From Dictyophora rubrovolvata (taxonomy: Eukaryota; Basidiomycota; Agaricomycetes; Phallales; Phallaceae): DNA of 64,000 nucleotides. Below the pieces are notes generated by a model. It made no database searches. It was given only the letters and a program-made list of their open reading frames with translations, and was not told where the DNA came from. Position numbers and translations under genes: made by a program. Of this stretch, positions 1-64,000 are shown piece after piece. The number at the start of each line of letters is the position of its first letter. The first letter of the stretch is position 1. Location: contig CP114118.1 in NCBI GenBank assembly GCA_029959195.1, positions 248,001 through 312,000 of the forward strand, read 5' to 3'.

Positions 1-1
1 C

Positions 2-966
2 GGATCGACTTTTACTGTGGTTGACGTAAGTTTTCAAATAACCCCCCAAGTTGATCGGAAATTAATACTATCACGTAGGAACTCCAAAGACAAGGTCTCA
101 ATGATAATCTCATCAAACCGCTAATGTCAATAACGCAGAGTTTCTATAGGTACTCTTACTGCTCGCGCCATTAACCTTATCACTCAACCAACTGGCCAAT
201 CTGGTTCTGCTCCTGGCGTAATCACCTTCGGCAGCACCCAATCAGATAACCTTACGTCTGAAATGGAGTTATTTCCCATCACTCGGTCAAAAATTGGGGG
301 AGCAGATCAATTCTGGGCCGTAGATATGGGCATCACGTGCGTAATTTGAGACAACTTTGGTTCTCTCAGCATCAACGTTCTGAATAGGTACGGCACGACC
401 AATCTTCTGTCAAACGGGCCTGTTCTCATGAGTAAGACCCGTATTTATTGTCCTGAGAATTTGACGTGATATTTCTAAAGGTAGTGGAACGACCGGTATT
501 CAACTAGCTATTGATGTCTTTGAGGGTTATCAGAAAGCAACGGGAAGTGTACCCGATGAAAACGGGCGGCTGGTGGTCACACCTGACCAGGCCGCAGGCC
601 TCCAGCCTCTCCGTTTCACAGTCTTACAGGCGAGTATTCCTTTTTCTTTCTTGTATCTCATCATTCAGCTAGATTATCCCAAAGAATATATACACTTTGT
701 CGCCGAGTGCGCAAATACAGCCACGTGCACCTGGCGATGATCCAAACAAAGTTCTCTTGGTCCCAACCGCCGCCACGGCCCCCAGCAACGAAAGCTTTGG
801 TGCCATTTTAGGTTCCGGTTTCACGTACGACAACATTTATTTTTCACATCACTCAGATTTAATTGTGCGCATTCTTTTTAGGGCATACTACTCTACTGCC
901 TACGACTCCGACAATGGTCTTGTTGGAATAGCTAGTACCCCATTCACAAATGCTACTGTTAATTGA
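2..966 (+). CDS. Pepsin-like (A1, polyporopepsin-type) aspartic protease, 3' part, second catalytic Asp lost
   Basis: C-terminal 214 residues of a secreted A1-family aspartic protease; the 5' part lies left of the window. Spliced model: 2-25, 79-94, 150-336, 388-431, 481-629, 685-824, 882-966; the lengths sum to a whole number of codons. Landmarks are TVVDELQRQGTLTARA, then YGTTN, then the place of the second active-site motif, and the family ending YYSTAYDSDNGLVGIA. Where the family has DTGTT this copy reads SSGTT, with the first Ser codon split by the intron at 432-480, so the catalytic Asp is missing. The intron after 629 starts GC rather than GT. The paralogue at 60359-62258 shares intron positions and some intron sequence but keeps DTGTT. 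Family membership is seen; loss of proteolysis is inferred. The frame is open, so it is a pseudo-enzyme or a young pseudogene. Confidence 0.85.
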
Positions 967-2400
967 CTTACTTCACAACTACTAAATTGACATTCTTGAT
1001 GTAAAAAACGCCTATCAGAACATTATATATTCCAAATATAAGCAAAGAAGATCAGAAAGATAGAATCTCTCTTCTGTTCCGTTCTAGCTCTCACATTTGT
1101 TTCGGCTGCTAGTACTGCTTTCCGGACAACCTTAGTTTAGCCTTTGCTTTTTCATACTGACGTCACATGGTTTTCTTTGGAAGACCACGACATTGCCACG
1201 ACGCTTATTACTACTTCACCCCTCCAACACCAATAACCATGCCCGTAGCTCCTGAGTTCTACTCTATCATTTTCTGTTTCAACTTTTCTTTTCTCACTTT
1301 CGTTTTTGGCACTGTCATGTTGGCACACTGTATTTGCGGTTATTGGCAACTGATCTGAGGATCCAGAGTAAATGGATGATTGTACATCCATAGTGAGACA
1401 TTTGCTGCTCAGCGGGGTACCTATCAATAAAAAACCTGCGTCAGCGGTTGAGTTACTAATAGTAGGGCACTAAAAGTGGATACAATAGCAAATGAACATT
1501 CTGCTAGATTCGTGTCTCTTATGCTGTTTTCAGTCGACCGATCATCTGATTCATCTCACCTGCCTATATTGCACCCAGTATGCTTTTTTTGCTTCATATT
1601 GTTCTAGTCGTATTTAGGCTTTATCAATTAATATTTATTCTCATAATTTAATTCATATACAAAATTCTATTATGCTATTAAAGTCGATTGGCCTTTGATT
1701 CACCTCGCGATAATAAGAAGTTAGAAAAGCATGTCGGAAATAAAGAAAACACGTACCAAGGCTTCCACGCGTAGAGACAAATACCACGTGAGAGTGATGA
1801 ACCTGTTAACCAATGTAGAGCAACCAATTTGATAGTTAACCACAAGCATCATACCTTCATACAAACGAGCCCTAAATGGGTGTCGTCAAAAGGACCTAAA
1901 CCTACTATCGGCGATCCGACTGCAGACGACCGAACGTGGAAACATGGCGGCGTGACCAGTTCCTTGTTTAAAAAATAAGTGCTACAAGTTCGATTTGCTC
2001 ATTTTCTTTACAAAAGGTAGTTCGCACCTTTGTCTTGAAATAGGTATATGCGTCAACGTTGGGGGTCGGCACCGAACCGAGTCGGAGCACTCTATAGCAT
2101 CCACTAGTCCGAAAGATGAAAAAAAATAGGGAAGGCACTGTCGGTTACATAGATAATTAGAATTTAGAATATAGATGAAATTTAATGCTACTCAACTTTG
2201 GCCTGAGACGGATGAGGGCAATGTGGTCAAAAAGAAAGGAGTGAATGAAAAAATAGCGCACAGGAACACAATTCGTCCGCGTCAGAAGTCGAACGGAATC
2301 AAACCCGACTTGAACGGTGTATTGATAGATATACTCGTGTAATTTATTTTCATATCAGACTGGATGATATTCCATGGAAAACGGGATTGTCCAAAATTAT
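967..2400. other. Intergenic region, no gene recognised
   Basis: AT-rich stretch after the protease stop codon. Short open frames near 1150-1430 lie on both strands over each other and have no splice-consistent extension or recognisable motif. I see no tRNA, repeat or transposon end here. Confidence 0.4.
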
Positions 2401-2406
2401 GAAATC

Positions 2407-2870
2407 CTAGTTTTGTGCACCATGAGATCTTGAGAGACCCCGTAGTGCTTCATTGGCTTCTTCTGCTTTCCGTTTCAATTCTTTGATGGAATATTCGTCT
2501 CTAAATTTGGAGCCACACTCGAGCCGAGGGCGAATCGTTGTAAGCTTCACTGGCCGGATCGCGCCTCACTATACATTTAATTTGGAGCTGAAGAACTAGT
2601 ATTCCTCCCATTTTTTCGCGAATTTCAAATTTTGACAATGTTTAAGAGAGGGCCCACGCTGAAACCGTGATTCAGTGAATCAGAGCAGAAAAAAAAATTA
2701 TATCCAAGTTCATAGCGACGAAAAATGTCCATGTCCTGGAGTACTTGTTCTAGGGAATTTTAGTTGAACACCATCACGGGAAAATGCCTGGGCGGAACGA
2801 TTGGGTGTAAGCAATCGTCAATCTGGACTTTGACGCTGTCCAGCACGATCTCTTAAATGACGAAAAGTCA
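2407..2870 (-). CDS. Unresolved multi-exon gene, 3' exons only
   Basis: Two stretches on the minus strand have convincing coding character but cannot be joined with confidence. The last exon, roughly 2540-2407, follows a possible acceptor and encodes IRPRLECGSKFRDEYSIKEL followed by a Lys/Glu-rich helix ending RSHGAQN at a TAG. An upstream segment near 2857-2775 begins after TTTAAG and encodes IVLDSVKVQIDDCLHPIVPP. Between them a short frame containing DMDIFRRYELGY may be another exon. I do not recognise the family. The last exon looks like the basic, helical C-terminus of a small intracellular protein. It lies just downstream of the repeat-peptide gene on the same strand, but no joint model runs through, so it is treated as separate. 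Confidence 0.3.
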
Positions 2871-3114
2871 TTGACACGTAATACATGTATATTCAAGAAA
2901 AGAAAGACGAGTAAAACAATTGAGGATAAAGGCGGTGACTTGTGAAAATCAACTTGAGATACTTTGACTGAAAAATTGAAAATATTAACATCATGATTAG
3001 AACTAAATCTAGTAGCAAGGCGTGCTCTACCCACCTTTATCCTTTATCTTTCTCTGTGGCTACTGTGGAAGGAAAAGCGATTAGATCAACTCAGTGAAAA
3101 CTATAGCATGCTCA

Positions 3115-3820
3115 AGCTCACAAATTATTCATGTTGGAGAGGTGGGTCTTCTAATTATTGCGGGTGCTTCATTCAGTCCGTTTTCACAAGAATAATTAGT
3201 GCACTCACGGCGCTTGTTAACTGAGAATGAGAATATGAAATACAGTCCAGTCCTTAAAATGACTTTGAGCTCACCAATTTCCTGTTGAAGAGGGGGGTCC
3301 TCTAATCATTGCGGGTGCTTCATTTACTTCATGCTTACAAGAACAATAAGTGGACTCACGGCGCTTGTTAACTGAGAATGGAGGAGATGAGATACAATCC
3401 AGTCCTTGAAACGACCTTGAGCTCACCAATTTCCTGTTGAAGAGGAGGATCTTCTATGTATTGCAAGTGCTTCATTCAGCCCATTCTCACAAGAACAATT
3501 ACTATACTCACGGCGCTTGTTAACTGAGGATGAGAAGATGAGATACAATCCAGTCCTTAAAACGACTTTGAGCTCACCAATTTCCTGTTGAAGAGGTGGG
3601 TCTTCTAATTATTGCGGGTGCTTCGTTCAGTTCGTTTTCACAAGAATAATTAGTGCACTCACGGCGCTTGTTAACTGAGAATGAGAATATGAAATACAGT
3701 CCAGTCCTTAAAATGACTTTGAGCTCACCAATTTCCTGTTGAAGAGGGGGGTCCTCTAATCATTGCGAGTGTTTCATTACTTCATGCTCACAAGAACAAT
3801 AAGTAGACTCACGGCGCTCG
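3115..3820. repeat. About five tandem 151-bp units containing the peptide exons
   Basis: The conserved AGCTCAC word starts at 3115, 3268, 3420, 3571 and 3722, giving periods of 151-153 bp. On the minus strand each full unit holds a 27-nt peptide exon, a 12-nt linker exon and two short introns. A block of about 190 bp at 3140-3330 nearly repeats at 3595-3780, so the array also shows a three-unit higher-order period of about 453 bp, from block duplication or gene conversion. Confidence 0.95.
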
Positions 3821-4030
3821 ACAAGTTCTTGAATATGTCAAGTGATTAACACGTGAAAGACATTTATGACGATTAGTGAAATCAATCACCAGATTGAAGA
3901 ACTGTGAGCGAATTTTTAGTTCATCGCGTAAAAGGCATATGCAAGCAAAACTAATTCAACCAGACGTACCAGGAGAAGCGGTAACAGAAGCCAAAAGGAT
4001 AGAGACGATAACAGCAACGGTGAATCGCAT
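3125..4030 (-). CDS. Secreted Kex2-processed repeat-peptide precursor (12 exons)
   Basis: Predicted 89-residue preproprotein. Exons in transcription order: 4030-3970, 3901-3890, 3827-3813, 3755-3729, 3674-3663, 3604-3578, 3523-3512, 3453-3427, 3371-3360, 3301-3275, 3220-3209, 3150-3125. All 11 introns are GT-AG and phase 1, and the total is 270 nt. Exon 1 is a signal peptide, MRFTVAVIVSILLASVTA, then SP. A short spacer, VLQSELVER, precedes four copies of QDPPLQQEI, each followed by VNKR, and a last copy, QDPPLQHE, at the stop. Lys-Arg is the classic Kex2 site, so the expected products are 11-mers QDPPLQQEIVN whose N-terminal Gln could cyclise to pyroglutamate. This fits the class of kexin-processed repeat proteins (fungal peptide pheromone or RiPP precursors), but I recognise no specific family and see no UstY-like or other tailoring gene nearby. 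A TATTTAAA box lies at 4125-4118. The splicing is read by eye; the exact fit of every exon makes chance unlikely. Confidence 0.85.
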
Positions 4031-4117
4031 GTTGGAATTCTTGAAGAAAGAGAGAACACAAGTGAAAATAGATGTTCGAGAGCTCGAGACGTGACGAGAT
4101 GGGCTGTTTGGACGTGG

Positions 4118-4125
4118 TTTAAATA
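4118..4125 (-). promoter_or_regulatory. TATA-like box of the repeat-peptide gene
   Basis: On the minus strand it reads TATTTAAA, 88 nt before the ATG at 4030. A CT-rich stretch lies just before the ATG. Placement fits a fungal core promoter; it is inferred only. Confidence 0.4.
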
Positions 4126-4329
4126 CATTTTGCGCATACATGACATCGGGTAAAGTACCCGTACAATTGGGAAGAAGGGTACATAATCGCATAGTTACTA
4201 GTTTTTTTTTGGTTCAGTCCCCCCGTTAACTGCGGAAAAGAACCATTTGAAAGGGTTCAAATGTCCTTAAGTTCAGCGCCACCGAGTGGCATAACCGAGC
4301 ACACTAGCTCATTTCTCCATAGTCCACAT

Positions 4330-4508
4330 TCGAATTGCAGGGTAATATTGTCTCAAACTGTCCTGGCTGCGCTCTGGTATACTCTTCCCATGCAACCATC
4401 CGTTGTCCCTGCTACCGCATAGATGCTGAGACTTGTAGCGCACCAAGCACTATTACTATCAAGAAGAGAAAGAAGAGACTTAGTAGGTCAAGCGATGAAA
4501 CAGTCTGA
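4330..4508 (+). other. Possible exon of a small Cys-rich protein
   Basis: An open frame of about 60 codons encodes NCPGCALVYSSHATIRCPCY, then a basic tail KKRKKRLSRSS and a stop. The Cys spacing and composition look coding, but I find no convincing upstream exon or start. A second overlapping frame starts with ATG at 4261. I do not recognise the family. Confidence 0.2.
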
Positions 4509-4509
4509 A

Positions 4510-6070
4510 AAGCAGTTTTGCAACTATGTCACCTGTATCTTAGAAGAACGCTCGACTCAAGTATGTACGCGCGATCTGATTTAAAAGGTGTGCTTACTGT
4601 ATTATGTAGTATACAACCCTTGGCAAATGTCGTCGGCTTATGATTGACGCATAGAGACTAGCTAGGGTCCTATCCACAATCTGTATATATGGCTCGTTAA
4701 CCTCACTAACTTACACGCATGACACAGACAGAGCATGCAGGGGTGCATGCTCTTCGCGTGTGAAAGAGAAAATTCTAGTCGTTGTCAACCCGCGAAACAA
4801 CTTGACATCTGGGCCTGCATAACACCATAGATGACAGTTAGACAATTAGACACGTTGGACTAATACATATGACGCGATCACAGACTCACAGCCTGAGATA
4901 GTTGAAGCTCAGGGACGTTTTATTAGGCAAGATTACCCCATTCAAAGCAGCCACATCGTTATTTGTTTACTAGTGGTGGCATTGATTGGCACTTACAGGG
5001 TCAGTCTAAACCTTCATTCCCATCACCCTGCAACATCCTCTAAGGGACGAAACATAACCACGGAAAACAAAAAACCCACTGACATTTTATGCGGATACAC
5101 ATCATGACTTGAAGAGACTATCTTTCTCAATGTACGATCACGCGCAGAATTTTGATTGTCCACGTTCACGACCTTAATCCGAGCTAACTTACGAGGGATC
5201 CCATGAAGACATCCGGCAAGAAAAAGAAGGGAGGAGGAAATGGCCTTAAGCAGACGATAGTGCGGGCACCCTCAAAAAAGCGTTTATGTCAGTGGCATCC
5301 AGGGAGGTCCCTCAGTCTTAAAACACTCCTGAGAATTCGGACGAGCGTGTATTTCTGTCGTTCCTATAGTAAACGTGCTTGATGTATGAGTTCAGCATTT
5401 CGGAGCATGAGTTGACTACCGCCTTACCGTTAAAAGAACTCTATTATTCCTAGCAGATTATAGGTATACCACTCACGGCGTGCGTCCGAGTAGATTCAGG
5501 CGGGTTATGGAACACTTCGAGTGTAGGTTGGCAAAATCGTATAATTCAAACGCCACCCGTTTGTTATTTGTAAAATTTCCTGAGCACGTACGTGCTACAT
5601 AGCGATGGTTCGCCCCGGGAATTTTTTTTTTGTGCTTTGGATATTGGTCAATTCAAGGCCATTTGGAAGCTGCTTGGAGTTACATATTATGCATCGCTCA
5701 TTCCTGCCAGTGAATGCACCGCTGATAGAGCTGCAGGAATATTATGGCAATTGTGATAAGTGATCAAATTAAGTAAACTGCTTATTTTTTTTTTTTGATA
5801 ACCCCGGATGTGTTGAGATAAATCGCAGTCATCGTCATTCTTTCACTGCGAATGATTTTTTCTTGTCAAATGTCGTTTTCAGTCAAAGACGTGGTTGCGG
5901 ATAAATGAATTAAATAAAAAAACGTGCAATCGGCAACAACACGCGGTTCACGATGAACGCCGAGCGCTTCTTTTTTCCGCGACTACCGTTCCTTTCAGCG
6001 AAACGCTCTCAGGCTTCAGCGTCGCTTGCCACAACGCTCTGCCACTGATTCCGCGTTGTCAGACTAGGAA
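4510..6070. other. Intergenic region upstream of the PHD-finger gene
   Basis: No gene, tRNA or repeat recognised. A and T runs occur near 5620 and 5790. The last 150 nt before the ATG at 6071 are the likely promoter and 5' leader of the PHD-finger gene. Confidence 0.4.
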
Positions 6071-9000
6071 ATGAAGTCGAACACGGATTCTGCTCATGGC
6101 ACTCGAAGTACTAACAACCTGAAGGATAAAAACGTTCCCGCAACGTACATCCCCTCCAAGTAAGTCAAACTCTGCTTATCTTTAGCTATATCTCTTTTCT
6201 TAACAATTTCTCTCTTTTTCTAGAACGACAGGATCAGTTTCTAACCTACTTCCTCCTTTTAATAATCAGTCGCGAAACTCTCATCTTCCAACTCCTCAAA
6301 GGTGCGTGGAATCCCGATACTGCAGCGGTATCTGGGACCCAAGAACGGATTCTAAATCTCTTGCTTCATAATCAGTCCTAATCCTTTACAACTCAATGGA
6401 TATGTCTCCGAGTCTCAACAATCACCCGAGTATGGATATATACCTTGTTTTATATTTTTTCTTTATGTGTCTGATTTCAGTCGCAGTGCGCGATACCTCA
6501 CCAGTGCATCACCACGCCCCTGGAGTGCGTACCCGTGAGTACCTCAATGTCGATTTAAAAATATCACCAAAATTCATGTCTCAAACCGGATATCGTAGTC
6601 CGTATACTCCACAGCGCAGCGTTTTATCAAGGTATGTTCCTGCTTTCAATACATGTGCAACATTCTGAGCAATGCCAAACGCGTTTATCCTTGACAGATC
6701 CAACCATTATCCTGCGGCTTTACCCACCAATAGACTGGTAGCATCTGAGTACTTTCTTTTCCTATCTTTTGACGTTGACACTAGTGTCTGAACACTGGTA
6801 CCTTAGACCGCGACAAAAGACACAGCCACCGCATTCGAACCATGCAATTGTTACACCAAGGTAAAAACAACCGTTTCTGACCCTCGTACAGTAGCTGAGA
6901 AACTGTCCTTGTATAGCCCTGAGCTTTTACGCGCCCGACTCCCATCTAGTGATACACTGATGACACCTACACCAAAGCCACCCACAGTAGCAGCAGGAAC
7001 GGGTCCCGTCACCGCTGTAGAGCATACTTACCCACAGCCGCATTCACCAGGTCTATCTTCCATTTCCCAATCATCTCCCGAACACCAGCATACTGGTAGG
7101 CGTCATCACCCACGGCAGCGCACAATGTCTATCGACGAGCCTGACACCCCGGTTCTCAATCTTAATCTTGCTCTGACTCGACACCATGCACCGCCTGGCG
7201 TCGCGCAACATGCCCAGTCTCGTCAACCTGACCCACATCATCATAGCTTTGAACACGACGATCCTTTTATTGAACGTGATGACCTCCGAGTAGACCAAGA
7301 GAAGGTGGTGGTTTATGGTGACCGCACGTATTATTCCGGGAATGGGAAAGACGCTGAAGGTATGAACTGAGATTTCGATAAATTACAATTAAAATCAGAG
7401 CACTGAAGTTCTGTTTTTTTATTATTATTCCTTTGAACAAAAAGGACATAGCCATGACACGCATCATATCACATCGCAACAATGGGGTTCCAAGACACTT
7501 CGAAAAAGCCATAATCAACCTTCGTACCCTCAATACTCCGAAACACCTGTAGCAGAATCGTCTTTCTCTCCTCCATCCCCAGATCATTACCGATATTCTT
7601 CCTCCAAGCGTCCAGCTTCACTACGCGAGGCGACACATAACTATCATAGTCATTCAAAAAGAAACATCGATTCTCCGTTGACGCCATGTCCTGTAACGCC
7701 GCCGCCGCCACCGCCACCACCTTCTAGTAATACTAGAACCAGCATCTCCAGAATCCGGGATGACTTGCGATCGAGAACTCCATCGCCTGTGCGTGCACCA
7801 CTGCCCAGATTTGAACGCCATCCAATTTCAGAGCCCACGACTCCACCACCACCTGTACGGTACCCGAGACAAATCGCTGCTACACAAACTCCCTCTCCCT
7901 CCTTTGAAAAACGAAATATCAGCATCCATTCACGTCCCATGCCAGAATCATCACCGTCATCATCGCCACGTGTTTCTCCGGCCCTTGATGGTGCTCCTGT
8001 TGCTACGGATAATAATAATAATTATGATGATGATGATCAACAACGAGATAACACTGGACAACAACATCCATTACTGCCAACGGGCTCAGGTGGTGAATTG
8101 ACCCGAATTAGAGCGCTCCGCGCGCAATTAGGGGCCGACCGTGCTGCAGCGTGTGAATCACATCGACCCGACTATCTAGTACGTATCGAACGTGATAAAG
8201 AAGAAGAGCCTGTTATGACGATGCATGACTACGGAAGTGGAGGCGTCCCGGAGCCTGAGCGAGTTACGCCTGTCAAGAGACGTGAAGTTGGGATTGATTC
8301 GAGACGAAAAAGGGCGAGGTTGGAGGAAGAGGTGAATGTGAATGTGGATGTGGATGTGAATGTGGATGTGGATGCGGGATTGGGCTCTGGACTTGGGATT
8401 GTTCAAACTCCCATTCGGGGACGGAGGCTGACGCTTTATCAGCCCAGACCTTGTACACCTAGCGCGCTAAGAGCGATAGATCGCGTGGAGGGAAATGACA
8501 ACAAGGAAGAACCTCGCACTCCACCCCCTCTTTTGTCTTTGATACGACCCAGTCCTGATCCTAGGTCCGGTTCATCTTCACCATCAAGAGCAACACCAAC
8601 ACATCGAGCTGTCAAGTCAAAACCACTTGCTCCTGTTGCGGAAAACTTAGCGTTATCATCATCGTCATCATCTCCACCACCACTACCAGCTCCTCCGTAC
8701 GCACTCGCGCTACGTTCCATCGATTGGCGTACACCTCGTTCCAATCGCATCGCGCGCGGTGATCTTAACGGCGACGGTGTAATACCAGACGGAGAACAAG
8801 AAGAGCAAGAAGCAAAACGAAAGACGGAGGAACGCCGTCTTGCTATTAAAGAGCGTCGTCTTGCTGCTTTTCGTGCGACAAAACCTTCTGGAAGGGGAGA
8901 ACAGTTACGGTCGTTTAACTTTGCTGGCGGTAGTATTGGCGGTGGCGGTGGCGATGGCGGAAGGATTATTATTAATTGTGTCTCTGATGATATTAATGGT

Positions 9001-10964
9001 TTAATTGAAGGTATGTGAAGAGGTTGGAGTTATTTGTCCCCCGTCGTCACGTTTGGACTGATGGGTTGCTGTTTTCCTTTTTCTTTCTTCTTCTTTAGCT
9101 GGTGTTATCGGACCTCCGGATGTGAAGCCAACGCACACGCAAGCACAATCAGAAGCTGACCTGCCTTTTCATACATCATCATGTCCTCTTGTCCCAGACT
9201 GGCCAGAAAACCTTTATCCATGGTCAAAAGCAGCGGAAAAACGCGCCGAACAAGCTGAGAAAGAGCGACAGCGGCGTCTTGCGTATATTGAGAGGTATTT
9301 GGATAGGGAAAGCGAGAGCGAGAGTGATGAGGAGGGTTTGACGGGTGCTGGGGCTAGGGGCGTGAATCTTTTGGTTGCTTATGAGACGTTTGGGAAGGGT
9401 CCTGGCAGGAAGGGGTTGGAGAGACGGGACGGTCGTTTGAATGTCGGGGATGAACGAGAACGGGAGAGGGTTATGCCGGGTTCAACGACGAAGGGACGTA
9501 AATCACGAGGAGGAGGCGGGAGCCGCGCCACCACGAAAAAGTTCCCACAAGCCCCTCAGTCATCATCATCATCATCACCATCTTTACGTCAGACTGTATC
9601 TACAACAAGGACAAACGCGTTTTCAAACGCACCACCGGCACCACCATCGTCCTTGATGAGAAGACTTATACTTCCAACATCGACGGCTGACGCACGATTT
9701 GCATTGTTCTCTCGGAAACGCGTAAGATTGCTCGCTGAGAAGTTGCGGGAGAGGGAGGAAGAGGGAGTTGTGATGTGTATTTGCCAGGGAGGAGATGATG
9801 GGCGGGCTATGGTGCGGTGTGATCGGTGTAGGGTGTGGTATCATCTTGTTTGTGTTGATATTCGAGATGCTGAGGAGCTTGGGGAGGAGTGGTTTTGTTT
9901 CAAGTGTGTAGGGGATGATGATGACGAAGAAGAAGAAGAGGAAGAGGAGGGTGGGAAGGATGGTGAAGAGGAGGAAGAGGAAGAGCCGGGTGTCGCGTTC
10001 GCACTGGAAAGTAGAACAAGGACACGCGTGTTGGGCGATATTGACGCGTCGAACACGCGTTCTGGCGCAAGAACTGGAACGGGAACGGGAACCAAGTCCA
10101 AAAAGCAACAGCAAGGGGTAACACTAAGCGAATCAAGACAAGACCGTCCCGGTTCATCGGATAAAGTCAAACTCCCTAACACCAAATCGACGACGGGTAG
10201 GAAACGAAAAACGGGGAATCAGACGCAGAAGCAGAAGCAACAGCAACAGCAGAAAGTGCCGGATTTTGCGCCCGCGATGCCCGACAGTCCTGTAAGACCT
10301 GGTGTTGGGGATCAGATGCTATATCAGCATCATCAGATGTTTTCGCTGCAGCCGTCGCCGATGCCTCCTAGTCCAAGAAGGAGGACGCCGGGAGGTTCGA
10401 GCTCAGTTTCGCCTAGTAGGCGTGCTAGTGGTGGTGCTAGCGGTGGGTATGGGTCGTCATCTTCAACTTTTTTGACGGCGACGGGTACTCCGTCGACGAG
10501 TTCATTTTTTGGGAGTTTTAATTCGAGACAGATGTAGGTTTATGTTATCCTTTTCCTCTCCTTTTTTAAAATAGTGTTATAGTGATAACGTTAGGTACAG
10601 GTACAATGATGAGAGGTCTCGGTCACGCTCTCGTTCACGCGATAGAAACGGGAACAGTGGTGGTGGTCTACTCCACGACGCGTCTAGTAGCTCCAACAAT
10701 GAACCTTCCACACCTCGTCGCTCAGTCGCGAAACCCTTTGACTATTCCTACTCGGCATTCAGCAGCTCTTCTTCCTCGCCTTCTAAACTCGGCCCACCTT
10801 TGTATCTCACGACCCCGAAGCCTTCTTATGATGAGACGCCGTTTGATCCAACGTCTACGCCTTCAAGGGGGTTGACGTTTTCTGCGTCTGGTGGTGGACC
10901 TGCTACGCCAATTTCATCTGTTCGGGCTGGTGTGACAGGATCATCTGGGAGATACAGCTATGGC

Positions 10965-10996
<32 letters not shown>

Positions 10997-11483
10997 TGGT
11001 AGTAGCTCGAACCTAGCACCTCCGCCTATATGGGGTACACCGCAGACACCCACGAATGCTACGAGGGAAGGTGGGGGTGCTGGTGCTGGGGGTACAGGAC
11101 GAGCTTTCGCGTTTCATCATGAGCAGCACGATGCTCATGATACGGATCATTATCCTCCATCTGGGTGGGGGTTGTCCGGGTGGGGTGATGAGTCGCCTGT
11201 GCGTCGAAGTTCGAGTTCGGCGAGAAGGACAGATGCGTCCGGGTCCGGGTTTGGAACTCTTCCACCTATTTCGATGCATACACCGGCACCCTTTACTTCG
11301 GGTCAACAAACTCAGAATCAGGCATCTTCGCGACGGAGTGGTACTTTACTTGATTCGCCATTTGTTATTGGGCCTTCTTCTTCGCCGTCTTCTATTCCTG
11401 CAGTAGAACCCGGAACTGGGTCAAGATCCACGGCAGCTCTAGGTCCAGGTTCAGGTTCAGGTTCGACTTCGACGTGGAATTGA
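6071..11483 (+). CDS. Large PHD-finger nuclear protein
   Basis: Eleven-exon model: 6071-6159, 6224-6301, 6376-6429, 6481-6534, 6599-6631, 6698-6748, 6807-6860, 6917-7359, 7445-9010, 9099-10533, 10595-11483, giving 1581 residues in frame. The N-terminal half is disordered, rich in Ser, Pro and His, with TPPPPPPPPS and an Asn/Asp-Val run from a hexanucleotide repeat near 8332-8374. A helical segment around PWSKAAEKRAEQAEKER precedes one PHD finger at about residues 1031-1083: MCICQ, VRCDRC, WYHLVC and WFCFKC supply the Cys4-His-Cys3 ligands. An acidic run of Asp/Glu follows directly. The last exon carries an RSRSRSRSRD patch and a poly-Gly run. PHD fingers of this kind usually read histone H3 tails, so a chromatin role is inferred; the orthologue is not identified. 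The final intron uses donor GTAGGT. Reading through it would end the protein early, at 10537. Confidence 0.85.
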
Positions 11484-13185
11484 AGCTCGAGTTTCAATTC
11501 GGTTCCGAGTTATGTCCTTATCAGCCGGTTTCTCTATGTGTCTCCTATCGTGGTTCTTTACTATCTCCGGGGCTCACTCATTAGCACACACAGCACAGGT
11601 CCGTCTGGGGGGAAACAGTCTCGTGAGCCTAACAGTTACGGCTTCACGGGAAAGCGTTCCTTTTGCTCCGAACAGAATTGAATATCAAGCCTCGTACCTC
11701 AGTGCTATTTTTGCTCTGTCCGTCCGTGCTTCCCATAAGCCGGCGGCAAGAGTATTTATATCATATATTGAGGGGAAGAGGAGAACAGGAACGAACAGCA
11801 TGACTCACATGATATGACTGTCTTGTCAGGTCGCCTCAGCTCAGGTCTTAGGAGGTCTCAGCAGGTAGCTCTTCTCTTGATTTAGATTTCGATCGAAACT
11901 CGTGCCCTGAATGTAGTTTTTCCTTCACTCTTTTTTCCTTCGCTTTCCTTTGTGTATATTTTTGCATATCACATGTTTTGCACTTTTTTTCCCTTTTAAG
12001 GAACAATTTCACCCTTGTTCTTTTTCTTTCGTTTCTTCCCACTGCGCTTTTCTCGCTGTTTTTACCTTGCACTGCTCGTTCCACTCCATGCCGTACCCTC
12101 CCACCTAGTTGTTTTCGTAGTGCTATCATATGCCTGCCATACGTTAGCTGTAAATTATAGTAAAGCCAGCCGTAGACCTTTCGTTGAATGATTTCCGGCG
12201 CTCGTACGTGTTTTGCCCCGCCCGTTTTCCCCAGATATGCCCCGCCCGTGGGTGCCCGGGAAACCAAAAGGTCAGTAATAGACCCAAACAGCCTATGTAT
12301 TCAGAATTTGATGTGTTTATGTCCGTGTATATTGGATTGGATGTTCCGTGCGAGGCGCACTCACTGGTCATTTCTCTCAATTGAAAGTCTTCTGATTGCG
12401 TTTGGAAAATCTGCCTTCCAATGAAATTGGCGGTATGTATGTATGTAATATTGTGATAGTTTATAGATTAGTAAACCAATGTCAGCCGAGTGCTCATACG
12501 AAATGGGCAAATACATTTACACCCCGTTTTGACTTGATGGAGGATCGAGGAGCTCTGGTTATACGCACCCACAGTGTGCGTAACGCTCTCCGCACGGCCC
12601 CCTCCGAGCCTCGGTCGATTGCCAGATACACTAATTAAGGAATTCGGAGTTGGTACATAAGCGATCATAAGGTTCCGGGTAAAAAATATATCGCAGGCCA
12701 AAAAAAGCGTGGGCCCCCCCATACCAGTCAAATCAGCTGACCCCCCACCCTTCTTTTAGACAGGATCGATTCAAATGCCTCGGAAAAATGTGTGTGGATC
12801 CGCGCTTTTTATGCCTTTTCTGCGATTTCGTCCTTTTCTGCTCTTTCCTCTTGTGCTGTTTCTTCGATAAGTATCAACAGATTGCTCGTCCCCGCAAAAC
12901 AAATGCGGCGCCGGTTATCAATTTTTGAAGCAAGCCCAGTGATTAGCGGCAAGAGATGTTAGATACAGGGGCGTATTATTGAGGTCTAAAAAGTTTCCCA
13001 TGATCATATGGCCAACCCCGTTCCCTAATTTGCCGGAAAAAGGCTGCTTAGTCATCATTAGCGTGAATTCAATGTTTTAGAAACGTCCGTTTTTTTTCCC
13101 ATTTTCTGCGAGTTTCGTGTGCAAAAAGAGGAAAGAGATTTCGCGCCTTTTTCTCTCTTTTTTTTTTCACAAGCCCGGCCGCTAC
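11484..13185. other. Intergenic region between PHD-finger and transporter genes
   Basis: Contains the 3' UTR of the PHD-finger gene and the upstream region of the transporter. Open frames here overlap one another in several frames and show no domain. No RNA gene or transposon recognised. Confidence 0.4.
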
Positions 13186-13193
13186 TTTAAATA
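13186..13193 (+). promoter_or_regulatory. TATA-like box and CT-rich leader of the transporter gene
   Basis: TTTAAATA lies 138 nt before the ATG at 13331 and is followed by a strongly CT-rich stretch (about 13219-13276), the usual layout of highly expressed fungal promoters. Confidence 0.4.
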
Positions 13194-13330
13194 CGACTCC
13201 CAGCTGGTCTTGAAATGTCTCACCCCTCTTTGAATTCTTCCCTCACGTCTATCCGTCTTCCTCTCTTCTCCCCCTTTGTGTGTGCATATTAACTTGTTGT
13301 ACTAAGCGGAGTTAGGAAAACGATTCAACA

Positions 13331-14254
13331 ATGTCTGACGTTGAAAAGGGAGAAGTTAATCACTCTGCACCCGCCGCGGCAGATCAGGGAGTCTATGACA
13401 AGGCCACTTTCGATGCCTCTTACGCTCGTCAGCTCGCTGTCCAAGGCTATGGTCTCCGTAAAATTGCTAACCCTGCTCCATTGTCAGTCAAGTCACCATG
13501 TGTTTTCTGTGTCAGATACGCTGACGAATCTCTGTTTGATATTAGGGGATTGTTTGCTTTCGCTTTAACTACCCTCGTGTTGTCATTGTACAACGTCCAG
13601 GCGCGTCATGTCGCTGTCCCCAATGTTGTTGTCGGTTTAGCTGTCGCTATGGGTGGTACTGCTCAAATATTGGCTGGTCAATGGGAATTCGTCGCTGGTA
13701 ACACCTTTGGGGCAACCGTGCGTTGATGTCTCAACGTATACTTTGGAAATTATTTGAATTAACCTCTTCTATTTCATCTCCTCCAGGCATTCACATCATA
13801 TGGTGCATTTTGGATATCTTTTGCATTAATTTTGATCCCCGGAACCGGTGTTGCTTCTGCGTATCCGACACCGCAAGAATTCAACAATGCCGTTGGTATC
13901 TACCTCATGGGGTGGTTTGTTATCACGTTCCTCTTCTTGTAAGTGGAAGACCTAAGATTTGTTTCATTATGTGGCAACTGTGCTAAGCTAACTTTATTAT
14001 TTTTTTCCCATATGATTAGTATCGCATCACTCAAGACCCACGTCGCCTTCAACCTTCTATTCGGCTTCTTGTGGATCACATTTCTCCTTCTTGGTGCTGG
14101 TTCCTTTACGGGCAAAGAAAATGTCACGAAAGCCGGTGGCGGTATGGGAATTGCAACTGCCCTAGTTGCGTTCTACACCGGCAGCTCAGTCTTGTTCACT
14201 AAACAAGACTCGGGGCTCTACCTCCCTCGTGGGTTCTACCAAAAACAAACCTAA
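13331..14254 (+). CDS. Acetate/succinate transporter, GPR1/FUN34/YaaH family
   Basis: 236-residue membrane protein from exons 13331-13482, 13546-13717, 13787-13938 and 14020-14254; all junctions are in frame. The family signature [18 protein letters not shown] is rebuilt across intron 1 and marks the start of the first membrane helix. Further hydrophobic segments include [51 protein letters not shown] and [16 protein letters not shown], giving the usual six helices. The length matches the family (about 200-280). These proteins (yeast Ato1-3, bacterial SatP) move acetate, and in some cases succinate or ammonium, across the plasma membrane, often when acetate is a carbon source. The substrate is inferred from the family only. 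The N-terminal 40 residues are polar and probably cytosolic. Confidence 0.95.
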
Positions 14255-15060
14255 ACTGTCGCGCGCGCGCCGTGCGTCTTTGGATCATGCTTTTTGTTTT
14301 GAGCATTTCTCTATCTTTTTGTTTATATCACTTTGCGCAAATCGATAGCAACCCCCCCCCGCTTATGGATACCTGTACTCCCCCCTTTTTTCTTTCGATT
14401 TCTATTCTTTGATATGTCCCCCTTATTTTCCGTCGTACGTTTCTCTGTCGTAATGTTTTTCCTGCATCTACGTGGGCAATCTCCTCGAATAACAGAAAGA
14501 TTATAAAATACTTGTAACGATTTATATATGAACCTGTTTCTTTGCCTGGCTTGGGCCACCGAGGACGTCCGATCGGCAAACCTGAAGCACGTGACAGTAG
14601 CCTTTTTTTGATTTTCCGAAGAGGCCGGGAGATCATGTGACCAATCAGCACGGTCATATCATGGTAGCGTAATCTTGCTTTATGTTCCATCTCCGATACT
14701 GTACTATCCCTGGCAACGTAATGGCAATAGTGGATCTAAATCTCAAATACGTGCTTGTGCATATGACACAAACATTTAATTACTCAGTCCTTGTTGGGTC
14801 TCACCACGTCATTCCCTATTCAGTTCCTGCCACCCTGACTCGGACTAGTATGTATTGAAGAATTGTCGAAGAAAAGCGGGATTCATTAATGAACTCTTCT
14901 CGAAGCTTGTAAATTGACCAGACGTGGCGAAGTGTTGAGATCTATTTCCGGATCCATCTCGGAGCCAAATTATTTCTTAGGAAAGTGGTATTCCTTGGTA
15001 AGCCTGTACCAATAACGCCAGCTTTGAATTTTTTTCGAGCTTGTTGTAAGTGTTTCTTTT

Positions 15061-15120
15061 GGCGTGTGTCCCCAGCTGCGTGCCATGTATGGCGTGTATT
15101 CCCAGCTGCGTGCCATGTGT
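15061..15120. repeat. Two 30-bp tandem copies
   Basis: 15061-15090 and 15091-15120 differ at only two or three positions; the core is CCCAGCTGCGTGCCATGT. On the minus strand they would read HTWHAAGNTR then HTWHAAGDTR in one frame, but I see no gene model around it. Confidence 0.8.
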
Positions 15121-15801
15121 GCTTTCGACGACGCCGGGACGGCTTCAGAACTCGAGACGCCACTAAGTGATTATTCCCGTTTGCAAAATAGTAGGTGTGC
15201 GCTATAGTATTTAGATCATCTTTCCCACAAGTTTGATCCTTCACCATCGATAAGTTTTTGTCGATACAGATCTTTGTTTTTTTCTCACAGAGACGGGGAA
15301 ACTTTAATGCTGACAGGACCTCCCCGTGTCGGCGTATGTATTATGTATTGAGCTGGCATTAGGTCATTGGTGGTTGAGATGTTCGAACTCGGCATGCGGT
15401 TAGTTCATAGAAGGGGGCTGTCAGAGCTGCGGATAAATAAAGGATGGTACGTCGTCAAAGAACGTGATTTCATACTAGTCAAGGTATTGCGGATGCTTCT
15501 TTGTTGATTTAATGTTAAGAAACTTCGGTATGGGTAAGTTGAGTCGTCCCGGGTCGGGAGTTGTCGTCCAATAATGAGATGTGAGCTAAGCTACAACTTT
15601 TCTCTTCGAATCTACGAGAGCCTCTGTTTCTCACCTCTTATGCCTCAAAAGGTTCGTGGAAAGTTGATGTTGATTGAAACTGTGGTGTTTCAGGTTTTTT
15701 TTATAATTCGAGCTGAGCTGATGCTACTAGTAGTTTATTTAGGTTCGGTGATACTAACTAAATCTCAAATTCTCGATCAATGTTTGTTACGCATTGCGTA
15801 G

Positions 15802-15818
15802 CACACACACACACACAC
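15802..15818. repeat. (CA)n microsatellite
   Basis: Eight uninterrupted CA dinucleotides. Confidence 0.9.
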
Positions 15819-18384
15819 CTGGTAAGTATATCTTTCTGTAGCGCGTCATGTTCACTCGGCTTTCAATAAATATGGAAAGCAAAACGGACTCATCCAAGCT
15901 CTCTTTTCTCTTTTCGTCGTTTTCTCCTTGGAGGAAGTAAAGCTCCCTATTATTAGCACGCGTGCGCACCATAAATGGAAAAAGATCTTTTCAGCCAGCC
16001 AATTCAAATATACGGAGCCATTTGGGAAAGGAAATTGTATGTCGACACTTTCATTCGCTCGGCACGACCCTAAAAAAAGCTGAACTTGAAACAAGCCGAG
16101 GGAGCTATATGTAAGTGCATTCTATACGATTTCCTATATGCCATTGAAGGGTCGCGAAGAATTTGAAATAAAGATGATGTCAGATGAGATGATTAATCGA
16201 GTTGGTGCGTGGAGTTATCACTTGTTCGCACGTGGTGGATGGAGAGTTGAATCAGTGTCTTTTTCGCTGATCATTCTTCAACGCTCGATGCATTCAACCC
16301 TGAGTTTTCCCATTTTTTTGCGCGCGTTTTGATTATATTCCTGGATTACGGAACGGTGGGGTTCATTTTTGGGGGTTCATCGGTCTGTTGTTCTGCCGTT
16401 GATTGGGTGGGTGTCAACCAGCCCTTTCAGGGGTACTCCATACGATTTGACGTTTGACTGGATGATTTGTTTTCCATGTTAGCACCAAGTTGCTGTATGC
16501 CCCACGAATTACGTTTTGCCAACGACCACTGGTGACTGGACGCGTAACTTTGCCTCTCTGCTTCGAAGTCCGGTTAAGGATACGTGAACCTTCTTCGTCC
16601 AAAAAGTCTGTTCAGTAAAGGTCATTATACTCCAGTGACTTTTAATGATATATTCCGTTTACACTAAAACCTAGTTGATTTTGGGGGCAACCCAAGTTAT
16701 GCACGTGTCGTTGGGTTATCTTGAGTTGCAACTCATCAAATTCAGAAACGGATGTTTCGCATGCAAAAATGCGGTTACTTGGCGCAATCAGATCGAAACG
16801 ATGCTCAAACTCTAACATGAATTTGGTTCTGCGACCTTCTTTCACAGATCGGTGATAACATTTGTATATCCGCGTCAGAAGCTGCCAATCGATCTTCTGT
16901 TACTCTCAGCTAGATGTTTGCAATTCCGTTATTTATTTTAAAATCGGTGATCTCCATTAGTGACGGCATTGGTAACCCTTGTATCTCACAAAAGAACTAG
17001 GTCCTTTTGGTGAATAACCCCGCCTGGTTTACTCGAATTTGAAATCGCCCCGCTTATGATGATGCTGAATATTTATACACTCGGATGCGGCAATGCGCGA
17101 AGGAAAAGCCCGAGAAGGACGTTTGAACTCATGGTGAATTACTTCAACCTTATTGTATTTTTCTTTTCTTTTCTTGTAATTTCCCCCGCCAAGATGTTGA
17201 CATGACTACGAACATTATTCGACAGGGGTTCATGCTTTAGACGGCAGGGTGTCATGCATTGTACTGTTGTTCCTTCAAGTCGCTGATAAAATTTATTTCA
17301 GGTGCTATGCCTTTTCGAATGTGCGGTTCAATAGCCATGTGTTTAATTCACAGGCTGATGATAATTTTTGTCTGATTCAATTAGCAACCTCCTACGGATT
17401 CGGGCGTACAGTAGCCTTGATTTATGCAATAACTAACAAGTTTCTCAAACATTTTTTTCGGATGGTGGACATAGTTCATTGATTGGTATTGTAATACTAT
17501 ACCGTGTGATGATAATTGTCGCCGGTCCTAAAAGTATGTACTTGGGCCCTGAAGTTAGTATTGATTTCGTATTAGTGACGCCTATGCATACAGGACCTAT
17601 GTGGAATTCTGATTAGCTCGGTGAAACTCGCTCATACAAAGGTAATCGTTTTAGCCAGGGGAAGAAAAAACTATTTTCCCTTCAGTATATCAAATACGCT
17701 GAGCCAATCCAAGAACGTTTTTTTGATCGAGCGGAACGTTTGTACCTTAGGCCTAAGTCCAAGGACCATACTCGTATCTCATAGGTACGTGGACTCAATA
17801 GGGACTGAGCTGCGTTATTCAAGTTCTCTTTGGACTGTTAAATTGTGGTCCGGACCCCAAAGGTTCGTTATCGTAGTGACCATCAAAGTGTCCTGGCTCT
17901 AGAGAAAAGTTCCCTAATGCGGATCGTGAATATGAGAACGGAAAAACATGTTTAAGTCATGACGGAACTTACACTCATGTTTTTGCCTAAAACTATCAAG
18001 GAGGGAAGAACTAGAGCGACTTTCAGAAGTGCGGATGGATCCATAGCCGTCAAGTTATCGCCATCTAGGAAGATTGCAAGCTAGTGTAGATTATTGTTTA
18101 ATCGATTGAACGTTTGATATGCAGAGTATACCGGTGAAGATCCTTTTTTTTGAAGTGGATCTTTGACCTTATGTCGCAGGTCAGTTGGCTTGAAATATAT
18201 TTGAAATAATAGATCGTGAATTTTTATTTCAGCTCATCAAGTTATATTTACTGGTACAGTTCAATAATACACATACTCTAACACCTCGGCAAGAAGCGAG
18301 GGACGAAACTACCAAATGAGAATGAATACTGAAGAATGGAAAAATCTTGCAATTTTGTATTCAGTTGTAATACTGCGCAAAGTA

Positions 18385-19002
18385 TCATTGAGAATGAGGT
18401 GGGTTTGTAAATAAATCATATTCCCCCGTTTGCTTCGATATATCTGCGACGATGTTTTTCATCTTGTCAAACCCCTCCTGTGATAACAGGTCCAAATCCC
18501 ACTCCGTTGGAGGAATGATGGGTGTAGAATGTTCTGAATGGGGGATAGGTTGGGGATTCACTTGGTTAGACTCCTTTTCGCCACAATAGATGCGCGTGGA
18601 TGTACTGAGAACGCAGAGGCCCCAAAGACGTGGGATAGGAGATTCTTTAAGCATCTCAGCATACAGGTCACGTATCTACTCATCAGCGTGATAACGCAAT
18701 TCATCCTTCTTAGCCCAACTTTCTGCCTTCACAACAATGAGGAAAACAGGTCTGATTTTGATGTCGTACACAACGAAGCGGGGAGTCGATCTCGGAGTCT
18801 CGGGAATGAAGCCTGGTGCTATGTGGAACACCAAGTTGTCACAAAAACAATAGGTTAAGAGTCTGTTGAAGCCTCCACTGGAAATGTTTTCGGAATCTGC
18901 GTGTCCATCGGGATAGCTTTCGGAAACCCCGTGTTCATTGCAAGTGGCCTTGAAGATATTAAGCAGACCGGGGGGCCAAGTATCGTCTGTTTGGAGCGTC
19001 AT
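18385..19002 (-). pseudogene. Basidiomycete-type hypothetical protein, interrupted by one in-frame stop (copy 1)
   Basis: On the minus strand an ATG at 19002 opens a frame encoding WPPGLLNIFKATCNE, then FLIVVKAESWAKKDELRYHA. It meets TAG at 18678-18676 and continues in the same frame as IRDLYAEMLKESPIPRLWGL and WDLDLLSQEGFDKMKNIVAD to a stop at 18385. From memory of the family, the TAG stands where relatives have Gln (HADEQ), so a single CAG-to-TAG change would explain it. The rest, about 205 codons, is intact, so the loss looks recent. I know this family only as a widespread basidiomycete protein without a proven function. A second, more decayed copy lies at 22030-22590, and the downstream flanks of both copies also match. 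Confidence 0.7.
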
Positions 19003-19472
19003 AATTGCAAAGATGTGCTCAATTTACGATTTCAGACACAGCGCAAGCCTGATTAAATGTTAGGTGTGGTTGAAGTACAGTAGGGTACAGTAGGGTGCGG
19101 TAATGGTGAAAGGAGCGATTCCATTTTTCCGCGCGGCATGTCACGCGTGACAGTCTTGACGTAATTGGGTGGGAAAAGTTCAGAAAACTGTTTCTCCTCA
19201 ATCTCTCCTTTCAGCCTGCCAATGCCATTTCCTTACTTCAACTCTTCGCTTCGTAAAATTTATTTGGGTGTGGATCTACTGCAATTCAAAGTTCAAAGTT
19301 AATTGACCTTCCCTTGTGGATATGATTCGTTTGTCCGTTGACAATTACAGTGGACATGTCACGCACATACTATTATTGCCTTTATTGCGTCACAGTAGTT
19401 CATGGAGACAAACGTATGAGCATGTACACTCTTATTAGTTCACTTTTGTTCGTCTACAGACAAGCTCTTTCC

Positions 19473-19480
19473 TATATAAA
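19473..19480 (+). promoter_or_regulatory. TATA box of the zinc-finger gene
   Basis: TATATAAA, 76 nt before the ATG at 19556. Confidence 0.5.
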
Positions 19481-19555
19481 GCTACTCCTCAATAACTTGA
19501 ACCTGCCTTCGAACTTAACCACCACACGCGTCAACCTATCAATTGTCGAATAACC

Positions 19556-21191
19556 ATGTTATTACCTGATCACGCTGTTGATGCTCTGGTATGACTACAA
19601 TTTCAAGTTACTGTATAGTATGTGATTTATTTACTGACGCGTTTCGTGTTTGTACGAATAGCTCCAGGAAAAGCGTCCTGAGCATCGGACATATGAACGT
19701 AAGTACTCTTCTACATATCGAACGATGTCAAGAGGTTCACGTTCCTGGAGATACCTTCGCTTATCCAAACACGTTGGGTCAGAACACTAGTGTTGAAAAC
19801 AAACCCTGCTTGGAGTCTGAGTGGGATGGAGATCAGCACAGGGTATCTGGATTCAGACTTATATATTGATGGCTTTGAAGTGAACATGTTACACAGGACA
19901 CCGTGAACAATGATCCAGCAGATCAAATGGTCCGTTGGAATTCTGGGACAGAGGACGTCAAATTGTCCCCGGTACGATCTTCGAGACCGAGGCCTGTTGA
20001 AGACGTTAATCCGAACACGGGTATTTCAGGAAATGATTCTTCGGAAGTTGTGAATAGCAATAGCGCTATAAGTCTTGTTCCAGAAAACACGAATATCCAG
20101 ACCACCAAACGCAAAGGCAAGGAAGTATGCATACATATTCTCTCTCTCTTTTTCTTACAGGCATCTTAACATTCGTCCCAGCTTTTTCTGGCTCCCGGTA
20201 AAGTTCGAGAACGAGCTCAAACTCATATGGACACACCGTCCGGGAGTAATTTAAACCCTTTCTTTGATAACCCGAACTACAAATGGAAGGGAGAAGCAGA
20301 TACACCAGCCTTGATCCAATATATAGAAAAGAAGTTTGATGTCATAATTCATTCCTTAGTGATTCATTATTTTTCTATCTTATAATTTTATTCATTTTGC
20401 ATCTGTTTATTTTAGAGTTTGACCCGAAAAAGCCAGTCGAACCAAAATCTGGATAAATCTGGTGAGTTTGAAATTACTACATGAATGACAATCTGATTCG
20501 CTTTTATTGTATTGTAGGTATGAACATTGGCAACTCCTTGACGCCTGGAGGTAATCAACCTCAGTTTGTACACGAGAGCTCGAACCCTAAAGACGGTGGT
20601 ACAGTGGACCATTCCCATCCATCAGGCGAAACTCCTCAAACACCGTCGACCACGCCTCAGAAACGCCAACACAACGTTCAAATCAGCGTTACAAACCGAT
20701 TTCGTGGTCGCCATTCACTCCCTTCGCCTCACAAAATCCCGAAAAGCCTTTCATCCCAACTGCCGAACGCAACTCCAACTGCCACTGCCGCCATGCAAGA
20801 CGGTCCCGACCTCGTCGACACACTATTCTCCGCAACGGAGTTCAAGGGCAAACATGGATCCGTCTGTACCTACAAATGTCCTCATTCTGGAGAAATGTGT
20901 CGGTTGTTTTTAAGCGGGAGAGACAGGCGTAATCGGTACAGACACCTTGCTACGCATGCTCAGACCGAGGAAGAGTTCGTTGTGAGCGGGGTGATTGCTA
21001 TGGAGGATGCTTTGGCGTTCACGCGATTACCGAAGACGGTGGTGAAATGTGGTGTTGAAGGGTGTCAGTATGAAACCAAGGTATGGAGGACTGATCAAGT
21101 GAGGGAGCGTCATGAGATGGAAGTTCATCCGGAGGAGTACACGCAACGTGTGCGAAAGAGGAAGAATGCTAAACGCGGTGGTCGTCAGTGA
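19556..21191 (+). CDS. Protein with two degenerate C2H2-type zinc fingers
   Basis: Seven-exon model of about 434 residues: 19556-19588, 19662-19698, 19733-19842, 19897-20124, 20182-20358, 20416-20461, 20518-21191. The second intron would be only 34 nt; using the acceptor at 19749-19750 instead keeps the frame and gives a 52-nt intron. The N-terminal two thirds are low-complexity Ser, Thr, Pro and Asn. The C-terminal part has two Cys/His modules: CTYKCPHSGEMC with RYRHLATHAQ, and VVKCGVEGCQYE with RERHEMEVH. The second fits a C2H2 finger, the first only loosely. The very end is basic (RVRKRKNAKRGGR). A DNA-binding role is inferred from the fingers and basic tail. I do not recognise an orthologue. 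It sits between the two damaged copies of the duplicated gene. Confidence 0.7.
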
Positions 21192-21654
21192 TTGAAATTT
21201 AAGTCAGCATTCCTTGTATTCTCAAGTGTTTTTTTTTTGTAATTACAAAATATCTCTATGGTGTCATTACTAAATGTAATGAATTACTTGAAACGAAAAG
21301 GAAAGGCTTTGAGAAAAATCAATTAACTGCGCACTGTGCTTTGGTTTCCAGAATGAATACGAGACATCTAATTCTGTGTTCTATGCGAGATAATCGTCAT
21401 TCTTTTTTTTTTTTGGTTGAGCTTTTGTGACTAGCGGCATTGACAGTGCACCTAATACACCTCGGTCAGTGGCCGGCTTGTGTCGATGGGGTTTGAACCA
21501 TGATGAACAGAAGAGGCATATATTTATAGAGAACATGATGAAGTATAATTGCATACGAGTGCGCCAACCGGAGAAAATGCATTTACGCATTGTATTATGT
21601 GCCAGAGTCATCTTCGTTCTTAGTCTGCCACGCGGGTCATTATAATACTACTGT

Positions 21655-22590
21655 CGGAAGAGCGGATGGATCCATTTAGGAAGATTGCAAGCTTGTGTAG
21701 ATTATTGTCTCAATGGATTGGACGTTCGACATGCAGGGTAAAAATTATACCGGTGAAGGCCCGTTGAGCTGAAGCTGATCTGATCCCTGCAGTGAACATT
21801 ATTATCGAGAGGTCAGACTTTTGGCTCGGAATATATTCGATGAATTGTACTCTTTCTTTTATCCCATCAAGTTGTATTTACTAGTACAGCTCATCAATAA
21901 TATACATATTTAACACTGTATTAAGAAGCGAAGGATGAAACGACCAAATAGTAAGCTTGGATAAAAGGATAGTTCTACAGAAGGCATAGGCTAAACATAA
22001 TGGGTAGTCTAATTCATATTTCCTGTCTGCTCAAAGATATCTGTGACGATATTTTTGATCTTGTCGAAGCCCTCCTGTGATAGCAGGTCCAAATCCCACT
22101 CGCCGGCTAAGAATGTTGGAGGAAGGATGCATATGGAAGGCTCTGGGTGAGGGGTAGGTTGGGGATTCACCTAGTACGACTCCTTTTCGCCACAATAGAT
22201 ACGTGTGGACGTCCCAAGGTCGCTGAGGCCTCAAAGACGTGGGGTAGGAGAGTTGTTGAGCATCATTAACTCCGGCTGCAGATTTGTTGGTCCGCATGGT
22301 GGCGTTTTTCAGCCTCTATGGCCCAGCTGTCATCTTTTACCTTGATCATGAAAATCGGTTTGACATTCCCATCCAAGACCAACAAGGTATGCAGCGAGGT
22401 CTGCGGTGTCGCGGCCCGATGTTGTAGAAGAACTCTGAGGCTCGATACAAAATGAATAATCGTCACAAAAGCAGCAGCTCAACAAGATCCATAATACCGC
22501 TTTTCAAAAGCAGGTTGCGTGCGTGTTCGAATATTGTGAGGAGATCCGCGGGCCAGCCATTGTTTATGAGGATACGGGGTGCCATGACAT
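21655..22590 (-). pseudogene. Decayed second copy of the gene at 18385-19002, with its flank
   Basis: The coding part starts with ATG at about 22585 and encodes MAPRILINNGWPADLLTIFE, then breaks within 45 codons. Further pieces, KVKDDSWAIEAEKRHHADQ and sequence matching the later exons of copy 1, follow in other frames, so it carries several breaks. The downstream flank also matches: 21660-21780 aligns with 18035-18150 (both hold GGATGGATCCAT and TGTAGATTATTGT). This shows a duplication of roughly 950 bp, older than the single stop in copy 1. No target-site duplication or terminal repeat was seen, so a transposition mechanism is not supported. Confidence 0.7.
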
Positions 22591-22599
22591 GGAGACTGA

Positions 22600-23580
22600 G
22601 ATCCGGAATTCAACCAAGTCAATAAGTATACAACTAGTTGAAAGAATAAACACATGCCAGACCAAATGCTATATTATTAGGATGATTCTATGAGTATATG
22701 CGTAGTAGAGAGAATGGATTTACTTGCGCTATAATAAATGGTCAGAAAAGACGCCAATTTTGGTCTTGGACTCCTGAGGGTATTCCAGGGATTATCGCAG
22801 CCTTGATTTTCAATTGCCGTCGAGATTGTGAGACGAAGCGAGTAGGACGTTGGTGGTGGATGGAAGGAGCGGTGAAAGAAGGAAGAAAAGTGAGATACGG
22901 GTAAATATATACTCCGGAGTCCGGACCGTATTAGTCAGCTTTGCGGCACGCGAAATTCGCGTCTTAAGATTTATCCTCGATAATGTGTTCTTTATTCTTT
23001 TTAATTGTTTCTTCTTGTTTAGAAAGTATCTTTTGCTTCAAACGACGTGTTTTTATCGCACATCGTCACAGTCAAGGTGATAGTAGTGCGACGCGTCATC
23101 CTGTCCTGACTATCCTCCTTTATCCATCCTCCTCCTTTACAACGTTTGAGGTTCCGCAGTGTGTCGAAATATTTTATGATAGCTTCGGCCTAAATTATAA
23201 ACCGGCCCTCATAGAGCCTTCCGGGAACTGTCACCAGGTGTATCGCGTGTTTCCTGGCCATTCCAGTACGTGTTCCTTGTAACCTTAGAGTCTTGTATTG
23301 AATCTAATGGGATCTATTTATTGTTTTAAACTCCACGCGTTGTTATGACATTCACGATGTAGCCAAATACACAGCCAGGCTCTCCGCGCCTTGCTTACTC
23401 ATTGACATCGACGTTTACCAAGACTTTTTTCTGACATTGGGAAATGACTCTAGTCATGCCACAGTCAATGGTTACATGATGTGTACTCCCTGGACATTTT
23501 TTTGTTCCTCCCGCGCACTCTCGAATGTTCCTGTCGCTAACAACAGCTAGAGTAATATAGTTTATATTACGAGCAACGGA
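22600..23580. other. Intergenic region, nothing recognised
   Basis: Short overlapping frames near 22700-23280 lack motifs and splice-consistent extensions. No RNA gene seen. Confidence 0.4.
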
Positions 23581-24800
23581 ATGTAGCTAAGAGTTCAAGG
23601 CGAAGCCTTGAACGTTAGAAATATATATAATGAACAAAAAGGAATAGCTCACCTAAGAGTTCAATGCGAAGCCTTGAACCTTAGGCGAGCGAGTGACTAA
23701 GCTAAAAACTAACTACACAAGCGCTCGCACTTAGTGGCGCTGACGCTACTAAGTTCGACAGTTGCGCCACCGCCCCCGCGGTCATACATATTCATTTCTC
23801 ATCTGAATCATCTTTGAGAAGCCCATATTTACGTAAGTAAGACTGTTTTTTGGTGTGCGTAAACTTCTTTTCCCGCGACGGCCAACTTCATGTTGTCTAC
23901 GGTACTGTTGGCACTTGGGTTCCACACATCCAATGTTATAAAGAATCCGACCGCACGGTACTACGTTTTAGACTTTTCGGTTTCTCCTAATTGAGAAGCA
24001 CTTACATAGTTATCACTTGGAGTTATCATTTGGCCAGCCCCACAAGATCTATCTATAGACATTATCGTTGATTATTCCTCTTCTCAAATTTCTCGAAGCT
24101 CGCCATTTATCAGGAATAGCACCCTTAATTGGATAGGGGACCTCGACAAACTGAATTGCGATTTCAAAATTAGGTCTTCTGACCATGTCATAACCGGTGC
24201 TTCTCAATTGTTTTTCTTCGCGGATCTTTCATGAGTTAATAAGTGGACTTGCCGAATTTCATATACAATTACTTCATCTTGGGTTATCAACGTAGGACCG
24301 ACGTCCTGTCTATCAAGGATATCGTATATCCATACGGATGAAGTGGCGGTCTCACAATTCCCAACTATCCCCTATTGTCGTCGGCCTGAAGGGTGCGTGA
24401 TGTCTTCATAAGCCTATCCCAACGACGCTCTCTAGCCTCCTGACCACTGATAAGTCGTTTTAGAAATTATGATTCAAATCTCTGGGTCTCCTCACGCTTA
24501 ATTAAGGATTCAGAAGTTGAAGAGAGTGTTCGCTTTCCGATTCTTTCTCGCCAATTCCTGGTTTGAAACATGTTTTATCGATCGTCCAACCTTGCCCCTC
24601 AAGATCTAAGAAGCCGCCATCGTTGTAATGCAATGACTCTGAGCTTCGCTCGCATGCGGCCTTCGGATTCTCAAGATTTCAAATTCCTTGTCATCTCATC
24701 ACGCCCGAAGATGCCGACTCGGTTTTCAAAATTTCATGCGAAGCAGTGACAAGGACCGAGTCGGGACGGCGGTAAATCTGTGCAAATGAAGAAAGGATAT
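23580..24800. other. Hairpin-rich block, possibly mitochondrial in origin (NUMT or mitochondrial-plasmid relic)
   Basis: Three strong hairpins stand close together: 23593-23613 (GTTCAAGGC, loop GAA, GCCTTGAAC), 23652-23685 (CCTAAG arms around a similar core) and 23729-23754 (ACTTAGT arms). A further GAGC-TTC-GCTC hairpin lies near 24642. Small GC hairpins with GAA or TTC loops are common in fungal mitochondrial DNA. On the minus strand, broken coding follows, including a Lys-rich end KKFTHTKKQSYLRKYGLL terminating at 23792 and, further right, KTSRTLQADDNRG-like pieces. I cannot name the source gene. The block looks like a decayed insertion; the mitochondrial origin is inferred from hairpin style only. 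Confidence 0.3.
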
Positions 24801-26796
24801 CAAAATAAAATATAACATCGGACGATGGGTTATATACCAAATATTGACGAAGTCCGCACGTATGCTCGTGGACCTCATGATGCTATGGCGAGCAGAGTAT
24901 TATCAGAACATCATGTGACTTGTATACTTGAAATGACGTAGTACTTGCCTATCAAATTCTGCATACTGTCTGTTCTAAAATGTATCACTAAGCTGCATGA
25001 CCGATGTTTAACGTTTAACAAGCTGCTAGGCTATAGCTATATAAAAGTTTTGCTTATATCTTTTCATCTTCTGGAGCATCAAAACAGTCCAGTGCTACAT
25101 ATGCCTCAAAGCACTCTGGAAATCAAAATGTAAATCTGCAGCTGAGCAGTGAGAAGACAATTGACCAAGTGTGTCAGCCATATCTCTGTGCTTTAGGTTT
25201 CAGTTTATTGTCTTAACCTGTTTGTAATAACGCAGGTCTACCTGGGAGGCTTATCAAAGTATATTGCAGGCTACGGCTGAACAGTGTAGCCTATGATGAA
25301 CTTACACATGGGTAGGTGAATCCAGAGCTGTATTATATTGAGTCGTATGTATTAAAGGGACGGAGGATGGCGGAAGTAAAAGACTAGCTATAAAATTGTG
25401 ATGCGCCTGCTGATACGGTGGAGACCGCCATGTATACACTCCATATGGTCACGCACTCCGGAAATAAATATCTAGCGCCATTGATTACGCACATGGAAGC
25501 GAGCGTGCAATACTGCTGAAGGAAAGAGTCCAGATACGGCCACGCCCACTGTTCTCTCTGCATGCTATGGCCATGACAAACACTAATGTTAATTGTTCTG
25601 GCCACGTAAAAAAATCCTTTGGGCCGGAGTTAGAGTTATCCCAGAAGGCCCAGTAAAGATCGGAACATCCTACCCTGGATCAATAAACGGCATCCGATCC
25701 CGACCCCCGCATTTCGATGGTACTTAAGTACTTGGGATGACATACTACAATTCAGGCCTCGTATGGCACGTTATAACCAAAGTACGCAGGATGAAACGGG
25801 AAGATTGTTGAACTTTCTAGCCGGCCTCAAAATATAAGCCTCAGGCGATCACTGATAATTGATAAACTTTCCTTTTCTCACGTCGGCAGTGCTCTGTCAG
25901 ATGTCTCGGCTACCTGAGAAAAAAATGCAAGACTTGGTGGAAAGTTCCTTTACAAGCCTCGTATGCGCATCATTTTCCATATATGGGACTCTCTGAATTC
26001 ATTAGACCGCCGTTAACCCTATGTCATTTGAACTGTAGAATTGGGTGTCTCAGTCTAATCTGATTCACTCATCCCTATTATGTATGTCTCAGTGAACCTT
26101 CATGTTATATTACCTTGAATAGTCGACCCTAGTCTCGAATACCTCTTTGGGAGAAGAAGAGAACGGCAACAAAATATTGCATGGTCTAGAATGCCAATAT
26201 CATTGATTTATTTTTGGATCATAATTTGACTTGGCCCGTTCCACGGTCATCCACGGTTCCATTCATTCGTTCAGATGGAGGGATGAAAAAAAAACCGCGA
26301 AAAAAAAATGCTTACGTTAGCAAATGTGCCTGAACGCCTACGGCAAGAGGGAGGTCGCATTACAGTTTTATCGATGCTGTGCAAAAAGGTTAAGCAGCAC
26401 TCCCTTTTTGTAGTAGACCTCCAAGTGCTCCTTCTCAACAGCGACTCCGTCGGTCAAGTATTGAGGTTTGGCGAAAAGGCTACTAAAACTATTTGGACGG
26501 CGGTCACCGGATGATGTTTGGATCCTTTTTTTCCCTTAGTGCGGGGCGCGCAATGGCGCAGGCCGAGTACGGCTCCATCACGATCAAATCTCTGGCCTCA
26601 GGGTTCAAAGCAGCCTTTAGAACTCAGATGTAAGATATAAAATTGAGGGACAAATCGAAGATTTTTTTTTGCTTCCTTCAAGTTCTCAAACATTGGTTTT
26701 CCCTCTACTCCCATAATCTGGATAACGACCGACGAATTGCCCTTGTTCAGTGTTAGGGACTAACCACTTCACGACGAGACTTGGAAAAAAGGAGTC
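24800..26796. other. Intergenic region, nothing recognised
   Basis: No convincing coding, RNA or repeat structure. An open frame of 68 codons at 26308-26514 has no motif. Confidence 0.4.
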
Positions 26797-27106
26797 ATGT
26801 GAGTATCAAGAGATGTTTTTGCTTCGTGTGCGAGAGATTTCTTGCTGAAATGACTATTATAGGTGCACGCAAAACTACCTGCAGTATTCATGCGGATGCA
26901 AAAAATCCGCGGAATTCCACCAGTGCGTGGAACGTCGTGGTACCAACGTCAAATGCGATGAAGTAGAAAAGCTGGTCGTCAAATTCGTTGAACACTACTG
27001 CAAAGATCACCTTGTTGACAACCATAAATCTTCTTCGTCGTCACTGGTCGGGACGCTCAGGACAGTACGAAGTGTCGGGCTGATCATGGGATCCCGAAGG
27101 GGTTAG
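26797..27106 (+). CDS. Small Cys-rich hypothetical protein, start codon split by an intron
   Basis: 81 residues from exons 26797-26798 (only the AT of the start codon) and 26863-27106. The donor GTGAGT at 26799 and acceptor ATTATAG join AT to G, giving MCTQNYLQYSCGCKKSAE, then HQCVERRGTNVKC and EHYCKDHLVD. In-frame reading upstream of the AT meets TAA without another ATG, which supports this start. The pattern of CGC, single Cys residues and a late YC..HL pair resembles small fungal Cys-rich proteins with metal-binding potential, but I cannot assign a function. There is no signal peptide, so it is probably intracellular. A basic, Ser-rich tail follows the Cys region. Confidence 0.6.
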
Positions 27107-28978
27107 ACATTTGGTACAGCTTTTTTCCAATTTTTTTTGTGAACATTTTCGCTAATCTCAAACGTATGCTTTAGAGCTGTTGAAGAACCCTTCGTGACTC
27201 ATTCGTCATCATTAACATTCGCCGTCATTGTTATTGTCATCGTCATCATTTGTTCCAAAATCCGCGGATTGTTTTACGCCCGTGCCTTCCATTCGTTTCC
27301 CATTCCTTACTTATCATCCGCTTCGTCGCTTTCGCTTCATGGACTTCCATTTCTCCGGTTTCATTGTATTTCTGACAATATATATGTTGTGTATAGTTGT
27401 TTTAAGTAGTGTTTGGTTACTGCATGCATAGGAATAGATAAAGCAGTTGTACATGGTATTCATTCATCTGCGTGTGTCCTTGCCCTCGGGTGTTTTCGGA
27501 AACTACTTCCAAGTGCTAGCTCGCGATTATATTTCGTATGCTTTTGAAAGTCATTATTTCTAGATAACTATAACAAAACACTCCGCGGGATGACGGCTTG
27601 TTGAGATTCTACTTGCAGTACGTGGCCAAGATCGCAATCGAGAACAGAAGATAATGGGACTGTTGCAGATTGATATCTCTCTAAAGTATGTATGCGTAAA
27701 TTTTTTTTAAAAGACGTAGAATTTTTGATACGGGTAGTAACGCATCAGCGATGGCACAGTAGTGTCTTGTGTAGCCACGATGTTCCCCCCGATGAGATCT
27801 CTGAATTACATTCTTACTAAGGTTAATCAGGCATAGATTTTTTTTTGTCTTTGATCATAACACTGATTCGTTTTTTTTGGCTTGTTCATTTCTGAATTGT
27901 TTTTAGTAAGTCATTTGGTTTCACTAAAACTTGTTGAGTTGTTGTAATATCCAAAAAACATAGTAACCTAGATTCCGATCTACATAGCATTTAGACTCCC
28001 GTGGAATGGTTTAATTGTAATTCCTCTTACCGACTACTTTCATAATTTCTGCAAATGGTATGTGTATATATTCGCTGTACCCACTCCTGAGTTACTGACT
28101 TGGCTACAAACCTTAGCTTCAAATTTTTTTATTAAGGTCCAGGGTTTTCACAATCCTTTACGGGACGATAAGCGGAAGATTCTGGTTTCCGCTCTTTTGA
28201 GCTTCTCGTTCTCACACAACTGGTTTTCACGCTCAAACTCCATATGACTTTCAGCCAACAAGAAGTCGATATCAAATGGACGTTTGGCGGAAAACTTAAC
28301 CTTAGATGGTGCGGCTGGATCTCACATTCCGCTCACGCACAAACTTGTTGCTAATTTTCATTTAAAGTTTATTAATCTCATGCCTCTGACATTAATGTCG
28401 GTGGGTCAGATGGTTCGATACTGATCTGGTTATGCAGACAACGACATGTAATTATTTGTTGTGTGCATGCACATTTACCGGAACCATCCGGGATGCCGAT
28501 TTCATTTCTGTGGGCCAAAGACCCGATGAAACTTCATTGAGAAGAAAATCCTTGCGGAAGATTCCTCAATCGGAGTACTTTTCTTCTTTAACCCTGTAAT
28601 AAAACTAGACTTCTCGGAGGTTTGCTCGGACCGGAAGGCTCCCGCAAGGTGACTCGTTACCATACTCACTCACGACGACGCTCATTTCTTTCATCGGTGA
28701 ACGGTTATGAAGAGTTATTCGTTTCGAACTGATCTGGTTGCACCAGGACGTGTCGAATAGGTTAGGCAGAGGGAAACTCCTATGGAATTAGGAATGTGAA
28801 CAACCTCTGATCTACACTTTAAACACAACCGATTTATAGTTTCCTGAGTTCAAAAATCTTATTTTTATATGCGCATAATCACAACGACATGCTGTTAGTT
28901 ATGCTAATGACAACTGATCATATTCCTACCAAAATAGCTGCATAGTTGTATAGCATGCCCCCACTGCCTTGTCACGGT
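27107..28978. other. Intergenic region, nothing recognised
   Basis: 3' UTR of the Cys-rich gene, then non-coding sequence. A 61-codon frame at 28062-28247 has no start context or motif. Confidence 0.4.
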
Positions 28979-29079
28979 GCTTCGTTGGCTCAGTTGGTAG
29001 AGCGTTGGTCTCATAGTCAATTATGACCGCTGAGTAAGCGGCAATCCAAAGGTCGCAAGTTCGAGCCTTGCACGGAGCA
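28979..29079 (+). tRNA. tRNA-Met(CAT), elongator, with a 28-nt intron
   Basis: The acceptor stem GCTTCGT pairs fully with ACGGAGC (one G-U pair), the D stem is GCTC/GAGC, and the T arm GCAAG-TTCGAGC-CTTGC is perfect. The anticodon loop CTCATA-A carries CAT at 29012-29014. The intron, 29016-29043, lies at the canonical 37/38 position and is removed by the tRNA splicing endonuclease in eukaryotes. Elongator rather than initiator is supported by the GCTTC-type acceptor stem, as in yeast elongator tRNA-Met. The CCA end is not encoded. Confidence 0.95.
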
Positions 29080-29527
29080 TTTTTTTGGCTCCTTTCTACC
29101 CAATGAGATTCAGGTTTTGTTTCAAATTTGCCCCTAATTCTCCTTTTCCGCTGTAACTTGAGGAGTATGATCACAAGTTCCTTCCCCAAACAAACCATCC
29201 GTGGACAAGTCCCACCAGCTCTGAATTTTCTAACGATTCTCCGCACCCCGTCCTTGTAAAGTCCCTAGTTCGGCGTCAAGAAACATTCGAGGTCTATTAC
29301 ACTTTGTGATTCCGTAAGAAGTACACATTTATTTATTTTTATGGTCGGGACCAAGGGTAACGATACAGAACTAAATAACGTTATACGTACTTCTATTGGG
29401 CTGCACTACTTCCGTTTGTGTCGGACGATTTTCGGACGACTCATCAAGCTCTCCATACAGCACTTTCAGGAAGTAAAGCATCCTAACAAGGAGAATTCCC
29501 TTCAGAACAAAGGATTAAAACTCGAGC
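29080..29527. other. Spacer between tRNA and uridine phosphorylase
   Basis: A T-run follows the tRNA directly (29081-29087) and is the likely Pol III terminator. The rest is probably the 3' UTR of the minus-strand phosphorylase gene. Confidence 0.5.
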
Positions 29528-30943
29528 CTAATCACGTACATCTATGTCACTTCCCAACTGGGACAAAGCTTCCAAAGCTGCCTTTCCAGTCCAATCTTGT
29601 ATCCGAACAACCGTATCAGGAGTAATAAAATCTTGGGAAGTCCTAGATGCAAACACCATCTGAACTGAAGCAGCACGAATGCGGGATTGCGTTATGGGTA
29701 TACTGGGAGCTGGAACAGCTAGTTGATTTTGACTACTAGAAGCAATACTTGTAGGGCCATGAAAGACGGGGGTGTTTTGGGCTTGATGTCCATCTACGGG
29801 AGCGTCGTTGTGTGATGTTAAGCAGTGGTAATTTGACCAGTTCGCGGCTAAGTGTAAAATATGGAACGTCTCCATCTTAAGAAAAGATCAGATTGTGGAA
29901 CTTTTCTCGTAAAACAATATCACCTCCAATGTACCCAAACCCTCTACCTTTCGTAACAGCGACTCAACTAGCCTGACATTGTGGTCAGGAAATGAAGTTA
30001 GACGACCTTGTGAACTATAAAAGCTGATACGAACAACGCCAGATAAGTCATACTTTCCAAGTCTGAATAATCGATGGAATACCTATCTGCAGACGCATTG
30101 ACGAAGTCACCATAAACATGAGCACTATGTCCGGCAACTCTGATTGATTCCAGTGCCTTCAGAAGCTAGAGACGAAATCTATCAAAGACACAGAAAATGG
30201 CCATATTTTCTTACAGCCGAATGTAGCTCTGCATCAGCTGAGACCTAGCAAGACGACAATGTCAAGGGATAACAGCCTTCAGAGGAGAAGAACTTGAAGA
30301 AAGGTACCGGTTTAGAAATACGATAGGCGTTTTCATCGGATGTATCGACAGAGCCAACGAAATCAAAATCGTAATTGCGATTTATAGCTACGCTTGCTCT
30401 AGGCACGACCACAGAGCCTACGGGTAGGGATTCATGCAGACCACCGCATGAACCGAGCCTGAGTGAGGTTATCTAGACACTATAGACAGCGCAGGGGTGA
30501 ATCGGATCTATACCGAACTATAATCATATCCCCTATAACACATTCTCTTACTTCTCTGACGAAGAAGTCAGCATTTGGTGCACCCATTCCAATGGCAATG
30601 ATGCTGATGGGAATGCCATTGTACAATCCAGTAATGGTAAGAAATCCGCGCTCGGATTCCAGCGCGAAAGGAGGAGGGCTCGCGGAAAGTAATGTTGCGA
30701 TACTCCGTGCTCTGGAATAGGGACCAACAGTAATCTCGAAATACGAGTTATTAGAGCACAAGAGAGAAAGCTGGGAGAGTTATGACGACCTACAATTCTG
30801 TTAGCTACTTCTCCTAATTTGACACCAAGATGATACACACGACCTTCAATAGTTTTAGGGAAATCTAAGAAGTAAAGCCAATCAACACGAATCTCGAGGA
30901 GTTATGTTTGGTGCGTACTCGCATCTAAAAGTCGTTCCTTCAT
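29528..30943 (-). CDS. Uridine phosphorylase (nucleoside phosphorylase family)
   Basis: Multi-exon minus-strand gene starting at the ATG at 30943. Joining exon 1 to exon 2 gives DANFPKTIEGRVYHLGVK; then come ITVGPYSRARSIATLL, RGFLTITGLYNGIPISIIAI, GMGAPNADFFVREVREC, YGSCGGLHESLPVGSVVVPR and METFHILHLAANW. The C-terminus RAASVQMVFASRTSQDFITP ends at 29528. These are the conserved blocks of fungal uridine phosphorylases: the glycine-rich phosphate loop, the MGAPN block and the MET motif of the nucleoside pocket. The enzyme splits uridine with phosphate into uracil and ribose-1-phosphate for pyrimidine salvage. An insert rich in Ser and Pro precedes the last block. It shares a 185-bp promoter with the divergent reductase gene at 31129, but no common regulation is visible. 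Confidence 0.85.
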
Positions 30944-31128
30944 TGTCAACGTAAAACGTTACGGAATATCCCGGCCGTCAAACGGCATGTCTGGGCTTGA
31001 AAAAAAAGCTTCCGCAGTTCTTTCAATTCCAAACTGGGCGACCTCGCTATTGTTTGGATTGGAAATCGCAAAATTCGCTAACATGCAAAACATTATTAAG
31101 GCAAGAACCTTAGTTAACCATCACGTCC

Positions 31129-32325
31129 ATGTCTTCTCAAACTTCAAATCCTTCCAGCGGCGGGGTGCCGCTACCTGCCTTATCGACTGATGTATTCAAA
31201 GAGAATATTTTCGACGGCAAAGTAGTTTTTTGTACCGGAGGAGGGTCAGGAATCTGCAAAGCGATCACAGAATCGATGGTGATGATGAACCATGTGGTTT
31301 TCGGTGTACCGAGTTTCTCATAAAAGCTATTCAGATGCGTCACGGAGCCAATGCTGCAATCATCGGACGAAAGTACATTGATTTCTCGTGACACTGAACA
31401 CAGCAATTAATAAGATGTTTCAGCCTGGAAAAATTGGAAGCATCAGCTTCCGAGTTATCTTCTTTGACGAGAAAAAAATGCATTGCTGCCCAAGCTGACG
31501 TACGGCAACTGCAACAATTGCAAACCGCAGCTCAGAAGGCTATAAATGAATTCGGCCGAATTGATTTTGTCATTTGTGGTGAAGTATACGTGAAACTGAT
31601 CTGTAAATTGCAGATGATGATTAAAACTCTTTTCTTCATATTAGGTGCTGCTGGTAATTTTCTGGCACCCATAAGTGGACTTTCAGAGAACGCCTTTCGA
31701 ACAGTTATCGAAATTGACACTGTCAGCCTTATCATCTGCATATCCAGATATCCTTGATTTTGACAAAACGATATCTAGATTGGGACATTTAACACCGTCA
31801 AAGCCACTTTATCCTACATTCGGGCCACGAAGGGATCATACATTCATATGACGGCAACTATACAATATAAAGGTATGTCCCAAACCGGTCAATTTTCTAC
31901 AAAGTTCACACGTTTTCTGTCAATTGTAAAAAGGAACGCCATATCAGGCGCATGCCAGTGCCGCGAAGGCTGCTATCGATACCTTCTCATCTGCGCTAGC
32001 CGTCGAAGAAGGCCCCCGTGGGGTTCGATCTAACGTGATAGCACCTGGACCGGTCCTCAATACCGTTGGTATGGAAAAATTAACAGCTACAATTCCTGGT
32101 TCCAGCGAGAGGATCTCGAGAAGTATTCCTCTGCAGCGACAGGGCGTTACCCAGGATATCGCTAATGCCGCTATTTTTCTTTTCAGCGAGGCAGCTATTT
32201 GGGTGACAGGTCAAATCTTCATAGTTGACGGTGGAGCGCGTCATACGATGGTCGATTTTCTCCCATACCCGGATTCCCTCTTGGATCCAGAAGCCGCGAA
32301 AGCTATTATCGCTCCCCGAAAATAA
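31129..32325 (+). CDS. 2,4-dienoyl-CoA reductase (SDR family, Sps19-like)
   Basis: 301 residues from exons 31129-31278, 31335-31372, 31424-31578, 31645-31721, 31779-31872 and 31934-32325; the sum is in frame. The cofactor loop TGGGSGI is at residues 36-42. MMRHGANAAIIGRN, CIAAQADVR, CGAAGNFLAPISGLSENAF, ASAAKAAIDTFSSALAVEEG and GPRGVRSNVIAPGPVLNT are the landmark blocks. The family reduces 2,4-dienoyl-CoA with NADPH so that unsaturated fatty acids can finish beta-oxidation in peroxisomes. Such enzymes usually end in a peroxisomal PTS1 tripeptide (SKL-like); this one ends APRK, so no classical PTS1 is visible. Either location differs, import is piggy-backed, or an alternative 3' end exists. 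The catalytic Lys in the AAK block is present. Confidence 0.9.
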
Positions 32326-35300
32326 TGCCTTTCGCTGATGCTTATTTCTCATCGCTCATACTAGTGCATTTTGTATTCATTATGCTCCTTATACTAAGAA
32401 TGTTGATAAGACCCACGATCGAGAAGAATGAGGTGTCAATCAGATTTTCGCAGAGATTTCCACTTGACATGAGCGGAAAAGAAGCTGCGGAAACTTTTCT
32501 TCTGGCTCAATTTGGCAATTGAGCCATACCGATGGAATAAATGGTACCGGTAAACGGTTTTGTCCATTCACTCTTTGTCTTTCCATGATTCCATCATTAC
32601 AAAGTATGGACTAAAAGTCAGCCCATGAGAACATTGAATCCTCTTTCCCTCGTGTCTTGATAAGGAAAGCCACCCGTGTGTTATCAGTGATCCTCTCATT
32701 ATATTTCGGCTAACTTATTTCGCATTTGATGGAAAGATGAAAAGATGAGCATACGGCCTTAGAGCTCCAACTTTTTTCTTCGATGTTTCAAATGCATCAG
32801 ATACGACACAGCTGATTTCGGCTCCTTTATTAATCACTTCGCCATCGGCTTTGGTCTCGGTGACAGGAAAGCATGAAAACCGTTGACCAAGCTGCCTGTT
32901 GTGGCGGTGTTAATTTACCTTGTTCGGGATGCCGACAGGCAATCTTTTTCAGAGGTAGTCCGATATGGTCGGAGCTCATGAACATTTTGAGCCATGATCT
33001 TTATATCTCTCTCTCAAAATTACCAGTGTTTATTATTATTATCATTGCCGTTATTGGCTTTTTTCCTGGGTTTGTAGACGGGACCCTTCGTCGACAGGAT
33101 GAAAAGGGTTCGACCGCTGAAACAAACTTTATTTTATTTTTAACATCCGATTGTCGACGCAAGGAGTCCATCAATATCAGAAAATAATAACAGTGATTTT
33201 TGGGAGTAATAGTGGCCGTTGTCCTAATAAGTTTGGCAAGCGACCTTTTCTCAGTTTATACTGTGGTAACGCAACAACAACTGGCATCCATGAAGCTGGT
33301 ATAATTGTCGACATTTGAAAAAGCCGAAGAAGCTGAAAGTTAACAACTTAAAATTCCAGATTTTGGAGGTAAGCAGATATCTGAAACATAAACTTCATTA
33401 TGAATAGCAGCAGCAACTTGTGAGATAACGTAAATCCAAAGACAATGTTACTAAGTTGCCAATTTTATCTACTTTTCCTAGAAGATTTTCATTACTATAA
33501 TGAGACAATAGCAAAGACTATCAGATATTTTATTCAAATTCAAGTTACTTCCATTATTAAAAATTCATACCCTTTCACAAACAAAAGAAATGAAGTAGGA
33601 GCATGATGGAATATTCTGAGGGAAGCATGAAAATTTCTGTTCAGTCATATTTGGGACTAAAGGCTATCAAATAACATATGACAAAACGGCTCAATTTTTC
33701 CGTACGGCGGCTCACTTACACGTATCTCTTGCCTAAGGCTTGATAAAGGCTTCCTGTGAACATGTTATGTTCAAATTTAGTCCTTTCTTTGGGAGGTACT
33801 AAAGAGCTATAGGCTCACTAAATACACCCACAGTTTCGAGCGGAGAACGCCTATGACCGGGATTTCTTAATTAACTAACTAGTGATTGGAGTTCACACAC
33901 GCAGACGTATAGCTTCTTATCAGGACATGTATCGTTATGTTTTTTATCACCCTGTTGAGATCGCTTCATCGTTGTCCGGGGAAACTAAAAACCAAGGACT
34001 GAGTACTGAGTAACCATACATGGCCAATCCAAAAAGCCGATCCGGTGGACTAGATAAGAAGCTGCAGATTCGGATCTTTCCGGGTTTTATCTTACCGATC
34101 TTGAGTAGATCTTGAATATGTTATATATAAATACATACCATGTTGATAGAGCTTCTGCCATTGACTTGGAAGAAAGTAATTGCGTCCGTTATACCACTGA
34201 CGGCTTCGGTGACATGTCAGTTGAATGCTCAAATCAATTGAATGTTTATCACTATGGATTTGGAAGGAATAAGGTTACAAGTGCATTTATTTATATAGTA
34301 TTACCTTACAAGCAACTATGTGCATTGATGGGCCATGTATGTGATATTTATGGACACACGTGTTGAGGTAGCTAGAAGTGAACCGTGAACCAGCCATCGA
34401 TTAAGCTCTAGTGCCATCGTGAGTAATTCCCCCCCGAAACGAGTCGGATGAAAGTTTGAGTCGTAATTTTGGAATACGGATGAAAAAGTTTAAGACAGAA
34501 CAAGGACGCGCGGCGCATATGCCTTGGGAGCCACCTGACTTGTGCGGTCCAAGTGATTTGAAAACCTTCGGTTCATTTATAAAAATAGACCTATGCGACC
34601 ATTGGATGGATCAACGTCAATCAAGTTTACTAAAGAAGGCTATTCCAAGCACCATTGATCTCTTAAATTATCCGAACGTTGTGACGTGGGGCGACAGCTC
34701 TCTGATGCGCATCCTCGGAAGTCAATTCGTCCGAGTCGAAGTGCTGGCGACAATCACAATTGCTCGTCAAAGGTACGACAACAACAGCCTGTTTGCAGCA
34801 ACCGACAAGGACGTAAATAGTCAGGAACACTTATTGTCTTGGCCTGAGCGTACATATTTGCAAATGTTTTTTTGTCATAACGTACTCGACATAATGATAC
34901 CAATTGGTCTAGTGATAGATGACGGGGATGTGAGACAGGCATCAAAGACCTATAGTTATCTAACCAGCGAACTAAACCATATGTAGAGGCAACAAGTAAG
35001 GATTTTTGGTACCTGAAATCATTCACAATCAGCTGCACAAGTAAACCATGATTTTCGGTAAATTATTACCCTATACCATATAACTCCACCTTCACAACTT
35101 ATCCCAGGATGGGGTACTCTTGTCTCTCTTTCCGCTTGAAAAGACCGAAATGTGCACCACCAGAGAAAGACAAATCGAAAGGTCAAGAAAATGAAAGCTG
35201 TGATATCCTTAACCGTAATCACTTTTCCTGCAGATCGCGTGCCGGAAGTGAAGAGGTAACGTGACGGGTTGTAAAGCACCATCGGATGTCAGTCGGTCGT

Positions 35301-38300
35301 AAGGGGTGAACATATGGAGTTCATTAAGAGCCTAACAGGTGTTCTTAAAATGGTGCTATCAACTCTTCTTGGTTAGAATAACAGCCTCAAGCCTGAGTTA
35401 GGACGAGACGTAGATGTGTGAGCATCAATAAAGCTAATCAAACCGGTCTCTTTTCCTTTAAAACGAAGGTAAATCACTTTCTTCTTTTGAATTTGTATGG
35501 TATGCCTTATCTCATACTGCTAGACTGGTTTATCGTGCTCGAAGTTGTCTTGTCTTTCGGGTCCACCCGAAAATCATAACCGGTACACGGATCGAAAGGT
35601 TTGTGAAGGTAAAAGTTAGGTCATGACATATGTTTTAGGAAAAAAGGTGTTTGAAGCTGAAAATCGGCTGAAGTAGAAGTCTATGTAAAAGTCTGAGTAC
35701 TTACTGTAAAGGATAGGTTCTTGCGTGCGCCGGAATTGGTGATGAAGGATTCGACTTAAGATCGCGACCTGGAACTTCTGGAATTAACTTGTAGAGATAT
35801 GATTACAGGGAAACGTTATAACTGGTTTTCGAAGTTATAGCACAGCACGGATGGATTGACCCGCAGCCCCTATTATTCACCGCAAGTGTTCCGAGTCGAG
35901 ACTCACCAAAAGCAGACGATAAGGGGAAATGTTATTACTAAGACTCAGGTATTGATATATCTTTAGAAAATTAAGTTTTATGAGTAAAGGTAATTGTCAC
36001 CGAAAACTGAATATCTATAATCCATGTGTTGTATGTATGTGCCGAACTAGCAGAGTACATGCTATAGGCCAATTGCCATCGTCGGATCTCGCCTGCGCGG
36101 TCTACAATAGTAATTAATGAAGTAAACGCTCGAATGAATGATAAACCTACCAGGAACCTAGGCCAAACATCTTACATAAATGAAGTTCGAAATGGTTAGT
36201 CACCTCTTGGCGCGGTCGTGTTTTCACGACCTCGGTGAGAGCCGTCAGCCTGAAGCAGTACTTTGTCCAAGTTTAAGACGAAACTGAAATTCAAAACATT
36301 GGCAAACAATGAAGCAGGGTTAACGCTCGACTGATGAACATTGTTTCTGGGGTGCAGAGTATTATAATTAGTCTACCTAGTTTGGGGAAAAGCTGGCGTA
36401 ACAAAGAAGCCCACTTTGGCTTGAACACAGCTGATAGGTTCGACGTGGAAATAATTCCCATACAACAAGCGCAGATAGATGGATAACTGATCCAGATGCC
36501 GTAACCTCTGGATATGTTGGGTAAGAAAAGAGAAGACATGGAGTACTGGGATTTCACAAGAGAACAGACGTCGTCTTTGGTTACAACCAGCCCTCCACAA
36601 ACAAGCCTTCTTCTGGAAAACCTGATAATTGTTAGCTTGCATATCAAAAATATAATCAAGAGTCGTGTGGTGTGCGGGGGATGTATGAAATGCTATGGAA
36701 GTCCAGCTGACTTCGAACTGTGCCGTGCTGTCACGGCCACGTCACTCGTAGTACATAAGCCACGGTGGCTTCAGCCTCCTCCACTTTTGACAATGAAACC
36801 ACGTCATCCCTGAATGCGGATACAAATGAACGGTGTACATAGTTCGTCTTCAAAAAACCTTGGTTGGCCGGCTCTTTGCGTTTGATTGGATACATCCCGC
36901 GAACTAGTTTTAACATCCGAGCTTCGATATTAATGTTCTCAGCCGGGATAATGTGGTCCTAAGAAGCTCTCCACAACTTCTGCGTATCGCATCGTCCATT
37001 TTGCCGTCAACGTTGCAAAAAAAGAAAAGCTTCTCATATAAATATGATGATCCTCCGATTTTGGAATTAATGAATTGTTCTGATTTGGCTTTCCGAAGAT
37101 TTTCACCAGCTCGACAATGATGATGAATCTGCATGAAACCAATAAAATCGCTTGCGAAGTGCTCGATAACGGCATCTTTTAACATCCCTCAGATCTTCTT
37201 AGATCTTACTTTTCTTCGCTACGATCAAACAAGGTTTTTTTGGTGTCGGGGCTGGCGGCTTCGGTCACAATAATAACACTGTCTTTTCCCATAATTGGCC
37301 AGACTCGGCGACAAAACATAATCAGGGTTATCAACCTTTGTGTTCTTTTTTTGAAACAACGGTTAGCGAAGAAGCCCCAAAGGCTCTCCTCTCTTCGAAC
37401 CTACATCCCTCGTCATGTGATCGCGGATGCTATACCTTGACGGCTGGCCTGATAACATCGATTAAGAACTTAACTTTGAAGTTGGTGGGATCTTAGGGAA
37501 GCAAGAATTCCGCATGTCGGAGAAAATAGGATATCGGGGCGATAAACTTACAAGGACAGATGAGCACACTCACCAACGTAAGTACAGACAAGATATTCAC
37601 ATGAGACCGAAATCTGCCATTTTCACTCTGGTTTTAAGTTTGTCTGGCTCGTGAAAATGCGCATTACGTATGCGCACATCAAATGTGCTCAAAGAACACG
37701 CGGTTGTCGATCTGATAAAGTGTAGGGGTACTGGACAATGGACAGGATTTTAAACGCTTTGAACAGACTTCCTGTCTGCCTTAAGAAGGGTTCTTTGTCG
37801 CACCTGAGATGAGTCAGTCTCACACTGTTTCCTTCCTTTTTTTTCAACGCCTTCTCGCGGAAGCCCGAAAACTTACGGTAGGGAAGCATCTATCTAGGTC
37901 TGCGATTTGAGAAGAATTTTGGAACGAAAAAACAGACGTTTCATTTGATGGTCCGCTCTTGAGTGCTCTTCATATATGCATAGCATGAATTTAAGCTCAA
38001 AGCTGTTGGATTAGGTTAGGGAAGAAGTGGTGATAAGCCAGCTCCATTCGGAACGGGCTAACCGCCAGATAGTTTTGGGCGTTCCCAGATGGCGTCCTGA
38101 AACACCCAAGCCCGTGAGGGCGTCTTTGGAAAAAAGATTCCGAGTTTTTTTGGGGGGAGGTAGTGTTTTGATCTAGGATCTATGTGCTAAAGATTAGATG
38201 TAAATTCCGAAGAGAAGAGAGAAACAAGTAGTTGCCTTATCGAAATGGCTTACATTAGCATGATAAAGAAATCAGCGCGAAAATCATACTGTATTGAATA

Positions 38301-41300
38301 TATACTCTATAATAATAAGGCGTAGACATCTAATATTTAAAGTCGATCATTATGTTCGAGGCTATGTATAGAATTTATATAAATAAGGACTTCAATACAA
38401 ATTTTTCTGGAAGCGGTGACCGATCCTTCCCATACATTTCGTCGGAGTACATGTCTAAATGTTGCGGATCAGTCAAGACGGAATTTTGGTGCTTTACATA
38501 TATAAATTAGCAAATGCTTTTTGATTTATTCATTTTAAGGCATTTATTTGAACCACAATTGTAAGAAATGCTGTAGTCGCGCTTAGTGTCCTATGGGATA
38601 CTATAATTCATCAGAGAATCAAGATTATCCTGAAGGAAATCACAACCAAATTAGACGAGCTTAGGTGAAACAAATTGGACTAGATGAACATTACACACTT
38701 GAAAAGGACATCAAAAAGACTGCCAAGACTAAATCACGGAATCAGTTGCAGCTTACTACCAACAAAATCATACGTCAAGTCATCGCTTTGAAAAAAGGAT
38801 CCAACCGCATGTCCTACTGCTTGCACTTCCTTGATGATGTGGATTTTTCCAAGAAATCAAAGAATAATCTTGATTTGGAAAGTTCGTTATGTTCCGATTT
38901 AGGATCAGAGAATTGTCAGAGCTGAGCGCGCGCGTATGTTTTGGGTGTATCTCGGTAAAGGCATATGTGACGTTTAGTCATAATTCGTGGTAGAATCTGT
39001 CTCAAGTTAGTTGGACTTTTGACACTTCTTGGTTTTAGTTTAGTTAGTGATGACCTCGGGTTCGATGATCCCCTCGACGGTGTCCCGCGAAATTCCAAAA
39101 AAAAAGAGGTTTTACGTAAAAGAAAGGTTTCAAGACTCCTGGTCCTGATGGAAAATTTGCTTTGACACGCCGAACCACAATGCGTAAAACGTGCTCCGAA
39201 AGGACAGGAAGTTCTATATGTGGGATAGAAGAATGTGAGAATTCCAAAATGGATGCTTGACACCTGTTCCAGTGACATGTAGGCCGTTTCTAGCGCGTGG
39301 GGCACGAGGGGTGCTAGTGACAGACGATTTAGTGATTAGACGTAGCATACCTAAAACTAGAGATATCATGCGCCCGGACCGAGATTTAGAAACATGGCAA
39401 ACATCGGGGGTGAAATCTTTATCGAACGCTTATGGCTAAGGGACAAATGCGGCTTAGCGTAGAGACGAAAGATGCAGGACAAGTCAAGTTAACTTTGCGC
39501 TGGGGCGATTTAAAGCCAAAACCTTCCCTTTAACGGCGGACAAGGCGGATTGCCTATTCCTAGATAATAAAGTATGAAGGGGTACATTATAACGGCCTAC
39601 TCGTGAGCGCACTCGCTTGAAAAAGCCATTTCTTGTCCTAAAATCGGAAACGGAGTACTACATCTGATTTGGATTGAAAAGGAGCTCTTCTCATCGTGGA
39701 GGTTTTTTCCACCTACCATATGTTATGTGACAGTGACCGTTTAGATCATCATAAATTTCATTTGAAATTCACTCTGGAAATCTCCGAGATGTAGTTGGAT
39801 AAGGGTTGATATCATGCGATTCCTGAAAGACATTTTGAATAAAGGGGTGAGCGGTCCAATACAAAGGTAAATCAAGTTGGTAAGCTACGCTCGGGGGATC
39901 ATTTTGGTATGAGGGACTCGCAAATTAAACGAACTCTAGGCTTACATACTTAAAGCCAGCTTTGCAAGCCCCCTGCTTGCATTATCATGGCGATTCACAT
40001 ACGTCCCCAATGCGGTAGAGAAATTAGGCAAAAAAAGTCTAGAGACTAGACGAAAGCGAACTGAACGAAGGGTGCCAGCTGTTTGATAATATGTCTGATG
40101 AGACGTCGACTTAGATCAAAAAGGTGTAAGGACATTTCCGAGCTAGGGACTAGTGACGCGAATCTGCAAAAAAAAAAAGCGAAACGAAATGAAGAAAGTC
40201 GGCGGTGTAAACTTTTTCGTCAAACGGTCTTTTTAAATCCGGTGAATTTTGAGATCGATGTTTGCCTTGCACTGTGATACAAGCTGATGGTCAGCAAAGC
40301 GAGAAAAAAGCAAATCGAAAAGGTAGCGTGGGTGCTTAACATACGACCATCCATAGATGCAAACTAACGCAAAGAAAGAGATAACCGATGAACATTTTGA
40401 GCCTTGTTTTTTCTCTTCCAGAAAGCTGGTGCTCTAAGTGGCTGAGCAGCAGGCTGAAGATTCAGATCGGATGATTTCAGCTCTTTACAATTGATAAAAA
40501 GCGGCCTTTCTGAGTAATAGATGGGAATACAGCCTTCTTTTCTGGCTGGCTTTGGGCTAAAATGAAGGCAGGTTGTCCTGCAAATTACTAATTGACCTAA
40601 GGATACACCCTGTTAATAGACAGAACATACCTGTTCCGAGCCGATAGGACTGTCTCACAGTTGTTCATCTTCATAATAAACCGCCTGTCGAATAGCCCAT
40701 CAAGGCGGAAGTATGGACAGATGAAGGAGACGTCCAAAAACCCGAGTACCCTCGCGCCTTCTCGCATCAAATTCTTGAGAAGCCTCCGGCTTTATCTGTC
40801 CTTTACCGCAGCTTAGTCTTTTTTTCCTTATGATTTTAATGATTTTTGGCATTTAATTATACCGTGCGAGCTGGGATAGTCGAGTAGAACGCAACTTAAC
40901 TGGTCATAGTTAATAATGATTGTAAAGAATGAACCTTAAAAGTTGCCATTACTCACAATTTGCTTTTTCGTTCGGGTGACAACGGTATTGCCAAACAGTA
41001 ATTACCCACGCTTATTTGTGCTCGCGCCTTTGGCGATGGCGGGATGGGTACATTTTGAGCGGTGGCTGTGCAGAAAAAGTGAAAAAAATGAAAAGCGCGG
41101 GGGTTACCCCAATCAACATTCGTGTGGCATCAAGGTGACTGACAAAACGTGTACCCGCGTCGAGAACCATTGTCTGTTCTTTTTATGTTTATTTTTGTCT
41201 CATTTTTTTTTGGTTTACGAAACTTCCTTACCATAGGTGGCGGGGATCTTCCAACATTGGTCCTTACAAATGGTAAACAAATTTTAATTAACTTTCCTAC

Positions 41301-42133
41301 ATAGGCATAGAGCCAAAAAGAATCGACCCATGCGGAATGGAACACATCCCCCTTCGGTGTTGATGACGTTGATATTTGTGTCGGTAAAGTCGGGCTGAGC
41401 GGAAGAGCGTCCATACCGAATTTTTAACGAGACATGTTCCTTCCTTTCAACGTAAAGAAATCAACGTTTCAGTTCAAAGCCTTTCCTGCTCGTATATACG
41501 GCCTATGACGATAAATAATTATGATTTACAGCACTTTGTAAGGTCTAGCTGGGATATCGAGCTTAATTGATCAGCTGACATGGAGAAGTGTGGGGAGAAA
41601 GAGAAAGAGAAAAGAAGGAAGTCGAAGATGAAGTATTGTTCAAAGGAGCGTAGGTTAGGAGATTGCTTCGCGAAAAGGTTGTGTGGGTGAGGAAAGTTCA
41701 GAAAAAAATGCGTTGATGATCGCGAAAGGGTCGGGAGTGCACCATCGACGCCCATACTATGCTTCCCCGCTCGACAATAGCCGATTCCAGGAATATGGCG
41801 TTCAAGGAAGGGCTTTCTCGTACGGTATTAATAACCCGTTTTCACAAGAAATCATACCTTGGCAGACTAGAACAAAGCCTTGAGCTCGTTGATTTGCGAA
41901 AGACACCGCATATGTTGCTGGCATTGCAACGGAAGCCGGAAGGGATGAGGCCAGAATTCCGGAGTGGAGACAAAGCAAAACGCCGAAGACACGTTGGCAT
42001 CAACAAGATTAAATATAGTTATTTTCTTTTTAGAAAAAGAAAATTCACATATTAGGTAAATTAAAATAAATCGATTATTCGGAGATTCCTTAAGTATTTC
42101 CACTTTCGGAGCCGTCTTGGTATTTTATATATT
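32326..42133. other. Long gene-poor region (about 10 kb)
   Basis: No gene could be built. The longest frame, 34456-34986 on plus, encodes 176 residues without motif or introns and is compatible with chance at this window size. Minus-strand frames around 36300-37200, with pieces such as QRLRHLDQLSIYLRLLYG and YPIKRKEPANQGFLKTNYV, have reasonable composition and might be exons of one decayed or unresolved gene, but they do not join cleanly. A basic 86-codon frame lies at 38665-38925. No transposon ends, tRNAs or tandem repeats were seen. Confidence 0.35.
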
Positions 42134-42140
42134 TATAAAA
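42134..42140 (+). promoter_or_regulatory. TATA box of the HMG-box gene
   Basis: TATAAAA, 44 nt before the ATG at 42184. Confidence 0.5.
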
Positions 42141-42183
42141 GCTCGGAAACATTATTTTTGGTTCTAGATTCCAGTCGTCCAGA

Positions 42184-43818
42184 ATGTCTTCATCCTACTC
42201 TCAACAACGCAGTTCGCGTCAAGACGAGCAAGACGTACAAGCCTACTCTCCGTATTCCAATTCAGATAGCATGGATGACCCAGGTGTGTAGGCCTTCGGT
42301 TCAAACAGTCCCATCATCTTAATATTTACTCTTGTTCTGTAGAGGCCGACGAAAATGCTCAACTTCGTTTACAAGCTCTCAATTCCGATGGTACACCCAA
42401 ACGACCTATGAACGCATTCATGATATTTGCTCGAAGACGGCGTCCGCAAGTCAGTTCTGCAAATCAAATGATGCGCACAGGAGAAATTTCTAAGATTTTG
42501 TCCAAAGAATGGAATACAATGCCTATGGTGAGCAAACAATGCCTTTTTTCTTTCCAGAGCATCTGTGTTTCTGATAAATTATCCTCAGTCCGAAAAACAG
42601 TTCTATCTCGATCAGGCTAAAAAACTCAAAGAATCATTCAACTCGAAATACCCAGATTATGTTTATCGTCGACGACCGAATAATAGCAGGAAAAAGCGGC
42701 GCGCTGACTCGGCTCCTTATGACACTGGTTTGACGCATGAATATCCAGACGATTACGACGGCGTTCCAGCTGTCGACCCCCATTCGTATCGCTTATCATA
42801 TGGCTTTGCCGGAAACACCGTCGGTGCTCCCAGCTCAACCGACGCCCCCTATTATTCATCGTCTCGTTCGCATCATGATCCTCTGAGTCTCTCCGGTCCC
42901 GGAACTGGCGGCGGTCCTCATGGACCAGGCGGTGCCAGTCTTTACAATCCTCACCCAAGTTACGCGCCAACAGATTCGGAAGACCAGTTCCCGTCGCTCA
43001 GTTTGTGGCCTCCTTCATCTTCGAGTCAAAGCCATAACCATCAGCAACATAACTCTTATCCAACTAAAGTCGAGAACGGCTTTCACTCCCCTAAAGATTT
43101 GCGGCTGGAGCATCCGGCGCATGCCAACCACCACCCATCTCATCATGCATTCCCCAAACTGGGTCCGGCATTCTCCAAAGTAGATCCTTGGGCAGGAGAT
43201 CCTTTGCGGATCTCGTCGCGCAGGGGTTTGCACCCCTTGCCTTCACTTCCAACGCCGATTTCTCAAGGTTTAGGGGGTGGTCCAAATGGCTATGGACAGA
43301 GCCACAATACACACCATGTCCGTAATTGGAGCGACAGCACCGGTTCATCAAGCGTCAGCCCACCATCTAGTGCAGGATCAGGAGGTTTCCCGCCGGGTTT
43401 TGGCAGTAGTACGAACGGCGGAACGGGGGTCCCGTCTGGCTCCACCACTGCTACTTCCGGATCGAGTTACTCATCAAACAGCAGTACATTGAACGGAAAC
43501 TCCTCAAATCATGGCTTCCAAACGCTCACTGCTCCATTTTATCCTGGGGGCTCATCCGCGCTTTCAGGCAGCAGCACTTCCGGAAGCAACAACACAACCC
43601 TGGATTCTCCTAGTATTTCCTCAATCTCGACAACTGCCACCAGTACGGCAGGTTCTTCAGCCTCGTTTTACTCAAATACTCGAGGAGAATCATATGATTC
43701 ACACTCTCAATCTGCTTCGTCGCATCAACGGTACCCAACCCTCGCCTTGTCGCCTGTCAGTGTCGCGCAGTCGCAGAACGGAGGTTTATGGAGCAGCATG
43801 CGAACAAAAGCAGAATGA
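42184..43818 (+). CDS. HMG-box (SOX/MATA-type) transcription factor
   Basis: 504 residues from exons 42184-42283, 42343-42527 and 42589-43818, all in frame. The single HMG box spans about residues 51-122: TPKRPMNAFMIFARRRR, MMRTGEISKILSKEWNTM, then SEKQFYLDQAKKLKESFN and KYPDYVYRRRPNNSRKKRR across intron 2. The RPMNAF start and YRRRP end are the sequence-specific (SOX/MATA) type, which bends DNA in the minor groove, not the non-specific HMGB type. The long tail is disordered and rich in Ser, Gly, His, Pro and Asn, as in fungal developmental regulators. Basidiomycete relatives act in mating, fruiting or stress programmes; which applies here cannot be told. It is not next to recognisable mating-type genes. 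Confidence 0.9.
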
Positions 43819-46800
43819 TTTCCCCCTTGTTTTTCCCCTTTATTCCACCTGTTTTCTTATCACTTGCTTTCGAATCAACCTAAATATCCCCTTAGAAGGT
43901 CATCATATCCTTTGTGTACATGCAATCTCACCCATCCAAAGCACCATATCCTATACATAATTAATTCCCGCCCAATCGGACTTTCACTTTTCTTGTCGAT
44001 CATGCATTCCAGTCTTCCTTGGCGTGTTTTCCATCCTTGCCTTATTGCCCATTTTCTCCGCAGCCTATATCAAGTTCATAGCCCTATCCGCTTCATCTAA
44101 TCGCCTCGGTATCTTGCTTACGTTTCATGGCTTGTTATTGTTCACCAAAAAATGAAAGTTTCCCCCTGTACACTACAAAATACCCCACGTGTAAAAATGG
44201 ATTACCGTTGATTATTGGGATTCGTCATTATAATCGTATAATTGAAAAAAGCATGTAGTATAACAATGGATTTTGTTCAAAGCCGCACAGCAGTGTATGC
44301 TCGTTTTCCTTTATTAAAAAGGGATGTATTATGTGCGATGGATAATTTTGTTTCTCCTAAATGCCGGCGAGGATGTTATTCCGCCTTCGCCTATCATTTT
44401 CAGAAGAGAAGGGAAGCAAGACAGCCTGACGTTATTTGACCCTACACATGTTAGCTCGGAAGCCACGCTCCAGCCAGCTCAAGGCTGGAACAGCCTATTG
44501 CGTTGTTGACCTAAATATCCTCCCTAATACGGATTTTCTATCTGCGATCAAGATCGGTTTTCAGGTTATGTAATAGTTAAGCTAGCTATGGCCCACTTTC
44601 TTTGTTTCCACTTTGCCCCAAAGCAAATCCGTCGAGTCCGCTTTATTGATCGTGGAGAACGTCTCTCACCAGAGGTTTCCCTAGTTGGGTTTAGATATGT
44701 CAGAAAATTATCTGACATTACAACGAAGAAGCTCATCTTAAGGGATTAAGGTTCATGAATAACAAATCGAGACGAGAGAAAGCGTCTCAGCACCACCCTG
44801 TCAAAACCTGATTGTAAATTCTCGCGGCTGCGATGAAACCAACAAAAGAAGACAGGGTTTCCAGACGTCTCTTCCTTTTTGTTTATAAAAGGAAATTCAC
44901 TCGCTCATTGGTTGATTGAACGGGCCGTTAAAAAGGAGGCTCATTGCCAACTCACAAGTGACGACGCTGGCTGTCATAACCTTGATCGACTGATTCAGAT
45001 TCATGGCCGACATTGAAACGTGGAAGCGGATTTTCGAAGTCTTGGATATACGGACTTTATAATAAAGACCTTAGCCTTTGACTCATCAATCCATACTTTT
45101 ATAGGTATAACCATCTGCTTGGAGTGAGTGGGGCGGTTTCAGCGTCATTTACACATATATGCCTGCTTGTACAGTGCTGAAGTTCGAGACAAAGGTGTGC
45201 CAACATATATACGATACAGTGGATTGGCTCCCGTTCTTCTTAAATCGAGGTAGACTCGCCTGAGTCCAATATCTTGATTTGCAGTGCGCTAAGCACATAC
45301 TTTTCTCCGATCTCAAAAGGAATTCTGAGCTACCGCATTTTTCTCACCGCTTCTTCGTTTCTGGGAAATACCGATATCTATAGAAAATACCTGAGAGCTT
45401 TAGCCTCACAAGACTTCGGCTGTAATGGTGCATTAGACACCCCATTCTGGTTAGGTTACCTGATGCCACGCAAATGATCATTATTTTTGACTTTGCCCGT
45501 AAGATTAAAGTTTGTAATGGTCTGCGGATTCCATCGCAACATCTTGTGCACCATGCATCATCAACAACATTGCCACGGACATCAACAAACTATTTAGCTC
45601 AAACCGAAGTCGTGTGCACATGTAGGATACTGAAATTTTTTTGATGTGAGCTTAGTATCATCGCCCATCTTGTTTTAAAGTCCATAATATCGTATAGCTT
45701 GTTCACCCAGTAGTCACTGGTCCAGTCACTAGCTGACGTGAACTGTCGCTACTGTGCAATTTTGTTCTGAAGGAATCTGACTCTTTCGAAATTTCGCTGG
45801 AATAACGTAGACCCTTTTCTTCAATAAACAATCATAACAAGAAAGGAACTTATTAGAGGTGTCTGGCTGCCAGTGCAACTGCCAGCCTCTTCGTCTGTGT
45901 TGAATTTTAAATGCGTCTATTTTCCCCTTCAGACGGTACGCACTCATCCCATTTGTGAAGGACCTGTCGATGGCAAATTCTCTGTATTTACTATTCAGCC
46001 ACGAATCTAGATCAAATTGAACATCAATTTAATTTTACATGAATAAATTATGTAATGCCTTATGATTTACCATTTGTTGGTAATAAAAAGTCAATCGTTT
46101 CGAAAGTGTGATAGACGATAATAATGTTCAACTAAAAAAATATCGCCAAGGAAGACTGTTTTTCTGGGAGTGGAATTTGGCATACACACATACACAAGTC
46201 ATAACATTTTGAAAAGTCTTCATCAATCCGACGGATCCAAGAATTCGGTGAGCCGCGTGATAATACTTCCGCATCTATCGGACAGCCCGGAGTGGATCAT
46301 GTGCGCCAATCACGTCTGAGATGATCTGAAGTTTTGGCTGAAGCGGAATCCGCGAACTTGCGCAAGTACGAAAAGAAGACAAAATGCTACAATGATTACT
46401 ATTCGTTAGTGCCACCGGGATAACTTTGTCGATCTCATTGCCTTTCGCTATCTTTGGCTTGTACACACCATTGCAAAATAAAAGAAAAAAAATGGCCATG
46501 CTGGACATGCGACAGTGTGCACATACTGGTTTTTCACCCTGAGGAATATCATAACAAATAGATGCACCCCTGCACACATTCTGGATCGGGGCATGGAGAC
46601 GGTTTCCGTTTTAGGAAATAATGCAGGGAAGTAATCGAAACACAATAAGTCGAATCAAACTTATCGACTACTACTTTTAATCTCACGCTCAAGGTATCAG
46701 ATCAATGCGGTTATCGAAGTGAGCCGACTATTGGTCACTAAATAGAAGAACACTGCTAGAATGTTAGCTAACCTTTGAGAAAAGAAGTATACCTAACTAA

Positions 46801-48520
46801 ATAAATAAATGTCAATGCGTGCGGGGTAATTGAATTTTTGAATTGATACCAGAAGGTCGCTGATACGGTGTCTCTTAACTAGCAGTTTATACATTTTTTA
46901 TTTCATCCGCCCAAGAAGAATGGGTTCATGTTAGTGAGAGTAAGAATCAACATCCGAACGCGCAAATCGTTTAGAAGCACAGCAAACGCTGATTGGCTCT
47001 CCGTGAGGATTCTCATCAGAACGAAGGTTTGGAAATGGACTTCCTCTCGTTCAGCCTTACGCAGTTCCGTCGAATACCGTCTTTTCGCTTCGACGCGATC
47101 TCAAATGAATTTAATTTTAAACCAATTAATATATCACGACCTCGACGAAATACCGAGACCGATGGACAGTGGTCGTACGGTACCGGTATTGTCTGCCCGA
47201 AAAAAATACGTCATTTCTGCTAACTGCCAGATGATCCTGTTCGATCATAGAACCAAGCATAGACAAAAGCGGAAGCTTTCGCGTTTCGAGATTCGCCTAT
47301 TCAGATCTACTTCTCAAGACACTGCGGTGAAAACATAATAACCCTGAATGCGACCGTTGTTTTTAGCTGGATTTGTCTTCGATAATGTCGTCCCTTCGAC
47401 GAGCTCCGGAAAAGGCTTTTCTAAATTTTATAGCGTAAATGAAGATCTATAATCGGAATCCCGCGCCCATGAAAATTCCAAAGTCAGCTTCGTTTTTGTC
47501 GCAAGAGGAGGAGACTCAACCATCACTGGAATTTCTAAGTCGAACCTGGTTTTTTTGTAGTCTGGGAGAAGAGATGCACCAATTAGTAAGTTACCCTATT
47601 CACCAACGGTCAAAAGGAAACCACTGAATCTATATCGGCGGTCTACTGTAAATCCTTGATTGGACTATATGTTGATATCAGATTGAGAGGTATAATCAGA
47701 ATGTAATATTCAATGAGGTTAGTCTGTATCGTTGATGTGAAGGTAATGAATGGCAAGGAGAGGTAAAGTAAGGAATTTACATCATTATCAGTTCATTTCT
47801 TTATTTGGGGGATGACTGTCTTAAGCTTGATGTCAACATCTATTCACCGGACATTACTTCTATCGCCTAATTTCGTGAAATAAATAAAGAGGATGTTAGC
47901 ACGATAATATTCAACAAGCCCTGAAAAGAATTGAATTGGGAGAAGCAATGCAGATGTAAATACGGGCAAGTCCTGATATGAAAGGCGGGGAAAGCCCGCT
48001 CAAAAAGGATTTTTACTTGAGGCGCGTACGTGTTACCAAAGAACAGGGAAGACGCCTCGTGCGGAGTCGTGCCACATTCTTTTTTATGCTTCAAAACCTT
48101 TGAAACATCAAACTATGATATCAAAATGGTAGTCTCCAGACACCGCCAGGAATTGGTCGACGAAAGCCTTCATTTCTTAACGATGGTAGGGCTGTGCTCG
48201 TCAGCCACCAAAAGGAGGGGAAAGAAGTACAACATGAAAAAGCGTCTGTGGTTGGTTCAGAATTTTAACCCTTCCTTAGACTATTTCAGGCTTGAATGCG
48301 TGTACGCGCTTCTTTGGTAATGAATTATCAACGAGAGAATCAACATTGCCTTTTATTTGTACCGTCCCGCGCTCCGTAGACTGACGTTACGAATTAGATC
48401 GGATCTTACCGCCTTCTAAATATCTTCCGCCCTTCAAACCTTATGATAATATTAGTAATACTTATGGATTCATCCTTGGTGGGCTGGACAGCATACTTAC
48501 CTCTTCAGATATTTCGCTCC
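43819..48520. other. Intergenic region, no gene recognised
   Basis: Begins with the 3' UTR of the HMG-box gene. A plus-strand frame at 46928-47338 (136 codons, Arg/Ser-rich) has no introns, motif or start context and overlaps another open frame. Nothing else looks coding or repetitive. Confidence 0.35.
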
Positions 48521-48526
48521 CTTTCC

Positions 48527-49005
48527 CGACAAGGAGTTTTGCTTCCCCCGGGAGAATTATCCACACCGGCTTAAGAGTATCCATGATTGATTTGGCTAGG
48601 CTGAGCTGGTTGGGCTCACCCGCAGCATCTCTTTGGAAGACACGTAAAATCAAATAATGGTATCATCATCTGTCCCATGTGAAATGAAGATTTCGCCAAC
48701 GTAAGTGATAACCCCTTTTACCTAAGGTTTAGCCCCTCCCCTTGTTTGCGAAGCTGTTTTGCCCCAACAGGTGCCACATAGCCACGGTAATCGCAAGATG
48801 GATGGATGATAGATGGATAGCCAGATCCCGTTTCGTCCGTATTGAAACGACAAACACGTGAACCTTGTGTGGCGGTTTGTATTTGGTAACTCACGTACAA
48901 ATGGACGACAGATCGGGAAACGACCCACTCCTCTTGTATATGCAAACTTTGAAATTTGAAGGTGAATGGTTCTCTATGTGCCTCTCGATTCTATCGGGTA
49001 GATTC
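48527..49005 (-). CDS. Unresolved gene, two consecutive exons
   Basis: A minus-strand exon of about 90 codons begins after an acceptor near 49000 (CCCGATAG) and encodes EPFTFKFQSLHIQEEWVV, GSRVCRFNTDETGSGYPSII and YVAPVGAKQLRKQGEGLNLR. A good GTAAAA donor near 48720 and the acceptor CCAAAG near 48634 join it in frame to DAAGEPNQLSLAKSIMDTLK and VWIILPGEAKLLVGKG, ending at donor GTAAGT near 48525. Composition, frame and splice sites support real coding. I could not find the first or last exons and do not recognise the family. It may be a fragment. Confidence 0.35.
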
Positions 49006-49009
49006 ATAC

Positions 49010-50350
49010 GATGCGATCTGGGTTGGTGGGAATACGATCACATATATCAACCTTCAAAAATTTGTTCCGTGAGATGGATGTGCAGAGAGCGTTACGCAAA
49101 GGGGTACTATGAATTGGAGGGTGCTCCAGAAATAAAGAGATCCATTAATTCGATAGGCACATCATTTCTTGGAAGCTCAGCGTGTTGCCCACAGACTTAT
49201 TTACAAGCGGAAACAAGAATGTTGGTAGTGTGCACGTGCTTGTAATTTGCCGGGATCGAAGATACCGAACATATAAACGGCTTAGCAAGTCAAATCAGTC
49301 TAGAAGCGAAAGGGAAATGGGAAATAGGGAAAAAAGGAAATGGAAGATAAAAACAGCACTCAACTTCTCTCTCAAAGCGATAAGGCGTAAGAGCGGGTTT
49401 CTTTTGTTTGTTTGTTAGGATCAAGTAGTACCTTTTTTTTATGGAATTCTCTAGGTGAGCCATTTTTCAGGTATCTGAGCGGTCCGATGCACTCGTACAT
49501 GGCAGGTTGAAAATAGCCAGATATGAATTGAGAAAGCCGTACACGCGCACGAAAAAATCTGATTAGACAGCGAGGGAAGTAGTTGTCATACCCTGACAGG
49601 AGCAGACAGAGCGCTATTATATCACTAAGCTGAGGGAGGCTGCGAGCAGAAGTCGGAGAATTGTATCCACAGTAAAACTAGAGAAGCGTTATTTGACGTA
49701 CCAATATACCCCCAGTCTTTAGTGATTACACGACGGCACATTGGATCTTGTTGTGGAGGCCCAGTGCCCTTGTAAATAGACTCTAAATGTCATCCCTATT
49801 CAAATACAGGTGCACTTTGGCAGATCAAGCGCGAGCACCTTTCTATAACATATAAAGAACAGACCGAATCAGATTAATGGACCACGGAAACTTAAAAGTC
49901 TTAAAAAAGATATAAATTACGTCTAAGGAGTTTAAAATGTCCGGTATTGAATAACTCAATAGAGTTCGGAGACGTATCCGGTACGATGCATATCTCTTCC
50001 GAGACAAATAGATGAGACTAAGCCTGCGAATGAATAAAGAGGCCAGAATAAGTCTTTTCTTCTGAATACAAGCTAAACTTGCGGAGAAACCTTGAGGACC
50101 ACTCGGTGAAGGCCGAAAATTTCTTGTCTTTTACGCTTATATGTATAGAAGTTAGAGATACAAAGGACAAAAAGAAAGGGAGAGAAAACACACACTCCTT
50201 TGTCATTTATGTAGCTTTCTAGCAGAAAGGGTGTCAGAATAAAAACTCGATAATTGACTGAGCCCTCAACCAATTGGCATGGGAACTAAATAGATGACTA
50301 ATCATACACATGACTAAGCCTCATAAGGTTTCCTCCGTCCACGAACCCCC
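49010..50350. other. Intergenic region, nothing recognised
   Basis: No supported coding or RNA gene. It may contain the 5' part of the unresolved minus-strand gene next to it. The 126-codon plus-strand frame at 48865-49245 overlaps that gene and looks like its shadow. Confidence 0.35.
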
Positions 50351-50635
50351 ATGGCGAAAGCTAAAGCAAAGTAAGTGCAAGGCTTTTTCAGTCACCAGCG
50401 GCGAGCAGTATTAATGGAGTTTTACATCAGAACTATAATTGTTCGTTTAATTTCTACAGCACGAACTGGTTTCTTTTACACCAAAACTCGACCACGGCTT
50501 GGACCTAAGCTGTCCGCGATAAAATATGATCCCGTTGGTGTGTTCTCAATTTATTCTGATAAAAGGGTTCGTATTCATCGAAATATATCAGTAAAATCTA
50601 GAGTTCTTTTCGTAGAAAGTAAAAAAAGCAAATAA
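50351..50635 (+). CDS. Mitochondrial large-subunit ribosomal protein bL33m
   Basis: 56 residues from exons 50351-50370, 50431-50537 and 50592-50635. The spliced protein reads MAKAKAKTIIVRLISTA, GFFYTKTRPRLGPKLSAIKY, DPVVKSRVLFVESKK, the full length of a bL33 protein. bL33 is a small zinc-ribbon-fold protein of the large subunit near the E site; this one, like many mitochondrial forms, lacks the zinc cysteines. The N-terminus is basic and short, consistent with mitochondrial import. The second intron (50538-50591) is 54 nt and has no stop in frame, so retention would insert 18 residues. Without that intron the junction DPV-VKSRVLF matches the family. uS17m follows 1.1 kb downstream on the same strand. 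Confidence 0.85.
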
Positions 50636-51736
50636 ACCCCTTTTCCGCTCTGCTTAGCGATGAAACCGTGGACTCTCCTTTCCAAAGACTCCATATCTTT
50701 CAGAATAAACACTTTCAGTCAAATCTGGATATGTGTATGCCTTCTCAAGAACTGCTGAATCTCTGGAGATCTACATTCACTGTTTATTACAAAAGTCCCC
50801 TGACCCAGCCTGCTGACGCGACGCCACTACATGTGCTGTCGTTGTCAGCTACAATTTCGTGGATCCGCCGAAGATCAAGTCTTGTTTATGCATGCCTTTC
50901 AGGAGAGATGGCGTAAGAACCTGGCTTGATGTCTTTTTGGCGTATTAACAACACGCGAAAGGATAAACTACGAGTCTCATCTTCATTCGGGACTGTATCC
51001 CATTTAACGGTTGCGTTATTCTTTCCAGGAATTCAGGCATATCTCCCATCCCTGTGATTAATCAATCCTCATCCTTTCCGCGTATCCACAGGTCTAACAT
51101 GGCTGCCACAACCATAAGTATATTTATCCGATGTCTACGTCTCTTTTCGTTGTGTCTTCACGGCCCTTCCATCAGAAATAATCGAGCGTCTTGATACCAA
51201 TCGTTGAAGCAAGTATAAACCGGGACGGGAGATAATGACTTGCAACGCTTACAAAAAGACTAAAGTTTATACTGTAAACCTGCGCGAACGTCGCACGAGG
51301 ATAATGTGGATCTAGAATGATATAGTGTGATACGTCGAACTTTGTAAGTACATGACGGTTTTATCATAAAAGTGAAATGTACAAAGGATGGATGCGAATG
51401 CGCACAAAGGAACTAAAACAACAACTACGCACGAGTACCGACCCTTACAATACGGCTACTTTAGTATTATTTTCTCTCCCTATTATTGCCCTATTATGCT
51501 TGTGAAGCCCGTTCTGTATAGTAAACGAATACTTATAAATACTATCAATAGTTTAGCTGTCATCAAAGATTATAGGCAACGCAAACGTTCAACTGTAGAT
51601 TTGATTTAAAGTGCTATTCGACTTGTATTTGACTTGTATTTGACTATGAAAAGGGCCGATGTGGCATGCCGAAATCGGAGCCTAAATTCCCGGTTTGTTC
51701 ATTGAGCATTTCCTCCAACCAGTGCACTTCTCAAAA
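50636..51736. other. Spacer between bL33m and uS17m
   Basis: Holds the 3' UTR of bL33m and the promoter of uS17m. Short frames at 50668-50916 and 51388-51609 have no motif. Confidence 0.4.
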
Positions 51737-52304
51737 ATGCCGCCATTTATACTCACTGGTATTGTCACAAAATCCGGATTTATGAAAAAGACAGCCACAG
51801 TAACCGTTAGTCGGTTCATGTTCCATCCAAAGACCCACAAAGTAAGTGGAACTACTCTGCCATTTCCGGTCGTCGTTGAGCTTCAGATGTCAGAGAGTTG
51901 AACGAAGCAAGAAATATCTTACTCACGACCCCGAGAATGGTACTTTTCACCCTGATCACGAACACAAAGTCACTTACTCACATGTTGAAAAAGTCATGAA
52001 AACAGGAGATACCGTTACAATCCGTCATTGTCGTCCGTTATCTGCGAGGAAGCGCTTTGTTTTGAATGATATCATCAAAAGTCCGGAAAGCGAATGGCAA
52101 AAGATGCACGCGAGTCATCAAGAACACCAAACTCAACAATCCACATCACAAGGCGGCGACGGAGAGCCACAGAGGCCGCTAGATGTCACAGCTGGAGCCG
52201 AGGCTTTGCAAAAGGTCCAGGAAGTTCGAAACGAGACTCCTGCAGATATGGCTGAAAAAGGCGTAGCCGGTGCATTGAGAGGCAAAACCATGCCGTCTTC
52301 ATGA
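51737..52304 (+). CDS. Mitochondrial small-subunit ribosomal protein uS17m
   Basis: 171 residues from exons 51737-51841 and 51894-52304. The start MPPFILTGIVTKSGFMKKTA is the beta-barrel beginning of uS17, and the spliced HPKTHKRVERSKKYLTHDPE continues it. The family signature GDTVTIRHCRPLSARKRFVL follows at about residue 80. uS17 binds 16S-type rRNA in the body of the small subunit and helps early assembly. Bacterial uS17 is about 85 residues; the extra C-terminal half here, rich in Gln, Glu and His, is the usual mitochondrial extension. No clear cleavable presequence is seen. Confidence 0.92.
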
Positions 52305-52462
52305 TGACAATGCAATTTCGGGCAAACTTCAGAACATTTGCCATGTATATTATGACCCAATTACTGTAGTCTTTACATATAGTATTTACCTACCTACACA
52401 AATTTCAAAACGTACAACAATGTGCTGAACAGTTCATGAATGAAAGAGAACTTATTTGCGAC

Positions 52463-53540
52463 TTAAAAGACATCATCCTCATCGATGATTTCACCTTCCT
52501 CTAACTGATACCCCTCAGAATGAACACACTGTCCAGCAGCGCAGGAGCACTCCGAAAAGCTATCAGTTAAAGTTATGTTACTTGAATCCGATCCTAGCCC
52601 CTGTGGCATTCTGTGGACCATCTTCGTTTTCTTGGAACGCTTTTTCTGAGGAGGATTGAAGCTTTTCTTCGTCGGTTTGACCCACGTTAGGAGTTCACAT
52701 AGAGACCAGAGTTCATCCTCTTTACAAATTTGTACTTGCCGATCGCCGAAGGATATAACGTAAATCGGAACAAATCCCCCCTAGAATTATAAAGTCTTTG
52801 AAAAGTCAGTCCAAAAATGGGCGAAAGTTGTACGCACAAAAAGCCACCATCCATAACTTTGAACGATTTTGACATGACGCCAACGACCCCGATTGTCTTC
52901 GTCTTTTACCATAACACAATCGCCCGTCTACAAAGTTCACGTTGTATCGTACTCAGTTATCACAATTCGTTTGTATTCTGAAAATTGGAACGCACTTTGT
53001 ATTTAAATTGTACCTGGGAGAGTAGATGGTACGCTTTTTCTTCGTCGTCCGTCGGCGGCCGCGCTTCAGGATTGTTCATGTTATAGATATGATTGCACTG
53101 GATAGCCCACTGGAGTACAGGAGACTCTCTTTCCACCGTTCGGATTTCCTGGCCACGAATCGAATTCCACATTTGTGTAAAGTAGTGAGACGAATAGAAG
53201 ATAAAAAAGGTAATTTGAAAGCAGTAAAGGATGGTTGGTAATGATTACGAATTTTCAAGAGAAACGTTGCTATTAACTCCCGAAGGGACTCGGTGACTGA
53301 GTTTTATATTGCACCAGGCCGTGAATTGTCCACTGAGGAATTCATTGTGGGCGGGTTTTCTCATCCATGTCCAATGACGAGGGGGTCCAAATACTTCCTG
53401 AAGCGACCAACATGAGGCACGGGATCCAAAAGGGCTTGTGGACACAAACCACCAGGATGTCGTTCTCGATTTTGGAGAATAGGAAACCTTCGTTAACGGG
53501 AGGGGATATCAATCTGTTCATTCTAATTATGCTTTGCGAT
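52463..53540 (-). CDS. Hypothetical protein, 3' exons clear, 5' part uncertain or damaged
   Basis: Three 3' exons are well supported. The first ends near 53014 and contains YFTQMWNSIRGQEIRTVERE and YNMNNPEARPPTDDEEKAYH. The next (about 52929-52861) encodes GDCVMVKDEDNRGRWRHVKI. The last (about 52792-52463) encodes GFVPIYVISFGDRQVQICKE, a basic patch KKRSKKTKM and an acidic end EEGEIIDEDDVF. Further upstream, GLCPQALLDPVPHVGRFRKY and RKPAHNEFLSGQFTAWCNIK occur in different frames without a good intron between them, so the 5' part may carry a frameshift. The Lys/Arg patch and acidic tail suggest a nuclear protein, but the family is unknown to me. A decayed tandem copy lies next to it at 53700-54400. 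Confidence 0.5.
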
Positions 53541-53699
53541 TGGCGTTATTCACATCACTCACATCTATCTCAATTTCGTGGTGAGCTCATTGCTTCAAGA
53601 AACTGGACTGGCTTATTCACGCGCCAAACGATCAATATCAAAGGCAAGAAACCACATTTTTATGACAAAACGTCCCTAACGGGTGCACGAAATTTCCTA

Positions 53700-54400
53700 A
53701 AAAATCAACCATGTTTTATATGAGATGGAAGTCATACGTACACAAAGCCACTCTTTATATCTTTGGCAAATTTTGACAAGATGCCAAATATGTGGATGGT
53801 TGTGATTCTTTATCACAGGAGCATCCTCCACCTAGTAACATTGTATCAATCGTTGTGCGGATTATCTTTAACCTTACATTATATCTATAGTGTTACATGA
53901 TACACCCGCTCCTGGCTTCCCACTGTTCGATTCGCCCTGTAAACAATAGGTTCGTCTTTATGGACTTACAGTCGAGCTTTTTGAGTTATGTGGACAATCT
54001 ATGTAATAAAAACCTGAAGTAGATCTCGCCATTGGAATAAGACATAAGACGAAAAAAGATAATTAGAAACAGTAAAGCCCGGAGAGAGAGATTGTAGTGT
54101 AGCTGAAAAGTCGTCGATGGAAAACGATGTTTGAGTTTTGATGTTCAATTCACATTGTTCACCGATAGCATCAGCGACTGCCGAGCATACGGCAAAGGCT
54201 GGCACGGATTAGACACTGGAATAAGGAAGGAATGCTGAGAAGTATTACGAAACACAAGGGTCGCTATCATGGATATTGGAATTCAGTATAGCTTCACACA
54301 TTTCCCCATCAGACAATTGTTCACTTACCAAGATGTGAATAAGTTATTTCAGTCGCGTCCGAGTGTCCAAATACTTCCCATGACCAGAGCGAGTGACAGG
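53700..54400 (-). pseudogene. Decayed tandem copy of the gene at 52463-53540
   Basis: 53725-53860 aligns with 52825-52945 (shared AAAGCCA, GACATGACGCCAA/GACAAGATGCCAAA and TTTTACCATAAC/TTTATCAC stretches), and GTCCAAATACTTCC near 54365 matches 53385. Frames are broken throughout. It is an old, partial tandem duplication. Confidence 0.5.
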
Positions 54401-54711
54401 CCTGACAGGCAGACAAAAAAATACTGTCTTTTTTAAAAAAACCTCTTTTGTTATAAAGCAACACCGGTTCATGAGGATAGAATATCACAAATTATTGTTT
54501 GAAGCTAACGGTCGACATTGAAATATATAATGACAAAGCTGAGGAAGCGGGAAAGTATTTGGTCTACAAATACACTATAGTCCATGCTGGTAAGCGAATT
54601 CCATCGCTCAAAATCATAGGAACTTGCCTATCACAACATCGAAAGACTATACTTGACAAGACGCTTGTCCCTTGAGATAATATCTCTCTACACTCGAGTT
54701 GGATCAGTTTA

Positions 54712-55317
54712 TTAAGCCGTCGTCCCTGCCGCATCTTGTTGCTGCTGCTGTCGGAATGCTGCCTGAATGGCGACGATCTAAAACAAGCACGAATGGACTC
54801 GTTATCAGGCATAGATAAAATACGAAAGAATTATACCTCGCTCTTTGTCTTATCTGATTTGGCTGTCATATCTGCAATTTGGGTTTCCACACGTTTGCTG
54901 TAATGATACAGGAAAAACGGACAGAGTTAATGACGGAAGAGAGGTGTATTTTATGTCATACGTACATTTCGTTACGAATGAACTCCAGACGAGTCTCGAC
55001 GTTACTCTTAGCCTCAGCTTGATCTTGTTTGACTAGAATCGTGCCTAAAAGTTTGTATACTGTATTCTCCGGTTTCAGTGTTTTGAACTCCTATATAACG
55101 TATTGGTAAAGAGTTTGTCGATTGAAAGTAACAGCAAAGAAGAGAAAGGATCTTGTTATCTATAAAGACGTACTTCCTTAACCATCTCATTCTCTTTCAA
55201 CTGGGATTCTAGTTTTTGACGACTTTCGACGACACCGGATAGTTCTAGATCGATTTTTTGATATTCCGTGGACAAAATCTGGATTTTATTTTGCGCCTCC
55301 GTTACTGAGAGAGACAT
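54712..55317 (-). CDS. Prefoldin subunit 6 (beta-type)
   Basis: About 131 residues in four exons. The first, from the ATG at 55317, encodes ILSTEYQKIDLELSGVVESR and KLESQLKENEMVKE. The second encodes EFKTLKPENTVYKLLGTILV and KQDQAEAKSNVETRLEFIRN. The third begins KRVETQIADMTAKSDKTKSE, and the last carries AIQAAFRQQQQQ. This is the coiled-coil, beta-hairpin, coiled-coil layout of prefoldin subunit 6 (yeast Yke2/Gim1), at its usual length. Prefoldin is a heterohexameric cytosolic chaperone that hands unfolded actin and tubulin to the CCT chaperonin. The Gln run at the end is typical. Confidence 0.92.
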
Positions 55318-57195
55318 TTTTAACTTGAGATTTGCTTGAGATTATGGTTTTATCCTCAAAAATCTCATGCAAGTGTAAGTGATCGACAAAGTAAAAAAGC
55401 GCTCGTCCCACGTAATCATTAAGAAAGAAAATAGGTGACACGACGCGTGACATGCTCTTGACGCTCGTATTACGGTCATCGCCGTAGTAATTGAGGACCG
55501 GGACCAGTCATACGTCGCTTTCTATCCAGCACAGGACCGCATATTGCATTTTTCAACTATAGATCTCGCTTGCAAAATAGAGAGGTGAGTAGGTGAAAAA
55601 ATAGCGGGTGGCAACGAAAGGCACTGTGGACGTGGAGGTCAGACAAGGCGGTGTGGCTGCGGTACTGTAGCTCTTTAGGAATGGTTAAAACATTATCCGG
55701 GGGTGCCGGTGAGTTTTCATGGACGCTCAGAATCATCCTTTGAGCCGCCTCTGAAGGTAACTTCAAGTTATTCTGGGGCCTTGTGAAAAAGCGCGTTCCT
55801 ATTACGTACTAAAGGCCACACACTAAAACAATCGTTACCTCTGTAAAAAGTTTGCCAGTGAAATCCATTGCAAAGACATCATTAGAAATGGTATTATAAC
55901 CCCATTATTTATTTCACCGGCGGTTTCAAATTAAGGCTGCGAGACTACCCATGAATTCTCCTACTAATTGAAGTCGCAACTGGGACATAATTTCAGTATA
56001 TGTAAACATCATACAAGGAACAAACTCATTCAAGTGAGTTTATGTATTCTTGTTTCTATAACAGTGTGGCAATGATGCCGCTTGTTCCCGCTATGATAGC
56101 ACCAGCAAACTTTCGACAGAAAATGGAGTGAAACTCAAATAGAGTGGATAGACTAACCGTGTTGACATTGGACAATGTTTAAGTGTTTTCGTGATCCACA
56201 AATCGAGGAAGGTAATCTCGTCAGTTTTGCGGTAAATTGTGGTTTTTAACAACGTATAGATAGTTCCAGCTCTATGAACCCATTCTGCGTCGTGAAAATA
56301 GCAACTATCGTATCATGATCATGCGCGTTCAAGTTGGGAGTCTAAGTCTACCCCTAGCTAGAGATTTATTGTGGACCTCCACGACTCGAGTGAACTTAAA
56401 CAGTGTATTTCATCTGCGACACTAGTGTACTACTGAACTTTTTTTTTTTCAGAAATGGCTGCGTTCATCATCATATGGCTGTTATCCTCGGACCTCTAGG
56501 GCAAGTTGTAAATAGATGTAACGAACGGCCCCGATATACCGCTTGGCTTACCCGGAATGTAAAAATCGCTGCGGTGGTATGATACCCGTTCTAATATGGG
56601 TCGTATCTGGCTTGAGTTTTCCCTTGGACCATGCCATGGCTTCAGGAGTCTAGGGATTCAGACTGAGGTCACCTAGATACCGGGGTGAATATTTATTGAC
56701 ATGTTGCTTCTTTTTCTATCTCTCTGACATGCCACCCAAATTAGACTGGTTCAGTGATATCGCTTATTGTCATTCAACTTGAACGAATCTCTTCACGGGC
56801 ATATGGCATATAAGAACAAGTGGAGGAGTAAGTCAAGCAGCGAATCCAAAATCAAGATTTCCAGCTCATCCGTATTATCTGAATTTGTCGGCATCAATCG
56901 AAAATTTTGGCCAAGTTCTGACTGGCTTGGCACCGACTTATAAATCCGTCAAGTCAGGTGTCAACATGTCAATGATGGCTTTGGCGTAGTAGAGTATATA
57001 TGGCCTCTTTTCATCTGCAGAAGTGGACACAAACTCGCGTTATTCCGTTAACCTTCTGCATTTTTCTGCAGCTGAGAGGCAAGACTGAGTTGTTCCACGG
57101 TGTAAATATTTAGTTGCCAGCTACACGTATACAAGGTAAGTACATCTACACAATGCATTTGTCTGCTCAACCAGAGATTTACTTTTACCTCTAGT
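55318..57195. other. Intergenic region, nothing recognised
   Basis: Begins with the prefoldin promoter. A 69-codon minus-strand frame at 55557-55766 has no motif. No RNA gene or repeat seen. Confidence 0.4.
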
Positions 57196-57618
57196 ATGTC
57201 GGAAGGGGCCCTCAAGTTAGACCAAATCCTCCAAGGCTCATATACGACTGAAGATGGAGTCCAGGTTAGCATCCCGATACATAAGTTGTACTCATGTCTT
57301 ATTTTATTTTTTGACTGACTCGCACACTCTCAGTTTGTGCTAAAAAGGACTCCAAATGCCAATGGTGGTCCACTGTCGAATGAACTATTTGTCCTATTTT
57401 CTAACAACAATGGAACATTTCAAGTTGCAGACAAAGCTACACACTCGCCTATCCTGCCCTCGGTTCCGTTTAAATTCGGGCCTGATCTTGATGGCTCTGC
57501 AAAAGTTGCCTTTTTCGAGACTGATGCGGTACTCATATTTGGCTACGTTCTGGGTGGAAAATTGTTTGACGAGCAGAATGTCATTCGACTTATGCTAAAG
57601 CCGTTGAGCCCATTATAA
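57196..57618 (+). CDS. Small hypothetical protein, 117 residues
   Basis: Exons 57196-57264 and 57334-57618 join in phase 0 with good GT and CTCTCAG sites. The protein starts MSEGALKLDQILQGSYTTED and contains LSNELFVLFSNNNGTFQVAD, VPFKFGPDLDGSAKVAFFET and AVLIFGYVLGGKLFDEQNVI. Alternating hydrophobic residues and Gly/Asn turns suggest an all-beta fold. There is no signal peptide or membrane segment. I do not recognise the family. The supported intron and even composition argue for a real gene. Confidence 0.6.
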
Positions 57619-57996
57619 AGTATCCCATATTTGTTGGAGAGGCTGAACATGGACTAACTTCTATAAGGAATGTTTAACTACGTAAAAACAGATTAGTGTG
57701 TTCAATACTTGTGTAGATATGCCTCCGTGTCTTTTCTTATTTTGCTGTTGCTATAAGTTTCCTAGACGATGCAGACTCGCGAGGAGCACCCTGAAAATAG
57801 GGGATGAAAACGATCAGGACAGCATATTCCATCAACCTACTAGGATTAATTCAAGCTAATTAAAGCCAGGAAATGCAAATCACGTACTCGTACATTTCGA
57901 AGACAATGTTGAAAATTATACTTAGTCGAAAATTTGCTCCTGAGAAAGACATCGACATCGCCCTATGCTGAGGTACTAGTCTTGAGAAAATCAGGC
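57619..57996. other. Convergent 3' spacer
   Basis: Space between the plus-strand hypothetical gene and the minus-strand DNMT2 gene; nothing else seen. Confidence 0.5.
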
Positions 57997-59435
57997 TCAG
58001 CTCGACGTAAGGAGAAACGATATCAGCTTAGATACAACAAAGACGTTGACGCTATTTCCAATCAAGCGATAGCGCGTTTTGAGGGAGATTGTATCAGGGA
58101 AGGTGAACTCCCCAAGAATACGAGGTGAAGAATTCAGGTGTATCTTGTATGAAGAGACGTTTTCGAAGCTATCGGGTGGAGAGGTAAGGAGACGCAAAGG
58201 TGGATTGAAACATAAGAGACGTAGAAGCTCCACTGGGGTGAAGTATCGAAGGCGAAGAGAATGAAGTAAAGCCAAAGGGTACGGGTCGTTGGCATTTGGA
58301 GATTGAGAAGCTACCGCAGCCACGTAGGCATTGAAAGTATCTGTAGTCTAGATTTTTGTGATGTCATACAACATAGAACTTGGGTTATACACTTACGTCT
58401 AATTCCTCAGTTTGCTGAAGAATACTGCTACCTTCTATCATGTGGGTATATCCCCGAGTAAAACAACATGTCCTGGTAGACGAAGGCTTGACAATATCAA
58501 ATAATGGCGTATGCTTAGATCGCAGAATTTTCGACGGAATAAAATATTGCGACAAAGTGAGATTTTCGTCATCAAGAAAGTTTTGCAGAGACAAAACGGG
58601 CGGGGCGTTGGTTGAGTGAGACTCGGAGCATGATCTTGGATCGACCCAATCTGGTCCTTCATCAAGTATACTACGTTTGGGCTCGGGTAACTGATTTGAG
58701 CAAGAGGTTGGTTTTGAATAAAAGGGTTCCTTCCGGGCCAGCAAATAATATCTTAGGCGAGAATTGGGTATGCCGAATTGAAGAGGTGTTAAGAGAAACT
58801 CGGAGACATTATACCGTAACGATTGGAGCTTTACAAGAACGGTTTGTCGAGTAGTAGATGTCTGGAATAAATTCCAAGGTATGAATGGAGACGTAGTTCC
58901 AGTGGGCTACGACGAATGCCTACCTCAAAACCTGCGACGTTTTCAACAAGAATGTAATTCGGTTCTTTATTTTGAGCTGCTAACTCTGGCAAGACGACGG
59001 TCATCAGATTTATAAAACTCTTCGCTCGTGGATCAGCTTCTCCTTTAGCGTTTGGATTTAACACAGTATATGGTTGGCAAGCAGGTGATAAAAGCCATAC
59101 GTCAGCATCGTACGGAAGTAGATCTGACGCTGTTAGAATTGATATGTCGCACTAAGGTAGAAATGATATCAACGAAGAGAAGCGGCATCGTATTCAAGTA
59201 TCACTTACGCGCTCCACTATTCCTTTACCGAAGTTATGAGTATATACCTCAGACGCTGCTGGATCCCAATCAAAAGCACGGAGGATGTGGATGGTAGTGT
59301 CCAGCTTTGCACGTGTTAAAGCAAGATGGAGTCCACCTATGAACATGAACAGATTAAGTTGGAAGACAAGTTGAAACAGAAGATGATTTGACCTATTCCA
59401 GAAAAGAACTCAAGAGCTGCGGACATGGTGTACAT
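57997..59435 (-). CDS. DNMT2-type tRNA (cytosine-5) methyltransferase
   Basis: Minus-strand gene of about 390 residues, start at 59435 (a second ATG at 59426). Motif I ALEFFSGIGGLHLALTRAKL binds S-adenosylmethionine. Motif IV reads WLLSPACQPYTVL and holds the catalytic Cys; most DNMT2 have PPCQ, here PACQ. Motif VI is YILVENVAGFE. FLLTPLQFGIPNSRLRYYLL is motif VIII. The DNMT2 hallmark CFTRGYTHMIEGSSIL is present, and motif X is TRYRLIGNSVNVFVVSKLIS. These mark the Dnmt2/Trdmt1 family, which methylates C38 of tRNA-Asp rather than DNA. The target-recognition region between VIII and CFT is present at the usual length. The gene looks complete and intact. A late intron is probable between DSFE and FTFPD. 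Confidence 0.92.
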
Positions 59436-60358
59436 TGGAGGGGTGATAAGCGCCGTGTCCTGTGAAGTAAACCAAGTGACGCCACATCGAGGGTTAATAA
59501 CCGTTAAGCGATTAAAACAAATGTGAGAGCTAAATCTAGCGGGACAAAAATCTCCTATCTAGCCGCTCTCTGAATACATAATTGTGATTAGAACACTTGA
59601 ATTTCCTGAAGCTGATCAAGCTGACCCTACTATTAGTCCAATTTATTTGCTCGAGACTAACCTTGAGTAGTCTTTTCTGGTGAATTTCACCGAACGAACG
59701 TCTAAGCTAAATGGCTCGGACAGAAAAAGTGAACCCAAAAAGCCCCGATTGGTATAGTAGTATGAGCGTTTGGTGACTCGGCCGGATTTGAAGCTTCAAG
59801 TTTTTGCTAGCCTGTTATTATTCATATTAGGCATGACGCTGGAAGTAAGTCGAACCTGAACCTTGCTTATGCTTTGTCAAAAAAAATATTCTGTGAAAAG
59901 TACTTGCCGAAAAACTCACAACTCTGAGAGCAGAAGACCTAATAGACTATAGCAAACGTTATTGAAGTACCCGGAGTTCTTATCAGTTCGCAAATTGGAA
60001 CTGAAGTTTTTACAGAATCGCAAGAGCGCATGCCATTCCATCGTCACAATAACTAACACAGGATTGAAAATAATTGCGACTTCAATGTTCTCGCTTTCGT
60101 CGAAGGTTTGTCGGTAAGACCACGGCGAGAGCCTCGTCAAAGGCGGGAACTCTAACAAACTGTTTTCGGCAATCAACCGTGTCAAGTCGAAAAGAATGTG
60201 AATATTCACCTTTTTAAACCGCTTCATTAAATTCGATATAATCGATACATATTACAAGTTTGATACAAGTCATTCTTTGTAGTACATAACATAAATATAT
60301 ATATATAACGTTCAGATAGAGTTTTTACATTAAGAATATCGATTTAGTAGTTGCAACA
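59436..60358. other. Intergenic region, nothing recognised
   Basis: Promoter of the DNMT2 gene and 3' flank of the protease gene. No supported coding; a 103-codon minus frame at 59916-60227 has no motif. Confidence 0.4.
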
Positions 60359-62258
60359 TCAATTAACAATAGCATTTGTAAATTGGGTAGTAGCTATTCC
60401 AACAAGATCATGGTCGAAGTCCAAAACAGTATAGAAGTATTTCCTAGAAATAAATTTGAAGTGATATATAATATTATGAATATAAATGTTGAATGTTGTC
60501 GTACATGAAAGAGGCACCTAGGATGGCGCCAGGAGTTTGGTCGCTGGAACCCAGGGAGGATACGAACAAGGTAATGTTGTTCGAGTCTGAATCAGGTTGA
60601 CGCGCTAGTATTTGCGCATTCGACGACAAGGAGTACGTATTCTTTAGGATAGTCTAACTAAATGACGAGCACGAGGAAAAAAGAAGGAATACTCACCTGG
60701 AAGAATGTGAGATTGAGAGGTTGGAGGGTTTCGAACTGTGCAAGTGTGATCGTTAGCAGTCCCTGTTCATCGACTATACCTCCCGTTGCTTTCTGATAAG
60801 CCAGAAAAACATCATTAGCTAGAGCAATATCGGTCGTTCCAGTATCTTTAGAAATATAACATCAAATTCCCAGAACAATAAATACAAGTCTTACCTATGA
60901 TAACAGGCCTATTTGACATAATACTGGTCGTGCCGTACCTATTCAGAACGTTGATGCTAAGAGAGTCAAAGTTGTCTCAAATTACGCACATAATGCTCGC
61001 ATCTAATCCCCAGCGTTCATTTGCTGCCCCAAGCGTTGACTTGGTGTTGGGAAATAACGCAATTCCAGAGGTAAGGTCACCAGAGGTAGGATCACTTGAA
61101 TCAGTGCCGCCAACGATCATTACACCGGGAGTAGAAGCAGACAGGCCGAGAGGTTGGGTTAAAATACCAAGAGTGCGCGAAGTAATGGTACCTATAAAAT
61201 GTTTGCGTCGTTGGTCATCCGATGAGACTACAATTCAGACCTTGATTGTGAAGACTCTGCACGGTAGTGTTGACTTCTGATCAACTTTTGGATTATTTGA
61301 AAACTTACATCAATCACAGTAGGAATCATTGAGTTTGGACTCGAAGTCAATGTGCCCAGAGTGAGGTTAATACGTCCTATATATTGTTCGGTGGATGTTC
61401 AGATGTAAACCTTTTACTGGTAACGAACCAAAACCAATGACTCCATCGAGACCTTCGAGATTAATCATTAATGCATCCATTGCCTTCAAGTATTGAAAAA
61501 ACCGGCAGGGCTTACTTCCAAAACCCGTACTCTGAGTCGCTACACCAATGCTTTGATTCTGGACGACAAGGCCCGGTGCCAGGGTAACTGTATCAAAAAC
61601 TTGGAGAGGGTATGGCTAGTCGTAGAACCTAGACGCCGGAACATACCTTCATGTCCGGTCTTTATAGAATCAGACGATATGCTCGGTAAAGAGAAATCAA
61701 TACTCACGAATTGGCCACTGCCGTAATTAACTGACACGGTTTGGCCAGTTGAAATTGATGAAGTTGAAACGAAAGGTTGGTTGGCTCCTATCCAGATGTT
61801 GGATGAACCACTGCATTAGCAAAGTAGCATTAATAACTGCTCAATAATGTAAACATCGCGAGTATTTACGTATCCACTAGAAGGGTATAGTTGACAGCGG
61901 GTGTACCGATGCTAACCTTAGCCGTGCAGTGATTCTTGGTGGAAAGATAAGCATTCGGGTTAAAAAGACAGTAGAAACGAAACAAGAAAAGATAACGTTA
62001 CTATATTACAGGTGATGGGGATGGGCAGCACAGTTTCGTCCACGAGGATTTGTCTGGTCTTCAGGATGCCTCGAGCCTTTTTAATACGTATGGAGATGTG
62101 TTATACAATGCTGCCTTACTGCCTCTCACCTCATTTATCTCGCCGGTTGCATCGATAGGTACAATATCGGACGCCGAAGCCGAAGACTCTCGACGTGGTG
62201 AGGGTAATGCCAAGACGGCATTGAGAAGTATAATCATAAAAGCAAAAATTGACAACAT
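60359..62258 (-). CDS. Secreted pepsin-like (A1, polyporopepsin-type) aspartic protease
   Basis: About 397 residues in roughly 12 exons. Exon 1 (from 62258) encodes a signal peptide, MLSIFAFMIILLNAVLA, then a short propeptide. VSIGTPAVNYTLLVDT joins GSSNIWIGANQPF to form the first active site DTGSSN, and SVNYGSGQF is the flap. FDTVTLAPGLVVQNQSIGVA and LDGVIGFGRINLTLG follow. The second active site DTGTT is restored across an intron (PVII-DTGTTDIALA), and the end YFYTVLDFDHDLVGIATT is the family C-terminus. All catalytic elements are present, so it should be an active extracellular acid protease. The propeptide is short for the family. Intron positions and several intron sequences match the left-edge copy (1-966), so the two are recent paralogues. 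Confidence 0.88.
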
Positions 62259-63100
62259 TATTAAAAGTGGATAAGATATTGGAGAAGAAGAAAATGATGA
62301 TGAATCCGAAGTTGAGTGGCCTTATTATAATCGGAGCTCGTTGCTGTTCTTTTGTGTCGCGTGCCAGCTCATGATACTGCTAGAGCCTGCTACATTGCAG
62401 TGTTCATCGATACCGGGTCTTTCAAGACCCGAGGTTCGGAACCTATGCGGTGACCCGCAAGGGAAGGTATGGCCATGTCTGGCTGTGGTGCATGCATGGA
62501 CGCGCGCGGGCCATTAAGGCCTTAAGGTATTCCATTGTGCAATAGTGCGTACGCGACTTTCATGATATGAAACGACGTAGCTGGGAGTGTATTGCTGAGT
62601 CTTGTAGTTTAGGTAGGGATTCCAGTCGATTCGTCTCATTCGGCTAAACGGGCTGGTGAGACCGGTGCAGGGAAACTCATAATTAGTAATAGCAAAAATA
62701 ATGTCAGAATAAATCATTGTCACGCATTTTAGTCTCCGTTCGTTCAGCCGTGCCGTGCCGTTCAACAAATAAAAATAAACTGAAGTATATTATCAGCATT
62801 AAAGACTTTGAGTACAAGAGCTAAAAATAAAGGCCGACGGCAAGGCACATTCGCAGAGTTCAGCGGGAAATCATTGGTGATCCAGAGGATATCCATGCTG
62901 GTAGTGGATAAGGATTGGAAGGACAAGTCCGGACATTAGGATGAAATGGAGGGCGTTGCGGGAATGGAGGATAAGCATGCTGCGTTGGGAGGGAAGGTCT
63001 GGGGATGGGGTGACGGATAAGGATCATGGTTAGGGTGCTGCAGGAAAGGAGGATAAGCATTGGGGGAACAATTTAGGGATCCTTTATCATGCATCAGATC
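62259..63100. other. Intergenic region with a Pro-rich minus-strand stretch
   Basis: 62860-63100 read on the minus strand gives PNAYPPFLQHPNHDPYPS and, in another frame, HAYPPFPQRPPFHPN. This is a two-fold Pro/His-rich repeat that is not open in a single frame. It may be a decayed coding repeat. Nothing else recognised. Confidence 0.3.
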
Positions 63101-63398
63101 ATGACAGCATTGCCTTGTCTCCAACAGAGAGACACGGAATATCATGCGGAATGTACGTTCAATTCATTTCTTTCCTTTCCTATATTTACATTCATTTTTA
63201 CTAGCTACTCCTCAAAGTCATACCGACTGTGACTATAATCAAGCATCTTCTTCAAGTGCCGGCTCGTCCACCACATCTTCCAGAAAAATTACCCACTGGG
63301 AAATATGCCCAGTGTGTGATCACGCGTATGAAGAGGGGACTTACTTTACTCACTTGAGAAATGACTGCAAATCTCCCTTTGCAGCCTCCCCTCCCTAA
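63101..63398 (+). CDS. Small protein with one C2HC zinc-finger-like motif
   Basis: Model of 81 residues from exons 63101-63152 and 63205-63398. The second exon encodes THWEICPVCDHAYEEGTYF followed by THLRNDC, a C-x2-C-x12-H-x4-C pattern that could bind one zinc ion, after a Ser/Thr-rich linker. The first exon choice is the weak part: an alternative reading without the intron starts at 63144 with MRNVRSIHFF. The protein may be a fragment of a larger factor. Function unknown. Confidence 0.4.
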
Positions 63399-63769
63399 TA
63401 GAACACTATGTTTACAACCTTTACTTACAGTGACATGCAAAACCGTACATGCATTTGTCACATCTGAAATGTATCTTAAACATCTTTATCAATAAAATAG
63501 TAATAATCCTGAAAATATTTGAGTGTATACCTGAATATGTTGGGAATGGGTTTGCTTAAGGGAACTTGTGCTCAGTGTCACCCGTTCGTCCATGGTATAT
63601 AAATGTGTTGGATGATATCACATGTACAGTTTTGCAGGTGGTGAAGGATGGAAAGTAAAATAAGGTTTGCATCGTTTTTTTTGCATATAAGGTTTGGGTC
63701 ATGTGACTATATACAAGTAGATATATATTATTAGGAACTTTTGAGGCAGAAATCAGCAAGAAATTGAGC
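63399..63769. other. Spacer before the transposase, possible 5' end of the element
   Basis: CAGTGTCACCCGTTCG at about 63573 has the CAGT start common among Tc1/mariner ends, but the other end lies outside the window and the call cannot be tested here. Confidence 0.25.
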
Positions 63770-64000
63770 ATGGTCAAGCTTCCCCAGGAAAGGATAGATA
63801 GTGTCCTCCTCCTCCTCGATTCGGGGGCATCGGTCAGGAAAATAGTCCAAACCATTAATGTTAGTCAGGGGACAGTGACTAATATTAGAAAAGAATATCG
63901 AAATGACTTGCCCCGAGCAGCTGGAGGCCGTCCCCGATCACTTTCTCCTCATGATATCCGGCATGCAATCCGTTATCTCACCTCTGGACAGGCAACTATG
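63770..64000 (+). mobile_element. Tc1/mariner transposase, N-terminal part, cut by the window edge
   Basis: An open frame from the ATG at 63770 runs 77 codons to the window end. It encodes MVKLPQERIDSVLLLLDSG, then VRKIVQTINVSQGTVTNIRK, a helix-turn-helix of the Tc1/homeodomain-like type, and GGRPRSLSPHDIRHAIRYLT, which is the linker and start of the second helix-turn-helix typical of fungal Tc1 elements. The DDE catalytic domain would follow outside the window. The visible part is intact. These elements move by cut and paste into TA sites. Confidence 0.8.

What the first reader, a model, noticed from the sequence alone, without database searches (positions are those of the whole stretch)
3125..4030. 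Hidden precursor of a repeated secreted peptide, QDPPLQQEIVN, with Lys-Arg processing sites
Seen: 12 exons join into 89 residues with a signal peptide, five copies of the peptide and four KR linkers; every junction is GT-AG and phase 1. Known: Kex2 cuts after Lys-Arg in the Golgi, and several fungal pheromones and ribosomal peptides are made from such repeat precursors. Inferred: this is a secreted signalling or bioactive peptide, N-terminal Gln likely becoming pyroglutamate. The gene has no exon longer than 61 nt, so ordinary ORF-based annotation would miss it. No tailoring enzyme was recognised in the window.
Basis: partly seen in the sequence, partly recalled or inferred. Interest (0 to 1): 0.92.

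Follow-up and report, generated by a model that had tools for sequence, protein, structure and literature searches.

The report
Secreted repeat-peptide gene of tiny exons
A probable fungal gene, split into 12 very short coding pieces, encodes a secreted precursor that would be cut at Lys-Arg sites into several copies of one short peptide; precursors of this kind are already known in fungi, but one built almost wholly from micro-exons is unusual.

Summary
On the minus strand, 4030 to 3125, 12 coding segments and 11 GT-AG introns (54-68 nt, all phase 1) join into an 89-residue precursor: signal-like N-terminus, a spacer ending in ER, four exact QDPPLQQEIVN-KR units and a truncated fifth, QDPPLQHE. 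Between copies 1-4, 3 of 39 exon columns vary, all silently, against 27 of 111 intron columns; random placement is fully silent in 0.1% of draws. Best reading: a KEX2-processed repeat protein (KEP) releasing linear, probably pyroglutamyl peptides. KEPs are a described class (PMC6339444, PMC7329392, PMC9769878). The core string was not found in the paper library (supplements not searchable). The unusual part is the layout: all 10 internal exons are symmetric and 27 nt or shorter, and the tandem unit is a 151-bp intron-exon block. No DUF3328 gene was found in the part searched. Weak points: no RNA evidence, no fungal database to search for homologues, poor branch motifs, introns 3 and 9 worst; intron B alone is not clearly freer to vary than the exons. 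Function unknown; a secreted signal or biotic-interaction peptide is inferred.

The parts
4118..4125 (-). TATA-like TATTTAAA upstream of the ATG
   Evidence: seen by eye; not tested
3970..4030 (-). exon 1, coding part (61 nt): signal-like N-terminus MRFTVAVIVSILLASVTASP
3890..3901 (-). exon 2 (12 nt), spacer VLQS; possibly part of a degenerate copy of the repeat
3813..3827 (-). exon 3 (15 nt), spacer ELVER ending in a single-Arg site
3115..3818 (-). tandem array, unit 151 bp, 4.6 copies, 84% matches: intron A + core exon + intron B + linker exon
3729..3755 (-). exon 4 (27 nt), core copy 1 QDPPLQQEI
3663..3674 (-). exon 5 (12 nt), linker VNKR
3578..3604 (-). exon 6 (27 nt), core copy 2
3512..3523 (-). 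exon 7 (12 nt), linker VNKR
3427..3453 (-). exon 8 (27 nt), core copy 3
3360..3371 (-). exon 9 (12 nt), linker VNKR
3275..3301 (-). exon 10 (27 nt), core copy 4
3209..3220 (-). exon 11 (12 nt), linker VNKR
3125..3150 (-). exon 12, coding part (26 nt with stop), truncated core copy 5 QDPPLQHE

Best explanation
A KEX2-processed repeat protein (KEP) gene of a filamentous, probably basidiomycete fungus (host inferred). The pre-mRNA is spliced across short introns; the 89-residue precursor enters the secretory pathway by its signal peptide; a kexin cuts after KR (and after the single Arg of ER for the first copy), a Kex1-type carboxypeptidase trims KR, the N-terminal Gln cyclises, and about four pyroGlu-DPPLQQEIVN plus one pyroGlu-DPPLQHE are secreted as linear, acidic peptides. 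The repeat number grew by tandem duplication of a 151-bp intron-exon block, harmless to the frame because every internal exon is a symmetric phase-1 cassette. Shown: sequence anatomy, frame, splice dinucleotides, silent-only exon changes among copies 1-4. Inferred: transcription, splicing, secretion, cleavage, pyroglutamate, and an extracellular signalling or biotic-interaction role.
For: Gene model; 3 of 39 exon columns vary, all silent, against 27 of 111 intron columns (Fisher p 0.034; all-silent probability 0.001; two gapped intron columns left out); intron A 19 of 57 vs exons p 0.003; few shuffles of the unit and no antisense reading match; signal-like start rare in the window; introns read by eye in two neighbouring genes look similarly short and some end in TTAG. 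In PMC9769878 KEP products with pyroglutamate were found in C. cinerea, and products that appear to be cut after single Arg were seen on expression in Pichia.
Against: No transcript or peptide data. No fungal sequence collection to look for homologues (exact-pattern scans of the prokaryote and viral collections gave 0, as expected). Introns 3 and 9 show no YTNAN motif at -45 to -10, and a strict CTRAY occurs in only 3 of 11 introns, at -49. Intron B alone is not significantly more variable than the exons (8 of 54 vs 3 of 39, p 0.35). The copies are not independent (1 and 4 are identical in core exon and intron B), and the reading was chosen by eye for its repeats, so the p-values are guides only. 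Copy 5 carries an amino-acid change and a stop.
Confidence: 0.82

Rival explanations
1. The gene is real but intron B is coding: one intron per unit, giving 31-residue units such as QDPPLQQEIGELKVVLRTGLYLIFSSSVNKR, or such retained isoforms occur.
For: Introns 4, 6 and 10 are 54 nt and stay open when retained; intron B is less variable than intron A (p 0.028) and not significantly more variable than the exons.
Against: Intron 8 is 55 nt, breaks the frame and meets a stop; differences between copies in that frame are mostly amino-acid changing (3 of 5 codons copy 1 vs 2; 2 of 3 codons copy 2 vs 3, counted up to the indel); its ends are GTGAGC and TCAG in all four copies.
Confidence: 0.06
2. A pseudogene or non-coding minisatellite: tandem duplication of a dead or never-coding intron-exon fragment.
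For: Last copy is truncated and changed; branch motifs poor or missing; no expression data.
Against: Silent-only exon changes in copies 1-4, open frame across 12 segments, invariant linker exon and intact splice dinucleotides.
Confidence: 0.09
3. Precursor of a cyclised RiPP (dikaritin/ustiloxin type) modified by UstYa (DUF3328) enzymes.
For: Same precursor layout: signal peptide, short cores between Kex2 sites (PMC7329392 abstract).
Against: No DUF3328 match in six frames of 1-30 kb nor in the stretches tested of 30-64 kb; core has no Tyr; 103 of 1680 basidiomycete KEPs lie near DUF3328 genes (PMC7329392). The flank left of the window is unseen, and most of 30-64 kb was not domain-searched on both strands.
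Confidence: 0.05
4. A mating pheromone-like signal (alpha type).
For: Repeat precursor with Kex2 sites, as in alpha-factor.
Against: No XA/XP dipeptides after KR, no C-terminal Trp as in the -AADW mushroom KEPs (PMC9769878), no CaaX end.
Confidence: 0.04

Closest known systems
KEX2-processed repeat proteins (KEPs), e.g. Coprinopsis cinerea KEP 497993, source of pyro-QVPVDEPA and pyro-QIPAELPTKSINGNIEPY (PMC9769878)
   Same: Signal-like N-terminus, short repeats between dibasic sites, N-terminal Gln, Pro-containing acidic cores
   Different: Different core sequence; here each repeat is split by introns into 27- and 12-nt exons. 'intron' and 'exon' occur 0 times in the main texts of PMC6339444 and PMC7329392; in PMC9769878 'intron' occurs once, for cDNA cloning, 'exon' 0 times
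Dikaritin/ustiloxin precursors (PMC7329392 abstract)
   Same: Precursor layout
   Different: No DUF3328 gene found in the part searched, no Tyr in the core
Schistosoma micro-exon genes (PMC10526429, abstract and passages seen)
   Same: Secreted proteins from many tiny exons, mostly multiples of 3 nt
   Different: Their introns are long (0.1-5 kb); as far as I recall they have no identical dibasic-bounded repeats; no relation implied
Trichoderma virens Xlr2 microexon (PMC11121469, abstract and passages seen)
   Same: A microexon in a filamentous fungus
   Different: One regulated microexon in a transcription-factor gene, not a gene made of them

Membership tests
KEP (rule of PMC7329392) | ER signal peptide | tested here: inconclusive
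   Hydrophobic stretch, basic start, small residues near the end; rare in the window; SignalP not available
KEP (rule of PMC7329392) | at least 3 tandem repeats of at least 8 aa between KR/KK/RK/RR sites (rule read) | tested here: met
   Four 11-aa cores and four KR sites; three cores bounded by KR on both sides, the first by ER and KR
KEP | cleaved by kexin and secreted | not testable with these tools
   needs peptidomics
Dikaritin/ustiloxin-type RiPP | DUF3328 (UstYa) gene nearby | tested here: not met
   No match in six frames of 1-30 kb or in the stretches tested of 30-64 kb; left flank beyond the window unseen
alpha-pheromone-like KEP | XA/XP (STE13) dipeptides after the Kex2 site (PMC6339444) | tested here: not met
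   KR is followed by QDPPL
basidiomycete lipopeptide pheromone | C-terminal CaaX (recalled) | tested here: not met
   ends in QHE

The most novel reading that the evidence does not exclude
A fungal micro-exon gene: because every internal exon (2-11) is a symmetric phase-1 cassette, the cell can change the number and kind of secreted peptides by skipping exons without losing the frame (skipping a 12-nt linker fuses two cores; skipping a core drops one dose; a TAGAAG tandem acceptor at copies 2, 3 and 5 would swap Gln-Asp for His), and such genes form a class that protein-based KEP surveys miss.
Probability: 0.15. Interest if true: 0.75.

Novelty: new variant of a known kind. Interest (0 to 1): 0.5.

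Why it matters
The published KEP surveys start from annotated proteins (methods read). A precursor made of 12- and 27-nt exons is likely to be mis-annotated (inference), so repeat peptides of this design could be undercounted. It also gives a clear case of a peptide repeat growing by duplication of a whole intron-exon block, and a testable case of micro-exon splicing in a fungus; the authors of PMC11121469 (2024) state that functional microexons had not been described before in filamentous fungi.

Tried and rejected
Paralogues: Tandem Repeats Finder on the whole window and repeat search of 1-12 kb show no second array of this kind. The strings DPPLQQ, QDPPL and PPLQQEI: 2 papers of 5.39 million held one of them (QDPPL), both unrelated by title (listing seen only). 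Pfam on the precursor: one match, a bacterial glutathione synthetase domain, E 0.015, 15.7 bits against a cut-off of 21.3: rejected as chance. PDB: one match, E 0.8, chance. Introns 1, 2, A and B are not clearly related to each other (best pair: 25 of 300 shuffles as good), so an introner-like origin is not supported. A codon-usage ranking of ORFs to find neighbour genes kept 4 ORFs and was dropped as uninformative. A motif scan for UstYa-like HxxHC and HC..R strings (motifs recalled) gave hits only in short open stretches of 15-69 codons; three of the HxxHC hits (45559 +, 30609 -, 42530 -) lie in strand stretches not domain-searched, so they are unsupported rather than excluded. A paper search on KEP plus intron/exon words was too loose to use. 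Folding was not run. Not domain-searched: 30-64 kb outside the single-strand stretches given.

Full report
Observation. The minus strand was read directly and the gene rebuilt: coding segments at 4030-3970, 3901-3890, 3827-3813, 3755-3729, 3674-3663, 3604-3578, 3523-3512, 3453-3427, 3371-3360, 3301-3275, 3220-3209 and 3150-3125. Introns are 68, 62, 57, 54, 58, 54, 58, 55, 58, 54 and 58 nt. The product is MRFTVAVIVSILLASVTASP-VLQSELVER-(QDPPLQQEIVNKR)x4-QDPPLQHE. The first and last exons also hold untranslated sequence of unknown length, so sizes are certain only for the 10 internal exons.

Repeat. Tandem Repeats Finder sees one array here, 3115-3818, unit 151 bp, 4.6 copies; start-to-start spacings are 152, 151, 151. 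The unit is intron A (57-58 nt), core exon (27), intron B (54-55), linker exon (12). Copies 1 and 4 are identical in core exon and intron B and differ at 5 intron-A columns; copies 2 and 5 differ at 2 intron-A columns, though their core exons differ at 5 aligned columns. Units 4-5 therefore look like a later copy of units 1-2 (inference).

Is it coding? Among copies 1-4, 3 of 39 exon columns and 27 of 111 ungapped intron columns vary (two gapped intron columns were dropped, copy 5 was left out); all three exon changes are silent. Placing the 30 variable columns at random left the peptide unchanged in 0.0995% of 200,000 draws and put 3 or fewer in exons in 1.8%; given three exon changes, all are silent in 1.3% of draws. 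Split by intron, A differs from the exons (19 of 57, p 0.003) but B does not (8 of 54, p 0.35). The copies are related and the reading was chosen by eye, so these values are guides.

Chance control. Shuffles of one unit (that of copy 2) allow any one- or two-intron open reading with KR or RR in 11 of 3000 (GTGAGY/NAG), 28 (GTRAGY/NAG), 62 (GTRNG/YAG) and 308 (GTR/YAG); the real antisense unit allows none under these four rules. An earlier run limited to two-intron solutions gave 0 of 2000 under each of two rules. The shuffles do not ask for a signal peptide in phase; 1 of 973 ATG starts meets the simple signal-like rule.

Weak points. Introns 3 and 9 have no YTNAN at -45 to -10, and a strict CTRAY is present in 3 of 11 introns only, at -49. 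Retained B-type introns 4, 6 and 10 stay open, intron 8 does not; retention of introns 1, 2 or any A-type intron brings a new stop. No RNA evidence is available here.

Setting. Pfam on six frames of 1-30 kb found, above cut-off, a Gpr1/Fun34/YaaH transporter (from about 13.5 kb, +) and a PHD finger (about 9.8 kb, +) and nothing else. Stretches of 30-64 kb given to (one strand each) gave a short-chain dehydrogenase, an HMG box, ribosomal protein S17 and a C-5 cytosine DNA methylase. No DUF3328 was seen. Introns read by eye in the transporter and dehydrogenase genes look similarly short and some end in TTAG, like most A introns. The host was not identified; 'basidiomycete' is an inference.

Mechanism. 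The best account is a KEP. In Coprinopsis cinerea, Vogt et al. (PMC9769878; abstract, Results parts 1 and 2 of 3, Discussion and screening method read) found linear, often pyroglutamylated peptides, products that appear to be cut after single arginines on expression in Pichia, no visible phenotype in six kep deletions, and no antibacterial activity against the strains tested. By analogy this precursor would yield pyroGlu-DPPLQQEIVN. Its acidic, Cys-free core argues against a membrane-active antimicrobial (inference). A role in communication or biotic interaction is the most likely class of function, at perhaps 50%, and is not shown.

Ancestry. LQSELVER in the spacer resembles LQQEIVNK of the repeat (104 of 20,000 shuffles of the spacer as good), so exons 2-3 may be a worn older copy.

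Novelty. KEPs are known: 1193 in 226 species (PMC6339444; abstract and two sections read) and 7878 in 1345 of 1461 strains (PMC7329392; abstract, one section, part of another and passages read). The core was not found in the paper library, but supplementary tables could not be searched, so it may stand there. What I did not find described is the layout: 10 of 10 internal exons of 27 nt or less, six of them of 15 nt or less, two introns per repeat. The searches for this were and term searches in three KEP papers; absence there is weak evidence.

Noticed in passing
window 3813-3901: Exons 2-3 (VLQSELVER) may be a degenerate zeroth copy of the repeat (104 of 20,000 shuffles as good).
   Followed up: partly
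window 3604, 3453, 3150 (3' splice sites of core copies 2, 3, 5): Tandem acceptors TAGAAG: use of the second AG would give KR-HPPLQQEIVN instead of KR-QDPPLQQEIVN in copies 2 and 3, and KR-HPPLQHE in copy 5. The script found this reading for the copy-2 unit; the other two are by eye.
   Followed up: partly
window 28979-29079 +: Rfam finds a tRNA (55 bits, 101 bp for a 71-position model, so probably with an intron), which ARAGORN did not report.
   Followed up: no
window 15001-30002: No Pfam match up to E 0.01 in any of the six frames: gene-poor or domain-free stretch.
   Followed up: no
window 57500-60500 -: C-5 cytosine DNA methylase domain, above cut-off in one frame and continued below cut-off in a second.
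   Followed up: no
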